Source: Microbacteriaceae bacterium (GTDB taxonomy: Bacteria; Actinomycetota; Actinomycetes; Actinomycetales; Microbacteriaceae). Taken from it: a DNA stretch of 58,406 nucleotides. How positions within the stretch are numbered: position 1 is the first letter of the stretch; each line of letters begins with the position of its first letter. Location: NCBI GenBank assembly GCA_024639845.1, contig JAHEGG010000002.1, positions 1 to 58,406 of the forward strand. The letters are read 5' to 3'. This document shows, in pieces, positions 1-58,406 of this stretch. Under the pieces are notes generated by a model. It was not told where the DNA came from, did not search any database, and was given only the letters and a program-made list of their open reading frames with translations. Made by a program: the position numbers and the translations under genes.

Positions 1-3
1 CTG

Positions 4-88
4 CGGAGAATGGGGGATTCGAACCCCCGAGAGCTTTCACTCAACGCGCTTTCCAAGCGCGCGCCATAGGCCACTAGGCGAATTCTCC
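4..88 (-). tRNA. tRNA-Ser (anticodon GGA)
   Basis: On the minus strand the sequence folds as a class II tRNA. The 7-bp acceptor stem GGAGAAT/ATTCTCC is at 88-82 and 11-5, with discriminator G at 4. The anticodon loop TTGGAAA gives GGA, there is a long variable arm, and the T arm contains GGTTCGAATCC. CCA is not encoded, because the bases after the discriminator are CAG. The long variable arm and discriminator G fit serine. A tRNA-Ser beside ffs and dnaX is a known actinobacterial arrangement. Confidence 0.95.
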
Positions 89-145
89 TGGAGTCGACGA
101 TCGAAACCGCCGGCAACCTGTAAAAGTTTAGTCGCTCAATCCCTG

Positions 146-176
146 TATAAAAGTGGACTAAGTGGACTAAGCAGTT
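146..176 (+). promoter_or_regulatory. Candidate promoter and operator of the toxin-antitoxin pair
   Basis: A TATAAA hexamer at 146-151 could be a -10 element. It runs straight into two exact tandem copies of the 9-mer AAGTGGACT at 151-159 and 160-168, followed by AAG. An inverted TTTAGTC lies at about 128-134. Repeats placed over the promoter of a toxin-antitoxin operon often bind the antitoxin for autoregulation. That role is inferred here, and no good -35 element was found. Confidence 0.45.
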
Positions 177-188
177 TAGGCTTTCGCT

Positions 189-428
189 ATGACTAGGCAA
201 GTAAACATGCATGAAGCAAAAACTCACTTTTCAAAACTGGCCGAGGCAGTTGAAGCCGGCGAAGAGATCGTCATTGCCCGGGCAGGCAAACCTGTGATGC
301 GCCTCGTAAAAGTGGAAGAGGTTCAAAAGGAGATTGTGCCGGGATTCGCAGAGGACATTTTTGCAGACTGGGATGACTCAACCTGGCTCGCGCTTGACCG
401 CGAGTTCAACGACCTGTTTAAGAGCTAG
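189..428 (+). CDS. Phd/YefM-type antitoxin (VapB role)
   Basis: This 79-residue protein opens with the pattern of Phd/YefM antitoxins: an N-terminal MHEAKTHFSKLAEAVEAGEE block followed by IVIARAGKPVMRLV, the ribbon-helix DNA-binding dimer region. The C-terminal half, about residues 45-79, is acidic and aromatic, as expected for the segment that wraps the toxin. The stop codon is 2 bp before the toxin start, so the two are co-transcribed. It should neutralise the PIN toxin and repress its own promoter through the tandem 9-mers at 151-168. The first part of the gene is more AT-rich than neighbouring core genes, which hints at acquisition. Confidence 0.88.
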   Translation: MTRQVNMHEAKTHFSKLAEAVEAGEEIVIARAGKPVMRLVKVEEVQKEIVPGFAEDIFADWDDSTWLALDREFNDLFKS

Positions 429-430
429 CC

Positions 431-823
431 ATGTCTCGTCGCGCGTTCATAGACACTCAAGTTGCCTTCTGGCTTGCTAGAGGAGATTCACGGCTAAGCG
501 CCTTGGCGCTGAAGCGCATCAACTCAAGCGGTGAGACCGCGATGTCTGCTTTGAGCATCGCCGAACTTGAAATCAAAGCTGGAATCGGAAAACTCGCGTT
601 GCCTAGAGACCTTGCCACTCTTTTCAAAGAACAGGGAATCGAACTAGAGGCTTTCGACGAGCTGGCAGCGTCCTCGCTGGCGAGATTTCCATCCCTCGTT
701 CGTCACGATCCTTTTGATCGGATGATTTTGGCTCAAGCCTCGTCAAGGCCTGACACGACGTTTTTTACTGCGGACCGAGTTTTGGCGGAACTGGGCCTCG
801 ACTGGGTTGTTGACTGCAGTTGA
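431..823 (+). CDS. PIN-domain ribonuclease toxin (VapC family)
   Basis: This 130-residue protein matches the compact PIN fold. The acidic residues expected to hold Mg2+ are D8 (FIDTQ), E45 (SIAELE), D93/D96 in RHDPFDRM, and D115 (FFTAD). Family members cut tRNA or other RNA when freed from the antitoxin. The gene follows the antitoxin by 2 bp. The usual LLDTH opening is FIDTQ here, a modest departure. The pair sits between tRNA-Ser and the SRP RNA, a spot that is otherwise conserved, so it looks like a local insertion. The toxin target cannot be told from the sequence. Confidence 0.9.
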   Translation: MSRRAFIDTQVAFWLARGDSRLSALALKRINSSGETAMSALSIAELEIKAGIGKLALPRDLATLFKEQGIELEAFDELAASSLARFPSLVRHDPFDRMILAQASSRPDTTFFTADRVLAELGLDWVVDCS

Positions 824-888
824 GTAGTAGCCGATCTCGGCTTGCGCATCCATGCGTAGCCGGCTTCTCTAGGGCGTAGAATTACACA

Positions 889-981
889 GGACTCCCCGTG
901 CGGCGTCACCTCGGCTAACTCCCCCAGGATCGAAAGATAGCAAGGGTAACTGGGCTCTGGCGGGTGTGCGGGGAGTCTTTT
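889..981 (+). ncRNA. ffs: Signal recognition particle RNA (4.5S, small type)
   Basis: The RNA has the universally conserved SRP domain IV: CCCCCAGGATCGAAAGATAG followed by CAAGGGTAA, with a GAAA tetraloop and the asymmetric loop that binds Ffh. The ends pair as a long helix (GACTCCCCG at 890-898 with CGGGGAGTC), and the 3' strand runs into TTTT, which serves as terminator. A -10 element TAGAAT lies at 877-882, so transcription should start near 889. It acts with Ffh to target membrane and secreted proteins co-translationally. The position directly upstream of dnaX is typical of actinobacteria. The exact ends are estimates. Confidence 0.9.
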
Positions 982-1037
982 CACAACCGTCCGTTTTCGG
1001 GCGAATCGATGTCGCTAGAGGAGGTTAGGCTTTCACC

Positions 1038-2825
1038 GTGGTCACCGCTCTCTATCGTCGTTATCGTCCCGAGAACTTCGCCGAACTCATCGGTCAAGCT
1101 CAGGTCACCGCGCCTTTGATGACCGCTCTGCGCGCAGACCGAGTCAACCACGCTTACCTGTTTTCTGGCCCACGCGGATGCGGCAAGACAACCTCCGCGC
1201 GCATCCTCGCCCGCTGCCTCAACTGCGCAGAAGGTCCAACCGATACTCCTTGCGGAAAGTGCCCGAGCTGTGTCGAACTTTCGCGTGACGGGGGCGGTTC
1301 GCTTGACGTGGTCGAAATTGACGCAGCCAGCCACAACGGTGTCGACGATGCCCGCGATCTTCGTGAACGCGCCGCCTTTGCTCCGGCTCGCGATCGCTAC
1401 AAAATCTTTATTCTCGACGAGGCTCACATGGTCACGGCGGCTGGGTTCAACGCTCTGCTGAAAATCGTCGAAGAGCCACCAGCTCACGTAAAGTTCATCT
1501 TTGCCACAACCGAACCAGACAAAGTCATCGCGACTATTCGGTCACGAACACACCACTATCCTTTCCGACTGGTTCCGCCGGCCCAGATGCTCGACTACCT
1601 CGAGCAACTTTGCAAGCAAGAGGGCGTCGATGTTGCACCAGGAGTTTTGCCGCTGGTCGTCCGTTCTGGCGGCGGCTCGGTTCGTGACTCGCTCAGCCTT
1701 CTCGACCAACTAATTGCCGGCTCCGAGGGCGGCAAGGTCGAATATGAGCGAGCCGTTGCCCTTCTCGGATACACCCCCGACTACCTGCTCGATGAAGCAG
1801 TCGATGCACTCTCGATCAAAGACTCCGCCGCAGCCTTCGCCGCTGTCGATCGGGTAATCCAGAGCGGTCAAGATCCGCGTCAATTCGTCGAGGATGTTCT
1901 CGAAAGGTTGCGCGACCTCATCCTGGTTAATGCGGTCACTCATGACGCAAAGTCGGTTTTGCGCGGAGTCAGCGAGGAACAACTCGAGAAGATGCGCGTT
2001 CAAGGGTCTCGCTTCGGTGCGGCCGAGCTCACACACGCAGCCGATGTGGTCAACTCCGCGCTCAACCAGATGTCAGGCGCTACCAGCCCCAAGTTGCACC
2101 TCGAGTTGATGATTGGTCGAGTCTTAGTGCCCGCGGCGGATCAGAGCGAAGTCGGATCGTTGGCGCGAATCGAACGTCTCGAGCGACGAATCGGAATCGC
2201 GACCCCAGATTCGGTTGCGCCGAGTGCCGCGCCGAGTGCCGCGGAGGTCAAACCTACGGCTGCCGCGCCGGCTGTCGCAACCAAGCCTGCATCAGCGTCG
2301 ACCGCTAGTGCGCCTACCGATCCTGCCTCTGTGTCAGTCACGGAAACTCCTGCGCCTGCCACACCGCAGGTTGCACCGGCCTTCGGCGCTGTCACAACCG
2401 CACAGTTCCGCGACTCTTGGAACGCAATTCTCAGTCGCGTAGAAAAGGCATCAAAGTCGGCATGGGTGATCGCGTTCACGCTGCAAGTGGTCGATTTTGC
2501 CGACGAGGTTCTTACGCTTCGGTTTGCCAGCCAAACCGACCTAGAGTCCTTCAAGAACGCGGGCCAAGCGCCAGAGTTGTTGCGCACCGCCATCCGTGAA
2601 GAACTCGGCATCACCGTGAAGTTCAAGCCATATGTGGTTCCTGGCGTCGAAGCCGTAGCAGCTCCTGAAGAGGTTCCAGCGGCAGCGCCGGTTGCTGTAG
2701 CAGCCGCACCCAAACCTGCGCCGAAATCACGCAAGGCTGCTGTAGACGACAAGGATCGCTACGGAGAATCGGTGCTTCGCGAGTTCGGTGCGAAACCACT
2801 CGATGAGCCTTCAGGTGGTCGCTGA
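1038..2825 (+). CDS. dnaX: DNA polymerase III subunit gamma/tau
   Basis: This is the clamp-loader ATPase of the replicative polymerase. The 595-residue protein has Walker [10 protein letters not shown] at 44-52, a zinc knuckle (C63, C72, C75, C78), DEAH at 127-130, and the sensor region ending in [10 protein letters not shown], the form usual in actinobacteria. After about residue 380 comes a long Ala/Pro/Thr-rich linker (about 385-445) and a C-terminal domain IV/V-like part. The start is GTG with AGAGGAGG about 11 bp upstream. recR follows with a one-base TGATG overlap. I saw no clear slippery heptamer, so separate gamma and tau products are not supported. Confidence 0.97.
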
Positions 2826-3421
2826 TGTATGAAGGTGTTGTTCAAGAGCTGATCGACGAACTCAGTCGCCTACCCGGCGTCGGCCCCAAGTCGGCCCAGC
2901 GCATTGCCTTTCACCTTTTGCAAACCGAAGATGACCAAGCCAAGCGGCTCGCCCAGGTGCTGCTCGAGGTCAAAGAGCGCGTTCGATTCTGCGACACCTG
3001 CGGAAACGTAGCCGAAGACGTACTCTGCAACATTTGCCGCGACCCTAGACGTCAACAAACCGCGATCTGCGTGGTCGAAGAAAGCAAAGACGTTCAGGCG
3101 ATCGAACGAACCCGCGAATTCCGAGGTCTCTATCACGTGCTCGGCGGAGCAATCAGCCCAATCGAAGGCATCGGACCAGACAACTTGCGCATCAAAGAGT
3201 TGATGTCGCGCCTGAGCAACCCCGAAATCCAAGAAGTGATCATCGCCACCGATCCGAATCTCGAAGGTGAAGCGACAGCGACCTACCTCACCAGAATGCT
3301 CAGCCCGCTCGGCATAAGAATTAGCCGACTTGCATCTGGCCTACCAGTTGGCGGAGACCTCGAATATGCCGACGAAGTGACCTTGGGTCGCGCCTTTGAA
3401 GGACGCCGAACAGTCAACTAG
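2825..3421 (+). CDS. recR: Recombination mediator protein RecR
   Basis: This 198-residue protein has the RecR order: an N-terminal helix-hairpin-helix ([13 protein letters not shown], 16-28), a four-cysteine zinc finger (C56, C59, C68, C71), then a Toprim domain starting at about residue 79 ([10 protein letters not shown]). The C-terminal [19 protein letters not shown] block is a family signature. It forms a clamp that helps RecO load RecA on gapped DNA. Its ATG overlaps the dnaX stop, so translation is coupled. The length is normal. Confidence 0.97.
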
Positions 3422-3513
3422 ACTTGAAGCAATCTTCGAATCCCGAAAATCCTCAGATTCACAGTCGAATCGCATCCCCGAAATCCAAATTCGACACTTT
3501 TCAGGAGCATCCC

Positions 3514-4788
3514 TTGGCCCTTATCGTGCAAAAATACGGCGGCTCGTCGGTCGGCGACGCCGAAAAGATCAAGCACGTAGCCAAGCGCGTAATCGCAACC
3601 CAAAAAGCGGGAAACAAAGTCGTAGTCGTGGTCTCTGCGATGGGCGACACCACCGACGAACTGCTCGACCTGGCCAACCAAGTAACCGACAACCCGAGCC
3701 CACGCGAGCTCGACATGTTGCTGACCTCTGGCGAGCGCATTTCGATGGCTCTGCTCTCGCTGGCAATCAACTCGCTAGGCGCAAAATCGCGCTCGTTCAC
3801 TGGATCCCAAGCCGGAATCATCACCGATGAGGTACACGGAAACGCCCGAATCGCCGAAGTTACCCCCGGCCGTATCCAAGAAGCACTCGACGAAGGCGAC
3901 ATCGCCATCGTGGCGGGCTTTCAAGGCTTCAACCGTGAATCAAAAGACATCACCACACTCGGACGAGGCGGCTCAGACACCACCGCAGTCGCACTAGCCG
4001 CGGCACTCAACGCCGACCTGTGCGAAATCTACTCGGATGTTGACGGCGTCTACACTGCCGACCCGCGCCAGATCCCGTCGGCTCGCAAGCTCGACTCGAT
4101 CGATGTCGAATCGATGCTCGAACTTGCCGCAGCGGGAGCCAAGATTTTGCACATCCGCGCCGTTGAATTCGCTCGACGTCACGGAGTCGACCTTCGAGTT
4201 CGCTCCACCTTCAGCGAAGATCCAGGCACCATCGTTTTTGCAACCAACAACGGAGAACACATGGAAGAGTCAGTAGTTTCGGGCGTAGCCACCGACAAGG
4301 GCCAGTCAAAGATCCTCATCGAAGGTATTCCAGACCAGCCGGGCAAGGCAGCCGAGGTCTTCACCCTCGTGGCCGAAGCCGGAGCCAACATCGACATGAT
4401 CGTTCAGAACACCGCAACCGGTGTCGACGTCGAGGCAAAAATCAGCGACATCTCGTTCACTCTTCCAAAGGGCGACCGCGCCAAGGTTATGGCCGCACTC
4501 GAAGCCGCGCAGGGTTCGATCGGTTTTAAGAACGTGGAATTCGACGATGAGATCGGCAAACTTTCGGTTGTCGGTGCCGGAATGCGCACCCACTCTGGTG
4601 TTTCAGCAACTCTGTTCGGAGCACTGGCCAAGGCAGGCATCAATATTGAGATGATTTCGACCTCCGAGATTCGCATTTCGGTCGTCACCGACATCAACCA
4701 GGTCGACGATGCCGCTCGAGCCGTGCACAGCGCATTCGAGCTCGACAGCGACATCGAAGCAACCGTCTACGCCGGCACCGGCCGCTAA
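3514..4788 (+). CDS. lysC: Aspartate kinase (alpha subunit, with internal beta start)
   Basis: It phosphorylates aspartate, the first step to lysine, threonine, methionine and diaminopimelate. The start is TTG at 3514, because AGGAG lies 6 bp upstream and the protein then begins [13 protein letters not shown] as in other actinobacterial enzymes. The longer frame upstream has no family similarity. Length is 424 residues: kinase domain to about 245, then two ACT domains from about 265 for feedback control by lysine and threonine. Met250 (ATG at 4261) begins [18 protein letters not shown] with GGAG upstream. This matches the internal start of the separate beta subunit known in Corynebacterium glutamicum. 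asd follows 11 bp later. Confidence 0.96.
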
Positions 4789-4799
4789 AGGAGACACCA

Positions 4800-5879
4800 A
4801 TGAGCCGCAAACCAAATCTTGCTCTCGTAGGCGCTACCGGCGCTGTCGGAACCGTGATGATCGACATCATTAACAACCGCGAAAACATCTGGGGAGAGAT
4901 TCGTTTGATCGCCTCGCCTCGATCCGCAGGCAAGAAGATCACCGTCCACGGCCAAGAGCTCACCGTCGTTGCGCTGTCTGCTGAGGCATTCGACGGCATC
5001 GACATTGCCATGTTTGACGTTCCAGACGAGGTCAGCGAAGTTTGGGCTCCGATTGCGGCCGAGCGGGGTGCCGTGGCCGTCGACAACTCCGGCGCATTCC
5101 GTATGAACCCGGATGTTCCGCTCGTGGTCCCTGAGGTGAACCCTGAGCAAGCGAAAGTTCGCCCGCTCGGCATCATTTCGAACCCGAACTGCACGACCCT
5201 CACGATGATGGCTGCGATGGGTGCCTTGCACCGCAAGTGGACCTTGAAAGAACTTGTCGTTTCTTCTTATCAGGCAGTTTCTGGTGCTGGTGCCGCCGGA
5301 ATTGATCGCTTGGCCGCCGAACTTGCGGTTGTTGGCGGGCAGACACAACTAGGGCTTTCTTCAGACGATGTTTCATCGGCGCTTGCAGCTGGTGACGTGC
5401 CACTTTCTGACTCAGCGTGGCCAGTTCCGATTGCCCTGAATGTGATTCCTTTCGCTGGTTCGCTTAAGGCCGGTGGGCACACCAGCGAAGAGATGAAGGT
5501 TCGCGACGAATCGCGCAAGATTCTAGGAATTCCGGGCCTCAAGGTAGCCGCATCGTGTGTTCGCGTGCCAGTTCAGGTGAGCCACTCGCTAACCGTTCAC
5601 GCAACTTTCGAAAACAACCTGACCCCGGATGAAGTTCGCGAAGTGCTCGCACAGCAGCCGACCATCCGAGTCATGGATGACCCAGCGAACGGCGTTTATC
5701 CGACCCCGAACCACGTGGCCGGACAAGATCCGACGTTTGTTGGTCGTATTCGTCAGGCGCTTGACTTTGACAACACGATTGACCTGTTCGTGGTCGGTGA
5801 CAACCTGCGCAAGGGTGCGGCGTTGAACACCTATGAGATTGCCGAACTGGTTGCCGCCGAGTTCGCAACACGCGACTAA
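4800..5879 (+). CDS. asd: Aspartate-semialdehyde dehydrogenase
   Basis: It reduces aspartyl phosphate to aspartate semialdehyde with NADPH, directly after LysC in the same operon. The 359-residue protein has the NADP-binding GATGAVG at 11-17, the catalytic cysteine C131 in SNPNCTT, and later HTSEEMKV and the [11 protein letters not shown] segment typical of the family. AAAGGAG lies 7 bp before the ATG. The product feeds diaminopimelate for the cell wall as well as Thr, Met and Lys. Confidence 0.97.
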
Positions 5880-5931
5880 TTTGTTATCTGCCGTTCACGC
5901 CGCTGACAGACCGCGCGGGTATCGTGAGATT

Positions 5932-6489
5932 ATGCGCGCACTTCGAGTTGCCTTCGTTGCCATGAGCCTGGCTGTCGCACTCAGCGGATGCACGGGGGAG
6001 TCAACCGGCGATCCGACTCAAAGTGGTGCGCCGATGCCGACCATCGATCCGGCTCTCATTCCAGACGCGGCACCTGCCGATTTGTTGTCGGTAGACCCAG
6101 TGAGCTTCGACACCGGTTTCGGTGAATACACCTTTAGAGTTGGCGACGGTCCGGCGTGGTGCACCATCAACCACGAAAGCAATTTCGTGGTTTGCGAACA
6201 AAGCGAAGCAAGTGCGCAATACGAGCCAATTCCGATTCCGGCAACCTGTGATTTTTCATACGGCTACCAGGTGAGACTCTGGGCGCAAGCACCGTCTGGA
6301 TCTGCAGTGGTTGACATGCCATGTTCGGGTGGATCGTATGCCGACCCAACAGACAGCAAAACTTTGGCTGACCGTGAAAAGTTATCGGTCAACGGAATCA
6401 CCTGCTGGGTCGACCAGCTAAATGTGCGCTGTGACAACGAGGTTGGCAACTACATCGCACTCGGTCCAGAAATTTGGGCGCTGCACTAA
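5932..6489 (+). CDS. Lipoprotein of unknown function
   Basis: I do not recognise a family. The 185-residue protein has a short lipoprotein signal peptide (MRALRVAFVAMSLAVALSGC) with lipobox LSGC, so it should be anchored outside the cytoplasmic membrane. The mature part has several Cys residues (CTINHE, VVCEQ, TCDF, MPCSG, ITCW, VRCDN), suggesting disulfides in a small extracytoplasmic domain. The ATG at 5932 was chosen because the signal peptide begins there; upstream codons overlap the end of asd. It stands 52 bp after asd and is followed by convergent genes. Confidence 0.8.
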   Translation: MRALRVAFVAMSLAVALSGCTGESTGDPTQSGAPMPTIDPALIPDAAPADLLSVDPVSFDTGFGEYTFRVGDGPAWCTINHESNFVVCEQSEASAQYEPIPIPATCDFSYGYQVRLWAQAPSGSAVVDMPCSGGSYADPTDSKTLADREKLSVNGITCWVDQLNVRCDNEVGNYIALGPEIWALH

Positions 6490-6520
6490 ACTCAGGCGAG
6501 TTTGAAACCCTAGGATGCTC

Positions 6521-6547
6521 AAAAAGGCTGAAAATTTAGGCAGCCTT
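6521..6547 (-). terminator. Rho-independent terminator of the PBP/phosphoesterase unit
   Basis: Read on the minus strand, AAGGCTG and CAGCCTT form a 7-bp stem with a 10-base loop, directly followed by TTT. The stem overlaps the last codons of the metallophosphoesterase gene, so the terminator is partly coding. Confidence 0.6.
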
Positions 6548-7432
6548 AGGCAGTAGCGTGACTAATCGAACCTCTGGGCGACAGAAGAAGCGCACCGGAG
6601 CAAAAATAGATGTGCCGAGCCCAGCGCAAACATTCAAGATCGAGCGTTTTTCGCCGAACGACCAGCCACTCAAACCCTTCGCATAACGAGTAGGCAGGTC
6701 GCAGTTCGTGACCAGCGCACCTTTGCCCGGTAAACAAACCTGGCCGCCGTGCGTGTGACCGGCAAAAATCACCGAAGCATCGTGCAGCGTTAGTGCCTCG
6801 ATGATTCGCAGGTATGGCGCGTGAACCACGCCCACTGTCAGGTCGCAGGCGGCGGCATCCTTGGCTTGTTGACTTAGCGACTCGACATCGTCGAGACGAT
6901 CGTGCGGGTCGTCGAGTCCCAAAAATCCAACCCTCAAACCGCGGATGGTCAGCTCGCCGCCACGATTGTTCAAGTTCAACCAGCCGCGGTCAGCAAGAGT
7001 TCCGACGAAACGCTCGGTGTCGAGAAGCTCCCCATTCTCCACTCGGCTCGGTGCAAACAGATAGGTGAACGGATTTCGAAAAGTGGGGGCGTGGTAGTCG
7101 TTCGAGCCGTTCACGAATACGCCTGGCACGTTTTGTAACGGTTCGAGCATCTCGAGCGCAGCATCCACGGCGTTTCGATGGCTCATGTTGTCGCCGGTGT
7201 TGACGATCAAATCGGGGTTCAATCGCCCCAACTGAGAAACCCAGCGACTCTTTCGGTGCTGCCAAGGGGCTAGGTGCATATCGCTGAGGTGCAAAACTCG
7301 TATGCTCTCGGAGCCCGCCGGCAGAGCATCCTTGATTTGAGTCTCACGAACGCGAAAAAGGTGTCGCTCGATGCCGATGCCCCAGATTGCGCAGGCCAGG
7401 CCGAGCCCAACTAGCCCTAGGAGCCACTCCAT
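6536..7432 (-). CDS. Membrane-anchored metallophosphoesterase (YkuE-like)
   Basis: This 298-residue protein has one N-terminal membrane segment (WLLGLVGLGLACAIWGIGI) and the calcineurin-like metal-binding motifs in order: LHLSDMHLAP, NTGDN, GSNDYHAP, and GHTHGGQVCLPG near residues 225-236. The family hydrolyses phosphoesters; proposed roles include envelope lipid or wall precursor turnover, and the substrate here is unknown. Its ATG is 2 bp after the stop of the penicillin-binding protein gene, forming a two-gene unit. The same pair is known as ponA2-Rv3683 in M. tuberculosis, which supports a cell-wall link. Confidence 0.9.
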   Translation of the reverse strand: MEWLLGLVGLGLACAIWGIGIERHLFRVRETQIKDALPAGSESIRVLHLSDMHLAPWQHRKSRWVSQLGRLNPDLIVNTGDNMSHRNAVDAALEMLEPLQNVPGVFVNGSNDYHAPTFRNPFTYLFAPSRVENGELLDTERFVGTLADRGWLNLNNRGGELTIRGLRVGFLGLDDPHDRLDDVESLSQQAKDAAACDLTVGVVHAPYLRIIEALTLHDASVIFAGHTHGGQVCLPGKGALVTNCDLPTRYAKGLSGWSFGEKRSILNVCAGLGTSIFAPVRFFCRPEVRLVTLLPKAA

Positions 7433-7434
7433 GA

Positions 7435-9945
7435 TTATGGGCCAGTCGAGATAATCAGCAGAATCGCGCTGTCTTTAGAAGCTGAACTGCCAACCGCTGG
7501 AATCGTTCCCATCACGCGCCCCGCAGGAACGGTCGGGCTGCTTTGGAACAGTTGAGTTTGCGAAGGCTGCGGTGCCGTGGCGGTCGAGAAACCAGCTGCA
7601 ATCAGTGCCGCGATCGCATTGTCTGGGGTTTCGCCGACCACACCAGCAGATGGAATCTTGATCTTTCCACCGGCGCTCACGAAAATCTTGACCTGGCTGC
7701 CCCGCGGAATCACCTGACCAGCGGATGGACGTGTGTAGGCAACCGTGCCCGGCGGTTGTGACGACGCAACTTTCTTAACCACTACGGCCGCGTTCAAGTC
7801 GTTGATGAGAATGTTTTGTTCGGCATCGGTTGGAGCCTGACCGCCAACGGCAGGAACGGTGATCATGGTTGCATCAATCATGGCTTGCGGCGGGTTAGGG
7901 AATACACCTGTTGCGTATTGCTTATTCGCGACCTGCATGATGCTTCGCCAAATGTCGTGACGAACAGTGTTTCCAGCCTTGCCGTTTAGCGTGATACGCG
8001 AGAGCGAGGTCGTTCCCGAAACATTGCCAACCCAGGTTGCGGTGGCGACTGCGGTGCTTGCGCCGGTCATCCAAGTGTGAACACCGGAGTCGGTGGTTCC
8101 GGTCTTTCCGGCCAGCATTACTCCGTCTCCGGTCGACGAAGCGCCACCGGTTCCGCCAGCGACCACGCGCTTCATCGCATAAAGCATGCCCGCCGAAACC
8201 TCAGGGGTCACCGCCTGGCTGCACTTGCTGGTGGGAATAGTCATTTCTGTTTTGGTGGCACGCTTGACGACCTTGTCGATAGCAATCGGCGTACAGAAAA
8301 TCCCGTTGTTGGCGATTCCGCCGATTGCAGCCGCCATGGTGATCGGTGCGATTTCGTTAATTCCGAGAATCGACGAAGGCACGTAGGAGAGTTCGTTGCC
8401 ATCGGCTCGATGAACGCCGAAGGCCATTGCCACGTCGCGGATGTCACACAGGTCGAGCTGGTGAGCCATGTCGGCAAACGCGGTATTCACCGATAGTGCC
8501 GTGGCCTGAACAACCGTCAGGTCTTCTGGCTCTTTCGAGATATTATTTGGAGCCCAAGGGGTTGCTACGTTACCGCATCGGGCGTTGAAGTCGCCGGCAT
8601 CCCACTGACGAACGCGACCGTCAACGTGATCGAGCAGTTTCTTGCCCGCATTAAGCCAAGCGCCGAGTGTGAAGAGTTTGTAAGTCGAACCAGTTTGGAA
8701 TCCTGATGAGCCACCGTAGTCACGGTCGGTGGCGTAGTTCACCGAGGTGTGCCCTGGTTCATCGCTGCCGGTCTGGTCAAAAATTCTGTTCTCGGCCATA
8801 GCCAAGACTCGCCCGGTGCCAACCTGAACCGACACGGATGCGGAACCAATCTTGCTCTTATCGGCGGGTGGCACCCACTGCTTGGTGGCAGCATCGGCGG
8901 CTTTTTGAATGTTGATGTTCATCGTGGTGTAGATGTCTAGGCCACCGCGTCGAAGCAAGGTTTCACGGTCTTCAGCGGTGGGACCAAACTCAACGTTGTT
9001 TCGTATCGTCCAAACAACGAAGTCGCAGAAGAAAGCATATTCTTGGTTCGCCTCGCAACCACTCGGGGTGTGAGTGATGTTGGTCTTTATCGGGCTGTTC
9101 TTGGCGGTATCGCCCTCGGTGCCTGTGATGTAGCCGGCATCAACCATGTTGTTGATGACGTAATCGCGACGGTTCTTGGCTCGATCTAGGTTTTCTGGCA
9201 GGTCAGGTCGGTAGTCGTTAGGTGATTTCAACATGGCAGCTAGAAGCGCTGCTTCAGGAATGCTGAGTTCGGAGGCGGAAACACCGAAGTAGTAATTCGA
9301 AGCCGCCTCAATACCGTTAATCTGACCGCCGAAAAACGACAGGTTTGCGTATCCGGCGAAAATTTCTTTCTTGGAGTAGCGCTGTTCGAGAGCGATTGCT
9401 AGTCGGATTTCTTTCAGCTTGCGTTCAATTCCCGGCGCGCGGGCGGCATCGATTGCTTCTTGGTCACCAGCGATTGTGGCGGCCTCGATCAAGTTGTTTT
9501 TCACAAACTGCATCGAAATGGTCGATCCACCGGGACCGTTTCCGAGGGTAGCCGCGTTGGTGAGGCTCGCACGAATCAGCGAGATGATGTCGACACCGGC
9601 ATGCTGCCAAAAGCGAGGGTCTTCGGTTGAAACGACTGCATTCACGAAGTTCGGGGAAATGTCAGCGTAATCGACCGAGATTCGGTTCTCGTGGTAGAAA
9701 GTCGCGACCTTGACCGGCTTGCCGGCGTCATCCGTGGCATAAAGGGTCGAAGACTGAGAAGCGTTCACCGGTTTGATCCAGTCGGGAAGGTTTTCGAACA
9801 CCGAAATACCTGTTGAAACGGCAAAACCACCAACAATCAGGGCTGGTGCAAGAAGAGCTACGCTGAGAATGCCGGCAATGGCCGAGAGACCGAAAAATTT
9901 CAGGAATCCCGCGAAGCCAGCCGAGCGCGCTTCTTGTCTAGACAT
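7435..9945 (-). CDS. ponA: Bifunctional class A penicillin-binding protein with PASTA domains
   Basis: It polymerises and cross-links peptidoglycan outside the membrane. The 836-residue protein has one N-terminal membrane helix (about 15-45), a GT51 glycosyltransferase domain with EDPRFWQH (E108) and GGSTISMQ, and a transpeptidase domain with STYK (S420), SVN (485-487) and KTGT (614-617). Two C-terminal PASTA-like repeats follow from about residue 690 (GTVAYTRPSAGQVIPRGS and VVGETPDNAIAALIAAG). This layout matches actinobacterial PonA2. The metallophosphoesterase gene follows in the same unit. Only 39 bp separate it from the divergent DUF4177 gene, so the two promoters must be close or overlapping. 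Confidence 0.95.
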   Translation of the reverse strand: MSRQEARSAGFAGFLKFFGLSAIAGILSVALLAPALIVGGFAVSTGISVFENLPDWIKPVNASQSSTLYATDDAGKPVKVATFYHENRISVDYADISPNFVNAVVSTEDPRFWQHAGVDIISLIRASLTNAATLGNGPGGSTISMQFVKNNLIEAATIAGDQEAIDAARAPGIERKLKEIRLAIALEQRYSKKEIFAGYANLSFFGGQINGIEAASNYYFGVSASELSIPEAALLAAMLKSPNDYRPDLPENLDRAKNRRDYVINNMVDAGYITGTEGDTAKNSPIKTNITHTPSGCEANQEYAFFCDFVVWTIRNNVEFGPTAEDRETLLRRGGLDIYTTMNINIQKAADAATKQWVPPADKSKIGSASVSVQVGTGRVLAMAENRIFDQTGSDEPGHTSVNYATDRDYGGSSGFQTGSTYKLFTLGAWLNAGKKLLDHVDGRVRQWDAGDFNARCGNVATPWAPNNISKEPEDLTVVQATALSVNTAFADMAHQLDLCDIRDVAMAFGVHRADGNELSYVPSSILGINEIAPITMAAAIGGIANNGIFCTPIAIDKVVKRATKTEMTIPTSKCSQAVTPEVSAGMLYAMKRVVAGGTGGASSTGDGVMLAGKTGTTDSGVHTWMTGASTAVATATWVGNVSGTTSLSRITLNGKAGNTVRHDIWRSIMQVANKQYATGVFPNPPQAMIDATMITVPAVGGQAPTDAEQNILINDLNAAVVVKKVASSQPPGTVAYTRPSAGQVIPRGSQVKIFVSAGGKIKIPSAGVVGETPDNAIAALIAAGFSTATAPQPSQTQLFQSSPTVPAGRVMGTIPAVGSSASKDSAILLIISTGP

Positions 9946-9984
9946 AGACTCTAGGTTACCCGACTAGTCCGAGAGGAACCCAAA

Positions 9985-10137
9985 ATGACCAAGTGGGAAT
10001 ACGCCACCGTTCCGCTGCTTTTGCATAAAGAGGCACAAATACTCAACGCCTGGGGCGTCGATGGCTGGGAACTTGTTTCGGTCGAAGCCGGTCCGGCAGG
10101 TGGCTTGATCGCTTTTATGAAGCGGATGGTCGCCTAA
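9985..10137 (+). CDS. Small DUF4177-type protein
   Basis: This 50-residue protein is easy to miss. It starts MTKWEYATVPLLLHKEAQIL, has the WGVDGWELV core, and ends in IAFMKRMVA, which is the DUF4177 pattern. GAGAGGAA lies about 8 bp before the ATG at 9985. Its TAA overlaps the next ATG (TAATG), so it is translationally coupled to the RidA-like gene. The same small gene next to a RidA homologue is known in mycobacteria (Rv3678A/Rv3678c). Its function is unknown. Confidence 0.88.
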   Translation: MTKWEYATVPLLLHKEAQILNAWGVDGWELVSVEAGPAGGLIAFMKRMVA

Positions 10138-10598
10138 TGTCTCGCATCGAAGCACGCCTTGCGGAGTTGGGTTCGCCACTTCCCGAGTTAGCGAAGCCGG
10201 TTGCCTCCTATGTGCCAGCTGTTGTTTCGGGAAACCTGGTATTCACTTCCGGCCAGCTGCCTTTCGTTTCGGGTGCGCTGCCAGAAACCGGCAAGCTCGG
10301 CGCAGGTGTTTCACCGGAGGCAGCAAAGACTTATGCGCGCCAGTGCGCGCTCAACGCGCTCGCCGCGGTCAAGTCGGTGATTGGTGACCTAGATCGAATC
10401 ACGCGAATCGTCAAGGTAGTCGGTTTTGTCGCCTCGACCCCTGATTTCAGCGGGCAACCTGGCGTTGTCAACGGAGCATCCGAGTTCTTGGGTGAGGTGT
10501 TCGGTGAAGCCGGTCAGCATGCTCGTTCTGCGGTTGGAGTGCCAGTATTGCCACTTGATTCACCCGTCGAACTAGAGCTAATCGTCGAATTTAAGTAG
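10137..10598 (+). CDS. RidA/YjgF/YER057c family protein
   Basis: Members deaminate reactive enamine/imine intermediates released by PLP enzymes; some subgroups have other or unknown roles. The 153-residue protein has the family core VSGNLVFTSGQLPF and the C-terminal ARSAVGVPVLPLDSPVELELI. In canonical RidA the conserved Arg sits in the equivalent RSAVG segment, which is present. The length is longer than the usual 125-130 residues, as in the actinobacterial YjgF subgroup. It is coupled by one base to the DUF4177 gene. Confidence 0.92.
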   Translation: MSRIEARLAELGSPLPELAKPVASYVPAVVSGNLVFTSGQLPFVSGALPETGKLGAGVSPEAAKTYARQCALNALAAVKSVIGDLDRITRIVKVVGFVASTPDFSGQPGVVNGASEFLGEVFGEAGQHARSAVGVPVLPLDSPVELELIVEFK

Positions 10599-10625
10599 TT
10601 CTCTGGCGAATTTTTAGCGTCGCTC

Positions 10626-10685
10626 AGTCGGTTGCGCCGACCGTCACTAGTCGGTTGCGCCGACCGTCACTAGTCGGTTGCGCCG
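10626..10685. repeat. 23-bp tandem repeat duplicating the 3' end of acs
   Basis: Two exact 23-bp units (10626-10648 and 10649-10671) are followed by a 14-bp partial third unit (10672-10685) that lies inside the last codons of acs. Each unit has the core AGTCGGTTGCGCCG and then ACCGTCACT. Read on the minus strand each copy contains GTCGGCGCAACCGAC, a 5-bp stem with a 5-base loop. So the end of the gene, including its stop codon region, has been copied downstream twice, probably by slippage. A role in transcript ending is possible, but there is no U run. Confidence 0.85.
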
Positions 10686-12643
10686 CCAGCCAACTTGGCA
10701 CCAATCGCACCCATTACGCTGCTGTCGGCAAGTGTGGTTGCATCGCCAATAGGACGGTCTTCGGCTACGTCGCGCAACAGACGCCGCATGATCTTGCCCG
10801 AGCGCGTTTTCGGCAGATCCGAAACCACAAGAATCTGTTGCGGTTTCGCGATTGGACCAATTTCTTTCGCGACGTGTGCTCGAAGAGCTTGTGAAATCTC
10901 AGCGTCTTCGGGCGCATCTCCAAGTTCGTCTTGGCGCAAAATTACGAACGCGACCACAGCTTGGCCCGTGATCTCGTCTTTAGCTCCGACGACTGCAGCC
11001 TCGGCAACCCAATGATGTGAAACCAGAGCCGACTCGATCTCAGTAGTCGAGAGGCGGTGTCCTGACACGTTCATGACGTCGTCAACGCGCCCGAGCAACC
11101 AGATGTCACCATCCGCGTCTTTTTTAGCCCCGTCACCCGCGAAGTACTGACCCTCGAATCGAGACCAGTATGTGTCGACGAATCGTTCCGGGTCGCCCCA
11201 AATACCTCGCAACATCGACGGCCAAGGTGTTGTGATTGTCAGGTAACCACCGTGATTGTTCGGCACGGGCTGACCGTTATCATCGACAACCTCTGCGGAG
11301 ACGCCTGGCATTGGAACTTGTGCCGAACCTGGCTTGGTGTGGGTGACACCCGGAAGTGGGCTGATCATAATCGCACCTGTTTCGGTTTGCCACCAGGTGT
11401 CGACGATGGGGCATCGGTTTCCTCCGATGACCTCGCGGTACCACATCCACGCTTCTGGGTTGATTGGTTCGCCCACAGAGCCGAGTAGTCGAAGCGACGA
11501 GAGGTCGAACTGATCGGGAATCGCGCGGCCGAGCTTCATGAACGAACGGATGGCGGTCGGGGCGGTGTAAAGCTGGGTGACTCCGTATTTTTGAATGATT
11601 TCCCACCATCTACCTGGATGCGGCGCATCGGGCGTGCCTTCATAGATGACCTGTGTTGCGCCGTTTGCGAGGGGTCCGTAGGCAACGTAGGAGTGTCCTG
11701 TGATCCAGCCGACATCCGCGGTGCACCAATAAACGTCCGACTCTGGTTTGAGGTCGAAAACATTTCGATGAGTGTATGCTGCCTGGGTGAGGTAGCCGCC
11801 CGATGTGTGCAGAATGCCCTTTGGTTTGCCTGTTGTTCCAGACGTGTAAAGAATGAACAGTGGGTTTTCGGCATCGAAACCCCTGGCTTCGTGCTCATCG
11901 CTAGCGGCCGACATGGCATCGTGCCACCAAAGGTCTCGATTCTCAGTCCAATCAATATCGCCGCCCGTGCGCTGCACCACCAAGACTTTTTCAACCGAAG
12001 GGCAGTTGTCGCCTTTGAGGGCCTCGTCGACAGCGGGCTTGAGCGGTGTAGCTTTGCCCTTTCGGTAGCCGCCATCCGCTGTAATCACCAGCTTCGCATG
12101 TGCGTCTTGGATGCGCGATGCGAGGGCATCGGCACTGAACCCGCCAAACACAACCGAGTGAATCGCACCGATTCGCGCAACGGCCAGCATCGAGATGATC
12201 GCCTCAGGAATCTGGGGCATGTAAAGAGCCACGCGGTCACCCTGCCCCACGCCGAGGGCTAAGAGCGCGTTGGTGGTCTTCTTGACCGCGACGGTCAGAG
12301 CTTCGTAGGTGTAAACCTGCTCATCGCCCGGTTCACCCTCGAAATACAGGGCCACTCTCGAGCCATTTCCCGCCTGCACATGCCGGTCAAGGCAGTTGTA
12401 GGCCACGTTGAGCTTGCCGTCTGCGAACCATCGGGCAAAAGGCGCGTTTGACCAGTCAAGCGTGGTGGTAAACGGTTCAAACCAGTGAAGTTGTTTAGCC
12501 TGGTCAGCCCAGAATGCGAGCGGGTCGGCTTTTGCTCGGCCATAGAGCTCGGGCTGAGCATTCGCATCAAGGCTAAAAGACTGGGATGGCGCGAACGAAC
12601 GAGTCTCCTGCGACAGATTTTCGATTGCGTCGGACTCAAACAT
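10670..12643 (-). CDS. acs: Acetyl-CoA synthetase (AMP-forming)
   Basis: It activates acetate to acetyl-CoA through acetyl-AMP. The protein from the ATG at 12643 is 657 residues, the normal Acs length. The frame remains open for 42 more codons upstream, but these have no family similarity. Visible motifs are [11 protein letters not shown] (P-loop), WWQTETG, the [13 protein letters not shown] hinge, and [11 protein letters not shown] with the acetylatable Lys617. A weak GAAAG lies about 8 bp upstream. It is a single-gene unit with the 6C RNA divergent upstream. The gene end is embedded in the 23-bp tandem repeat. Confidence 0.95.
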
Positions 12644-12800
12644 TTGCGTCACTTTCGATTGTCGCCGAGGCATCGGCGACCGTGCCTGCTCGGATTTTTC
12701 TAGCATCGCATTAATTTTCCTGCGAGTTTGGTGAAAAAATTTCTGAAAAGTGGAATCTTTCGCAAGCAAATGGATTAGTGTTTATCTGTCGCGTTTATCG

Positions 12801-12875
12801 CGACCCGCGGTGCCGATTCCCCCAATAGGCACCGCCTGGCGGCAGGCTTTCCCCCAAGGCCTGCCGCCCCTTTTT
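12801..12875 (+). ncRNA. 6C-type small RNA
   Basis: Two strong hairpins stand in tandem. The first pairs GCGGTGCC (12807-12814) with GGCACCGC (12828-12835); the second pairs GGCGGCAGGC (12838-12847) with GCCTGCCGCC (12859-12868) and is followed by CCTTTTT, a terminator. Both loops carry a run of cytosines (ATTCCCCCAAT and TTTCCCCCAAG). Two C-rich loops in tandem hairpins define the actinobacterial 6C RNA. Each run has five C here rather than six. In M. tuberculosis the 6C RNA (B11) also lies beside the Tad-type locus, so position agrees. The 5' end is an estimate. The rest of the 305-bp gap (12644-12948) holds only short AT-rich sequence and a TTATCAACA word. Confidence 0.85.
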
Positions 12876-12948
12876 AACCTGGTTTTGGGTTATCAACAGA
12901 TTTATCGATTCGTGTCCTCTTTTTCACAAGCGATGGCACCGTTGCAGC

Positions 12949-13926
12949 ATGAATCACTCTCCCGCATCGGCGCTGTCTGACTTTTCTGCTTCTGCGGAAT
13001 CGGATGCTTCAAATGGGTTGCCGATGGGATTGTCTTGTCTGGCTGATTTTCTTCACAAACCTGGCGTGACCGATGTCGTGATCACCGGCGACGGCAAGGT
13101 TTTAAGCAAGCGATTTGGCCGTTGGCATTCTGACCCGTCGCCCTTTAACGCGAAAAACCTCTTTCTTGATTGGATGATTGAGCTTTTTGAGCAATCTGGC
13201 ATCGAACTCAATTTTCTGCGACCTATGGCATCGACGGTAGTTGGTCGATTTCGACTCCACGGAGTTTTGGAACATGGAGTTGTCAATCAACCGCAGGTAG
13301 TCATTCGAAGGCTTACTCCATCGTTCGAGGTCGCACCATATTCTGCTGATTCTCTCTCGTCATTACGAGCCACAAAACTTGCCGATTCAATGCAGCGCGG
13401 TCAATCAGTACTTATTGCTGGTGGGCCGGGAGCTGGCAAAACGACGCTTTTGAGGTTTTTGCTCCAGCAACTTCGCGGGCTGCGGATTGTCACGATTGAA
13501 GATGTTCCCGAGCTCCAATTAGATGCACCAAATGTTGTTTCGCTGATTACACGTGCTCCGAATCAAGATGGTTTTGGTGAAGTGGGCCTTTCGGCCTTGC
13601 TCGTCGAAGCATTGCGCATGAGTCCCGATCGAATCGCCGTCGGCGAAGTGCGTGGCATCGAACTCGGTGTGATGCTTGAAGCGTTAAATACTGGGCAAGC
13701 TGGCGGTGGTGCGACAATCCATTCGAATTCCTTGCGCTCGGTTCCGGCTCGGCTCGAAGCCATCGGTCTTCGCGCTGGCATACAGCCGGAGCTGCTGGCC
13801 CGTCAGGTGGTGTCCGCCTTCGCGCTCGTGGCATTTGTGCGCCAATCCGAAGGAATGTTTCAAATCGCTGAGCTCGGTCGACCTGTGCTAACGGAGCGAG
13901 GTTTCGAGGTCATCCGTGTCGATTAG
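12949..13926 (+). CDS. tadA: Tad/CpaF-type pilus assembly ATPase
   Basis: This cytoplasmic ATPase powers type IV (Tad/Flp) pilus assembly or a related secretion system. The 325-residue protein is shorter than typical CpaF (about 350-480). It has Walker A GGPGAGKTT (158-166), an Asp box region VTIEDVPELQL, Walker B-like RIAVGEVRG, and the His-box segment GGGATIHSN. It starts MNHSPASALS with an N-terminal stretch of about 25 low-complexity residues. The next gene overlaps by 11 bp. It heads a five-gene run (12949-15501), and no TadZ/CpaE gene precedes it. Confidence 0.93.
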   Translation: MNHSPASALSDFSASAESDASNGLPMGLSCLADFLHKPGVTDVVITGDGKVLSKRFGRWHSDPSPFNAKNLFLDWMIELFEQSGIELNFLRPMASTVVGRFRLHGVLEHGVVNQPQVVIRRLTPSFEVAPYSADSLSSLRATKLADSMQRGQSVLIAGGPGAGKTTLLRFLLQQLRGLRIVTIEDVPELQLDAPNVVSLITRAPNQDGFGEVGLSALLVEALRMSPDRIAVGEVRGIELGVMLEALNTGQAGGGATIHSNSLRSVPARLEAIGLRAGIQPELLARQVVSAFALVAFVRQSEGMFQIAELGRPVLTERGFEVIRVD

Positions 13927-14692
13927 TGATGAGCAGGCTCTGGGTGGGCTAATTTCGAGACTCGAATCGGGAGAGTTGTTGAGTCACGCTCGTCAAAGTG
14001 TCTTCTTCAAGAGTGTTCAAGCTGCACGAGAGTTGCAAGATGTCGTCGAGCACTCAAGAAAGTTTGGTGGGGGCGTGGTGCCTGCGCTCAGAATGATGCT
14101 GGCTCAGTGGATCTCGACACGCGAAATGCAAGAACGATTGGGAGCGGAGATGGCTGCCCCGATGCTCACCAAGCGAATCATCGCTTGGCTTCCGCTGCTC
14201 GCTCTCGCTGCTGCCCAACTCATCGGATTCGATGTGCTGGGTTCAGTACAGTCAGGTTTGGTGCTGGTGTCGCTAACGGCTGGTGCGGGAATGTTGTGGT
14301 TGTCGCACCGCTGGTGCACCTCCATACTCGCAAAGGCGTTGCCTCCTGTCGATTCGTCTATTGCCGAGTTAGGTCGCGCATTGGTCGCACTGAGTGCGGG
14401 AGCCACCTGGGTGCAGGTGCGGTCGGCTAACATGCTGAGCGAAGGGACCTTGACGAGCGTTCAGCCCGCGATTTTGGCCTCTCGAGCGCGAGGTGCACCC
14501 CTTAGATCTCTTGTCGAAAGCGAAATCCGTGTTCGGCAAACAACTTGGATAGTATCAGCGCAAGCCAGCATTCGCGAGGCAAGTGTGAGGTTGAGTTTGC
14601 CGATGGGTTTGGCAATGCTGCCCGCGCTGGTCTTTCTCGTAGTGATCCCAGTCTTTGCATCCATCACCAACAGTTCACAAGGAGTGACATGA
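13916..14692 (+). CDS. TadB/TadC-like pilus assembly membrane protein
   Basis: This 258-residue inner-membrane platform protein has hydrophobic helices at about 87-105 and 113-130, and a final one near the C terminus (LPMGLAMLPALVFLVVIPVF). The repeated QSVFFKSVQAARELQDV / ARGAPLRSLVESEIRVRQTTW helical segments resemble the type II secretion F domain. Tad loci usually carry two such genes, tadB and tadC; here there is one short gene. The start is GTG at 13916, inside the tadA end. Its TGA overlaps the next ATG. It should form the membrane base on which TadA acts. Confidence 0.82.
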   Translation: MSISDEQALGGLISRLESGELLSHARQSVFFKSVQAARELQDVVEHSRKFGGGVVPALRMMLAQWISTREMQERLGAEMAAPMLTKRIIAWLPLLALAAAQLIGFDVLGSVQSGLVLVSLTAGAGMLWLSHRWCTSILAKALPPVDSSIAELGRALVALSAGATWVQVRSANMLSEGTLTSVQPAILASRARGAPLRSLVESEIRVRQTTWIVSAQASIREASVRLSLPMGLAMLPALVFLVVIPVFASITNSSQGVT

Positions 14693-14850
14693 ATATTCGA
14701 AACGATTCAGGCTCGGCCACCGCTGAGTATGCGATCGCCACCATGGCCGCCGTTGCATTCGCGGGTCTCTTGGTGGTCATTATGCGAAGCGAAGAGGTGA
14801 AACAGATTCTTCTGGGATTGATTCGCGATGCGCTCACACCAGACGCCTAG
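14689..14850 (+). CDS. Flp-like pilin, DUF4244 family
   Basis: This 53-residue protein has a short charged leader (MNIRNDSG) followed by SATAEYAIATMAAVAFAGLL, a hydrophobic helix. Cleavage after Gly8 would leave Glu at position 5 of the mature chain, as in Flp and type IV pilins. The C-terminal 20 residues are amphipathic. DUF4244 proteins in this place are known from the mycobacterial Rv3654c-Rv3660c cluster. It overlaps the preceding gene by ATGA, with AAGGAG upstream. It is the likely pilus subunit, though no prepilin peptidase gene is in the window. Confidence 0.88.
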   Translation: MNIRNDSGSATAEYAIATMAAVAFAGLLVVIMRSEEVKQILLGLIRDALTPDA

Positions 14851-15145
14851 CGAATCCGGAACCGTGACTGCAGAGTTTGCGGTAGCGATGCCCGTGATTA
14901 TTGCAGTTTTGCTGTTTGGGCTCGGTCAGGTGCGCGAGCTGAGCGCCACAACTGAACTTAGAGAAGACTTAGCCTCTGTGGCGCGTGCACTGGCTCGTCA
15001 GGAGTCAGAACCAGAGGTCATTCGATGGTTCACGACGCTGCATCCAGGAGTGCATATAAAGAAGTCACTCGAATCTGGCGTTCTCTGCGTTGAAGCCACA
15101 AGCACCAAATCGGCTAAACATTGCGTGTGGGTAGGAGAGCATTGA
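14828..15145 (+). CDS. TadE-like minor pseudopilin
   Basis: This 105-residue protein has a leader MRSHQTPSESG followed by TVTAEFAVAMPVIIAVLLFGL, again with Glu at +5 after the glycine, then a soluble domain with two cysteines (LCVEA, HCVWV). It matches TadE-type pseudopilins placed after DUF4244. It overlaps the pilin gene by 23 bp and the next gene by 4 bp. A role in pilus initiation or tip is inferred from the family. Confidence 0.83.
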   Translation: MRSHQTPSESGTVTAEFAVAMPVIIAVLLFGLGQVRELSATTELREDLASVARALARQESEPEVIRWFTTLHPGVHIKKSLESGVLCVEATSTKSAKHCVWVGEH

Positions 15146-15501
15146 AACGGCGGCACGATGGTGCTCCACAAATCAAAAACGAGCACGGATCGGGAACAAT
15201 CATGTCGGTGGGTCTGATTACAGTTCTCGTTCTCAGCGTCGCAGCGTTGTTTCGAGTGATCGAAACCCGCACCGCAGAGCTCAGTGCAACGTCGGTGGCC
15301 GAGTCGGCAGCCATCGGGGCGGCGGATGCTCTGCGCGGGTTTCGCACCGGGCATCCTTGTGAAGTTGCAGCGCAAATAGCAACACAAAATATGGCGAATG
15401 TGGTTGAGTGTCGTATTGTCGGTTTCGATACGTTCGTTAGAGTTCGAACCAAATCACTTGGTATGGTTCATTTCGCAAGTGCAAGAGCGGGACTACCGTG
15501 A
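15142..15501 (+). CDS. TadE-like protein of the Rv3654c type
   Basis: This 119-residue protein has leader ...NEHGSGTIMSVGLITVLVLSVAALF, a single N-terminal helix, then a soluble domain with TSVAESAAIGAADAL and two cysteines (HPCEV, VECRI). It resembles the Rv3654c group found at the end of actinobacterial Tad clusters. The TTG at 15142 is preferred because AGGAG lies 4 bp upstream and it forms a TTGA overlap with the preceding stop. An earlier TTG at 15121 is possible. It lacks the Glu5 of the other two pilin-like proteins. Confidence 0.75.
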   Translation: MKRRHDGAPQIKNEHGSGTIMSVGLITVLVLSVAALFRVIETRTAELSATSVAESAAIGAADALRGFRTGHPCEVAAQIATQNMANVVECRIVGFDTFVRVRTKSLGMVHFASARAGLP

Positions 15502-15525
15502 GCGCACTTTAGGTCAGGAGCACAA

Positions 15526-18210
15526 TTGGCGCAAAGCCAAAAACTTGTCATCGTCGAGTCGCCAGCCAAGGCGAAGACCATCTCAAAATATTTAGGTGGA
15601 GAGTTCACCGTTCTGGCGTCGGTCGGACACATTCGTGAACTCGTAGAACCGCGCGACCTGCCGAAAGAACTCAAGAAGGGCCCGTTTGGCAAGTTCGCCA
15701 TCAACATCGAAAACGATTTCGAGCCCTACTACGCAATCACTCCAGGCAAATCGAAGACAGTCTCAGAACTCAAGTCAGCCCTAAAAGACGCCAGCGAGGT
15801 CTATCTCGCAACCGATGAAGACCGCGAAGGAGAGGCCATCGCCTGGCATTTGCTTCAGGTTTTGAAGCCAAAGGTTCCGGTCAAGCGCATGGTGTTTCAC
15901 GAAATCACCAAAGAAGCCATTCAGGCTGCCCTCGGTCACACTCGTGAACTAGACAACGATCTCGTGCAGGCTCAAGAGACTCGAAGAATCGTTGACCGCC
16001 TGTTTGGTTACGAAATCTCGCCGGTGCTTTGGCGCAAGGTGAACCGCGGCCTGAGTGCCGGCCGGGTGCAGTCTCCTGCTGTCCGCCTCGTGGTCGAGCG
16101 TGAGCGTGAGCGCATGGCCTTTGTCTCGGCATCCTATTTCGATGTGAAGGCGATTTTTAACACCGCAGATTCGGCATCGCCGTTCGAAGCCAAGCTTTCA
16201 ACGATCGATTCGAAAAAGATCGCCACCGGTGACTCATTTGACGACAAGGGAAACCTGGTTTCAGATGTCATCCTGCTCGATGGCGAAACTGCCAATGCGT
16301 TAGCTGCAGCGGCAAAGAATCCAGGAGTCGCGATTGAAGTGACCTCGGTTGAGGCCAAACCAAGTACTCGACGCCCGGCAGCACCGTTCACGACATCCAC
16401 GCTTCAGCAGGAGGCGTCGCGCAAGCTTCGCATGTCTGCCAAGCAAACCATGGACACTGCGCAGTCGCTTTATCAGGATGGATACATCACATATATGCGA
16501 ACCGACTCGCCAACGTTGTCTCAGCAGGCGATTCAGGCGGCACGAACTCAGGCCGCAGCCATGTTTGGTAGCGAAATGGTTGCCGCAGCGCCACGCGTCT
16601 ACACCGGCAAGTCGAAAAATGCACAGGAAGCACACGAAGCGATTCGCCCGGCTGGTGAGGTTTTCCGCACCCCTGCAGAAGTTTCATCGCAGTTGTCTGG
16701 GCGAGCTTATGACCTGTATGAACTGATCTGGCGCCGAACCGTAGCATCGCAGATGCAAGACGCCAAGGTGTCGACGACTACCGCCAAGATTCAGGTTGCT
16801 CCCGTTATCGGCAAGTCGCTCGAATTCTCGGCATCCGGCACCGTGGTCACCTTCCGCGGCTTCTTGGCGGCCTATGAAGAAGGCCACGACGAGTCGAGAA
16901 ACGAAGACGAATCCGAAGAGCGCGAGTCAAAGTTGCCAAACCTGTCGGTAGGGCAGACCCTTACGATCGACGAAATCTTTGCCAAAGACCACGCCACGAG
17001 CCCGCCGCCACGTTACACCGAGGCTAGCCTGGTGAAGGCGCTCGAAGAAGACGGCATTGGCCGCCCATCCACCTATGCCAACATCATGTCGACGATTCAG
17101 AACAAGGGATATGTCACCAAGCGCGGTCAAGCGCTTGTGCCGGAATGGATCGCATTCACGGTCACCCGCTTTCTCGAAGAAAATTTCGGCAAGCTGATCG
17201 ATTACGAGTTCACGGCCTCCATGGAAGAAGACCTCGACCGCATTGCCGACGGTGAGTTGAACTACCTCGACTGGCTCAAGCATTTCTACTTCGGTGGCGA
17301 CGACATCGACGGTTTGCTTTACACAGCGACGCACATCCTTGACCAGGACCCTCGGGCCATCAACTCGATGTCGATTACCGAAGCAATCACGTTGCGAACC
17401 GGCCAGTATGGTCCGTATCTCGAGATCTTCGGCGAACCGAATGCCGAGGGTGCTGACGAAAACGGGCGACGCATCGTGAACATCCCAGAAGGTCTAGCGC
17501 CAGACGAATTGACGCCTCAAAAGGCTCAGGAGCTCGTGGATGCGCCGGTTGTCACCGATAAAGTTCTTGGCGTCGACCCTGAAACGGGCTTCGAGGTATT
17601 GTTCAAGGATGGTCGCTACGGTCCATACGTGGTGCTAGACGATCCGGGCGCAGCCAAGCCAAAGACTGGTTCGCTATTTAAGACCATGGATCCGCACCAC
17701 GTCGATCTCGAGACTGCACTGAAACTTCTTGCCTTGCCTCGCAAGGTTGGCGTCGATCCGGATTCCGGGCTCGACATTATGGTTCAAAACGGAAAGTTCG
17801 GGCCATACCTAACCAAGGGCAAGGAATCTCGCTCTATCGGCAGCGAAGATCAGATTTTCACGATCACGCTAGAGGAAGCGCTCGAACTTTATGCTCAACC
17901 GAAATACGGTGGTCGCCGCACTGCAGCGACTCCGCTGCGCGAGTTTGGTGAAGACCCGGCCAGCAAGGGTGCGGTAACCATCAAGACAGGGCAGTTCGGC
18001 GCTTATGTCAGCGACACCTTTGTGAATGGCACTATTCCTAAGGAAGACAACATCGATGACATGACTGCCGATCGGGCGTTTGAGTTGCTCGCGATTCGTC
18101 GCGAAAAGCTCGGGCTTGAGCCAGGCGAAGCACCTGCAAAGGCCGGCAAAGGTCGCCGAACCGCCACGACCGCGCGAGTGGTAAAGCGCGGAGCCACGAG
18201 AAAGAAGTAG
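15526..18210 (+). CDS. topA: DNA topoisomerase I
   Basis: It relaxes negative supercoils. The 894-residue protein starts at TTG 15526 with CAGGAG 5 bp upstream and begins MAQSQKLVIVESPAKAKTI (Toprim). The acidic Toprim motif ATDEDREGEAIAWH follows near residue 96. The catalytic tyrosine is Y323 in YITYMRTDSPT. The C-terminal half (from about 620) has repeated FGPY/YGPY(V/L) blocks with a basic tail (RRTATTARVVKRGATRKK), the zinc-free form usual in actinobacteria. tmk and holB follow closely, giving a topA-tmk-holB unit. Confidence 0.97.
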   Translation: MAQSQKLVIVESPAKAKTISKYLGGEFTVLASVGHIRELVEPRDLPKELKKGPFGKFAINIENDFEPYYAITPGKSKTVSELKSALKDASEVYLATDEDREGEAIAWHLLQVLKPKVPVKRMVFHEITKEAIQAALGHTRELDNDLVQAQETRRIVDRLFGYEISPVLWRKVNRGLSAGRVQSPAVRLVVERERERMAFVSASYFDVKAIFNTADSASPFEAKLSTIDSKKIATGDSFDDKGNLVSDVILLDGETANALAAAAKNPGVAIEVTSVEAKPSTRRPAAPFTTSTLQQEASRKLRMSAKQTMDTAQSLYQDGYITYMRTDSPTLSQQAIQAARTQAAAMFGSEMVAAAPRVYTGKSKNAQEAHEAIRPAGEVFRTPAEVSSQLSGRAYDLYELIWRRTVASQMQDAKVSTTTAKIQVAPVIGKSLEFSASGTVVTFRGFLAAYEEGHDESRNEDESEERESKLPNLSVGQTLTIDEIFAKDHATSPPPRYTEASLVKALEEDGIGRPSTYANIMSTIQNKGYVTKRGQALVPEWIAFTVTRFLEENFGKLIDYEFTASMEEDLDRIADGELNYLDWLKHFYFGGDDIDGLLYTATHILDQDPRAINSMSITEAITLRTGQYGPYLEIFGEPNAEGADENGRRIVNIPEGLAPDELTPQKAQELVDAPVVTDKVLGVDPETGFEVLFKDGRYGPYVVLDDPGAAKPKTGSLFKTMDPHHVDLETALKLLALPRKVGVDPDSGLDIMVQNGKFGPYLTKGKESRSIGSEDQIFTITLEEALELYAQPKYGGRRTAATPLREFGEDPASKGAVTIKTGQFGAYVSDTFVNGTIPKEDNIDDMTADRAFELLAIRREKLGLEPGEAPAKAGKGRRTATTARVVKRGATRKK

Positions 18211-18211
18211 C

Positions 18212-18835
18212 GTGGCCGGACTTTTCATTTCATTCGAGGGCATCGACGGCGTCGGCAAGTCCACTCAGGCTGACTTGCTTGAAGAGTTTCTTGCCGAACG
18301 AGGCAAAACTGTGGTTCGCACACTTGAACCGGGCGGCACCGAACTAGGTCACGAGATTCGTCAGCTGCTTTTGCACAGCGGTCATGTCGCACCGCGAGCC
18401 GAAGCGCTGCTCTATGCCGCCGATCGGGGTCACCACGTTGCCACCAAGATCCGGCCCGCGCTCGCCGAGGGCAAGGTCGTAATCACCGACCGTTATCTCG
18501 ACTCCTCCGTTGCCTACCAAGGCGCCGGGCGAGTGCTCGGTGCGGATGACGTGCGAAACCTGTCGCTCTGGGCCACTGAAGGACTTCTTCCTGCGCTCAC
18601 GGTGCTTCTCGACTTGGATGCCGAAACCGCAGTTGCTCGCCGAGCCAAGACCGGATCTGCACCAGATCGGCTAGAGCGCGAAAAAGTCGAGTTTTTCGAA
18701 AAGGTTCGCGCTTGCTATCTCGAGATGGCGTCGGCCGAACGCGAGAGATTCTTAGTAATCGACGCCACCGAATCCATCGAAAACATCCAGGCACATATTC
18801 GCACCCGTGTTTCTACCTTGTTGGCCGAGGTTTGA
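18212..18835 (+). CDS. tmk: Thymidylate kinase
   Basis: It phosphorylates dTMP to dTDP for DNA synthesis. The 207-residue protein has the P-loop FEGIDGVGKST (8-18), the DR motif in ITDRYLDSSVAYQGAGR, and the LID-like region at about 140-155. GTG at 18212 begins 1 bp after the topA stop. The tmk-holB pairing is common in bacteria. Confidence 0.96.
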   Translation: MAGLFISFEGIDGVGKSTQADLLEEFLAERGKTVVRTLEPGGTELGHEIRQLLLHSGHVAPRAEALLYAADRGHHVATKIRPALAEGKVVITDRYLDSSVAYQGAGRVLGADDVRNLSLWATEGLLPALTVLLDLDAETAVARRAKTGSAPDRLEREKVEFFEKVRACYLEMASAERERFLVIDATESIENIQAHIRTRVSTLLAEV

Positions 18836-18840
18836 CGCGA

Positions 18841-19995
18841 GTGCAGAGCCACCAACCAGTTTTTAATGATCTTCTCGGGCAGCCAGAAGCGCTCGACCTG
18901 ATCGAAACTGCGGTGCGGCATCGCGAAGAAGGTGTCTTTCACTCCTGGCTCATCACGGGTCCTCCCGGCTCCGGCCGTTCGAACCTTGCGATTGCGTTTG
19001 CTGCCGCTCTCCAATGCAAGGCGGGCGGATGCGGCACCTGTCAGTCTTGCGTTCTCGCTCAAGCCGGCACCCACCCAGACATCACGGTTCTCTCCACCGA
19101 AAAGGTTCAGATCACCATCGCCGAGATCCGCGATCTTGTGGCCAGTTCGGTTATGGGAGCATCCATGGGCGGCTATCGAGTGATGATCATCGAGGACGCC
19201 GACCGCATGACTCAGACAGCATCAAACGTGCTTCTGAAGGCCTTGGAAGAGCCTCCTGCAGGAACCATCTGGATCTTGTGTGCGCCATCCGAGGTCGACA
19301 TGCTGCCAACTATTCGTTCGCGAGTGCGTCGGGTTGGGCTGAAGGTTCCAGCGGTCGAAGACGTTGCAAACCTCCTGGTTCAAAGAAACGGCATTGAGCC
19401 CAAGCTTGCGATGCAGGTAGCCGCCGAGTCGCAGAGCCACGTTGGAATGGCGTTGAGGTTGGCCACTAGCGCCGAAGCTCGCACCAGACGCAAAGAAACA
19501 CTCAAAGCTGCAACCCAAATCAAAACGGTCACCGACGCAGTTCGCGCTTGCGACAGGTGGATGGAACTGGCCCAAAAAGACGCGGATGCCTTAACCAAGG
19601 AACGCGACGGCGAAGAGAAAGCCGCGCTCATGGCGGCCCTCGGCCTGGGCGAGAACGATCCGGTGCCTCCTTCGCTGCGCACCGAACTGAAGCGCCTCGA
19701 CGAGGCTCAGAAGAGCCGTGCAAAGCGCAGCCTGCGCGACGGGCTCGATCGCATCTTGGTAGACCTACTCGCGCTCTATCGAGACGTTTTGACAGTGCAG
19801 CTAGCGGCAGGATCCGCGCTGGTGAACCAAGATCTCGAGCTCGACATCCTTGCCGTTGCCAGCGAAACCAAGCCCGAGCAAACCATCGCCAAACTCGAGG
19901 CGATTGAACTCGCGCGCGTTCGCATCGAACGGAATGTTCGTGATGTCATGGCACTTGATTGCCTTGCGGTATCGCTCCAGGTGAGAAAGGACTAG
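18841..19995 (+). CDS. holB: DNA polymerase III subunit delta-prime
   Basis: This clamp-loader subunit has 384 residues from GTG at 18841, 5 bp after tmk. The frame continues upstream but runs into tmk. The P-loop is GPPGSGRS (40-47), with Arg in place of the Walker Lys, as in other actinobacterial delta-prime proteins that do not hydrolyse ATP. A zinc knuckle follows (C59, C64, C67, C70). SRVRRV stands where gamma has SRC/SRT. The C-terminal part (KRSLRDGLDRILVDLLALYRD) is the collar domain. Confidence 0.92.
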   Translation: MQSHQPVFNDLLGQPEALDLIETAVRHREEGVFHSWLITGPPGSGRSNLAIAFAAALQCKAGGCGTCQSCVLAQAGTHPDITVLSTEKVQITIAEIRDLVASSVMGASMGGYRVMIIEDADRMTQTASNVLLKALEEPPAGTIWILCAPSEVDMLPTIRSRVRRVGLKVPAVEDVANLLVQRNGIEPKLAMQVAAESQSHVGMALRLATSAEARTRRKETLKAATQIKTVTDAVRACDRWMELAQKDADALTKERDGEEKAALMAALGLGENDPVPPSLRTELKRLDEAQKSRAKRSLRDGLDRILVDLLALYRDVLTVQLAAGSALVNQDLELDILAVASETKPEQTIAKLEAIELARVRIERNVRDVMALDCLAVSLQVRKD

Positions 19996-19997
19996 TC

Positions 19998-21503
19998 GTG
20001 CTCAAGCTGACTCGCAGATTGATGGCAGCCCTAGCGGTTTTCAGCCTGATGCTGGTTGCCGGTTGCTCGTCTATGGCCGGCGCGAGGCAGCTCGAATCAG
20101 GCGTCGATGCCGCCTATTCGGCGTTCTACACCCAGTTGATCAACTGGACAACCTGCGGAGACTTCGACTGCGCAAAGGTCACAGTTCCGCTGGACTACTC
20201 CAAGCCAGACGGCAAGACCATCTCTATTGCGGTCATTCGGCACATGGCAACCGACCCAATCGGAAACCTGGTTGTGAACCCCGGCGGTCCTGGGGCATCG
20301 GGTGTGTCATTTGTTCGCGACAATCTCGAAGGCATCGGCACCGCAGACTTGCGAGCAAAATACAACATCATCGGCTTCGACCCGCGCGGCACCGGCGACA
20401 GTTCGCCCGTGAAGTGCCTCGAACCCAAGGGGTTAGACGCTTTTCTCTACGGTGTGAGCCCTTATGAAACCGGCACCGCCGAAGACCTGGCTTGGTCGCG
20501 CGCCTCGATCAAGAAGTTTGTCGATGGATGCGCCAAGAACACCGGTGAGGTGCTCGGTCACCTAGACACCCAGTCGGCTGCCAAAGACATGGATGTTCTG
20601 CGCTCCTACCTGCTGGATGACAAGCTCGACTACCTCGGGTTCTCCTACGGCACCATGCTCGGTGCCACCTATGCCACCCTTTTTCCCGAGCGCGTCGGCC
20701 GCTTCGTTCTAGACGGGGCTGAAAACCCGACGGTTTCTGACGCCGACAAGTCGTACAACCAGCTCATGGGCTTCGAGCTTGCGCTGCACAACTACGCAGC
20801 CGACTGCGTGACCAAGAGCGACTGCCCACTGGATGGCACTACCGATAATGCACTCAAACAGATCAAGGCCTGGCTGCTCAACGTCGAGAAAAACCCGGTG
20901 GCGACTTCGAGTGGTCGTGAGCTAAACATCGCAGCCGCCATTACAGCGCTGATTCTCGCGATGTATTCCGAGGACTACTGGCAATACCTGACCCAAGGGT
21001 TGAATGAAGTCAAGAGCGGCTCGGGCGACACCTTGCTGAGAATGGCTGACTTTTACAACGATCGCCAGGATGACGGCAGCTACGGTACCAACATTCTCGA
21101 AGCGAACATTGCGATCTCGTGCCTCGACAGTCGCCAACCGGCTGACATGGCTTCGATGAAGGTTCAAAACACAAGGCTCGAGAAAGCCGGAAAAGTGTTT
21201 GGTCGCTACTGGCAATACGGTGCGCTGACCTGCGAAAACTGGCCTTACCCCGTAGTCGCTCCACCAGCAAGCTATGCGGCTACCGGTGCCCCCACAATCG
21301 TCGTAATCGGAACTACCGGCGACCCGGCAACCCCCTTTGAACAGGCAGTATCACTCGCGCACGACGTTTTGGCCGAAGGATTCCTGATCACCTACGAGGG
21401 CGAAGGCCACACCGCCTACGGGCGTTCGAACTCTTGCGTCGACAACACCGTCGACGGATTTTTGCTGGATGGCACCCTGCCGTCGAAAGAGCCGGTCTGC
21501 TAG
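19998..21503 (+). CDS. Secreted lipoprotein alpha/beta hydrolase, tripeptidyl-aminopeptidase type
   Basis: This 501-residue protein starts at GTG 19998 with GAAAGGA about 8 bp upstream. The lipoprotein signal peptide ends in LVAGC (C23). The fold has an oxyanion turn NPGGPGASG, the nucleophile elbow GFSYGT, DGAENP, and a C-terminal TAP domain with GTTGDPATPFEQA and GHTAYGRSNSCV, where the Asp and His of the triad lie. The family removes short N-terminal peptides outside the cell (Streptomyces Tap/Slp, mycobacterial CaeA/Hip1), so a role in peptide use or surface protein processing is likely. It follows holB by 2 bp. Confidence 0.9.
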   Translation: MLKLTRRLMAALAVFSLMLVAGCSSMAGARQLESGVDAAYSAFYTQLINWTTCGDFDCAKVTVPLDYSKPDGKTISIAVIRHMATDPIGNLVVNPGGPGASGVSFVRDNLEGIGTADLRAKYNIIGFDPRGTGDSSPVKCLEPKGLDAFLYGVSPYETGTAEDLAWSRASIKKFVDGCAKNTGEVLGHLDTQSAAKDMDVLRSYLLDDKLDYLGFSYGTMLGATYATLFPERVGRFVLDGAENPTVSDADKSYNQLMGFELALHNYAADCVTKSDCPLDGTTDNALKQIKAWLLNVEKNPVATSSGRELNIAAAITALILAMYSEDYWQYLTQGLNEVKSGSGDTLLRMADFYNDRQDDGSYGTNILEANIAISCLDSRQPADMASMKVQNTRLEKAGKVFGRYWQYGALTCENWPYPVVAPPASYAATGAPTIVVIGTTGDPATPFEQAVSLAHDVLAEGFLITYEGEGHTAYGRSNSCVDNTVDGFLLDGTLPSKEPVC

Positions 21504-22412
21504 TTGGCTAAAGAATCTGGCCGTGACTGGTCGAAAAACAATCGCGTACAAGAGTATTTTTCGGTCAAGTTCCGCAAACTCCTCTCGGGCGCTCCAGATG
21601 GTGTTCCACCCTGGCTTCAGGTCATTGCCGACGGTGATACCGGTGGGCTGTTTATCCCGACCGACGCTCCTTGGATCGTGCACCGGGACTTCGGCACGCT
21701 GGTCGGCGGCATCCGCGCGTTGCTCATGCAGGCACTGCATCCCGGTTCGCTCGCCGGAGTCGCCCAACACTCGCGTTATGAAACCGACGCCCTAGGGCGT
21801 TTGAGCGGCACGATTCGCTGGCTGACTGTCACGACCTTTGGTTCGCACGCTGCGGTGGCCGCTGAGGCCTCCCGAGTCAACCGCCTGCACGAGCGGGTTT
21901 CGGGCAATTACGAAACCGGTGGCAGGTCGGTGGCCTATCGAGCGGCCGACAAAGACCTGATGCTTTGGGTGCATCTCGCTTTCACCGATTCGTTCCTGGC
22001 GGCGCACAACCGATACACGATGAACCCAGTGGATGCCGATGCCTACGTCGAACAGTGGGGCAGGTCGGTGGCACCCCTCGGCTTGAGCAAAGTTCCTCAC
22101 ACCTATGCCCAACTGCAAGACCAACTGGCTGGGTTTGACGCTGTAATTCGCTGCGATGAAACCACAAAGAGCGTGGTCGGTTTCATTAAGAATGTGAAAC
22201 TGCCTTGGTATGCGCGGCCGATTTATCGCGTTCTTTGGCTAGCCGCGGTCGCCAGTCTGCAACCCAAATATCGCGAATTACTTGCTCTTGCAGAGGCTCC
22301 CAACTGGATCACGCCATTCACCAAGTGGATGCTTCGAGCGATCCGAACCACCATCGGCCCTGAGAGCCCGATCGAAGACGGGGCACTTCGTCGTTTGGAG
22401 CGTCTGGGCTAA
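21504..22412 (+). CDS. MpaB/DUF2236 family oxygenase-like protein
   Basis: This 302-residue protein has the DUF2236 signature: APWIVHRDFGTLVGGIRALLMQALHPGSLAGVAQHS, then GRLSGTIRWLTVTTFG, and the RVNRLHERV and YRAADKDLMLWVHLAFTDSF blocks with conserved histidines that could bind heme. Relatives include latex clearing protein and fungal MpaB, which cut carbon chains oxidatively; bacterial members are mostly uncharacterised. The start is TTG directly after the preceding stop codon. Confidence 0.87.
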   Translation: MAKESGRDWSKNNRVQEYFSVKFRKLLSGAPDGVPPWLQVIADGDTGGLFIPTDAPWIVHRDFGTLVGGIRALLMQALHPGSLAGVAQHSRYETDALGRLSGTIRWLTVTTFGSHAAVAAEASRVNRLHERVSGNYETGGRSVAYRAADKDLMLWVHLAFTDSFLAAHNRYTMNPVDADAYVEQWGRSVAPLGLSKVPHTYAQLQDQLAGFDAVIRCDETTKSVVGFIKNVKLPWYARPIYRVLWLAAVASLQPKYRELLALAEAPNWITPFTKWMLRAIRTTIGPESPIEDGALRRLERLG

Positions 22413-22437
22413 ACTTGTGAGGTCGCTTCTGCGATTC

Positions 22438-22510
22438 GCCACCCTAGCTCAGTTGGTAGAGCAGCTCCCTCGTAAAGAGCAGGTCAGGAGTTCGATTCTC
22501 CTGGGTGGCT
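22438..22510 (+). tRNA. tRNA-Thr (anticodon CGT)
   Basis: Acceptor stem GCCACCC (22438-22444) pairs with GGGTGGC (22503-22509), discriminator T at 22510. The D arm is GCTCAGTTGGTAGAGC, the anticodon loop CTCGTAA gives CGT (reads ACG, Thr), and the T arm is AGGAGTTCGATTCTCCT. CCA is not encoded. The last anticodon-stem pair is a C-A mismatch. Confidence 0.95.
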
Positions 22511-22511
22511 C

Positions 22512-23498
22512 GTGTTCGGTGAATTGTCGCGAAGAAGCCAGGTCCGAGTCTTGAGACCGTTGGCCGCCGACGCTCTCGAGCAGTTCGGGGTTTCGCCCGA
22601 ATCTTTTCGGCTAGTCAACTTCGGCTACAACTGCACCTATCGAATCGTGACCAAGGATGGCCAACTCCTCGGCCTTCGAATCAATCTGAGTTCCAAACGC
22701 ACTCCCGCCAACTTGCGTGCCGAAGTGCAGTGGCTTCGAGCGCTGAATGAACAGACCGACCTCAGGGTGCCGCAGCCATTTTTGACCGCGGCTGGCAATG
22801 AATTCGCCGAGGTTTATCTGCCCGACTCAGACCAGCCCGTTTCTGCTGTTCTCTATCGTTGGTTGCCCGGCAACACGCTTCCCGACGAGCCGACCAAAAC
22901 TCAACTGCGGGCCATGGGTGAAGCAATCGCAAAAATGCACGATTTTGCCGAGCACTGGCAGCCCACGGGTGAGGCAGAACTTCAAAACATAGCTGACCCG
23001 ATGCAGGGCACCCCGAACTACATTTTGAACGGGGATGCTCGAATCTCGAGCGAATTGCGCGACTTAGTCAGTGCATCCTTGCAAAAAATCGAAGCCGTTT
23101 TCGCTTCGCTCCGCGAAAGGGCCCAACTCAAACCGATCCACGCTGATTTGCATGCGGGCAACGGACTTTGGCTCGATGGCCTACTCTCGGTGATTGATTT
23201 TGATGACTCAGGTTTGGGCTTTGAACTGCAAGACCTGGCCATCAGTATTTTCTACATGCGTGAAAACACCAAGCGTGAAAAGTATTTTCTGGAAGGCTAT
23301 GCGGCGATCCGTCCGCTTCCTGTTTTCGAACAACACGAGCTCGAAGCCTTGCTCGCCTCGAGAAACATTCTGCTCTTGAGCGACCTGATGATCACAACTA
23401 ACGCTGAAATGATCGAGTTTTTGCCCACCTATCTAGAGCGCACGAAACTTCGTTTGGGCAACTACTTGTCGACCGGTCAGTATCTGTTGATCAAATAA
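22512..23498 (+). CDS. APH-family phosphotransferase (YihE/Srk-like)
   Basis: This small-molecule or protein kinase of the aminoglycoside phosphotransferase fold has about 315-328 residues. The catalytic segment is PIHADLHAGNGLWL with the metal-binding IDFDDSG after it. The N-terminal lobe has FGYNCTYRIVTKDGQLLGLRI. The start is uncertain: GTG at 22512 lies one base after the tRNA, and TTG at 22551 has a weak AGG 8 bp upstream and fits the family better. The substrate is unknown; an antibiotic resistance role is not implied. It probably shares a transcript with tRNA-Thr. Confidence 0.82.
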   Translation: MFGELSRRSQVRVLRPLAADALEQFGVSPESFRLVNFGYNCTYRIVTKDGQLLGLRINLSSKRTPANLRAEVQWLRALNEQTDLRVPQPFLTAAGNEFAEVYLPDSDQPVSAVLYRWLPGNTLPDEPTKTQLRAMGEAIAKMHDFAEHWQPTGEAELQNIADPMQGTPNYILNGDARISSELRDLVSASLQKIEAVFASLRERAQLKPIHADLHAGNGLWLDGLLSVIDFDDSGLGFELQDLAISIFYMRENTKREKYFLEGYAAIRPLPVFEQHELEALLASRNILLLSDLMITTNAEMIEFLPTYLERTKLRLGNYLSTGQYLLIK

Positions 23499-23594
23499 CC
23501 TATACCGCACATTTTCATTTGCCTTGGAATAGTGTTACTTTCAAATGTTGCCACGCATTAACTTCAGCTAGCAGGCGAAGAAACCGAGACAGTC

Positions 23595-24974
23595 TTGACC
23601 AAGAAGCAGTCCAAGCGCATTCATCCGGCGCGGGCAGTCGTTCGGGTGTTTGCGCTCGCGATTTTGGCGGGGACATTAATTTTGAGTCTGCCAATATCAC
23701 GCACTGCCAATAATTTCGGTGGCTATCTCGAGGCAGCTTTCACCTCGGTTTCGGCCGTATGTGTCACAGGCCTTTCGACTGTTGACGTTTCGACATATTT
23801 CACACCGTTTGGGCATCTGGTGATTTTGTTGATGATCAAACTCGGCGGTTTTGGAATTGTGACCTTTGCGGTGTTGCTTGGAATCTTGTTGGCTCGTCGC
23901 GTCGGGCTCAACTCGAGAATGGTCGGCTCGGCTGAGACTCCTGGCCTAGATCAAGGAAATCCTAAGCGCCTAATCTTGAAAATCTTGATTGCGAGCTCGA
24001 GCTTTGAGTTCATCATCGCAAGCGTGCTGACGCTGAGGCTTTGGCTTGGCCACGGCTATGCGCTGCCAGATGCCATTTGGTATGGCACTTTTCATTCGAT
24101 TTCGGCGTTCAACAATGCTGGCTTTTCGCTATACCGAGACAGCCTCATGGGTTTTGCTGCAGACCCTTGGATGCTTATGCCACTGAACTTTGCAGTCATT
24201 CTCGGCGGGCTTGGGTTTCCGGTGCTGTTCGAACTTGGGCGGCGCATCATTGGTCGAGTTAGAGCATCCCAGGTTGGTGGCGTAATCGAGTCGGCACTGC
24301 ATTGGACGCTCTCGACTCGGTTGGTGTTATGGAGCACGCTCACATTATTAGCCTTCGGAACGCTCTATGTTGGCGTTATCGAGTGGACCAACCCGGCAAC
24401 CATCGGTGGTCTCGATTTCGGCTCGAAAATCATGAACGCATTCACGGCATCTGTTCAGCCTCGCACTGCTGGGTTTAATTCATTCGATCTCGGTCGAGCG
24501 TATCCGGCAACACTAATGGGAATCGACGTTCTGATGTTTATCGGTGGCGGTTCAGCGTCGACGGCCGGAGGTATAAAAATCGGAACCGCTGCTGTCTTGC
24601 TGTTCATCGTTTGGACCGAGATTCGTGGCGAAACTGCGGTGAATGTGGGCAGCCGTCGTCTGCCTCGCTCGATTCAGAGACAGGCACTCACAATCATTTC
24701 GCTGGCTTCGCTCGCGGTAATTTCGGCCACGATTTTGATCAGTCTGACCTCTTCGTTTAGCACCGACCAAATCTTTTTCGAAGTCGTTTCGGCATTCGGC
24801 ACGGTTGGTTTGAGCACCGGAATTACCGCTCAAATGCCGGTTTTCGGGCAAGTGATTCTTATGGCACTGATGTTCGGCGGGCGACTAGGGCTAGTGGCAG
24901 TTGCCACCGCTCTGGCAGTAAGACAAACTAAAGTTCATTTCGAATACCCGAAAGAGAGGCCACTAATTGGCTAA
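23595..24974 (+). CDS. ktrB: Potassium uptake protein, KtrB/TrkH family
   Basis: This membrane K+ channel-like transporter has 459 residues. The four selectivity-filter segments are visible: VCVTGLSTVDV, SAFNNAGFS, QPRTAGFNSFD and GTVGLSTGIT, each with its key glycine. Hydrophobic helices flank each. It starts at TTG 23595. The regulatory subunit KtrA is encoded next, overlapping by 8 bp. The pair takes up K+ with Na+ help in known systems. Confidence 0.95.
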   Translation: MTKKQSKRIHPARAVVRVFALAILAGTLILSLPISRTANNFGGYLEAAFTSVSAVCVTGLSTVDVSTYFTPFGHLVILLMIKLGGFGIVTFAVLLGILLARRVGLNSRMVGSAETPGLDQGNPKRLILKILIASSSFEFIIASVLTLRLWLGHGYALPDAIWYGTFHSISAFNNAGFSLYRDSLMGFAADPWMLMPLNFAVILGGLGFPVLFELGRRIIGRVRASQVGGVIESALHWTLSTRLVLWSTLTLLAFGTLYVGVIEWTNPATIGGLDFGSKIMNAFTASVQPRTAGFNSFDLGRAYPATLMGIDVLMFIGGGSASTAGGIKIGTAAVLLFIVWTEIRGETAVNVGSRRLPRSIQRQALTIISLASLAVISATILISLTSSFSTDQIFFEVVSAFGTVGLSTGITAQMPVFGQVILMALMFGGRLGLVAVATALAVRQTKVHFEYPKERPLIG

Positions 24975-25653
24975 GCGGTTAAGAACTATCGGCGCTGAGC
25001 GCTTGCAAACCCCAGTCGCAGTTATTGGGCTTGGGCGTTTCGGCTCGGCTCTTGCGCTCGAGCTTCAAGCGTTAGGCCATGAGGTCTTAGGCATCGACCT
25101 TGACACCGAACTGGTTCAGCAATTCTCGCCCCTGCTCACGCGTACCGTCACCGCCGACAGCACAAGCGCGGATGCTATGCGCGAGTTAGGCGTTGACACC
25201 TTCGATCGAGTGGTCGTAGCGATTGGCGTCGACCTCGAAGCAAGCATCCTGACGGTCTCGCTGCTGAAGGAACTCGGGGTTCCTCAACTTTGGGCTAAGG
25301 CTATGAGCGATTCTCATGGACGAATCCTTGCTCAACTTGGTGTAGACCACGTGATCTTTCCTGAAAAGGACATGGGCAAGCGCATCGCGCACTCGGTTGG
25401 TGGCGATCAGTTGGATTACATCGAGATCGATGAAGGTTTTGCGATGGCTAAAACTGTGGCCCCGCCATCCTTTGTTGGAAAGACCCTGACTGAACTAGCG
25501 ATTCGACGCGAATATGGTGTCATCGTGGTGGCTACAGCCTCAGGTGACGTTAATTACGTGCCCGCCACTCCAGCAACTGTTATCGGAGAAGGCGAATACC
25601 TGATTGTCGCCGGTCCGAAAGACAAGCTAGAAACTTTTAGCCGCGTGCAGTAG
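24967..25653 (+). CDS. ktrA: Potassium uptake regulatory subunit, KtrA/TrkA family
   Basis: This cytoplasmic RCK protein of 228 residues has a Rossmann nucleotide-binding motif GLGRFGSALA (21-30) with an acidic end of strand 2 (LGIDLD), and a C-terminal TrkA_C domain from about residue 145, which in relatives binds c-di-AMP or nucleotides. It starts at TTG 24967 within the end of ktrB, with AGAGAGG upstream, so translation is coupled. It gates the KtrB channel. Confidence 0.95.
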   Translation: MAKRLRTIGAERLQTPVAVIGLGRFGSALALELQALGHEVLGIDLDTELVQQFSPLLTRTVTADSTSADAMRELGVDTFDRVVVAIGVDLEASILTVSLLKELGVPQLWAKAMSDSHGRILAQLGVDHVIFPEKDMGKRIAHSVGGDQLDYIEIDEGFAMAKTVAPPSFVGKTLTELAIRREYGVIVVATASGDVNYVPATPATVIGEGEYLIVAGPKDKLETFSRVQ

Positions 25654-25661
25654 CCCTGCCG

Positions 25662-25910
25662 TCAAGCTAGATCGGCTGCGATGGCCTGTTTGGCTCGATG
25701 AAGCCTTGCGACGAGTTCGGATTGCCTTATCGCCAGAGACTGCGAAACGTCAGACATTGTGCGCCCTTCGAGCAGTATGCCCCGGGCCACCGGTTGAAGT
25801 GGGTCTGCTAGGTGAGCGATTGCGCTAGCCAGTTGCTCGGCAGAGTAGCTACTCAAGTCTGGTTCTTGCTCATCGAAAGTTACGTCGAGATCGAATTCGC
25901 GATTTTGCAT
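25662..25910 (-). CDS. Small stand-alone sigma-region-4-like HTH protein
   Basis: This 82-residue protein was placed at the ATG at 25910 because GGAGG precedes it and it overlaps the upstream stop as TAATG; a longer reading into the neighbouring gene has no support. Residues 1-25 are acidic. The rest (GRTMSDVSQSLAIRQSELVARLHRAKQAIAADLA) has the helix-turn-helix spacing of sigma-70 region 4, including the RLHRAK end. No region 2 is present, so it is not a full sigma factor. It ends the catabolic operon and might regulate it. This is an inference. Confidence 0.72.
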   Translation of the reverse strand: MQNREFDLDVTFDEQEPDLSSYSAEQLASAIAHLADPLQPVARGILLEGRTMSDVSQSLAIRQSELVARLHRAKQAIAADLA

Positions 25911-27127
25911 TATGCCTCCAACTGGAACTCTTTGCGAAAACTTTGCACAACCGAACGCAAACCGATGCCGCACACTCCGACCATCTGGCCCCGCCTGTAG
26001 TAACCAAAAACGCAGTCGCCCAAAATCTGGCCCTCGATCAGCCGAATCTCGTCGGCCAAACCGAGAAGGCCGTAGGCCAAAAGGTGCATGTCGTACTGGT
26101 CGCTCCAAAACGATGGGATGGGCGCGAAAGGCTTGTTTTTTGCTGCCGCTAGTGCGACAGCATCCCCGGCCAGCGAAGCAGCTAGAACTTGTCCGACTCG
26201 TTTTGCACTGTCGGTGGGAATGTTCCAGTGCTCGACCCGGCGAGGTTCGCCATCGAAAACTGGGTTCGCAAACCGGGCAACATCGCCAACGGCAAAAACG
26301 TTTTCAACCACCGTTCCATCAACACGGATGGCCTGCAAGTCGTTGTTCGTCAAGACGCCGTTCGACAGCTCAAGATCGTTGCCGTCGAGCCATTCGACGT
26401 TAGGGTCGGAACCAATCGCCTCGATGAACACGTCGCAGTCCAGTTGTTCACCGCTGTCGAGCGTAACTCCGGTTACGCGCTCGACTCCGACCAGGTCGGC
26501 CACCGAGGATTTCATTCTGAATGCGACACCTTGCTCTTCGTGGCGCCTTTGAAGTTCTTTGGCGAGGTCGGTTCCGAGCGGTCTAACGATCGGGTGAACG
26601 CCAGGTGCGACCACGGTCACAGCGCATCCGAGTTTTCTTGCGGTCGCTGCCACTTCGCAGCCGATAAAGCCAGCCCCGAGAATCACAATTCGAGCGCCTT
26701 CGATCAACTCGGCGCGCAGTGCGATGGCATCTTCAAGAGTTCGAACCACATGTCGACCTTGCAAATCGCCATTGGGCACTTGGATGCGTTTTGGCCGCAA
26801 ACCCGTAGCGATGATCATGGCCGAGTATTCGTGAACCAGACCGGTGTCATCGGTCACGGTTGAGTTGGCGAGGTTTGCGCTCACGGCTCGGGTGCCGAGC
26901 ACCCAGTTCACATCCTCGGTTGCTGGTCGCTGTGGAAAGGCCACCGCCTCGTGGCTAACCTCGGTTGCCAGCACTTCCTTTGAAAGAGGTGGGCGGTTGT
27001 ATGGCGCGTGAGGTTCGTCGCCGATGGCAGTGACTGGCCCGGCATAGCCGAAACGGCGCAACGCCTCGGCGACACGAAGGCCACCCATCGATGCCCCTAC
27101 TATGACTACTGGCTTGCTCACAAACAC
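25910..27127 (-). CDS. FAD-dependent ferredoxin reductase
   Basis: This protein passes electrons from NAD(P)H to a ferredoxin. It has about 405 residues with two dinucleotide-binding motifs: VIVGASMGGLRV near the N terminus for FAD and VILGAGFIGCEVA near residue 150 for NAD(P)H, plus VFAVGDVARF and a C-terminal reductase domain (SFWSDQYDMHLLAYG). It resembles the reductases of P450 and Rieske systems. The start is uncertain: GTG at 27127 or 27121, both lacking a strong ribosome site. The ferredoxin gene lies 23 bp upstream, and the P450 gene is in the same regulon. Confidence 0.9.
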   Translation of the reverse strand: MFVSKPVVIVGASMGGLRVAEALRRFGYAGPVTAIGDEPHAPYNRPPLSKEVLATEVSHEAVAFPQRPATEDVNWVLGTRAVSANLANSTVTDDTGLVHEYSAMIIATGLRPKRIQVPNGDLQGRHVVRTLEDAIALRAELIEGARIVILGAGFIGCEVAATARKLGCAVTVVAPGVHPIVRPLGTDLAKELQRRHEEQGVAFRMKSSVADLVGVERVTGVTLDSGEQLDCDVFIEAIGSDPNVEWLDGNDLELSNGVLTNNDLQAIRVDGTVVENVFAVGDVARFANPVFDGEPRRVEHWNIPTDSAKRVGQVLAASLAGDAVALAAAKNKPFAPIPSFWSDQYDMHLLAYGLLGLADEIRLIEGQILGDCVFGYYRRGQMVGVCGIGLRSVVQSFRKEFQLEA

Positions 27128-27150
27128 CGCTGGTTTGGTTGCTAAGTCAG

Positions 27151-27345
27151 CTATTCGACGATGCGGATGGCTTGCATCGGGCACACGTCAATCGCGGCTT
27201 CGATGTTGGCTCGCTCGCTGTCGTCAGCCTCTGCGGTGTACTCGAGTTTGTCATCCGAGTTCAACCTAAAGATGTCAGGCGCTTCGAAAACGCATTGACC
27301 GTAGTGCTGGCACTTGGTCATGTCGACGTCAATCTTGATGGTCAT
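27151..27345 (-). CDS. [3Fe-4S] ferredoxin of P450 type
   Basis: This 64-residue protein begins MTIKIDVDMTKCQHYGQC and ends IDVCPMQAIRI. It has only three cluster cysteines (C12, C18, C55), with Tyr15 at the position where a [4Fe-4S] protein has cysteine. This points to a single [3Fe-4S] cluster, as in ferredoxins that serve actinobacterial P450s. Its ATG overlaps the preceding stop (TAATG). The likely partners are the reductase just downstream and the P450 at 32097. Confidence 0.93.
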   Translation of the reverse strand: MTIKIDVDMTKCQHYGQCVFEAPDIFRLNSDDKLEYTAEADDSERANIEAAIDVCPMQAIRIVE

Positions 27346-28220
27346 TATTTTTCCTCCACGGTTGATGGGTAAAGGTCTTTGGATGGGGTTCGTATGCCTC
27401 GGTATTCCCAGTCACCGCCGAGTGCGGTCGAGATCACTTCTTCTGACTCGGTCGGTTGCGCGCCAACATCCGTGCGAATCGGAGTTGGGCCTTCGACTAT
27501 GTGGTTGGTTAGGCGCCCGAGGCCTTCGACCTCAACTTCGACAACGTCGCCTGGCTGCACCGGGCGGCTGAACGCCGGCGTGCCAGAGAACAACATATCG
27601 CCAGGCACGAGTGTGATGGTGCGGGCGATGTCGGCCACCAGGTAGTGCATGTCCCACTCCATGTTGTCGGTATTGTCGTCTTGTTTGACCTCACCGTTCA
27701 CAAAGGTGCGGATTCGCTTATTTCGAAAATCCCAGTCGGTAACCATGCCCGGCCCGACCGGAGCGAGTGTGTCACTTCCTTTGACGCGCAACATCGAGCC
27801 GGCATCCGTGTCTCTGAAGTCGTGAAGGCCGTAGTCGTTGCCCACCGCGTAGCCGGCGATGTATTCCCCAGCTTCTTCGGGAGAGATGTTTCGGCAGGTT
27901 TTGCCGATGATGATCACTATTTCACCCTCGAAGTTGAGCCATTTGCAGCCAGCTGGGCGAACGACGGCTCCCTTGTGGGTGTTCAGCGCAGTGATCGGCT
28001 TGTGAAAGTAGGTTGGGGCAGGAGGCAACTTGGTCATGAACTCCTTAGTGCGGGAGTCGTAGTTCAGGTGCACCGCGATGATCTTGGTTGGCTCGGATGG
28101 CGCTAGGTGCACGGCATCCTCGATTGCGACTCGCCTTCCATCTGGTGCGACAAGCGTTTCGCCGTCACGCACAACCTGCACGGGGTAGCCGTCGAGCAGA
28201 ATTCTTCTAAGTTCAGTCAC
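27345..28220 (-). CDS. Fumarylacetoacetate hydrolase-family enzyme, probable HpaG/HpcE-like isomerase/decarboxylase
   Basis: This 291-residue protein begins at GTG 28220, chosen because GGAG lies 7 bp upstream and the start overlaps the end of the dioxygenase gene by 8 bp. The FAH core includes KIIAVHLNYDSR, LNFEGEIVIIIGK (metal-binding Glu residues), GYAVGNDYGLHDFRD, GPGMVT and GDMLFSGTPA. In homoprotocatechuate degradation, FAH-fold enzymes do the isomerase, decarboxylase and hydratase steps; which of these this one does cannot be told. Context with the dioxygenase and dehydrogenase supports that pathway. Confidence 0.85.
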   Translation of the reverse strand: MTELRRILLDGYPVQVVRDGETLVAPDGRRVAIEDAVHLAPSEPTKIIAVHLNYDSRTKEFMTKLPPAPTYFHKPITALNTHKGAVVRPAGCKWLNFEGEIVIIIGKTCRNISPEEAGEYIAGYAVGNDYGLHDFRDTDAGSMLRVKGSDTLAPVGPGMVTDWDFRNKRIRTFVNGEVKQDDNTDNMEWDMHYLVADIARTITLVPGDMLFSGTPAFSRPVQPGDVVEVEVEGLGRLTNHIVEGPTPIRTDVGAQPTESEEVISTALGGDWEYRGIRTPSKDLYPSTVEEK

Positions 28221-29124
28221 GAGAAAGCTCCAAATCCTTAGGTCTTGGGAATCCGCCTTCTGGGCGATCGAACCAGATGTGAACCTGGCCAGTTCCAATC
28301 GAGTTTTCATACTCGCTGTAGAGGCGACCAACCGAGGTGTTTTCTTCTTCGCCAAGCGCACCGGCCATGGCTAGGTAATGATAGAAACCGGCTTCTGGTT
28401 TGTACTTCTTAAAGGTGTCGAAGTCGTCGAGTACCGCCTTGTGGTTACCTTCGGCAAACCAAGCCATGACCTGCTTGTCATACTCGTATGCCTCCGGCGA
28501 ATAGATGTGAATCGGATCACTCGCTTCGTGCTTGCGCAAGTCGCGGAGTTTGTGGAAGGTGTGCGACAGTGCGCCAGAGCCGAGCAAAAGAACTTTGCTG
28601 TCGCTATCGCGAATCGCTTCACCTAGTGCACGACCGGCTCGCTTGAAGTCCTCGGGAGTGGCAGTTTGGCAAACCGACATCGAGACCCACTTTTTGTCAT
28701 CCAATCCGCGTCCTAGGTAGTGCCAAAGGTTCACGGTCGCATAGAAAATCGGCAGGTGTGGGTCGCTAATCGGAGTGATCCAAGTGCCATTCTTCTCGTC
28801 ATAGTTGCTGAGGCTATTTGCGAGTTCGGGGTTGCCCTTGAACGCGTAAGGAATCTGGCTCATGCCACGAGGTAGCTCCTCGCTGGTGAACAAACCGGAG
28901 CGTTCCGCGTGAGAGGTAATCACGAACTCGACGGTAGTAGCCCAGTGACTGTCGAGCACCACTACGGTGTCGAAATCCATGGTTTCAAAAATCTCTTTGC
29001 GGAGTCTTTTCAAACCTGGCACCAGGCTGATTTCCTTGCCGTCATTGAGATCCTTGCGCACGGCCTCAGGCAACATGATCGTCGGTACGTGAGCCAGAAT
29101 GGCTGCGCCTACTACTTCACCCAT
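28213..29124 (-). CDS. hpaD: Extradiol ring-cleavage dioxygenase, homoprotocatechuate 2,3-dioxygenase type (LigB superfamily)
   Basis: This 303-residue class III extradiol enzyme has conserved His in AAILAHVPTIMLPE (about residue 12) and LDSHW (about 60), followed by GSGALSHTFHKL. The opening resembles E. coli HpcB/HpaD. Expected reaction: 3,4-dihydroxyphenylacetate plus O2 to 5-carboxymethyl-2-hydroxymuconate semialdehyde, with Fe(II). Substrate is inferred from the family and from the next gene. GGAAGGA lies before the ATG. It sits 3 bp after the dehydrogenase gene. It is not the vicinal-oxygen-chelate type used for the same step in some Gram-positives. Confidence 0.88.
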   Translation of the reverse strand: MGEVVGAAILAHVPTIMLPEAVRKDLNDGKEISLVPGLKRLRKEIFETMDFDTVVVLDSHWATTVEFVITSHAERSGLFTSEELPRGMSQIPYAFKGNPELANSLSNYDEKNGTWITPISDPHLPIFYATVNLWHYLGRGLDDKKWVSMSVCQTATPEDFKRAGRALGEAIRDSDSKVLLLGSGALSHTFHKLRDLRKHEASDPIHIYSPEAYEYDKQVMAWFAEGNHKAVLDDFDTFKKYKPEAGFYHYLAMAGALGEEENTSVGRLYSEYENSIGTGQVHIWFDRPEGGFPRPKDLELSRD

Positions 29125-29127
29125 TGG

Positions 29128-30591
29128 TTATTCCTTCCATCCGTTTGGAGAAATCACGGTGTTTTTTACATCCGCATAAAAATCGAAAGACCAGTTGCCA
29201 CCCTCGCGGCCGACGCCAGATTTCTTTGAGCCGCCAAACGGTGCTCGCAGGTCGCGAACGAAGAAGCAATTCACCCAGATAGTGCCGGCGACAAGGTCTT
29301 TGGTGATGCGGTCGGCGTGAGCACGGCTGCCCGAAACCACGACCGCGGCGAGTCCGAATTCGGTGCCGTTGGCCATTTCGAGCGCTTGCTCGTCGCTGGT
29401 AAACGTTTGCATGCAAAGCACCGGTCCGAAAACCTCGGCCGTAACGATTTCGCTGCCAGGCGCAGGGTTTTTTACCAAAGTCGGCTTAAAGTACAGGCCA
29501 CCAAGTTCGGAGTTTGGTTCGCCGCCCATGACGATCGATTGGCCATCCGTCTTTGCTCGGTCAACGAAACCCTTGACTCGATCGAAGTGAGTCTGGTGAA
29601 TCTGCGGACCGATGTCGGTTTCGGGGTCGCGAGGGTCACCCTGTGTGAGTTTTGCCGCGCGATCGCGAAACTTTTCGGCAAAGACATCGGCTACCGACTC
29701 GTGAACCAGGATGCGAGTGCCACTCAGGCACACCTGGCCGGCGTTGTCATATTGCTCGACGGCCAACTCTGCGGCAAGGTCTAGGTCGGCATTATCGAAC
29801 ACCAACAACGGGCTCTTTCCGCCGAGTTCGAACGAGCAAGGGGTGAGATTGTCTGCCGCGGCGTGAGCGATGACTTTCGCGGTCGGCACCGATCCAGTGA
29901 ACGAGATTCTTGATATCCCAGGATGAGCGGTCAGTGCCGCACCCGCTTCTCGGCCGAACCCCTGAACCACGTTGAATACGCCTGCGGGGATGCCGGCTTT
30001 GACGGTCAGGTCGGCAAAGAATGAGGCACTTAGGGGAGTCCACTCTGCTGGCTTCAGCACGACAGTGTCACCGGCGGCGAGTGCTGGTCCAACTTTCCAG
30101 GTTGCCAGCATTAGCGGTGCATTCCAAGGCGTGATCAGGGCGGCAACGCCTGACGGATCCCACGAGATGTTGTTGCTGTGCCCTCTGGTCTCAAACACTT
30201 CGTGCTTAAGCTCGTTTATTGCCCATTCGGCAAAGAAACGAATGTTCATAGCGACCCGAGGCATGACTCCGCGGCGGTGTGAACGCAGAAGTGAGCCGTT
30301 ATCCATGGTTTCAAGCTGAGCAAGGTTCTCGATGTTCGCCTCGACGAGCTCTGCCAGTTTCAGCAAGAGCGCTCCGCGCTTGGCAGGGCCCATCGCCGCC
30401 CAAGCAGGGAAAGCATTTCTGGCTGCCGTGACAGCCAGGTCAACTTCAGCCGTTCCACCGCGCGATATTTCACCAAGGAATGACCCGTCGATTGGGCTGG
30501 TGTTGGTAAATGTTTCGGTCGATGCGATGCGCTCGCCGCCGATGAAATGACGGGTGTCGACTTGAATGCCGACCACTTCGACGAAGTTCAT
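29128..30591 (-). CDS. hpaE: 5-carboxymethyl-2-hydroxymuconate semialdehyde dehydrogenase
   Basis: This NAD-dependent aldehyde dehydrogenase has 487 residues, with catalytic Cys288 in NAGQVCLSG and Glu255 in FELGGKS, and PWNAPL near residue 155. It is the first gene of a minus-strand operon of six: dehydrogenase, dioxygenase, FAH enzyme, ferredoxin, reductase, HTH protein. GGGAG precedes the ATG. Oxidation of the ring-cleavage semialdehyde is inferred from the adjacent dioxygenase. The operator at 30636-30657 lies 45 bp upstream. Confidence 0.87.
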   Translation of the reverse strand: MNFVEVVGIQVDTRHFIGGERIASTETFTNTSPIDGSFLGEISRGGTAEVDLAVTAARNAFPAWAAMGPAKRGALLLKLAELVEANIENLAQLETMDNGSLLRSHRRGVMPRVAMNIRFFAEWAINELKHEVFETRGHSNNISWDPSGVAALITPWNAPLMLATWKVGPALAAGDTVVLKPAEWTPLSASFFADLTVKAGIPAGVFNVVQGFGREAGAALTAHPGISRISFTGSVPTAKVIAHAAADNLTPCSFELGGKSPLLVFDNADLDLAAELAVEQYDNAGQVCLSGTRILVHESVADVFAEKFRDRAAKLTQGDPRDPETDIGPQIHQTHFDRVKGFVDRAKTDGQSIVMGGEPNSELGGLYFKPTLVKNPAPGSEIVTAEVFGPVLCMQTFTSDEQALEMANGTEFGLAAVVVSGSRAHADRITKDLVAGTIWVNCFFVRDLRAPFGGSKKSGVGREGGNWSFDFYADVKNTVISPNGWKE

Positions 30592-30635
30592 CTGCGCTCC
30601 CTTGCCTGACGATTTGTCATCAATCGTAACTTCAA

Positions 30636-30657
30636 TTTCGTTTGGATGCTAATGATT
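30636..30657. promoter_or_regulatory. 22-bp inverted-repeat operator, copy 1
   Basis: Left arm TTTCGTT, spacer TGGATGCT, right arm AATGATT. It matches copies 2-4 in arm spacing (7-8-7). It lies between the dehydrogenase operon and the divergent peptidase C26-like gene. A half-site AATCGTAA is at 30622-30629. A MarR protein is the likely binder (inference). Confidence 0.65.
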
Positions 30658-30737
30658 TAGATTAGGGCATACTTGTCTTTCAGAACATCAAATCATCCGG
30701 TTTGGTTCTCGCTTTTTATAACGATTTGGAGTGTCGC

Positions 30738-31442
30738 ATGGATGCAACACCAAGGCCTCGAATCGCTCTACTAGGGCGGTTTGCCGAGCACACCTCGGCT
30801 ACCCGATCTGGTGCCATTGTGACGGCGCGAAAACTTGCTGAATCGGTGTGGGCCGCTGGGGGAGAACCTGTTACCTTACTTCCCACCGAAGACTTTAACT
30901 GGGATGCTCGCCTGTCCGGCTTTCAAGGAGTCCTGCTTCCAGGCGGTGGCGACATTGACCCCGCTCGATACGGGCAAAGCCCAGATACTGATGAGCTTTA
31001 TGGGGTCGACCCGCTGCAAGACGCCGCCGACCTGAGCCTGGCCAAGTGGGCAATCGGTCGATCGGTTCCGCTCCTGGCGATTTGTCGTGGATTTCAAATC
31101 GTAAACGTAGCCCTCGGGGGATCGCTGGTTCAGCACATGGCGCAAGATCACAGACACGTTGTGCATACGGTTACGTTGGAAGCGGACGTCGATCGTCTCG
31201 GACTTTCGTCGAACCGCATCGAGTCTTCTTGCTATCACCATCAAGCGTTGGATCGACTCGGAGACGGTCTTCGGGTCATTGCGACTGCGGCCGAGGGTCA
31301 CGCAGAGGCTTTTGCAATCGAAAACGCCGGCTGGGCCTATGGTTTGCAATGGCATCCCGAAGACAATGCAGCGGATGAACTCCACCAGGCCGAGATATTC
31401 GCTCGATTTGTGTCCGAATCGAAGAAGTTCGGCTCGATCTAG
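30738..31442 (+). CDS. Class I glutamine-amidotransferase-fold hydrolase, peptidase C26 (PuuD-like)
   Basis: This 234-residue protein starts at ATG 30738 with GGAG 6 bp upstream. The catalytic Cys116 is in LLAICRGFQ, and His206/Glu208 in GLQWHPE. LPGGGDIDPARYG is typical of gamma-glutamyl-gamma-aminobutyrate hydrolase, which cuts gamma-glutamyl bonds in the Puu putrescine pathway. Here it likely removes glutamate from a gamma-glutamylated intermediate formed by the GS-like ligase at 34176. The 3' end overlaps the MarR gene by 3 bp (convergent). Confidence 0.87.
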   Translation: MDATPRPRIALLGRFAEHTSATRSGAIVTARKLAESVWAAGGEPVTLLPTEDFNWDARLSGFQGVLLPGGGDIDPARYGQSPDTDELYGVDPLQDAADLSLAKWAIGRSVPLLAICRGFQIVNVALGGSLVQHMAQDHRHVVHTVTLEADVDRLGLSSNRIESSCYHHQALDRLGDGLRVIATAAEGHAEAFAIENAGWAYGLQWHPEDNAADELHQAEIFARFVSESKKFGSI

Positions 31443-31933
31443 CTTTCGAGGTGGCGCGTGATTTCGCGCAGGTGATCGGCAACTTCCTTTTTCGCGCCGG
31501 TTGTAAGTGTCTCCACAACATACTTCTCTTCACGGTTGAACTCAGGAAAAAGACGATCCATCAACTTGCGGCCTGCTGTGGTGAGCTGCACGATGACCAA
31601 ACGGCCGTCCGCCTTGCTCTTAGTGCGCTTCAACAGGCCTCGACCCTCGAGCGTTCCAAGAACGCCGGTTAGGGTCGCCTTTGAGAATCCGCCCTCGTCG
31701 GCAATCTGCCTGGTCTCGATCGGCTCCCAGATCCAGGTCACCCAAAGTACAACAAAAGCTGTCCAGGAAAGGTCTTCGCGTGCTAGAACTGTGCGTTCGA
31801 GGTGATTTCTCACCGCCGTTGCAGCGCGAAATAGATTCGAGGTCGCTGCCATAGCCGCAAAATCGATCGACTTGTTTCCGAGGCGCGCTTCAACCTGACG
31901 TTCGGTCTCGTTGAGAGTATGTACTCCGGCCAT
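31439..31933 (-). CDS. MarR-family transcriptional regulator
   Basis: This 164-residue protein was started at ATG 31933 (MAGVHTLNETE) with GAAGGGGA upstream; an extra 20 codons upstream are unlikely. The winged helix lies at about 72-135: ETRQIADEGGFSKATLTGVLGTLEGRGLLKR then the wing KSKADGRLVIVQLT. Members are dimers that release DNA on binding aromatic or related ligands. Its own promoter region holds operator copy 2 at 31988-32009, so autoregulation is likely. It is the only full regulator in the cluster and the best candidate to bind all the copies. Confidence 0.92.
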   Translation of the reverse strand: MAGVHTLNETERQVEARLGNKSIDFAAMAATSNLFRAATAVRNHLERTVLAREDLSWTAFVVLWVTWIWEPIETRQIADEGGFSKATLTGVLGTLEGRGLLKRTKSKADGRLVIVQLTTAGRKLMDRLFPEFNREEKYVVETLTTGAKKEVADHLREITRHLES

Positions 31934-31987
31934 GGTGTCCCCTTCGGAAGTCGGCGTTGCGTTGAACCGACTAAACCATAGTTTCCC

Positions 31988-32009
31988 ATTCATTTAGTCC
32001 CGAATGAAT
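31988..32009. promoter_or_regulatory. 22-bp inverted-repeat operator, copy 2
   Basis: A perfect repeat: ATTCATT, spacer TAGTCCCG, AATGAAT. It lies between the MarR gene and the divergent P450 gene. Spacer TAGTCCC is shared with copy 4. A second short element, GACTAAAC, is at 31969-31976. Confidence 0.75.
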
Positions 32010-32096
32010 AACATTTCACAGATTTGCGAATACCAATTTGCAAAATCCCACTAATCTAAAAATGATTTGTGTCCAAACAATCTCTTAGGAGTTGAA

Positions 32097-33344
32097 GTGA
32101 ACTCACTGTCGAGCATCACGCTGGCAAACCTTGATCTTTTTGAAAATGGTGCACCCTGGGAGGTTTTCGAGCGGCTCAGAAAACAGAGCCCGATCCATTG
32201 GAACGAAGAGGAAAGCCCGAACTCAGGCTTCTACTCAATCGCGAGATACCACGACATCGTCAAAATCCTTCGAGACCCAGACACATTCACCTCTGAGCGT
32301 TTCACAAACCTAGAAGAAGTCGATGCCGAGCAGGAGGAAGCTCGACGATCGCTTCTCGAAACCGACGGCACCCGTCACCGTGCGTTGAGGCGCCTCCTGC
32401 AGGGTGAGTTCACGCCCCAGGCAGTGGCACGCTACGAAACATTTCTTCGCGGCCTCACCGCTACGACACTAGACAAGGCATTCGCCAAAGGTTCGTTTGA
32501 TTTCGTTGAAGAAGTTGCTGCTGACTTCCCCATAAACGTTTTGGTGCGATTGCTGGATGTGCCACCAGAGCACGCCGGTCAACTCATTGACTGGGGAAAC
32601 CGAATGGTTGGTTTCGATGATCCCGAGCACGCGGACGTGTTGATCAGCGATCCGGCGAGCGAGCAGTATCGCCTTGTTCCATTCAAATCGCCAGCAGCTC
32701 TCGAGGTGTTCGCCTATGGTGATGATCTTGCAAGGCAGCGCAAAGGAAAAGACGGCACCGACTTAATCTCTAAGCTCATCAACACCACTCCGTCTGATGG
32801 CATCCCGCTGAGTGAGCGAGACTTTCACACCAACTTCCTGCTACTGGTAGTAGCTGGCAATGAGACCACTCGGCACACAATCAGTCACACCATGAGAAAC
32901 CTCATACTGAACCCTGAGCAGCTGACCTACTTGCAAGAGAATCCCGACAAAATCGAGTGGGCGGTTGAAGAGTTCTTGAGATATGCGAGCCCCGTCTATC
33001 ACTTCAGGCGCACCGCGACCCGCGATGTCGAATTCAACGGTGTTCAAATCAAACAAGGCCAAAAAGTCGTTCCTTGGTTCGCCTCGGGAAACCGTGACGA
33101 CGCGATTTTCGAGAATCCAAACGCCATGGATGTCACACGCAACCCAAACGAACACATGACCTTCGGGCGAGGTGGGCCACACATGTGTCTCGGCAACGCA
33201 CTCGCGCGCATCGAACTGCGCGTCATGTTTGAGGAGTTAATCCAAAGAGTCGACAAGGTCGAGATAACTGGTGAGGTTGATTTCTTGCGGAGCAACTTCG
33301 TACACGGAATCAAGCGATTCCCAGTGAAGGTCACAACCCGCTAA
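32097..33344 (+). CDS. Cytochrome P450
   Basis: This heme monooxygenase has 415 residues. GTG at 32097 was chosen because AGGAG is 5 bp upstream; a TTG at 32067 lies closer to the promoter region. Motifs are I-helix AGNETT (253-258), ExxR (E292-R295) and heme-ligand loop FGRGGPHMCLG (Cys364). The heme loop and AGNETTRH resemble CYP125/CYP142-like soluble actinobacterial enzymes. Electrons should come from the 3Fe-4S ferredoxin (27151) and reductase (25910), which share its operator type. The substrate is unknown; hydroxylation of an amine or gamma-glutamylated aromatic ring is inferred from context. Confidence 0.93.
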   Translation: MNSLSSITLANLDLFENGAPWEVFERLRKQSPIHWNEEESPNSGFYSIARYHDIVKILRDPDTFTSERFTNLEEVDAEQEEARRSLLETDGTRHRALRRLLQGEFTPQAVARYETFLRGLTATTLDKAFAKGSFDFVEEVAADFPINVLVRLLDVPPEHAGQLIDWGNRMVGFDDPEHADVLISDPASEQYRLVPFKSPAALEVFAYGDDLARQRKGKDGTDLISKLINTTPSDGIPLSERDFHTNFLLLVVAGNETTRHTISHTMRNLILNPEQLTYLQENPDKIEWAVEEFLRYASPVYHFRRTATRDVEFNGVQIKQGQKVVPWFASGNRDDAIFENPNAMDVTRNPNEHMTFGRGGPHMCLGNALARIELRVMFEELIQRVDKVEITGEVDFLRSNFVHGIKRFPVKVTTR

Positions 33345-34051
33345 AGCTTGAGCCCTGAGATCGAATCGATAAACGCATCGATTAGGGCATAGGTGCGGGC
33401 AACGGAGGCAGGCTCTTCGGCGATGGTCATTTGCATCATCACGACCGGGTCTTGCCCATCCTGTTGAACCTTTTTGTCGCCACCCCAGTCGAGCCAACCT
33501 TTGAGCCCACTTGAGACCAGTTCGGGGTGAAACTGCACCGCGAGGCAGTGTTTAAAGATGAACGCCTGCGAAGCAGAAGGGTTGCGGGCGATTTCCACCG
33601 CTTCGCTCGGCACCGTCCAGCGGTCGTAGTGAAACTGGAACCACGGTCCGGTCGATAGGAGTTCGGGGCGGTCAGACATGATTGCCGCCCATCCGATTTC
33701 GCCTCTTGGGGCAGGTGCAACCGAACCGCCTAAGGCGCGGGCGAGCAGCTGGCCACCGAAACAAATCCCGAGTATGGGTTTTCCGGCAATCGCTGCCGCG
33801 CGTATCCACTCGATCTCTGGAATCAGCCAGTTGCCGATGCATGCGTCATCCCAAGCGCCCCAGGGTGCACCGAGCGGCACAATCACGTCGTAGTCGTTCG
33901 CGTTGGGAAACTCAAATGGAACATTCGGGTGCTCAAAGCTCGACTCTGGAACGACGAGTATTTCTTCGGTTTCGAAACCTCGCTCTCGAAAACGCTCACC
34001 GACTGGTCCGGTCGGGCTGACATGGTCGTGCTGAACGAACAGAACTTTCAT
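33341..34051 (-). CDS. Class I glutamine-amidotransferase-like protein
   Basis: This 236-residue protein begins at ATG 34051 (MKVLFVQHDH). The triad is present: Cys97 in GICFGGQLLA, His175 and Glu177 in QFHPELV. It resembles stand-alone GMP-synthase-like amidotransferase proteins. Similar genes next to a GS-like ligase act on gamma-glutamyl amides in aniline breakdown (AtdA2/TdnT). It is the second such hydrolase fold in the cluster. It converges with the P450 gene (4-bp overlap) and is divergent from the GS-like gene, with operator copy 3 between them. Confidence 0.87.
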   Translation of the reverse strand: MKVLFVQHDHVSPTGPVGERFRERGFETEEILVVPESSFEHPNVPFEFPNANDYDVIVPLGAPWGAWDDACIGNWLIPEIEWIRAAAIAGKPILGICFGGQLLARALGGSVAPAPRGEIGWAAIMSDRPELLSTGPWFQFHYDRWTVPSEAVEIARNPSASQAFIFKHCLAVQFHPELVSSGLKGWLDWGGDKKVQQDGQDPVVMMQMTIAEEPASVARTYALIDAFIDSISGLKL

Positions 34052-34117
34052 TGGCAACCTAACTTGTGGGTAACATTTTCAGAACTGCCGAGGCGAGCGC
34101 CTCGCTTAGCACTATTA

Positions 34118-34139
34118 TTTCGTTTGAGCCCTAACGATT
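34118..34139. promoter_or_regulatory. 22-bp inverted-repeat operator, copy 3
   Basis: Left arm TTTCGTT, spacer TGAGCCCT, right arm AACGATT. It lies between the divergent amidotransferase and GS-like genes. The right arm is identical to that of copy 4. Confidence 0.7.
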
Positions 34140-34175
34140 GTTAAGGTTCGGCCAACTTGTTACAAAGGAGTTGCA

Positions 34176-35525
34176 ATGGCCACCGATCTCATGGCCCTTC
34201 GTGCCGATTTGCAGAGTCGCGACATCGACGTTCTCAGGCTCATTTACCCAGACGTTTTAGGTCTGACCAGATCCAAGGACCTGCTAGTTAGCCAGCTGGA
34301 CAAAGGCGCACACAACGGACCAGCTTTTTGCCAGGGCGTTTGGGTGACCACGACCCGCGGTGGAGTTCTCGACGCAAACAATATCGCCAGCGACGGCCTT
34401 CAAGACCTTGTGAGCAAGCTCGACCCAAACACCATCACCGAGATGCCCTGGGAACCTGGCGTTGCTTTTGCGATCGCCGATGCGTTCAACCCAGACGGTT
34501 CGGTCAACTTGATGTCGCCACGTTCGGTGCTCAAGCAGATCATCGCCGAATACAACGCTCTAGGTCTGCAGCCGGTTGTCGGTCCCGAGCTCGAGTTTTA
34601 CATCGCCAAACGCACCAAGAAGGGCGGCTTCAAGCGGGCTCACGAAAAAACCGGAATGGTTTACACGACGGGCGTGCAGACCGACCCCGATGGCCACTTC
34701 TTGACCTTGCTTCGCACCCTCGACCAGATGGACATCGGGGTGTTCGCGGGCAACGCTGAGTTCAGCCCATCCCAGTATGAAATCAACCTGTATCACTCGG
34801 AAGCCCTCGACGCCGCCGACCGAACCTTCAAGTTCAAGACGGCAATCAAAGACGTTGTCGCAACCCTCGGCCAACACGCAACCTTCTTGGGCAAGCCTTG
34901 GAGCGACGAGGGCGGCAGCGGTTTCCACCTGCACTTCTCGGTCACCGACATGGCCGGCAAGAACCTGATGCACGACGGTGGCGAAGGGCTTTCGGAGGTT
35001 GCCAAGCGGATGATCGCTGGCGTCACAGCGAACGCTCACGCCCTTGCGGCCTTCACCAACCCAACTATCAACGCCTACAAGCGTCTCGGGCCAGACACTC
35101 TCGCTCCTTATCGAGCCAACTGGGGCTTCGACAATCGCAGCACGATGCTGCGAGTGCCACCGGAGCGCGGTTCGGGAACTCGACTCGAGGTTCGCATTGG
35201 TGACGGCGCGGCCAACCCGTATCTTTTGATTGCCGGCATCTTGGCTGCAGCCTTGGATGGCATCAAGCGCGAGCTCGAGTGCCCACCACCTGCCGAGGGA
35301 ATGGCCTACGACAACGAGAGTGCTGAGGTGTTGCCAATGTCGCTCACCGCTGCGCTCGACGCGCTCGAAGCAAACAAGAACCTGAGTCAGTATGTGTCAC
35401 AGGAACTGATCAATGTTTTCTTGGTTCTGAAGCGCGACGAAGTTGAACGTTATGAGGCGGAGGTTACCGAGCCGACTCGCGACGTCACCGATTGGGAGAT
35501 TGCCGAATATTTCGAGGCCTACTAA
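34176..35525 (+). CDS. Glutamine synthetase-like gamma-glutamyl amide ligase
   Basis: This 449-residue protein has the GS fold: beta-grasp N domain (to about 105) and catalytic domain with GPELEFYIA, NAEFSPSQYEIN, GSGFHLHFS, and YRANWGFDNRSTMLRVP. It is shorter than housekeeping GlnA I (about 470) and lacks the NLYDLPPE adenylylation site. Such proteins (PuuA, IpuC, AtdA1) join glutamate to amines using ATP. That the amine here is the catabolic substrate is inferred from the hydrolases, permease and operator sites. AAAGGAG stands before the ATG. Confidence 0.9.
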   Translation: MATDLMALRADLQSRDIDVLRLIYPDVLGLTRSKDLLVSQLDKGAHNGPAFCQGVWVTTTRGGVLDANNIASDGLQDLVSKLDPNTITEMPWEPGVAFAIADAFNPDGSVNLMSPRSVLKQIIAEYNALGLQPVVGPELEFYIAKRTKKGGFKRAHEKTGMVYTTGVQTDPDGHFLTLLRTLDQMDIGVFAGNAEFSPSQYEINLYHSEALDAADRTFKFKTAIKDVVATLGQHATFLGKPWSDEGGSGFHLHFSVTDMAGKNLMHDGGEGLSEVAKRMIAGVTANAHALAAFTNPTINAYKRLGPDTLAPYRANWGFDNRSTMLRVPPERGSGTRLEVRIGDGAANPYLLIAGILAAALDGIKRELECPPPAEGMAYDNESAEVLPMSLTAALDALEANKNLSQYVSQELINVFLVLKRDEVERYEAEVTEPTRDVTDWEIAEYFEAY

Positions 35526-35556
35526 GCCGAACCTCGATCAAAGGTCGCGGCAAGAG

Positions 35557-36366
35557 TCAGTTGTTCTGTGAACGATCTTCGATGAGCGTGCCACCATTGA
35601 AGGTCACCCCGACCTCGCGATAGTAACCGCCGAGAATCTCCGTCACAGGCAAAATCGAGTTCAGTTCATCCCACTGGGAATCGCCGAGAGTGAGTTCGGC
35701 TGTGCCGTACCAGGGGTCACCCAGGTCGGCATCGACGCCACCCATCGAAATCAACTGGTCCATCGAGTTTCCTGCACCAGGAACAATCGAAGGCATCCAA
35801 CGCGAGTGGAGCATCTTGTGTCCATTAACAAATCCATTCGACTCGGATGGCCCAACCAACGTCACAACGGCCGATGCGAGTCTGTGGTCGTAGGCGGCTA
35901 GGGTTGCGCCTAGCTTGGCTCCGGCTTCGAGTTTCGGTGTAGCCTTTCCGTGGTTGAAGAGTCGCGTGACGTGCACCGAGCCCAACTTCTTCGGATACCC
36001 CTGGAACCAACCACGAGCGATGGCGAAGTCCTTGGTCACCCAGATTGCGACGCAGCGTGAATAAGTCACGCCATACTTTTTGCACCGAACCACTACAAAC
36101 GCTTCGAGATATTGCGAGCGAATCGGGTCGAGAAGTTCGTCACCGCCTTCGCTGCAAGACTGCCAGTCGGCCCAGATGATCGCTACAGCGCCGGGTTGCT
36201 CGTCGGCCAGTTCGATGTCTTCCGGAAGAATCGCCCTTACGTTTGCGGGGTCAGTTAAGTACTCGACTGTCAAAAGCGTGCCCGAATAATACCAAGGCAT
36301 GTTTGGCACCAAAGAAGATTTGCCGCTCGGGGTTAGTGGCGCGATGAATCCGTTGAGTTCGCTCAT
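35557..36366 (-). CDS. Acetoacetate decarboxylase-like protein
   Basis: This 269-residue protein starts at ATG 36366 (MSELNGFIAP); a longer frame to 36489 has an unsupported N-terminal stretch. The ADC-family fold is shown by MPWYYSG, ILPEDIELAD, and GYPKKLGSV, in which Lys126-Lys127 match the Schiff-base Lys pair of acetoacetate decarboxylase. Relatives act on other beta-keto or hydroxy acids. Position in the cluster suggests a decarboxylation step in the pathway; the substrate is unknown. The upstream region holds the 6-3-6 repeat AGCGAA/TTCGCT at 36379-36393 and half-site AACGATT at 36424-36430. Confidence 0.85.
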   Translation of the reverse strand: MSELNGFIAPLTPSGKSSLVPNMPWYYSGTLLTVEYLTDPANVRAILPEDIELADEQPGAVAIIWADWQSCSEGGDELLDPIRSQYLEAFVVVRCKKYGVTYSRCVAIWVTKDFAIARGWFQGYPKKLGSVHVTRLFNHGKATPKLEAGAKLGATLAAYDHRLASAVVTLVGPSESNGFVNGHKMLHSRWMPSIVPGAGNSMDQLISMGGVDADLGDPWYGTAELTLGDSQWDELNSILPVTEILGGYYREVGVTFNGGTLIEDRSQNN

Positions 36367-36498
36367 GTCCAAAAGCCTAGCGAATCGTTCGCTTCCAAAC
36401 AAAGCCGCCAAAATGGGCTTTATAACGATTCGACAAAGCATCTTCGTTAGTGCCCGTATGAACTTGACCGAATCCACGGACTCCGCCAATCTTGGGTT

Positions 36499-36520
36499 AA
36501 TCGTTTAGTCCCTAACGATT
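36499..36520. promoter_or_regulatory. 22-bp inverted-repeat operator, copy 4 (best copy)
   Basis: A perfect repeat: AATCGTT, spacer TAGTCCCT, AACGATT. It lies 23 bp before the permease ATG, in the divergent gap with the ADC-like gene. GAGGAG for the permease follows at 36532-36537, so the operator overlaps the likely transcript start. Confidence 0.78.
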
Positions 36521-36543
36521 ATTAACTCAATGAGGAGATCCTT

Positions 36544-38022
36544 ATGGCTGAGCAGAGCTCGGGCACATCTTTACGATCCGGACGCCTTGGCGTTTGGGGC
36601 ATCGTTTTCTTCGTGGTGGCTGCGGCCGCCCCACTGGTCGGCATGACCGGCGCAGTTCCGGTCGCCATCCTTGCCGGTAACGGAGCCGCGGCTTCTGGTA
36701 CCTACCTGCTGGTCGGTTTAACTCTTTTGCTATTTAGCGTTGGTTTCACGGCCATGACCTCAAAGGTGACCAATGCCGGTGCTTTCTTTGCCTACGTCGG
36801 GCGAGGCATGGGTCCAAACATGGGTGTCGCCTCAGCTTTCACTTCCATCGTGGGCTACGTCACTATTCAGCTGGCCATCTACGGATTTTTCGGTGGCCTC
36901 ATGGCTGGCCAAATGGCCTCGCTCGGCATCGACATGGCTTGGTGGATCTGGGCTCTATTGGCCTGGGCTATTGTCACGGCCCTCTCACTTTTGAGCGTGG
37001 ATGTCGGCGCAAAGGTACTAGGAACGCTGATGATTTTGGAGCTCGCGTCTTTGCTCATCACGGGTGTAGCGATTCTCGTCAACCACTCTGCGCAGATGGA
37101 TTTCAACGCTGCTTTCAACCCCGCAAACATTTTTGCCGGTGGACTCGAGGGCGGCGCGGGAATCGCCATCGCCTTTGCCCTGGCATCGTTCATCGGATTC
37201 GAAGCAACGGCCATTTATGGAGAAGAGTCGAAAGATCCAAAGCGTGCCGTTCCGCGTGCCACCTACCTTGCCATCGGAATCATTACCGCTTTGTTTGCAA
37301 TCGTTTCATTCGCGATTGTGACTGGTCTAGGTGCTTCGACGGTAGTTGACCAGGTTGCAACGATTTCCGAAGGTGGCGCTAATCCCGCTGCTGTGCTGTT
37401 CTCGCTTGCCGAAAGCAACGTTGGTGTTTGGATGGTAGACGTCATGAGCTGGCTTGTTGTTTCTAGCCTCTTCGCGGGTCTGCTCGCATTCCAAAACGCA
37501 AATGCGCGTTACTTCTTCGCTCTGGGCCGCGGTGGCGTATTGCCAAAGACCTTTGGCAAGACAAACGCCTCCGGTGCTCCTCAAAGCGGTGTAATTCTTA
37601 CCTCGGTGCTTGCAGCCCTTGTGATTGTAGGATTCGCAGCCGCAAATCTCGACCCAATCCTCAACCTGTTCTTCTGGATGAGCGCTATCACCGCGGTTGC
37701 AATCATGGTCGTGGAGATTCTGGTTAGCGTCTCGGTGGTGCTCTACTTCAGAAAGAACGGTGGAGCGAACGTTTGGAAATCAACCGTTGCCCCACTGGCA
37801 TCAGCGGTTCTTCTAGCAGGAGGCCTTTACCTTCTGATGTCGCGCTTCAACCTGCTTTCGGGTCTGGCTTCAACGCCGGAAGGCGCTGGAGTCTCTTGGG
37901 ATCTTTCGCCGCTCGGCTGGGTTCTAGTTCTGAGTCCTTTCATTGCGCTGGTCGTGGGTTATCTCGTGGCGGTCGTGCAGAAGAGCTCAAACAACGAGCT
38001 TGTGAAAGACATCGTCTCCTAA
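36544..38022 (+). CDS. APC-family amino acid/amine permease
   Basis: This 492-residue integral membrane protein has about 12 hydrophobic helices. The first helix contains GIVFFVVAAAAPLVGMTGAVP, and a later block is GFEATAIYGEESKDPKRAVPRATYLA, a typical APC loop. Family members exchange or import amino acids or amines with protons. With operator copy 4 at its promoter it is the probable uptake system of the catabolic cluster. The downstream terminator at 38033 ends the transcript. Confidence 0.93.
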   Translation: MAEQSSGTSLRSGRLGVWGIVFFVVAAAAPLVGMTGAVPVAILAGNGAAASGTYLLVGLTLLLFSVGFTAMTSKVTNAGAFFAYVGRGMGPNMGVASAFTSIVGYVTIQLAIYGFFGGLMAGQMASLGIDMAWWIWALLAWAIVTALSLLSVDVGAKVLGTLMILELASLLITGVAILVNHSAQMDFNAAFNPANIFAGGLEGGAGIAIAFALASFIGFEATAIYGEESKDPKRAVPRATYLAIGIITALFAIVSFAIVTGLGASTVVDQVATISEGGANPAAVLFSLAESNVGVWMVDVMSWLVVSSLFAGLLAFQNANARYFFALGRGGVLPKTFGKTNASGAPQSGVILTSVLAALVIVGFAAANLDPILNLFFWMSAITAVAIMVVEILVSVSVVLYFRKNGGANVWKSTVAPLASAVLLAGGLYLLMSRFNLLSGLASTPEGAGVSWDLSPLGWVLVLSPFIALVVGYLVAVVQKSSNNELVKDIVS

Positions 38023-38032
38023 CCGATCTGAG

Positions 38033-38065
38033 AAAAATGCCCGGCCACTGTGGTCGGGCATTTTT
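38033..38065. terminator. Rho-independent terminator (symmetrical)
   Basis: AAAAATGCCCG and CGGGCATTTTT flank GCCACTGTGGT, which forms the top of the stem (with CCAC-tgt-GG). A T-rich tract follows. It stops the permease transcript and could work in both directions. Confidence 0.88.
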
Positions 38066-38089
38066 CTTTTCGTTGCAACTCGGGACCCG

Positions 38090-38111
38090 AATCGTTTGGC
38101 TACGAATGGTA
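38090..38111. promoter_or_regulatory. Weak fifth copy of the 22-bp operator
   Basis: AATCGTTT at 38090-38097 is followed by GGCTACG and AATGGTA. Left arm identical to copy 4; right arm degenerate (AATGGTA for AACGATT). It lies 20 bp before the aspartase ATG. The match is partial, so binding is uncertain. Confidence 0.4.
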
Positions 38112-38130
38112 TTCGTGCCAAACTAAACAC

Positions 38131-39531
38131 ATGTCAGCAATGAGGCTTGAACATGACCTGCTCGGAAACTTTGAGATTCCTTCGGTCGCCTACTGGGGCG
38201 TGCACACAGCCAGGGCGGCTCAAAACTTTCCAATTTCTGGTGTGCCGATTGGCCACTACCGAAGTCTGATCCGCGCTCTGGCGATGGTCAAAGAGTCTGC
38301 CGCCGAAGCAAACTTCAAGGCCGGCGAACTCGAAGAGCACCTGCGTGATGCGATTGTCAAAGCATGCCACGATGTTGCCGAAGGTCAATTTGATTCCCAG
38401 TTCATCGTCGACGCCATCCAAGGTGGTGCCGGCACAAGCACCAACATGAACGCCAACGAGGTAATCGCCAACCGCGCACTAGAGCACCTCGGGTTCGAGA
38501 AGGGTGACTACGAGAGGTGTCACCCGCTCAACCACGTCAACATGTCTCAGTCGACAAACGATGTGTATCCAACGGCACTGAAAGTCGCGTTGATCCTCGA
38601 ACTTCGCGAGCTCATCCGTGCCATGGAACATCTCAGAACATCATTCGGCAAGAAAGCCGAGGAGTTTAAAGACGTGATCAAGATGGGTCGAACCCAGCTT
38701 CAAGATGCCGTGCCGATGACGCTTGGAATGGAGTTTGCGACCTTTGCGCGAATGACAATGGAAGACGAGCAACGTCTGCGCGAAGTCATTCCGTTGCTCA
38801 GTGAGATCAATCTCGGTGGCACGGCGATAGGCACCCAACTAAACGCACCGAAAGGCTATTCGGCAGCCGCCTGCGAGCATCTGTCGAAAATAACCGGCAT
38901 CCCTTTTGTCGTGGCCGAAGACATGGTCGAGGCAACTCAAGACGCGGGCGTCTTCGTGATGGTCTCCGGCGTGCTCAAGCGCGTTGCCGTCAAACTTAGT
39001 AAAACCTCGAACGACCTTCGTTTGCTTTCGAGCGGTCCTCGTGCGGGTCTCGGAGAAATCAACCTACCGCCTCGCCAAGCTGGCTCTTCGATAATGCCGG
39101 GCAAGGTGAACCCGGTCATTCCTGAGGTCGTGAACCAAATCGCATTCGCCATGATCGGCTATGACATAACCGTGACCATGGCGGCTGAGGCGGGGCAGTT
39201 GCAACTCAACGCTTTTGAGCCGATCATGTGTCGGGCGCTAATGATGGGCATTACTCAATTGCGTCAAGGTTGCTATGTGCTGGCCGATAACTGCGTCGAC
39301 GGCATCACGGCAAACGCTGAAAAATTGCGTACGGATGTTGAAAACTCGATTGGCTTAGTCACCGCGCTTTCGCCGACTCTTGGCTATGAGAATGCCACGC
39401 TGGTGGCGCAAAAGGCTCAGGCCGAACGCAAAACGGTTCGAGCAGTAGTGATAGAACTTGGGTTGATGAGCGAGGCCGACTTCGATGCCGCGATTGGTGA
39501 TGTAGAAAAGTTAGTTCGACCTAACGGTTAG
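38131..39531 (+). CDS. aspA: Aspartate ammonia-lyase
   Basis: It converts aspartate to fumarate and ammonia. The 466-residue protein from ATG 38131 has GGAGTSTNMNANEV, the HPLNHVNMSQSTNDVYPTA segment, and the superfamily signature SSIMPGKVNP. AspA is favoured over fumarase C by the RLEHDLLG opening and overall length. No strong ribosome site is visible before the ATG; leaderless translation is possible. The likely role is nitrogen or carbon recycling; membership in the neighbouring regulon is only suggested by the weak operator. It overlaps the convergent CopC-like gene by 4 bp. Confidence 0.88.
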   Translation: MSAMRLEHDLLGNFEIPSVAYWGVHTARAAQNFPISGVPIGHYRSLIRALAMVKESAAEANFKAGELEEHLRDAIVKACHDVAEGQFDSQFIVDAIQGGAGTSTNMNANEVIANRALEHLGFEKGDYERCHPLNHVNMSQSTNDVYPTALKVALILELRELIRAMEHLRTSFGKKAEEFKDVIKMGRTQLQDAVPMTLGMEFATFARMTMEDEQRLREVIPLLSEINLGGTAIGTQLNAPKGYSAAACEHLSKITGIPFVVAEDMVEATQDAGVFVMVSGVLKRVAVKLSKTSNDLRLLSSGPRAGLGEINLPPRQAGSSIMPGKVNPVIPEVVNQIAFAMIGYDITVTMAAEAGQLQLNAFEPIMCRALMMGITQLRQGCYVLADNCVDGITANAEKLRTDVENSIGLVTALSPTLGYENATLVAQKAQAERKTVRAVVIELGLMSEADFDAAIGDVEKLVRPNG

Positions 39532-40187
39532 TTTTCGTTGCTGGTTCTGCGCTTAGCCAAAATGGCTGCTTCCTGCGCATCTCGCTTGCGCTCTTGAGCG
39601 CGTAGCAAGAATGCTCCGATTACCGAAACTAAGGTGATCACGACAATGCCGCCAATCAGCCCTTCTTCTGGCGAGATTCCCCAGGCTCGCTGCTGGTCTG
39701 CACCCTTTGGGGTGACAGGAAGAAGTTCCTCGTCACCTCCCGAAAGGGTCGAAATCAGCGAAGATTCGCATGCTGCCGGTGGGTCACTTTCGAATCCCTT
39801 GGTGTTTACCACGGTGAACGTGTACGAACCTTCAACAGGATGCCCGTCAGCCGAAACCGCCCGCCAATTCACGACATATTCGCCAGGGCGGGAAGGCGCG
39901 ATCGCATCCATCATTAACCCGCCGCTGACCGAGTCGACGCAACCGTCGGCCCATTGGGCGTTGTCGGGGCCAGCTGGGCCCTGAACCGAAATCACATTGC
40001 CGTTTGCTTCGCCGGTCATTAGGTCTTCACCAAATTTGAGCGCAAGAGTCAGTCGACCGGCTTCCACTGTTTCTCCAGAACTTGGAGAGGTGCTCTCTAG
40101 GTCGGCGTGAGCCGAAGCGCTGGAAGACCCGAAGAATGCCGACGCTGCAACCAATAGCAGCACCGCGGCAGAGCGAATGGTTTTCAT
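39528..40187 (-). CDS. Membrane-anchored CopC-domain protein
   Basis: This 219-residue protein has a Sec signal peptide (cleavage SSASA|HADLEST) that leaves histidine as the first mature residue, the copper ligand of CopC. The CopC domain spans about 27-120 (TSPSSGETVEAG, VVNWRAVSADGHPVEGSYTFTV), with a second His in the DGHPVEG motif. A C-terminal membrane helix (GLIGGIVVITLVSVIGAFLL) and charged tail follow. Role: copper binding outside the membrane. No CopD partner is in the window. Confidence 0.9.
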   Translation of the reverse strand: MKTIRSAAVLLLVAASAFFGSSSASAHADLESTSPSSGETVEAGRLTLALKFGEDLMTGEANGNVISVQGPAGPDNAQWADGCVDSVSGGLMMDAIAPSRPGEYVVNWRAVSADGHPVEGSYTFTVVNTKGFESDPPAACESSLISTLSGGDEELLPVTPKGADQQRAWGISPEEGLIGGIVVITLVSVIGAFLLRAQERKRDAQEAAILAKRRTSNEN

Positions 40188-40273
40188 GCCTTAAGCCTAA
40201 CCTCGACCCGCGGGGTAAAATCATTGTTGAGGGGAGTCGCGATTCGCGACGAAAGCCCAGTTCAGGAGAACCA

Positions 40274-41665
40274 GTGTCAGAGCAAAAGCCACGTTTTGCC
40301 TACCTAAAGCAGGTGCTAATCGGTGCTGCCAGCGGTTTAGCCCTGGTTCTGCTTCTCGTCGTGGGTGTCTCATTTGGTGGCTCGCCAACTGCCACACCAA
40401 CAGGGTCTCAGTCTCCTTCGACGACCCCATCGCAAACTCCTTCAATCACCCCGACTTCGGCGCGCAGCTGTTCGGTCGCCGACCTAGCCACGGATGCTCG
40501 CCTCGCAACCTTCTCCGGCGTCGTTTTGAAAGCAGACACCGACGAGGTGTTGTTCGACCGCAACGCCGCCGTGCCGGCGGCCACCGCATCCGTGTTTAAA
40601 ATCGTCACGGCTACCGCAGCACTTCAGGCCCTCGGCCCAAACTACGTGGTCGATACCAAGGTTTATGCCGATCCAGCCAACCCGGGCACCATTATCCTCG
40701 TCGGAGGTGGTGACCCGACCCTTTCCTCGACTCCAGCTGGGCAGCAATCGGTTTATCAGAACGCTCCTAAGTTGAGTGATTTGGCAGTCAAGGTTTCGCA
40801 GTGGGCTACGGCAAACTCGATCAAAGTGAATCGAATCGTGCTCGACTCGACACTCTTCGCTGGTGGAACTGCGGCATCGAAGTGGGAGCAGAGCTGGGAG
40901 CGCTCTGAGCAGACCCAGGGTTACATGAGCGAGGTGACTGCGCTTCAGGTAGACGGAGACCGGGCTAATCCGTCTCGTCAAACCTCGCCGCGGACCACCA
41001 CTCCGGTCATGAACGCCGGTCGCAAATTTAAGGCTGCGTTGGGAGCTACCGCTACCGGTGCGACTCTGGTTGAAGGCAGGTTGCCAGTCGGTTCAACCGA
41101 AGTAGCCAAGGTCACATCGCAAACCATCGATAAGTGGATCAAGCACATGCTGTTGGTGTCTGACAACACCGAGGCAGAATTCCTAGCCAGACTCATTGCC
41201 ATCAAGCAGGGTTACGACGGCTCGTTTGCATCGGTAGGAATCGCCATCAAGAAAGCGCTTGCCGCGACCAATCTCGACATGTCGAACCTGGTCATCAAAG
41301 ACGGTTCGGGACTCTCGGCGAACAACGCGGTCTCGCCGTTGTTTGTCGCCCAGCTACTCGGCATTGTCAACGACGGCTTCAACGACTTTGAAATCATCGC
41401 TCAAGCGCTTCCCGTCTCGGGCGAATCCGGTTCGCTAGCTGACCGTTTCAAAGGCGACAACGCGGATGCCGTAGGCAAGGTTCGCGCTAAGACCGGTTGG
41501 ATCAAGACCGGTTACACCCTCGCAGGAATCATCGACGCCAAGGATGGCACGAAGCTCCTGTTCGCCGTTTATGCCCTCGGCAATGTCAAGGATGACGCCA
41601 AGGTAGCCATCGATAACCTGGTCACCGGGTTTTATCGGTGCGGCGACACACTTTCAAACGAGTAG
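40274..41665 (+). CDS. dacB: D-alanyl-D-alanine carboxypeptidase/endopeptidase (PBP4, peptidase S13)
   Basis: This peptidoglycan-trimming enzyme has 463 residues from GTG 40274 with AGGAG upstream. An N-terminal membrane helix (about 13-34) is followed by a Ser/Thr/Pro linker (about 35-62). Active motifs are SVFK (S106, K109), SDN (SDNTEAEFLA), and KTG (AKTGWIKTGYTLAG). It lacks a long inserted domain and matches the actinobacterial class C group. pncA follows 3 bp after its stop, and it may share the transcript. Confidence 0.92.
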   Translation: MSEQKPRFAYLKQVLIGAASGLALVLLLVVGVSFGGSPTATPTGSQSPSTTPSQTPSITPTSARSCSVADLATDARLATFSGVVLKADTDEVLFDRNAAVPAATASVFKIVTATAALQALGPNYVVDTKVYADPANPGTIILVGGGDPTLSSTPAGQQSVYQNAPKLSDLAVKVSQWATANSIKVNRIVLDSTLFAGGTAASKWEQSWERSEQTQGYMSEVTALQVDGDRANPSRQTSPRTTTPVMNAGRKFKAALGATATGATLVEGRLPVGSTEVAKVTSQTIDKWIKHMLLVSDNTEAEFLARLIAIKQGYDGSFASVGIAIKKALAATNLDMSNLVIKDGSGLSANNAVSPLFVAQLLGIVNDGFNDFEIIAQALPVSGESGSLADRFKGDNADAVGKVRAKTGWIKTGYTLAGIIDAKDGTKLLFAVYALGNVKDDAKVAIDNLVTGFYRCGDTLSNE

Positions 41666-41668
41666 CCT

Positions 41669-42280
41669 GTGACGAGCATCCAAGCATCGGAGACCGATTT
41701 GACCTCAGCGCTTTTCATTATTGACGTGCAGAACGACTTCTGTGAGGGTGGTTCGCTTGCTGTTGTTGGCGGCGCCGCGGTGGCTGCGGGAATCACCGAC
41801 TATCTAGAAGCCCACCGTGAAAGTTACGACTTCGTAATTGCCTCCCGCGACTGGCACGACGGCAACTCAGACAATGGCGGTCACTTCGCGGTTGCTCCGG
41901 CCGAGCCGGATTTCGTGCACAGCTGGCCTGCGCACTGCGTGGCTGGAACAGATGGGGCCGACTATCACCCGAACCTAGACGTTGGACTCATCGATGTTCA
42001 CATCGAAAAAGGTCAAGGCAAGCCTTCATATTCGATTTTTGAAGGGGTCACGCCAGATGGCATAGCCCTCGCAGACCTGCTCGCGGACCTCGGGGTTGAG
42101 CGCATCGACGTTGTCGGAATTGCAACTGATTACTGCGTTCTCGCATCCGCCTTGGATGCCCGCGACGCTGGTTTTGAGGTGCGCGTGATTGCAGATCTGA
42201 CTGCCGGTGTGGCTGCCGAGACGTCTGCCGCCGCCTTGCAGACCATGAAGGAATCGGGTTGCCAACTTGTCTCGCTCTGA
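41669..42280 (+). CDS. pncA: Nicotinamidase
   Basis: It hydrolyses nicotinamide to nicotinate for NAD salvage. The 203-residue protein has the isochorismatase fold with the catalytic triad D19 (IIDVQNDF), K114 (HIEKGQ) and C156 (ATDYCV), and metal ligands D61, H63 and H72 in SRDWHDGNSDNGGHF. The GTG start at 41669 lies 3 bp after dacB, and an in-frame TTG at 41699 is an alternative. The length is slightly longer than usual because of the N-terminal tail. Confidence 0.9.
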   Translation: MTSIQASETDLTSALFIIDVQNDFCEGGSLAVVGGAAVAAGITDYLEAHRESYDFVIASRDWHDGNSDNGGHFAVAPAEPDFVHSWPAHCVAGTDGADYHPNLDVGLIDVHIEKGQGKPSYSIFEGVTPDGIALADLLADLGVERIDVVGIATDYCVLASALDARDAGFEVRVIADLTAGVAAETSAAALQTMKESGCQLVSL

Positions 42281-42347
42281 GCGGGGCACTGTGGCAGACT
42301 GTTAGCATCCGAACGAGTCGACTAGGCGAGAACGAGAAAGTAAAGCA

Positions 42348-43817
42348 ATGACGCTGAACGAGAATGAACTTTTGGCCAAAGTGCCGACCCAGCTCTACAT
42401 CGCGGGCAAGTGGGTTGACGGACACGGTGACGGTCAAATCGCGGTAGAAGACCCTGCGACCGGAAAAACCCTAATCAACATCGCCAACGCCAACGCCCAA
42501 GACGGGCTTGATGCGCTTCGCGCCGCGGACGAAACCCAAGCGACATGGGCAAAAGTCGCTCCGCGCGAACGGGCCGAGATTTTGCGTCGCGCCTTTGAAC
42601 TGGTCAAGGCGAGATCCGAAGAGTTTGCCACCCTAATCAGCCTCGAAATGGGCAAACCGCTCGCCGAGGCGCGTGGCGAGGTCGTCTATGGAAACGAATT
42701 CTTGCGTTGGTTCAGCGAAGAGGCCGTGCGAATCACCGGTCGTTACGGAACTTCGCCAGAGGGCACCGGCCGCATGCTGGTCGCTCAGCGTCCGGTTGGT
42801 CCGGCCTTTGCGATCACGCCATGGAACTTTCCACTCGCGATGGCTACCCGCAAGATTGGACCGGCTATCGCAGCCGGTTGCACCATGGTGGTCAAGCCGG
42901 CAGAACTCACTCCACTAACCACCCTGCTCCTAGTCAAAACACTCGAAGAGGCCGGCTTGCCCGCAGGTGTGGTCAACGTGATCACCACGAGCACATCGGC
43001 TGCGACATCCGGGCCAATCATTGCCGACCCGAGACTGCGCAAGATTACTTTCACGGGTTCGACACAGGTTGGCCGCAAACTGCTCGAGCAGTCGGCGCAA
43101 CAGGTGCTTCGAACCTCGATGGAACTCGGCGGAAACGCTCCGTTTCTCGTGTTTGAAGATGCTGACCTCGAGGCTGCCGTCGCAGGTGCGATGCTGGCTA
43201 AGATGCGAAACATCGGCCAAGCCTGCACCGCCGCAAACCGCTTCATCGTGCACGAGGCTGTTGCCGAAGAATTTTCTGACCGCCTCGCCGAAAAGATGGG
43301 TGCGCTCAAACTCGGTCGCGGTGTAGACGCCGACACCACTTGTGGTCCGGTAATCAACGAGAAAGCTCGCGAAAACATGCAGCGCTTGGTCGACACAACG
43401 GTTTCCGAGGGGGGTTCCGTTGTGGTCGGTGGAGAATCTGGTTCTGGCGACGGCTACTTCTTCAAGCCGACGGTGCTTCGAAACGTTCGACCAGATTCGA
43501 CCATCCTTCGTGAAGAAATCTTCGGCCCAATCGCGCCAATCGTAAGTTTTAAAACCGAGGATGAAGGAATTGCGCTGGCTAATGACACCGAATACGGTCT
43601 GGTTTCCTATGCGTTCACCAAAGACCTGAAGCGTGGACTACGCCTGGTTGAGGCTCTAGACACCGGTATGACCGGACTCAACACGGGTCTCGTTTCAAAT
43701 GCGGCTGCACCGTTCGGTGGAACCAAACAATCAGGTTTGGGTCGCGAAGGTGGTTTCGAGGGGATCAACGAATATCTCGAGACCAAATACGTGATGACCC
43801 CAGACCCGTTTATCTAA
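42348..43817 (+). CDS. gabD: Succinate-semialdehyde dehydrogenase (NADP type)
   Basis: It oxidises succinate semialdehyde to succinate. The 489-residue aldehyde dehydrogenase has PWNFPLAM near 158, Glu259 in SMELGGNAP and catalytic Cys293 in GQACTAANRF; the MELGGNAP and CTAANR motifs are typical of GabD. Succinate semialdehyde is also the end product of homoprotocatechuate meta-cleavage, so it could complete that route. No operator copy is seen upstream, so regulation differs. GAAAG precedes the ATG. Confidence 0.88.
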   Translation: MTLNENELLAKVPTQLYIAGKWVDGHGDGQIAVEDPATGKTLINIANANAQDGLDALRAADETQATWAKVAPRERAEILRRAFELVKARSEEFATLISLEMGKPLAEARGEVVYGNEFLRWFSEEAVRITGRYGTSPEGTGRMLVAQRPVGPAFAITPWNFPLAMATRKIGPAIAAGCTMVVKPAELTPLTTLLLVKTLEEAGLPAGVVNVITTSTSAATSGPIIADPRLRKITFTGSTQVGRKLLEQSAQQVLRTSMELGGNAPFLVFEDADLEAAVAGAMLAKMRNIGQACTAANRFIVHEAVAEEFSDRLAEKMGALKLGRGVDADTTCGPVINEKARENMQRLVDTTVSEGGSVVVGGESGSGDGYFFKPTVLRNVRPDSTILREEIFGPIAPIVSFKTEDEGIALANDTEYGLVSYAFTKDLKRGLRLVEALDTGMTGLNTGLVSNAAAPFGGTKQSGLGREGGFEGINEYLETKYVMTPDPFI

Positions 43818-44971
43818 AGAACGCGTCGGGCTCCAGGCGCTGCCGAAACGGCAAAGATGTTTGGCTCCGCATAACCAAGACTGGCGAACTCCGCTTTGAC
43901 CGCAAGTGTTACCTCGGAAATCTTGGCCAATGGGGTCAAGGCGATAGCGGCTCCACCAAAACCACCTCCGGTCATTCTGGCCCCGATCGCGCCGTGACGT
44001 AGTGCCATTTCGACTGCGGTGTCGAGTTCGTCAACGCTGATTTCAAAATCGTCACGCATCGATTCGTGTGAGGCATAAAGCAGCTCGCCGATTGCGGTTG
44101 GCCCAGATTTGCGCAACGCGTCGACAGTCGCCAGCACTCGCGAGTTTTCGGTCACCACGTGGCGCACGCGCCTAAAAGTTTGGTCGTCGAGCCGTTCGGC
44201 CGCGAGTGTCAGGTCGTTTGCGTTCAAATCTCTGAGTGCGGCCACACCCATGACTCGGGCACCTTCTTCGCAGGCTGCTCTTCGCGATGCGTAACCTCCG
44301 TCAGCGTGCCGATGCTCGACCCTGGTGTCGATGATCAGAATCTCGAGCCCTGCCTCGGCAAATCCGAGTTCAACCGACTGCGCTTCGAGTGTGCGACAGT
44401 CGAGAAACACAGCATGGTCGAGTTCGCCGAGCATCGACGCCGACTGATCCATGATGCCCGTCGGTGCCCCAACGATGGCGTTCTCGGCTCGCTGCCCGAT
44501 CCGAGCCAAATCACGCTCAGCTAGAGCCAGTGCCCAAAGCTCATCCACGGCCACCGCGACGGCGCATTCGATCGCGGCTGAAGATGACAGGCCAGCACCG
44601 ACTGGCACATCGGAATCGATGAAAATGTCGAGACCAACACCGAACCCGCCAGACTTTTCTGCGACTGCCCAAACCACACCGAGGGGATACGCCGACCAAC
44701 CCGAAACCGTTTCTGCTGAAATCTCACTAAGAGACAGTTCGACGGGCAACTCGGCGAAGGTCGAAGAAACCCGGATGCGGTCATCCGTGCGTTTTGAAAC
44801 AGCAGCGTAGGTGCGCCTATTGATAGCGAAGGGCAGCACAAAACCCTCGTTGTAATCGGTGTGCTCACCGATGAGGTTCACTCGACCTGGAGCCGACCAG
44901 ACGCCCTCTGGTTCGTGGCCATAAACCACTGCGAAACGATTGCTGACCTGAGCGGCCAGTTGGTCGGTCAC
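43814..44971 (-). CDS. galK: Galactokinase
   Basis: It phosphorylates galactose at C1. The 385-residue GHMP kinase begins at GTG 44971, which overlaps the galT stop as GTGA; the open frame upstream lies inside galT. Motifs are GRVNLIGEHTDYN near the N terminus, the ATP loop VPVGAGLSSSAAIE, and RMTGGGFGG near the C terminus. It forms a Leloir unit with galT; no galE is in this window. Confidence 0.95.
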   Translation of the reverse strand: MTDQLAAQVSNRFAVVYGHEPEGVWSAPGRVNLIGEHTDYNEGFVLPFAINRRTYAAVSKRTDDRIRVSSTFAELPVELSLSEISAETVSGWSAYPLGVVWAVAEKSGGFGVGLDIFIDSDVPVGAGLSSSAAIECAVAVAVDELWALALAERDLARIGQRAENAIVGAPTGIMDQSASMLGELDHAVFLDCRTLEAQSVELGFAEAGLEILIIDTRVEHRHADGGYASRRAACEEGARVMGVAALRDLNANDLTLAAERLDDQTFRRVRHVVTENSRVLATVDALRKSGPTAIGELLYASHESMRDDFEISVDELDTAVEMALRHGAIGARMTGGGFGGAAIALTPLAKISEVTLAVKAEFASLGYAEPNIFAVSAAPGARRVL

Positions 44972-46059
44972 GGCATGACCTCGCGTAATCTGCCTGCCGT
45001 AGTCTCTTGAGGAAAATCGGCGATAAACGCCCCCATCGCGGATTCCGAACCGGCGAGGTATTTCAACTTGTCGGCGGCGCGTCTCGGCGAGGTGAGCCTG
45101 AAGTGAAAGCGCACGTTTTCGCCACCGTCGACCAGTGGTGCTTGGTGCCATGCGGCGATATATGGAGTCGGGGAGTCATAGAGCGCGTCGACAGCCTTTA
45201 GAGTGCGCGAATAAACCGAAGCTAGTTCCTTGCGTTCGTCGTCGCTCAACCCGACAAACGAGGTCACCTGGCGGTGCGGAAGGATCATGATTTCGATCGG
45301 CCACCGTCCCGCGAAAGGCACGAAAACTGTGAAATTGTCGCTGGCTAGGATGACGCGCTCGCCGGCTTGCTCAAACTCGAGGGTCTTGGCGAACAGGTCG
45401 CTACCGAAACTCTTGATCGAGTTCAGGTACTTCTCGTGGGTTGGGGTGACGTAAGGGTAGGCATAGATCTGTCCATGTGGGTGGTGAAGGGTCACACCGA
45501 TGTCTTGTCCGCGGTTCTCGAACGGGAACACCGTGCGGATGCCAGGCAAACCAAGCAGGTGGTCGGTTCGATCGGTCCAAGCATCCACAATGGTTTCGAT
45601 TCGACTGACCGGCAGGCTGGCGACCGATCCTTCGTGTTGCGAGCTGAAAACCACGACCTCGCATCGACCAATCGACTCGCGAACCGCACCGAGGCTAAGC
45701 CCCGGCTCAACCGCGTAGTTCGGGTCGTCGACCTCAGCCAACTTTGGCCCAAACGATGGTGATTTGTTCTCGAAAACGGCTACGTCAAATTGGTCTGGAA
45801 GTTCGCTGGCGAAGCCATCGGTGCTTGGGCAAAGTGGGCACTCGGATGCCGGCGGCAAGAATGCGCGACCGTGTCTGTGGGCCGCTACAGAAATCCAATC
45901 TCCGGTGAGTGAATCGAGTCGCATTTGAGCCACCCCCGGCCGCTCGGTCACCTCTCTGGAGTCGGGCTTGCGATCGACTGAAAGTGTCGTATCGGCGTCG
46001 TCAAAATAGAACAAATCACGGCCATCGGCGAGCAAGTCATGCAGCTTTCTCGATGCCAT
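44968..46059 (-). CDS. galT: Galactose-1-phosphate uridylyltransferase
   Basis: It swaps UMP between UDP-glucose and galactose-1-phosphate. The 363-residue protein has the active-site HPHGQIYAYP, the zinc ligands ECPLCPS, and HQAPL. It is translated first in the galT-galK operon and couples to galK by a 4-base overlap. galU for UDP-glucose lies at 50336. The terC gene is divergent with a 68-bp gap. Confidence 0.95.
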   Translation of the reverse strand: MASRKLHDLLADGRDLFYFDDADTTLSVDRKPDSREVTERPGVAQMRLDSLTGDWISVAAHRHGRAFLPPASECPLCPSTDGFASELPDQFDVAVFENKSPSFGPKLAEVDDPNYAVEPGLSLGAVRESIGRCEVVVFSSQHEGSVASLPVSRIETIVDAWTDRTDHLLGLPGIRTVFPFENRGQDIGVTLHHPHGQIYAYPYVTPTHEKYLNSIKSFGSDLFAKTLEFEQAGERVILASDNFTVFVPFAGRWPIEIMILPHRQVTSFVGLSDDERKELASVYSRTLKAVDALYDSPTPYIAAWHQAPLVDGGENVRFHFRLTSPRRAADKLKYLAGSESAMGAFIADFPQETTAGRLREVMP

Positions 46060-46127
46060 TTTTCTCCATCCGCGAAATCTCTTAACAACTCTACTTGGGC
46101 TCAGAAACCACGCTTAGACTGAACGGG

Positions 46128-47108
46128 ATGAATCTCTCAGATTACCTAACATTCGAAGTTGTCAGCATGGCTGTTCTCGTGCTGGTCATCCTCGGCGACG
46201 TGCTTTTCATCTTCGCAAGACCGCACATTCCGAGCAACCGAGAATCGAGCCTCTGGGTGGTTTTCTATGCCTCGCTGGCGGTAATTTTTGGGCTGACTCT
46301 CTGGCAACTTTTTCCTGACACCAATAGAGCGAGCGAGTTTTTTGCCGGCTGGTTGACCGAATACAGTTTGAGCCTCGACAACCTGTTCGTGTTCTTGATT
46401 CTGATGGCAAGGTTCAACGTTCCGAGAAAAATTCAGCAAGAAGTGCTGATGGTAGGAATTGTGATGGCCCTCGTTCTTCGAGGTATTTTCATCGCGGTCG
46501 GCGCTGCCCTGATCGAGCACTTCAGCTTCATTTTCTACCTGTTCGGCGCGTTTCTGCTCTACACAGCTTGGCATCAGGCATTCCGATCTGAAGAAGATGA
46601 CGAGGAATCGGAATCCAAACTCATCGTTTGGCTTCGAAAGCGTATCGCAGTCTCGAAAGACTTCGACGGTGTGAAACTGCGCACCGTCGAGGGCGGCAAA
46701 AGGATGTTTACCCCAATCCTCGTGGTTTTCATTGCGCTTGCCGCAACCGACGTGATGTTTGCCTTCGACTCGATTCCGGCAATCTTTGGAATCACCACCG
46801 ATGCATTCATCGTGTTCACGGCAAATGTCTTTGCTCTAATGGGTCTTCGTCAGCTTTACTTCTTGCTGGGCTCATTGGTCGATAAGCTCTACTACCTGAA
46901 ATACGGCATCTCGTTTATCCTCGCGTTCATCGGTGTCAAGTTGTTCTTGCATGCGATGCATGTCAACGAACTACCGTTTATCAATGATGGAAAACACATC
47001 GACTGGGCTCCCGAGATTCCAACCGAAGTTTCGCTCCTTGTGATTGTCGCTTCGATTGTTGTGGCAGCGGTCGCGAGCATCATTAGGTCACGCAGACTGG
47101 GCGAGTAG
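46128..47108 (+). CDS. TerC-family integral membrane protein
   Basis: This 326-residue protein has about 8-9 hydrophobic segments and the TerC signatures SLDNLFVFLILM and ATDVMFAFDSIPAIFGIT, each with the acidic residues found in Alx/TerC metal transporters. Related proteins export Mn2+ or affect tellurite resistance and secreted-protein metalation. Start ATG 46128 begins MNLSDYLTF. The 68-bp upstream gap is too short for a yybP-ykoY riboswitch. Confidence 0.92.
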   Translation: MNLSDYLTFEVVSMAVLVLVILGDVLFIFARPHIPSNRESSLWVVFYASLAVIFGLTLWQLFPDTNRASEFFAGWLTEYSLSLDNLFVFLILMARFNVPRKIQQEVLMVGIVMALVLRGIFIAVGAALIEHFSFIFYLFGAFLLYTAWHQAFRSEEDDEESESKLIVWLRKRIAVSKDFDGVKLRTVEGGKRMFTPILVVFIALAATDVMFAFDSIPAIFGITTDAFIVFTANVFALMGLRQLYFLLGSLVDKLYYLKYGISFILAFIGVKLFLHAMHVNELPFINDGKHIDWAPEIPTEVSLLVIVASIVVAAVASIIRSRRLGE

Positions 47109-47110
47109 TC

Positions 47111-48607
47111 ATGACCGAGTTCACCTATGTTGGCCCGGATGAATCGGCACTAAGCACCACCCAACTGGCTGGAATCACTCTTCGTGCTGCCTATCAGAAT
47201 CATTCTGCGGTTCTAGAGTCGATGGATCGACTCTCAACCCCTCGAGCCTGGCACAAAGGGTTTCAGACTCCATACGCGCTGGGGAGCGTTGCTGAATTCG
47301 ACTCTCGCGCCTCGATGAGAAATATCGTTGACGCAGGCCTAGCCGAACTTCAGTCCAATGTGAGGCTCGAGAAAAATCGCAAGATCACGCTCATTTCGCG
47401 TCTCGAAACGGCTTGGAGTGACCCAGATCGAGTTGTGTTTTTCTCGATTCGCGGGCTTGGCGAACGTGCCAAGCCAAAGCCGGCTCTAGCAGCGGCCAAA
47501 CTTCAGGTTGACCGATCTCTAGCCGAGCCTGGGTTGGAAGTAGCGATGGAGAATCTCGCCTTGAGAAAGACTGGTGCTCCGATAAACACCATCCTCGTGG
47601 CCATGGGGGCCCTCGCCGAGTTCGCGCCCACACGTGAGTGGCTCAGCTGGGATGGCAAAGTTGCCGCGATCGCACGTCACGGGGATGCCGCTCGCTGGCT
47701 CGAACTTTTCAAGTTTGTGCGAACGACCGGTGGCGAACTTTTGGTTCCGGTGACGATTGCCAGAACTCGCGGATTGCCAGAAGAGCCGAGCGACGAGCAA
47801 ATTGCGGCAGCGGCCGGCCTCGACCTAGTAACCGAGACCGAAGACGTGACCGCTTTTCTAGCCCGTCTGAACGCCAAACGAACCGAACGCCTGGTCTTGG
47901 GCTCCTATCTGTATTCACCCGGAGTTAAGCACATTCGCGTCTCGGTCGCAGCGGATGCGGTGACACAAGTGTTCTGCGAAAACATGCCAAAAGAACGAAT
48001 CGGGCTAGCTTGGACTGCGACTCCGACGGACTCAGTATGTGCCCCCGCATCAGTCGGCCACTCTCAACTGGATCGCTCTAAGGCCAGGCCTTTTGGCACC
48101 AAGATTAGAGACTCATTCCTAGCACTCTTCGGTTGGCTCAGGCGACCAGACCCGGAGTTCTTTGAAGCTGAAGATGGGCAGTTGGTTTTGCTCGACACTT
48201 CTATTCACCTTCAGGGTCCCTCCTACTTGTTCTCGAAGCGAATCCAACGGTGGCGGGCATACTGGGCATGGCTCAGAGGCATTCCGGTGTCCTATCAAAT
48301 CGCGCCCCCTGCGACCACAAGATCTGTTCTTGGTGCCAGTGAAATTCTGGCTAGCACCTATGCGGGCGCTCCAGAGTTTGGAATCGAACCGCATCCAATC
48401 GAATTTGCTCGTCTCGAGTGCGCACTGTTGTTGTTGCGTGATTTAACCGACAAGGATGCCGCCGCCAACAACTTTGGCGCACCTCTCACGTCGCTCGTCA
48501 CCGACACCGCGATTCACGGCGGGTTGTGGCGTTTGCCTTATCGCCAATCGACAGTCTGGGCGCCTGCCACCATCTGGGGGAAGCTCTCAAAACCTAAAAC
48601 TGCTTAA
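47111..48607 (+). CDS. Unrecognised 498-residue protein
   Basis: I do not recognise this protein. It starts 2 bp after terC and reads through without breaks. There is no signal peptide. Composition is mixed with several Trp-rich stretches (about 375-395, RIQRWRAYWAWLRGIP). Notable blocks: TPRAWHKGFQTPYALGS, ALRKTGAPINTILVAMGALAEFAP, and TDTAIHGGLWRLPYRQSTVW at the C terminus. It has an acidic helix (DVTAFLARLNAKR). It probably shares the terC transcript. A role near TerC is only a guess. Confidence 0.8.
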   Translation: MTEFTYVGPDESALSTTQLAGITLRAAYQNHSAVLESMDRLSTPRAWHKGFQTPYALGSVAEFDSRASMRNIVDAGLAELQSNVRLEKNRKITLISRLETAWSDPDRVVFFSIRGLGERAKPKPALAAAKLQVDRSLAEPGLEVAMENLALRKTGAPINTILVAMGALAEFAPTREWLSWDGKVAAIARHGDAARWLELFKFVRTTGGELLVPVTIARTRGLPEEPSDEQIAAAAGLDLVTETEDVTAFLARLNAKRTERLVLGSYLYSPGVKHIRVSVAADAVTQVFCENMPKERIGLAWTATPTDSVCAPASVGHSQLDRSKARPFGTKIRDSFLALFGWLRRPDPEFFEAEDGQLVLLDTSIHLQGPSYLFSKRIQRWRAYWAWLRGIPVSYQIAPPATTRSVLGASEILASTYAGAPEFGIEPHPIEFARLECALLLLRDLTDKDAAANNFGAPLTSLVTDTAIHGGLWRLPYRQSTVWAPATIWGKLSKPKTA

Positions 48608-48645
48608 GCCAGGTCATATTGCAAAGATTTGACTTTGCATAAGTT

Positions 48646-48728
48646 GTTCACCTTGTTACAGAATGGTGAACGAGCAGTGACCATCTGGCAAGCAGAGGTA
48701 GTCTTTGTTTACCGCGCGTTAACCTTTG
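48646..48728 (+). promoter_or_regulatory. PHO-box-like repeats upstream of pit
   Basis: Two direct repeats 11 bp apart, GTTTACC at 48707-48713 and GTTAACC at 48718-48724, match the actinobacterial PHO box layout (GTTCACC units of 11 bp). Upstream lies a perfect inverted repeat, GTTCACC (48646-48652) and GGTGAAC (48665-48671), using the same heptamer. This fits a PhoP-controlled promoter for the phosphate transporter that follows, about 65 bp before its start. The 186-bp gap holds nothing else I can name. Confidence 0.6.
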
Positions 48729-48793
48729 GAAACTACCCTTTCCAAGGCTTTCAATGAAGTTCCAAGCACCAGAATCAACCGAGAGAGGGTCCC

Positions 48794-50005
48794 GTGGACT
48801 CAGTAGTCATCGTCGCTCTAGTTGTAGGGCTCGCACTATTTTTCGATTTCACAAACGGTTTCCACGACACGGCTAACGCAATGGCGACGCCGATTGCGAC
48901 CGGAGCACTGAAACCTCGTGTGGCGGTTGGGATTGCTGCGGTTATGAACCTCGTCGGAGCTTTTCTTTCGACAGCTGTTGCAAAAACCATTTCCGTTGAC
49001 ATGATCAACGAAGGTGTATCGATAAGCGCTCAGATGGTCTTCGCGGGGCTTACAGGAGCGATCCTCTGGAATCTGACCACCTGGTTCTTGGGGCTGCCTT
49101 CGTCTTCATCTCACGCCCTCTTCGGCGGTCTAATCGGCGCTGCGATTACATACTCGGGATTCAATGCAGTGAACTTTTCGAAAATGATCGAAAAGGTTTT
49201 CATCCCAGCTCTTTTTGCTCCTGTAGTCGCTGGTCTCACCGCGTTCTTGGCCGCGAAGGTTGCCTACATTCTCACTGCACGATCACAGGAAGCCCGAGCC
49301 AAGAGCAACATCGGCACGGGGCGATCCAACTTTAAAATCGGCCAGATTTTTTCATCTTCGTTAGTTGCCCTATCACATGGAACCAACGATGCCCAGAAGA
49401 CCATGGGTGTTATCACCCTCGTACTGGTAGCAACCGGCTTTCAAGCCGATGGCGGCTCGGTTCAGTGGTGGGTAATCGTCTCGGCTGCTTTGGCAATCGC
49501 GATCGGTACATATTCGGGTGGTTGGAGAATCATCAAGACCATGGGAACTGGTCTTTCTGAAATTCGACCAGTGCAGGGTCTTGCGGCTGAAACCTCAACC
49601 GGTGTAACAATCCTCGCCTCGAGCCACTTCGGTTTCGCACTGTCGACCACCCAGGTGGCTTCTGGGTCTGTGATCGGATCTGGATTGGGCCGCAAAGGTG
49701 GGGCTGTGCGCTGGAGCAAGGCCGGACATATGTTCCTTGGCTGGGTACTCACTCTGCCAGCCGCTGCCTTAGTAGGCGCCGCATCCGCAGCTCTGACTCA
49801 ACTCGGAGACATCGGTCTGATTGCCGATGCCGTGCTCACCGTAGCAGTCGTAATCGCCATCTTCCAGATCTCAAACCGAAACAAGGTTGGTCATCACAAC
49901 GTGATTGACAACGAAGTTTCAGCTGCAAGCGAGGTCGTAAAGCCGCTCCGAAAAAGCAGAGCAATAAAGACCAGTTCAAAGAGCGCCAAGAAGGGCGGCA
50001 AATAG
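48794..50005 (+). CDS. pit: Low-affinity inorganic phosphate transporter (PiT family)
   Basis: This 403-residue membrane protein has the two repeated PiT signatures: FDFTNGFHDTANAMATP (near 16-32) and ALSHGTNDAQKTMGV in the second half, with about 10-12 helices. It imports phosphate as metal-phosphate with protons. The start is GTG 48794 with GAGAGGG upstream. A small membrane protein gene follows 2 bp later. The upstream PHO-box-like repeat suggests phosphate control. Confidence 0.95.
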   Translation: MDSVVIVALVVGLALFFDFTNGFHDTANAMATPIATGALKPRVAVGIAAVMNLVGAFLSTAVAKTISVDMINEGVSISAQMVFAGLTGAILWNLTTWFLGLPSSSSHALFGGLIGAAITYSGFNAVNFSKMIEKVFIPALFAPVVAGLTAFLAAKVAYILTARSQEARAKSNIGTGRSNFKIGQIFSSSLVALSHGTNDAQKTMGVITLVLVATGFQADGGSVQWWVIVSAALAIAIGTYSGGWRIIKTMGTGLSEIRPVQGLAAETSTGVTILASSHFGFALSTTQVASGSVIGSGLGRKGGAVRWSKAGHMFLGWVLTLPAAALVGAASAALTQLGDIGLIADAVLTVAVVIAIFQISNRNKVGHHNVIDNEVSAASEVVKPLRKSRAIKTSSKSAKKGGK

Positions 50006-50007
50006 CA

Positions 50008-50277
50008 ATGAACATCACGATTAACTGGGATTCCCTTCTACAGGTTTTTTTAGCTGCAGTTGGCTTTAGCACCGCTATCGTTGGTGCTTTTGCTATTGGA
50101 GTGCGCCTACTCACGAATGCGCAGCACGCGGTTCCAGGAGCTCGTAAGGGAAAGTCGAAGGACATCCAGCGAGAGGTTGTCTACCGAGTGCTTTCTTACG
50201 GTGCATTCAGCATCTGTGTGAGTGCTCTGCTTTATGGCATTTACCTGATTGTCCCGTATTTTCACTTGGACAAATAA
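50008..50277 (+). CDS. Small membrane protein linked to pit
   Basis: This 89-residue protein has two hydrophobic segments (about 10-34 and 63-84) separated by a basic loop (PGARKGKSKDIQREV). It is coupled to pit by a 2-bp gap. Similar small proteins are often found after pit in actinobacteria. Its function is unknown; it may assist or regulate the transporter. Confidence 0.85.
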   Translation: MNITINWDSLLQVFLAAVGFSTAIVGAFAIGVRLLTNAQHAVPGARKGKSKDIQREVVYRVLSYGAFSICVSALLYGIYLIVPYFHLDK

Positions 50278-50290
50278 CAGATTTAAAAAG

Positions 50291-50325
50291 TTAGTGCCCG
50301 CTCTCAAGAGCGGGCACTAATTTTT
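50291..50325. terminator. Strong bidirectional terminator
   Basis: TTAGTGCCCGCTCT and AGAGCGGGCACTAA form a 14-bp stem around a 2-base gap, flanked by AAAAAG before and TTTTTAAG after. It ends the pit unit (plus) and the galU operon (minus). Confidence 0.92.
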
Positions 50326-50335
50326 AAGCAGATTT

Positions 50336-51226
50336 CTATTTGGACTTAGCCACGAAGTCTTTTAGCCAAGCCATTAGGTCTGGGCCTAAGTCGTCACGTT
50401 TTGTTGCGAGCAACACGGTGGCCTTCAAGAACTCGAGTTTGTCTCCGGCGTCGTAGCGCTCGCCGCGGAAGACGACGCCGACCACACCACCAGCCAGTTT
50501 TTCGCGAGCCGCTTTGGCGAGAGCATCCGTGAGCTGGATTTCACCACCCGCACCAGGCTCTTGGTTCGCCAGCAGGTCGTGAATGCCAGGATTTAAAATG
50601 TATCGGCCGATGACGGCAAGGTTCGATGGCGCAAGTTCGGTCTTTGGTTTTTCGACAAAGTCAGCAACCTCAATGATTCCATCGACCTCTTCGCTGGCTG
50701 GGCGAATACAACCGTATTTGTGAATCTCTTCACGCGGAACCTCAACCAGCGCAACAACGTTTGCGCCGGTTTTGGTGTGTACGTCAATCATGGTCTTGAG
50801 CAGATCACTAGTCTCTTCGACCACATCGTCACCCAGCAACACAGCAAACGGTTCGTCACCAGTGAACGATGCCGAAGCGTTCACTGCGTGTCCAAGACCC
50901 TTAGCCCCGCCCTGGCGAACGTAGTGAATATTGCCCAGCTCGGTAGGCGCTTGAACCAGCTCGAGCTTTGCTTGGTCGCCCTTGGCTTCGAGGCGGGACT
51001 CTAGGTCGGCAGAGGTGTCGAAGTGGTTTTCGAGCGCATACTTGTCACGCCCGGTCACAAACAGGATGTCGTTGAGTCCGGAACGAACCGCTTCCTCGAC
51101 GACATACTGAATCACTGGCTTGTCAACCAGAGGCAACATCTCTTTGGGCATGGCCTTTGTAGCGGGCAAGAACCTCGTGCCGAGCCCGGCAACTGGGATG
51201 ACTGCCTTGCGGGGGACGTTATGCAT
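50336..51226 (-). CDS. galU: UTP-glucose-1-phosphate uridylyltransferase
   Basis: It makes UDP-glucose. The 296-residue protein has VIPVAGLGTRFLPATKAMPKEMLP at the N terminus (nucleotide binding), VDKPVIQYVVEEA, AVLLGDDVV and VEKPK. The Lys in the VEKP motif is the conserved active-site residue. It follows the large glycosyltransferase gene by 12 bp, so the sugar donor and the transferase are co-expressed. Confidence 0.96.
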   Translation of the reverse strand: MHNVPRKAVIPVAGLGTRFLPATKAMPKEMLPLVDKPVIQYVVEEAVRSGLNDILFVTGRDKYALENHFDTSADLESRLEAKGDQAKLELVQAPTELGNIHYVRQGGAKGLGHAVNASASFTGDEPFAVLLGDDVVEETSDLLKTMIDVHTKTGANVVALVEVPREEIHKYGCIRPASEEVDGIIEVADFVEKPKTELAPSNLAVIGRYILNPGIHDLLANQEPGAGGEIQLTDALAKAAREKLAGGVVGVVFRGERYDAGDKLEFLKATVLLATKRDDLGPDLMAWLKDFVAKSK

Positions 51227-51238
51227 CGGTTCTCCTGG

Positions 51239-53821
51239 CTACTTGTCTAGCTTTAGTTCACGAACGATGGACTGGAATTCGCGCTTGTAGAGCGAGTTCT
51301 GTGGTTTCCACGGCTTGACCGGACCGGCGAAGTGAACAATCTTCGGTTGCTTCGCGTAATCCTGGGTTGGCACAAAGTTCCACTCATCACCAATCTGCAA
51401 TGCTTCGCCCTTCGAGTAGAAGTTCATCACGTCTTGATCGTTGAGGTGCAACTTTTCAACAAGATAGAGGTGGTTTTCGATGAAGTTGTCTTTGCGCATC
51501 CGGGCCAGGTTCATCAGGAGGACACCTGCGTTATAGGTGTCGGCAGTCAATTTGCCGGTTGCGTGTGCGCGGCGGCGAAGTGCCCAGGCCTGCTTTGCGG
51601 GCAAACGCAGCGACACGCGAGTGATCACGTGAACCAAGTTCGACCAGCCGTCGAGGCGGCTCTTTTTGCCAGCAAACACGTGTTTAGTGACGTTGTGGTC
51701 ATAAAGTTCACCGACATCTCCGCGAACCAGGATGTCGACATCAAGGTAAAGCACCTTCGGAATGTCTTTGAGAACCTGGGGCAGGAACAGCCTGTCAAAC
51801 GTCGAGACTGTGATGTGCGCCATCAGGTTGACGGCGGCACCGTAGTCGATGCTACTGAAGTCGTGGAAGTGGAAGTTGACCTGCGGGAACAGCTTGTGTA
51901 GCTTGGCCCAGTAATCCTTGCCGAGACCGCGAGTAAGCACGTGGGCGTTGATCTGACGCGAGGTGTTTCTCACAATCGACTCGAGCACCACGGCAAGTTC
52001 GTTCTTGAGGTTCTGGTCAACTGCAAAGGCAAGATGAATCTGCTTCGAGCCGAATTTGTTGTCACCCAGGTGCATCACCTGTGAATCGAACTTCTTGTAG
52101 ATGGCTTTAAGGTCGAGCGCGGACTCACCTAGTGGTTCGAGATTGGTGCAGTACTCTCCGGCGAACTTCACGTCAGGGGCAACGAGTTCGGTCCAGATTG
52201 CCTTCACTTCTTCGCGACTCTTTCCGGCGAGGATGGCTGAGGTGATCACTTCGAGCTTGTGCTCGAGTCCGTGACGAATCTTGTTGAATGCAGTTTCGTC
52301 GAGATCTAGCAGCCCTTCAAAGCGAACATCCGAGCGCTTGCCCGGTGTGAAAGTGACTCCGAGACCCATAGAGCGCGCCGGAAGGTAGCAGTGCAGGCGT
52401 TTAGTGATCACGTGGCCATATCCCGCGTATTCGGCAAGCATGCTGCGAGCATCCTCGATGCCTTCGACCAAGCTGAAGTCGCGAACATATTCGCCGATTT
52501 GGATGAATCGCTTCTTCCACCAGAGCAGGTATTTGCGGAATGGCACCTTGGCCTCGACAACTGCGAGCCTAGGCACCTTTCCGGCGAGTTTCGCCTTGGG
52601 TAGCACCTGTCCAACAGTGGTCGTAACGCAACCTGAGAAGAACGCTGGCACTCCGAAGTCACGAAGGCGATAGACCGTGGTCCAGTCGCGGCAACCAATC
52701 GGGCCAATCTTCTTTAGTTCGGCAACGGTTTTCGGGGTGAGAACGTCGGGGTCTTGAATGTGGAACGACACCATAATGGCGTTGATGTTCTCAGGATATG
52801 GAAAGTCAACTTCACCCTTGTATGGCCTGTGCATGAACCAGCCGTTACTGATAAGCCAGGTGTTTTCTGGGTACGCGCGGCCCGAGGCAAAGTCGCGGTG
52901 AAGCTCAACGGGCTGAACCTTGACCTTCTTCGCGTCTGCACCCAGACGTCGCTCCGGGTTTACAAACTTCTGAATCTTGCTCAGATACTTCGCCAGAGCG
53001 CTGCCTCCAACAAAATCAACATTTTGGTGGCGAAGCAGATGCGAGATTGCGGCAAGAGTCTGCACGTAGTCGCCACGGTTGGTCGAGCTCTTCGAGTAGT
53101 CGAGCATGTTGTAGTCCATGACCGCGAAATTGATTGCGCCTTTGATTGGTTTAACCGAGCGACCATCATCTTGAAGCTGCTTGTGCCACCATGCGAGCTC
53201 GGAGGCCAACTTCTCGTTCAGGGTCTTTCTCGCACCCTCGGCTAACACGATGGCCTCTACGTGGTCGCGAAGACCGGCGTATTCGCCATGTTTGATTAGT
53301 GCGCGGATGAGCGCCATCTTGTAAACGCTCGGCCGCTTCGATGTGCGGTCCTCAAGAATTTCTCTAGCCTGAGCGACGCCCTTCTTGTGATTCACGCTCA
53401 TCAGCGTGTCAAAGTATTCGAACGGTGCCTTTTGCTTGGCTAGGTCTTCGCCAGCATCTTTGAAATAGCCGGCAGCCGAGTCATAAAGCCCGTCGATGGC
53501 CAAGAAGGTGCCGTAGCCGAGCGAACCAAGGGTCTTCGTGGCTGGCGACTCAACTAGAGTCTGCAACATAGCGCGAGTGTTGATGCGGTTTTTGCTCTCG
53601 TAAGCCTCACGAATGTGGCTCAATAGGCGATCCTCGAGAGCTACACCTTTGGTTAGTTGGTCGACGAGCTTCTTGTCGATAGACCTTGAGGAGGGTTTAT
53701 AGGCCCCAAAATAAGTAATCTTGAAAGCGATTATCTCTAAAGCGCGAACAAACTTTTTAAATATGCTGCGCTTAAGGATTGCTTTCAGGGTCTTTGTGAC
53801 TGCCTTTTTGACGAAGTTCAA
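51239..53821 (-). CDS. Fusion of pyruvyl transferase-like and GT8 glycosyltransferase domains
   Basis: This 860-residue protein has three parts. Residues 1-215 are helical, with TPR-like repeats and a basic start (VKKAVTKTLKAILKRSIFKK). Residues 228-500 resemble polysaccharide pyruvyl transferases (DYNMLDYSKSSTNRGDYVQT, GCRDWTTVYRLRDFGVP, TKRLHCYLPARSMGLG). Residues 590-860 are a GT8 glycosyltransferase with metal-binding DVD (694-696), NAGVLLMNL and HFAGPVKPW. It likely builds and modifies a surface polysaccharide. There is no signal peptide or clear membrane span. It is the first gene of an operon with galU. The domain fusion looks unusual to me. Confidence 0.87.
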   Translation of the reverse strand: MNFVKKAVTKTLKAILKRSIFKKFVRALEIIAFKITYFGAYKPSSRSIDKKLVDQLTKGVALEDRLLSHIREAYESKNRINTRAMLQTLVESPATKTLGSLGYGTFLAIDGLYDSAAGYFKDAGEDLAKQKAPFEYFDTLMSVNHKKGVAQAREILEDRTSKRPSVYKMALIRALIKHGEYAGLRDHVEAIVLAEGARKTLNEKLASELAWWHKQLQDDGRSVKPIKGAINFAVMDYNMLDYSKSSTNRGDYVQTLAAISHLLRHQNVDFVGGSALAKYLSKIQKFVNPERRLGADAKKVKVQPVELHRDFASGRAYPENTWLISNGWFMHRPYKGEVDFPYPENINAIMVSFHIQDPDVLTPKTVAELKKIGPIGCRDWTTVYRLRDFGVPAFFSGCVTTTVGQVLPKAKLAGKVPRLAVVEAKVPFRKYLLWWKKRFIQIGEYVRDFSLVEGIEDARSMLAEYAGYGHVITKRLHCYLPARSMGLGVTFTPGKRSDVRFEGLLDLDETAFNKIRHGLEHKLEVITSAILAGKSREEVKAIWTELVAPDVKFAGEYCTNLEPLGESALDLKAIYKKFDSQVMHLGDNKFGSKQIHLAFAVDQNLKNELAVVLESIVRNTSRQINAHVLTRGLGKDYWAKLHKLFPQVNFHFHDFSSIDYGAAVNLMAHITVSTFDRLFLPQVLKDIPKVLYLDVDILVRGDVGELYDHNVTKHVFAGKKSRLDGWSNLVHVITRVSLRLPAKQAWALRRRAHATGKLTADTYNAGVLLMNLARMRKDNFIENHLYLVEKLHLNDQDVMNFYSKGEALQIGDEWNFVPTQDYAKQPKIVHFAGPVKPWKPQNSLYKREFQSIVRELKLDK

Positions 53822-53970
53822 GGGGTCTCCTTATTGCGTTCTTTTTGGTCTGAACATCTGCGTTGGAGCCGACCGCGACTGATTCAAGGATACCGCAGGC
53901 ACCCTTTTTCTCGGGTTTATTGCGGTTAGGGTGCAGACTTGAAGCAACGAGCGACAGGAGTGGCTAACAC

Positions 53971-54600
53971 ATGGTTGGATGCCGAAGATTGCTTGGTGCT
54001 TCGACGATCGCGATTAGCGCAATGATGCTCACAACTGGATGCGCGTGGAGTGCCCCAGCCCCGACAGCTTCGCCTTCCGCATCACCCACCTCATCCGTGG
54101 CCGCTATGACGCCAAAGGAAGCCAAGGCTGCCTACAAAGAGATCGCAAAAGCCAGTTGCAACGCGGCGCAAAGCCTTGGAGTAGTCGAAGCGGGAGACAC
54201 CTGGCGCATTGTTTCCGTGAACAAAGACCAAAACTACAAGGATTTTTCTGCCGCCTATTTTGAAGAGCCAGACAACTACACGCTGATCTGGGAGCTCGAC
54301 TCATTGCACTCCTGCGCCGATTGGTATTCGTTCAGCATGGCCGAGGAGGCAGGTCAAGAAACTTCGATCGAGGTCACGTTTGATCCAACAGATTCGACCT
54401 TCACGACCTTTGAAGATTTTGGTGACCTAGGAACGTCGAACTACAAGTACTCGGTACGTGATGGAAAGTTGTTCACAGCCACAAACCTTGATCCAGAGCA
54501 CGAAAATACAGTCACCATCGAATACGGAAACATCTCGGAATACGACCGCAACATTCTGGTCACGGCCGTGGATCGTTACCTCGCAACTCTCAACAACTAA
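53971..54600 (+). CDS. Lipoprotein of unknown function
   Basis: I do not recognise this 209-residue protein. The signal peptide ends at the lipobox LTTGC, followed by a Pro/Ser/Thr/Ala linker. The mature domain has YKEIAKASCNAAQ, ADWYSFSMAEEAGQETSIEV and an acidic middle. The ATG at 53971 gives the signal peptide; AGGAG lies 12 bp upstream. The following DUF998-like gene starts 19 bp later, so they are probably co-transcribed. Confidence 0.8.
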   Translation: MVGCRRLLGASTIAISAMMLTTGCAWSAPAPTASPSASPTSSVAAMTPKEAKAAYKEIAKASCNAAQSLGVVEAGDTWRIVSVNKDQNYKDFSAAYFEEPDNYTLIWELDSLHSCADWYSFSMAEEAGQETSIEVTFDPTDSTFTTFEDFGDLGTSNYKYSVRDGKLFTATNLDPEHENTVTIEYGNISEYDRNILVTAVDRYLATLNN

Positions 54601-54619
54601 ACCGAAAGACTGGACGAGA

Positions 54620-55225
54620 ATGAAAACCATCGGAAAGCCTGCATTCATTGCTGCAATCATCGGGCCTATCCAGTCGGTGCTGGGTTGGGTGATTGCTGGA
54701 GCGCTTTGGGCCGATTACGACCCAATTCGTCAGACCATCAGTGACCTTGCCGCCGACGAGTCACCGGTCAAGGTGATTATGTCGAGTTTCTTCGTGCTCG
54801 GGGGAACGCTTACGCTCATCGCAGCAGTGTATGCTCGCACCCTGGCAATGCCAGGTAGAGTCGCGCTGTTCATTTCGGCTATTTGCACCTATGGTTTGAC
54901 AATCTTTCCCACGCCACTAATCGGCTACTCGATTTGGCACCGAATTTTCGCAATCTCATCGTTTGTGCTTTCGGCCGGCTGGCCACTTTTCGCCATGAGG
55001 TTTCGCAAGGACGCTCCTTGGATTCTGCGCCCGCTCGCCTCGATTACAGCTACTGCGCTTCAGGCGGGATTGGCGCTTTGGTTCTTGAGCACCTGGACCG
55101 ACCCGAACGCCACCGACGTCGGTGTTTGGGAAAGAGTTGTCGCGGTATCCCAGTCGCTCTATGTTTCGGTCGTGATTATCGTGATCTATCTTGAGCAACG
55201 AAAGGCTAGAGCTTTCAACGACTGA
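54620..55225 (+). CDS. DUF998-like membrane protein
   Basis: This 201-residue protein has six hydrophobic segments, with the DUF998 pattern ADYDPIRQTISDLAADESP after the first helix. The true start is ATG 54620 with ACGAGA upstream; a longer frame overlaps the preceding gene. Function unknown; the family is found in many actinobacteria. Confidence 0.85.
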   Translation: MKTIGKPAFIAAIIGPIQSVLGWVIAGALWADYDPIRQTISDLAADESPVKVIMSSFFVLGGTLTLIAAVYARTLAMPGRVALFISAICTYGLTIFPTPLIGYSIWHRIFAISSFVLSAGWPLFAMRFRKDAPWILRPLASITATALQAGLALWFLSTWTDPNATDVGVWERVVAVSQSLYVSVVIIVIYLEQRKARAFND

Positions 55226-55305
55226 GTATTCGACGGCCTATTCCTGCCAGGGTTGCAAAAGAAGCGCCTCTAGGAATTTCGCAAGCACAGACATAAAGTT
55301 GGGGA

Positions 55306-56850
55306 ATGACGCTACATGTGAAAAAAGGTGCTGAGTGGAGCGCTGTTTATGCTGCCGCGAGAGCTCTCGCACCTGAAGCTTTTGACGAGTCTCGCATCAA
55401 CAATCTGGCTATGGGCAAGTGGCTCAGCGTTGGAACACCATCGGACCATTTCAATCCAGTCGATCAAATGCAAATCGCGGGTCCGCCCAAGGTCGATCAC
55501 CAAACAGCCATTGATGCTGTCTCGGATGCTGCCAGGCAGCACGCCGCTTGGGGCAAGGTCGACCTAGACGAACGCAAGAGTCGCGTCAGTGCCGCGCTCG
55601 CAGGACTCCGTATTGCCCGTGACACCATCGCGATGCTACTCGCCTGGGAAATTGGCAAACCTTGGAAACTTGCTTGCGCGGACGTGGACCGATGCATCGA
55701 CGGCGTGGAGTGGTATCTCGGAGAGATCGATAGACAGATGGAAGGGCGTCATCCGCTCTCCGGCCCTGTGTCTAACATCGCGTCTTGGAACTATCCGCTG
55801 AGCGTTCTAGTTCACGCCGAGCTGGTTCAAATGCTAGCGGGCAACGCTGTCATTGCGAAGACTCCTTCGCAGGGTGGATTTCACGCCCTGACTCTCGCGC
55901 ATGCGGTGATGGCGAAGGCTGGTCTTCCCGTCACCCTGCTTAGCGGTGTTGGTGCAGATTTGAGCGACGCACTCGTTTCATCTCCAGAGCTCGGAGCTTT
56001 TGCCTTCGTTGGCGGCCGATCCAACGGTCGAGCAACCCTTGAACGGTTGGCAAATTTTGACAAGCGTCACATCCTCGAGCAAGAGGGCCTAAACGCCTGG
56101 GGAATTTGGGATTTCAGCGATTGGGACAACCTGGCACCGCATCTTCGAAAGGGATTCGAATACGCAAAGCAACGCTGCACCGCCTACCCGCGCTATGTAA
56201 TTCAGCGTCGTCTTTTTCCTGCGTTCCTCGAAATGTACATCCCGATTCTCAAAGGACTTCGCTTCGGGCATCCGCTTGCTGTCGAAGACGACTCTGATGA
56301 TCTACCCGATCTCGAATTCGGTCCCGTGATTCATAAAACGAAAGCGGATGAACTCCGAGGGCAGTTCAAAGAGGCAATCGACACGGGCGGTATTCCGCTT
56401 TTCGAAGGCGACTTGGCTCACGGGCGTTTTCTGGCAGGGCAAGACATCTCGGCCTATTTTGCTCCGGTCTCGGTTCTCGAACCGCCTCGCGCCTGGTCTT
56501 TGCATCACTCGGAACCATTCGGCCCAATTGACTCGATCGTGCTAGTTGACACCGAGGCAGAGTTCATTGCCGCGATGAATGTATCGAACGGCAACCTCGT
56601 CTCCTCTGTGGCAACCGACGATCTGGTGTTTGCCAAGCGCGTTCGCGAAGAAATCGCAGCTTTCAAGTTTGGAGTGAACAAACCTCGCTCTCGCGGTGAC
56701 CGCGAAGAAGTTTTCGGCGGACTCGGAGCCTCGTGGCGCGGAGCCTTCGTGGGTGGCGATCTTCTAGTGGATGCGGTTACCGAGGGCGCTAGGCCGATCT
56801 ATGGCAATTTCAAGGGCGGCTCTCGTTATCCCGAGGGGTTAGACCTCTAG
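55306..56850 (+). CDS. Aldehyde dehydrogenase-superfamily protein, divergent
   Basis: This 514-residue protein has an ALDH-like order: SNIASWNYPLSVLVHAE (usual PWNFP replaced), AKTPSQGGF, FVGGRSNGRATL, ILEQEGLNAWGI (usual ELGGK replaced), and Cys291 in YAKQRCTAYPRYV, the likely nucleophile. HSEPFGPIDS matches the EIFGP motif. The changes suggest a specialised acyl- or phenyl-aldehyde enzyme. The substrate is not known. DoxX-like gene follows by 5 bp. Confidence 0.85.
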   Translation: MTLHVKKGAEWSAVYAAARALAPEAFDESRINNLAMGKWLSVGTPSDHFNPVDQMQIAGPPKVDHQTAIDAVSDAARQHAAWGKVDLDERKSRVSAALAGLRIARDTIAMLLAWEIGKPWKLACADVDRCIDGVEWYLGEIDRQMEGRHPLSGPVSNIASWNYPLSVLVHAELVQMLAGNAVIAKTPSQGGFHALTLAHAVMAKAGLPVTLLSGVGADLSDALVSSPELGAFAFVGGRSNGRATLERLANFDKRHILEQEGLNAWGIWDFSDWDNLAPHLRKGFEYAKQRCTAYPRYVIQRRLFPAFLEMYIPILKGLRFGHPLAVEDDSDDLPDLEFGPVIHKTKADELRGQFKEAIDTGGIPLFEGDLAHGRFLAGQDISAYFAPVSVLEPPRAWSLHHSEPFGPIDSIVLVDTEAEFIAAMNVSNGNLVSSVATDDLVFAKRVREEIAAFKFGVNKPRSRGDREEVFGGLGASWRGAFVGGDLLVDAVTEGARPIYGNFKGGSRYPEGLDL

Positions 56851-56855
56851 TTCCG

Positions 56856-57230
56856 ATGAAGATCGCTCTCGGTATCCTCACCGCTGTCTTCTTGGCCAGC
56901 GGCGTCCTGCACCTGTTTAATCCTGACGCGTTCATGTGGTTGATGCCACCTTGGCTGCCATGGCCGGTCTTTTTGATCTACCTGAGCGGCGTGTTCGAGC
57001 TTGTTTCGGCTGTCGGTTTGATTTTCCGGCAAAAGTGGGCAGGGTTGCTTTCGGCACTGGTACTTCTTGGAGTGTGGCCAGCGAACATTTGGTTTGCGTT
57101 CGACGTCATTCAAACCGGCGATGCAGCGCTCATCGCAGCGGCTTGGATAAGGTTGCCTCTGCAGATTCCCCTGATTTATTTCGCCTGGAAATTCTCGGGG
57201 ATGCGGCTTTCAACTATCCTCCGAGGCTGA
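56856..57230 (+). CDS. DoxX-like membrane protein
   Basis: This 124-residue protein has four hydrophobic segments with the DoxX-type motif LFNPDAFMWLMPPWLPWP and GVFELVSAVGLIF. It starts 5 bp after the aldehyde dehydrogenase. Function of the family is poorly known; some members are tied to redox or sulfur stress. The gene end is 1 bp from the convergent SDR gene. Confidence 0.82.
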   Translation: MKIALGILTAVFLASGVLHLFNPDAFMWLMPPWLPWPVFLIYLSGVFELVSAVGLIFRQKWAGLLSALVLLGVWPANIWFAFDVIQTGDAALIAAAWIRLPLQIPLIYFAWKFSGMRLSTILRG

Positions 57231-57231
57231 A

Positions 57232-58017
57232 CTACTCTCGCTTCGGAAGAAACAGTCCGGCCGCCACTTTGGTCACCACGGATGTTGGCAAGATACGTGA
57301 AATCGACGCCATCAAACGGTTTGAACCACCGTCAATCACAGCGGGTTTTGAGTTCTTAGCATCGAGCGCCTTGAAGGTCGTCTTGATCACGTTCTCTACG
57401 GGTACGAGCCTTCCGGCCGGCTTAGCGCCGGCTATGTCGAAGAATTCGGTTTTCGTGGCTCCGGGGCTAACGGCCAGCACGCGCACATTTGTATCGCTCA
57501 CTTCTCCCCAGACGGCTGCCGTGAACGATCGAACGAAGGCCTTAGTTGCGGCATAGACCGCCATGCCAGGCACCGGTTGATAGGAGGCCGTGCTTGCGAT
57601 GTTGACCACCGCGCCCGAGTTTCGCTCAATCATTGGCTTGATGAAGGCGGCGGTCAGGTCGACCAGCGTTGCGACATTTAGCACAATTTCCTGCTGAACG
57701 GTGGCTCGATCTTCGTCTTCGATGCGCGCGTTCGTGCCAAATCCGGCGTTATTGATCAAAAAGTCCACATCGAGCCCGAGGGCGGAAACCTTGTCGACGA
57801 GGTTTTGCCCAGCATCCAGGGTTGAAAGGTCCATTGGAATGAGTGTTACTTCAACCGTTGAATAGGCCGCGATCTTGCTCGCGAGTTTTTCGAGCAGATC
57901 GGCACGTCGAGCTACGAGGATGAGGTTGCTGCCGCGCCTGGCGAACTCCTCTGCGTATGCCACCCCAATGCCAGCGCTCGCACCGGTAATCAGTGCAGTT
58001 CTTCCTTGATATTCCAT
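57232..58017 (-). CDS. Short-chain dehydrogenase/reductase
   Basis: This 261-residue SDR has the Rossmann TGASAGIG (11-18), NNAG (89-92), Ser near 142-145, and YAATK (Tyr155, Lys159). ARRAD at the end of strand 2 suggests NADP. The substrate is unknown. It is a single gene, divergent from the FKBP gene with a 126-bp gap. Confidence 0.92.
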   Translation of the reverse strand: MEYQGRTALITGASAGIGVAYAEEFARRGSNLILVARRADLLEKLASKIAAYSTVEVTLIPMDLSTLDAGQNLVDKVSALGLDVDFLINNAGFGTNARIEDEDRATVQQEIVLNVATLVDLTAAFIKPMIERNSGAVVNIASTASYQPVPGMAVYAATKAFVRSFTAAVWGEVSDTNVRVLAVSPGATKTEFFDIAGAKPAGRLVPVENVIKTTFKALDAKNSKPAVIDGGSNRLMASISRILPTSVVTKVAAGLFLPKRE

Positions 58018-58143
58018 GGCATTCTCCTAGTGAGGTCTGTTGCAACACCCTTGGGCAACTGCGATTTCAGGGGCATTATTTCCGGCGCTGGTCTTTGTTG
58101 GCGAATGCTTAAAAGCGGTCAAATGCTGGGATAGTGTTTCACC

Positions 58144-58406
58144 ATGACAAATCTTGAACGACCTGAACTTGAGCCGATGCTCGAACCAGCACCTGCGACC
58201 TTGACCATCAAAGAAGTCCACGAAGGCACCGGTGTTGAAGCGCCGGTCGGCGGAACCGTCAAGGTTCACTACCTAGGTGTCGACTATGAGACTGGCGAGG
58301 AATTCGACTCGTCTTGGGGACGCGGCGAACCTATCGAGTTTCCTCTCGATCGCCTAATCAAGGGTTGGCAAGAAGGCATTCCAGGCATGAAAGTCGGCGG
58401 ACGCCG
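58144..58406 (+). CDS. FKBP-type peptidyl-prolyl isomerase (cut by window end)
   Basis: The first 87 residues are present. TLTIKEVHEGTG, GGTVKVHYLG, GEEFDSSWGRGEPIEFPL and LIKGWQEGIPGMKVGG are the core FKBP motifs. There is no signal peptide, so a cytoplasmic protein is expected. The gene continues past the window; the C-terminal part is missing. Confidence 0.92.
   Translation, partial: MTNLERPELEPMLEPAPATLTIKEVHEGTGVEAPVGGTVKVHYLGVDYETGEEFDSSWGRGEPIEFPLDRLIKGWQEGIPGMKVGGR

Follow-up and report, generated by a model that had tools for sequence, protein, structure and literature searches.

It was asked what a gene cluster that joins a glutamine synthetase (GS)-like ligase to a cytochrome P450 and to ring-cleavage genes might do, and on which amine, for positions 25662-38022 of a 58,406-nucleotide stretch of Microbacteriaceae DNA (contig JAHEGG010000002.1), hereafter called the window. 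The cluster takes up about 12 kb of the 1.4-Mb genome of this small freshwater bacterium, which gives the question ecological weight. The GS-like ligase, two hydrolases, P450 chain, permease and meta-cleavage genes named in a preliminary description of the window were all confirmed there with the list of open reading frames and with Pfam and NCBIfam profile searches; two parts had not entered its reasoning, an acetoacetate-decarboxylase (ADC)-family protein and a MarR regulator. The genes are as follows:

25662..25910, - strand, small conserved protein of 82 aa at the end of the ferredoxin reductase operon, with homologues in several cluster loci
25910..27127, - strand, FAD-dependent ferredoxin reductase (FdR) of the P450 electron chain (Pyr_redox_2, 190 bits)
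27151..27345, - strand, ferredoxin of 64 aa, presumably 3Fe-4S from its cysteine pattern (CxxHxxC...CP)
27345..about 28310, - strand, start uncertain, single-domain FAH-family decarboxylase/isomerase like the HpaG C-terminal part (TIGR02303, 194 bits, cut-off 276; PDB 1gtt, 206 bits)
28213..29124, - strand, HpaD-like class III (LigB) extradiol dioxygenase (TIGR02298, 128 bits, cut-off 316; PF02900, 87 bits; PDB 8iq8, 80 bits)
29128..30591, - strand, HpaE-like aldehyde dehydrogenase, ALDH (TIGR02299, 511 bits, cut-off 638)
30702..31442, + strand, GATb, class-I GATase of the Peptidase_C26 type, a PuuD-like gamma-glutamyl-amide hydrolase (PF07722, 144 bits; best NCBIfam model PuuD, 74 bits, cut-off 266)
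31439..31933, - strand, MarR-family (HpaR-like) regulator (TIGR02337, 50 bits, cut-off 121; PF01047, 45 bits)
32067..33344, + strand, cytochrome P450, with its true start probably near 32097
33341..34057, - strand, GATa, class-I GATase-like amide hydrolase (PF00117, 48 bits)
34176..35525, + strand, GS-like gamma-glutamyl-amine ligase (PF00120, 302 bits)
35557..36489, - strand, MppR-like ADC-superfamily protein, start probably 36366 (TIGR04460, 168 bits, cut-off 380; PDB mppR 4jm3, 154 bits)
36544..38022, + strand, APC-family amine/amino-acid permease (PF00324, 88 bits)

All scores with the HpaD, HpaE, FAH (HpaG), PuuD, PuuC, MppR, HpaR and tyrosine-decarboxylase models, in the window and in relatives, were below the respective cut-offs. 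The longer ORF of the small protein at 25662..25910 had no Pfam match; the small protein itself gives the impression of a sigma-70 region-4 helix-turn-helix.

The shared operators of the preliminary description were also found, as exact copies of an 18-mer palindrome, TCRTTYRNNNNCKAAYGA. The four divergent gaps contain one copy each:

30638..30655, operator 1, ALDH/GATb gap
31990..32007, operator 2, MarR/P450 gap
34120..34137, operator 3, GATa/GS gap
36501..36518, operator 4, ADC/APC gap

Copies with one mismatch are present at 36385, 36444, 38092 and 15434, the first two of which lie upstream of the probable ADC start. The window thus has eight matches, compared with a mean of 0.66 (maximum 4) in shuffled sequence, and 0 of 100 shuffles reached eight. 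The pattern was derived from the four exact sites themselves, and the independent support is therefore that of sites in relatives. Among eight same-genus loci scanned, the best sites were in all four matching gaps of L062, L064, L067, L070, L073 and L074 and in three of the four of L078, while L080 had sites only at scores nearly matched by Markov controls. The MarR protein, for which HpaR is the best NCBIfam model, probably starts at 31933 and not at the ORF start, 31993, which is inside operator 2, and the cluster is probably a catabolic regulon repressed by it.

The gene set recurs in 39 mapped loci, which were chosen for P450 or GS and several of which ended at contig ends. A second scan, picked by P450, covered the best 80 of 581 relatives, on contigs partly shared with the 39-locus map; the six-gene core (P450, GS, HpaD, FAH, ALDH and ADC) was present within at most about 21 kb in 57 of these 80 loci, many being cut by contig ends, and in 45 of the 54 that are 19 kb or longer. 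Because of this recurrence in both sets, the gene set is not a chance grouping. The hosts include many soil actinobacteria and range from freshwater Microbacteriaceae to the genera Streptomyces, Actinomadura, Nocardioides and Mycolicibacterium, and on a Streptomyces canus plasmid the same genes are annotated with generic names only. It has to be considered whether a polyamine/GABA module (GS, GATases, PuuC and permease) merely lies beside an unrelated aromatic module (P450 and HpaD), since PuuA, PuuC and PuuD are polyamine enzymes and a Pot-like ABC transporter (polyamine-type, with the sequence judged by eye) adjoins gabT in this genus. The conservation of the neighbourhood over the hosts listed and the single operator across all four gaps make this very improbable, and no PuuB-like oxidase was seen among representatives of the extra families recurring in at least 4 of 65 loci.

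The sequence of the GS-like protein supports its being an amine ligase, like the gamma-glutamyl-organoamide synthetases. In the alignment of 58 orthologues (59 less one dropped) the ammonia-site Glu (E327-equivalent) is Leu309 in 56, with one Met and one gap, and the glutamate/metal residues E138 and E140 (E129/E131-type) are kept in 57, with one gap. In place of the D50 ammonia loop, FDGSS, there is a longer one, as also in NpaA1, which by alignment also has the same E327-to-Leu replacement, while the two other GS proteins of the genome keep FDGSS or FDGSA. Retention of the glutamate/metal residues with loss of both the flap Glu (E327) and the D50 loop is the pattern of GoaS and GlnA4-type enzymes, and loss of the ammonia-site residues is what separates amine ligases from ammonia ligases in the available text of PMC6529630 and PMC11335346. 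Together with the shared operators, these losses support the P450-based gamma-glutamylation route for an amine that had been suggested.

The suggestion that no pathway with this set had been described was too strong in its broad form, because a P450 is already known to oxidise a gamma-glutamyl amide, that of isopropylamine, in Paenarthrobacter aurescens TC1, where the available text describes IpuC and a multicomponent P450 and postulates a glutamine amidotransferase for the hydrolysis (PMC6776027). In this ipu route (TC1 and Pseudomonas KIE171) a GS-like ligase, P450, ferredoxin, reductase, two GATases and ALDHs are found together, as far as it is described there, and the window likewise has ligase, P450, ferredoxin, reductase and GATase in one locus. 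However, the ipu amine is aliphatic, no ring-cleavage, FAH or ADC genes are annotated in the 21-kb pTC1 stretch, and the ipu ligase is only about 32 % identical to that of the cluster. The pip/mor clusters also combine a P450 with ferredoxin and reductase, and in G. molinativorax glutamine synthetase genes (438/3052) are numbered adjacent to P450 genes (437/3051); their substrates are instead cyclic secondary amines, and the available text mentions no ring-cleavage genes and interprets GS as nitrogen assimilation (PMC9477822). In the aniline and 1-naphthylamine routes (AtdA1/NpaA1), according to the available accounts, a GS-like ligase glutamylates an aromatic amine, a GATase adjoins, and oxygenation follows with a ring-cleavage gene near, but a Rieske dioxygenase yields a free catechol or diol, whereas the oxygenase among the genes of the cluster is a P450, no Rieske-type dioxygenase being present there, and the tag would be kept. 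The literature searched contained no case of glutamyl-tag P450 oxidation combined with ring cleavage.

The solved sequences nearest to the P450 are CYP125MRCA (357 bits), then CYP125, CYP268 and CYP124; P450s of the CYP125/124 type are lipid or steroid oxidisers and include no known ring hydroxylases. An FdR homologue, mostly adjoining a ferredoxin, was present in 50 of the best 80 of 581 relatives. The P450 might instead hydroxylate the carbon beside the nitrogen, a chemistry usual for P450s, so that a carbinolamide would break down to an aryl-acetaldehyde plus glutamine, with the GATases, which are related to glutamine amidotransferases, acting as glutaminases. Such an N-dealkylation is improbable, as the 4-HPA 3-hydroxylase HpaB was found in none of the 14 cluster genomes, against four of 14 controls, leaving the second ring hydroxyl with no known enzyme, and the PuuC and GabT genes of relatives would be unexplained.

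The putative ring-cleavage enzyme and the two enzymes proposed to follow it have conserved active sites. The His-His-Glu site H12/H60/E244 of the HpaD-like protein, presumably the metal ligands to judge by the 8iq8 alignment, is kept in 46 of 46 sequences, E255 and C288 of the HpaE-like ALDH in 55 of 55, and E128/E130/D159 of the FAH-family protein in all 50 aligned (two of 52 were dropped for low identity). The cluster resembles the homoprotocatechuate (hpa/hpc) pathway in its HpaD-, HpaE-, HpaG- and HpaR-like proteins, but, in addition to the negative search for HpaB, no HpaF, HpaH or HpaI was recognised in the cluster and an ADC-family protein is present instead. An early removal of the tag, by which the P450 would hydroxylate the glutamylated amine, a GATase would free the catecholamine and its deamination to 3,4-dihydroxyphenylacetate would feed the known homoprotocatechuate pathway, with pyruvate and succinate semialdehyde as products, is unlikely. 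In its favour, three cluster proteins have HpaD, HpaE and HpaR as their best models, a fourth has the HpaG C-terminal model as its second best, there are two hydrolases, an SSADH-like gene is located at 42348-43817, and the logic would be that of the TC1 isopropylamine route as far as described. Proteins of the flavin amine-oxidase family, which also includes carotenoid and porphyrin enzymes, were present in 14 of 14 cluster genomes, but Cu amine oxidase was not found in 13 of 14 (1 of 14 positive; controls 1 of 14). Early removal would also leave the PuuC and GABA transaminase of relatives unexplained, and neither a CHM isomerase nor an OHED hydratase nor HpaI was recognised among the cluster genes, although the canonical pathway requires them (PMC12718150, available text). 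At the genome level, an HpcH/HpaI-family protein scored above the cut-off in 10 of the 14 cluster genomes, with no match in that of the window and only under-cut-off matches in three more; a second FAH-family protein, a possible hydratase, was present in 13 of 14, and no genome lacked both. A search for DmpG-type aldolases gave no match, the controls being likewise silent.

The ADC-family protein is proposed, from its sequence, as the hydratase/retro-aldolase of the pathway. K167 and R159 (ORF numbering), which align with the Schiff-base lysine and with the Arg equivalent to MppR 148 and which we take to be catalytic, are present in 51 of 51 sequences, and the position of MppR Glu283 is Val in the window. 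The ADC-family gene adjoins a ring-cleavage gene on the same strand in 34 of the 65 loci showing both, unlike the window, where they are 5 kb apart. For the meta-cleavage of phenol in archaea, the aldolase has been suggested to be a protein of the ADC family (PMC7820114, available text).

The other end of the pathway may be that of putrescine degradation (Puu), which the cluster resembles in its PuuA-like ligase logic and PuuD-like hydrolase and, in some relatives, a PuuC-like ALDH and GABA transaminase; in contrast, PuuB is lacking among the extra families scanned, and ring cleavage rather than putrescine would be the source of the aldehyde. The GATb residues C128/H218/E220 are kept in all 29 aligned (two of 31 dropped for low identity) and those of GATa, C99/H177/E179, in all 37 (two of 39 dropped likewise); GATa, present in 32 of the best 80 of 581 relatives, has no firm step in the proposed pathway. 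The cluster of the window is without PuuC-like ALDH or decarboxylase, both of which come from some relatives. A PuuC-like ALDH (at least 50 % identity) was found in 28 of the best 80 of 581 relatives, adjoining GATb on the same strand in 9 of 11 loci having both, and the three classed had PuuC as top NCBIfam model (568, 547 and 516 bits, cut-off 850). Five of 65 census loci, four of them in Actinomadura, contain a GabT that scores above the cut-off, while four of the nine class-III aminotransferases encoded in the loci are of other types. In the genus GabT is core (55/60), and an operator-like palindrome preceded gabT in 6 of 23 cluster-bearing genomes, being absent there in 17, whereas none of 29 same-genus genomes that lack GS had one (one-sided Fisher test, p 0.005; 5 of 22, p 0.011, minus the window's own genome, the first sighting), with a 2-mismatch limit chosen after looking, related genomes, and 'without' based on incomplete MAGs. 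Thirteen of 65 loci contain relatives of the PF00282 decarboxylase of L057, and in nine mapped loci these lie between the genes for P450 and GATa; tyrosine decarboxylase is the best model for the one behind the L134 P450 (134 bits, cut-off 299), the best models for decarboxylases of cluster loci being mostly diaminobutyrate or aspartate decarboxylases.

The reading we favour, which in our judgement has an even chance of being right, is that the cluster serves, as one regulon, the breakdown of an arylethylamine that is either taken up or made in the cell, tyramine being the likeliest, with the tag retained on the way to GABA. The gene content, the conservation of catalytic residues, the wide occurrence of the cluster and its common operators are observations, whereas we infer the substrate, the order of the steps, the retention of the tag through ring cleavage and the role of the ADC-family enzyme. 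The amine would be taken up by the APC permease and converted by the ligase to its gamma-glutamyl amide, to which P450, ferredoxin and reductase would add a second ring hydroxyl, giving gamma-glutamyl-dopamine. The HpaD-like dioxygenase would open the ring, the HpaE-like ALDH oxidise the semialdehyde, and the FAH-family enzyme decarboxylate and isomerise the product, after which the ADC-family enzyme, by hydration and retro-aldol cleavage, would release pyruvate and gamma-glutamyl-4-aminobutyraldehyde. An aldehyde dehydrogenase (PuuC-like where present) would then form gamma-glutamyl-GABA and GATb split it into GABA and glutamate, GABA passing through GABA transaminase and succinate-semialdehyde dehydrogenase. 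The residue losses of the ligase, the HpaB and Cu amine oxidase results and the PuuC-like, GABA transaminase and decarboxylase genes of relatives are consistent with such an entry of gamma-glutamyl-tyramine into the Puu pathway. Against this reading stand the scores below cut-off, the CYP125/124-type neighbours of the P450, the HpcH/HpaI-, further FAH- and flavin amine-oxidase-family proteins of the cluster genomes, the limits of the gabT, GabT and decarboxylase results, and the lack of a PuuC-like ALDH or decarboxylase in the cluster of the window. The hydroxyphenylacetate-yielding route suggested earlier is less likely than one that keeps the tag, because HpaB was not found and some relatives add PuuC-like ALDH, GABA transaminase or aromatic-type decarboxylases. 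The same enzymes acting on another substrate, such as aniline-, benzylamine-, phenylethylamine- or methoxytyramine-like amines, with a P450 that might O-demethylate or act twice, we consider distinctly unlikely: substrates cannot be read from sequence, L121, L127 and L137 have two P450s of this family each and the S. canus locus an additional P450 and ferredoxin, but the decarboxylase relatives and the C4 end point, GABA, fit a two-carbon amine side chain.

It is a tentative proposal, somewhat more doubtful than not, that this is a widespread actinobacterial pathway in which a glutamate handle is retained through hydroxylation, extradiol cleavage and aldol cleavage to feed the gamma-glutamyl-GABA (Puu) route, the ADC-family enzyme replacing HpaH and HpaI. 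If so, it would unite glutamyl-tagged amine catabolism with meta-cleavage, give a function to the genes only generically named in S. canus and a catabolic role to the ADC superfamily, provide common bacteria with a new way of recycling aromatic amines, and explain the use of tyramine-like amines without copper amine oxidase or HpaB; gamma-glutamyl-tyramine, gamma-glutamyl-dopamine and gamma-glutamyl-GABA would be the predicted intermediates.

An ORF of the aspartate ammonia-lyase/fumarase family (38050-39531, probable start about 38131) adjoins the cluster, and its probable start is preceded by one of the sites with one mismatch:

38092..38109, weak operator-like site

Weak operator-like sites at or near the start of this AspA-type gene are also found in L064, L067 and L074.

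The cluster at 25662-38022 most probably encodes a co-regulated, widely conserved route for an aromatic amine by gamma-glutamylation. All components of the gene set noted in the preliminary description are present in the window (G000:C17:1-58406; the assembly is 1.40 Mb in 20 contigs and 93.8% complete), in the following order:

From 25662, minus strand: small protein, FAD reductase, 3Fe-4S ferredoxin, FAH-family protein (HpaG C-terminal-like), HpaD-like dioxygenase, HpaE-like aldehyde dehydrogenase (ALDH)
Next, plus strand: GATb, a PuuD-like class-I GATase hydrolase
Next, minus strand: MarR regulator
Next, plus strand: P450
Next, minus strand: GATa, a second class-I GATase hydrolase
Next, plus strand: GS-like ligase
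Next, minus strand: ADC-family (acetoacetate-decarboxylase-superfamily) protein
Next, to 38022, plus strand: APC permease

The residues of the cluster proteins which we take to be catalytic are invariant in the aligned orthologues of HpaD (46/46), FAH (50/50) and ALDH (55/55), as are the ADC-family lysine (51/51) and the triads of GATb (29/29) and GATa (37/37). The orthologues were drawn from the 65-locus census; the identity floors applied to them (35-55%) removed 2/31 GATb, 2/39 GATa, 2/52 FAH and 1/59 GS sequences. The small protein (25662-25910), which ends the reductase operon, has 82 amino acids and is conserved in several cluster loci; in others (L051, L052, L080, L097, L099) it adjoins the permease. 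Its sequence resembles a sigma region-4-type helix-turn-helix standing on its own; a family search with a longer open reading frame gave no match.

An imperfect palindrome with TCRTTY...RAAYGA arms is found in each of the four divergent gaps (30638, 31990, 34120 and 36501), which upholds the earlier claim of shared operators. The 18-mer operator pattern, derived from the four sites themselves, has eight matches with at most one mismatch in the window, against a mean of 0.66 in shuffled sequences, none of 100 of which reached eight. When a matrix built from the four sites was run on eight same-genus loci, its top matches occupied all four corresponding gaps in six (L062, L064, L067, L070, L073, L074) and three of the four in L078, while the gap sites of L080 scored 13.4-16.7 bits, with little or no excess over the strongest of the Markov controls, which reached 16.2 bits. 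The whole genome has 26 strand-wise matches to the pattern and the backward control 12, so chance should account for many of those outside the cluster. A weak operator-like site also precedes the probable start of the aspartate ammonia-lyase/fumarase-family gene at 38050-39531, and similar weak sites lie at or near the start of this gene in L064, L067 and L074; the gene may be a member of the regulon.

The module was mapped in 39 loci, 37 from the same family and the others on plasmids of Streptomyces canus and Embleya. In a family sample of 150 genomes, 26 have any P450 match at E 1e-40, and 17 besides that of the window hold P450 orthologues 66-77% identical to its own (one of them partial). 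Titled species genomes were scanned with the P450 alignment, and of the 80 top loci among 581 relatives, some contigs of which are shared with other locus sets, 57 carry P450, GS, HpaD, FAH, ALDH and ADC together, as do 45 of the 54 loci of at least 19 kb. Within the genus the trait looks patchy, with GS in 27 of 60 genomes, although many of these are incomplete MAGs. The electron chain seems open to exchange around a conserved core, because ferredoxin and reductase homologues are absent from some Nocardioides, Pimelobacter and mycobacterial loci (L147, L148, L153-L156) and a Fer2/FAD reductase family occurs in L147, L153, L156 and L159, the member from L153 being the one domain-scanned. Near the P450 in these four loci a PaaE/MmoC-like Fer2-domain reductase appears to replace or join the 3Fe-4S ferredoxin and FAD reductase. 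The cluster is probably able to move, given its presence on plasmid records of S. canus (L034) and Embleya (L035); in S. canus a transposase and integrases lie beside it. An F420-dependent LLM-class oxidoreductase (L034:5683-6606, TIGR03619 for this copy) is found in 15 of the 65 census loci; the clusters that hold it belong to Streptomyces, Actinomadura, Pimelobacter and mycobacteria.

Aligned with the two other GS of the genome, IpuC and NpaA1, the ligase retains the glutamate and metal residues and has lost the ammonia site. Its E327 equivalent is leucine in 56 of 58 orthologues (one methionine, one gap), a change shared by NpaA1, and the FDGSS loop is swapped for a longer one. Such losses serve to tell amine ligases from ammonia ligases (PMC6529630, PMC11335346, both in partial text). 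The reading as an ammonia-assimilating GS was rejected because of these residues, and the enzyme is a candidate amine ligase. The closest plasmid-borne relatives, from Streptomycetaceae, have 46-48% identity.

Parts of the proposed route have precedents. In the isopropylamine route of strain TC1, IpuC gamma-glutamylation is followed by P450 oxidation of the amide, with hydrolysis by an amidotransferase postulated (excerpts of PMC6776027), so that the statement that no pathway of this kind had been described does not stand in its broad form. P450 systems are described for piperidine and morpholine, with a glutamine synthetase gene overexpressed in G. molinativorax (PMC9477822, partial text). 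The GS-like ligases for aniline and naphthylamine supply Rieske dioxygenases (PMC11335346, in the portion available), whereas the oxygenase of the cluster is a P450; a pure aniline analogue was rejected, as it would also leave the ALDH/FAH/ADC set and the links to GABA unexplained. The full combination of GS-like ligase, P450, extradiol dioxygenase and Puu-type genes was not recognised in the literature searched, subscription papers being mostly outside it, which does not prove that it is undescribed. N-dealkylation, by which the P450 would split the gamma-glutamyl amide to glutamine and an aldehyde, is an improbable alternative.

The suggestion of a hydroxyphenylacetate-yielding substrate fared less well. 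The canonical 4-hydroxyphenylacetate pathway requires a hydroxylase, CHM isomerase, OPET decarboxylase, HHDD isomerase, hydratase, aldolase and SSADH (PMC12718150, partial text), but its hydroxylase HpaB was not found in any of the 14 cluster-bearing genomes examined (controls 4/14 positive). The HpcH/HpaI-family aldolase gave no match in the genome of the window, matches below the cut-off only in G203, G067 and G131, and matches above it in 10 of the 14. In G059 the FAH-family protein of the cluster is the only one, and the other 13 genomes have at least one more. The aldolase and FAH evidence against the canonical pathway is supportive rather than decisive, because no single genome is without both candidates. 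Copper amine oxidase was found in one of the 14 genomes and in 1/14 controls, flavin amine-oxidase-family proteins in all 14, a family too broad to discriminate, and a search for a DmpG-type aldolase was without match in the cluster genomes, with the controls likewise silent.

The favoured reading, for which we see about even chances, is that the gamma-glutamyl group is kept on tyramine through hydroxylation and ring cleavage. If the homoprotocatechuate steps are worked through manually for gamma-glutamyl-dopamine, the products would be pyruvate and gamma-glutamyl-4-aminobutyraldehyde, the substrate of PuuC, so that ring cleavage would feed the PuuC step and end in GABA. PuuC-like ALDHs, GABA transaminases and the gabT operator site agree with this predicted product. 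PuuC-like ALDHs (at least 50% identity to that of S. canus) occur in 28 of the 80 top loci from the P450 scan, 11 of which also have GATb, as a same-strand neighbour in 9/11; many Streptomyces loci stop at the PuuC or GATb gene. PuuC was the best NCBIfam model for the three ALDHs classed (L034, L035, L046), at 516-568 bits, below the cut-off of 850, and L073, from the same genus, has instead an aminobutyraldehyde dehydrogenase above the cut-off (673/615). The commonest not-yet-assigned family in the 65-locus census is a class-III aminotransferase (nine loci), a GABA transaminase above the cut-off in L046, L119, L130, L136 and L151, four of these being Actinomadura, and not a GABA transaminase in the remaining four.

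In the genome of the window operator-like sites lie upstream of gabT and between a PotD-like gene and alanine dehydrogenase (G000:C18:54413 and 61450; L177, L178). The second is not claimed as an operator: a comparable site (two mismatches) before ald was seen in one of 20 relatives' loci scanned (L238), some of which do not extend to this gap. The gabT site, with at most two mismatches, was found in 6 of 23 cluster-bearing genomes, being absent in 17, versus 0 of 29 same-genus genomes without GS (one-sided Fisher 0.005; 5/22 vs 0/29, p 0.011, without the genome of the window, where it was first seen), with the mismatch limit picked after viewing the list and kinship ignored. The test covered the 52 of 60 genomes with a usable gabT start (4/27 and 4/33 left out); GS absence may stem from incomplete genomes, and one cluster-free upstream stretch has just 195 bases. 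GabT was unusable as a phylogenetic-profile test, since 55 of 60 same-genus genomes carry it. An SSADH-like aldehyde dehydrogenase (42348-43817; TIGR01780 548 bits, cut-off 646), which several loci of the genus also retain downstream of the cluster, could complete GABA breakdown. Taken as a whole, the earlier observation is borne out and its interpretation partly supported.

For the ADC-family protein, MppR is both the best model and the best-scoring solved relative. Its gene is the direct same-strand neighbour of a ring-cleavage gene in 34 of the 65 loci with both, an arrangement not seen in the window. In S. solfataricus grown on phenol two ADC-family proteins are strongly induced; by analogy with MppR, it was proposed that they serve as the aldolase of meta-cleavage (PMC7820114, partial text).

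Three loci (L121, L127, L137) have two P450s of the same family per cluster, the second copy 45-51% identical to that of the window; the pairs could perform two successive hydroxylations, with phenylethylamine as substrate. A decarboxylase (PF00282, 203 bits in L057) lies between P450 and GATa in L054-L057, L060, L093, L094, L098 and L102, of which L094 and L102 look like near-copies. The top solved relative of the L057 enzyme is a desferrioxamine-biosynthesis decarboxylase, with DOPA and aromatic-amino-acid decarboxylases also among the best. Its relatives occur in 13 of the 65 census loci, seven at >70% identity (L057 included), one at 48% and five at no more than 35%, of which one is truncated by the locus end. 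Among NCBIfam models they score best with diaminobutyrate, aspartate and archaeal tyrosine decarboxylases, in every case far under the cut-off, so that no one amino acid is singled out. Directly behind the P450 of L134 is a decarboxylase with tyrosine decarboxylase as top model (134 bits, cut-off 299), and the genome of the window has three PF00282 matches, all outside the cluster.
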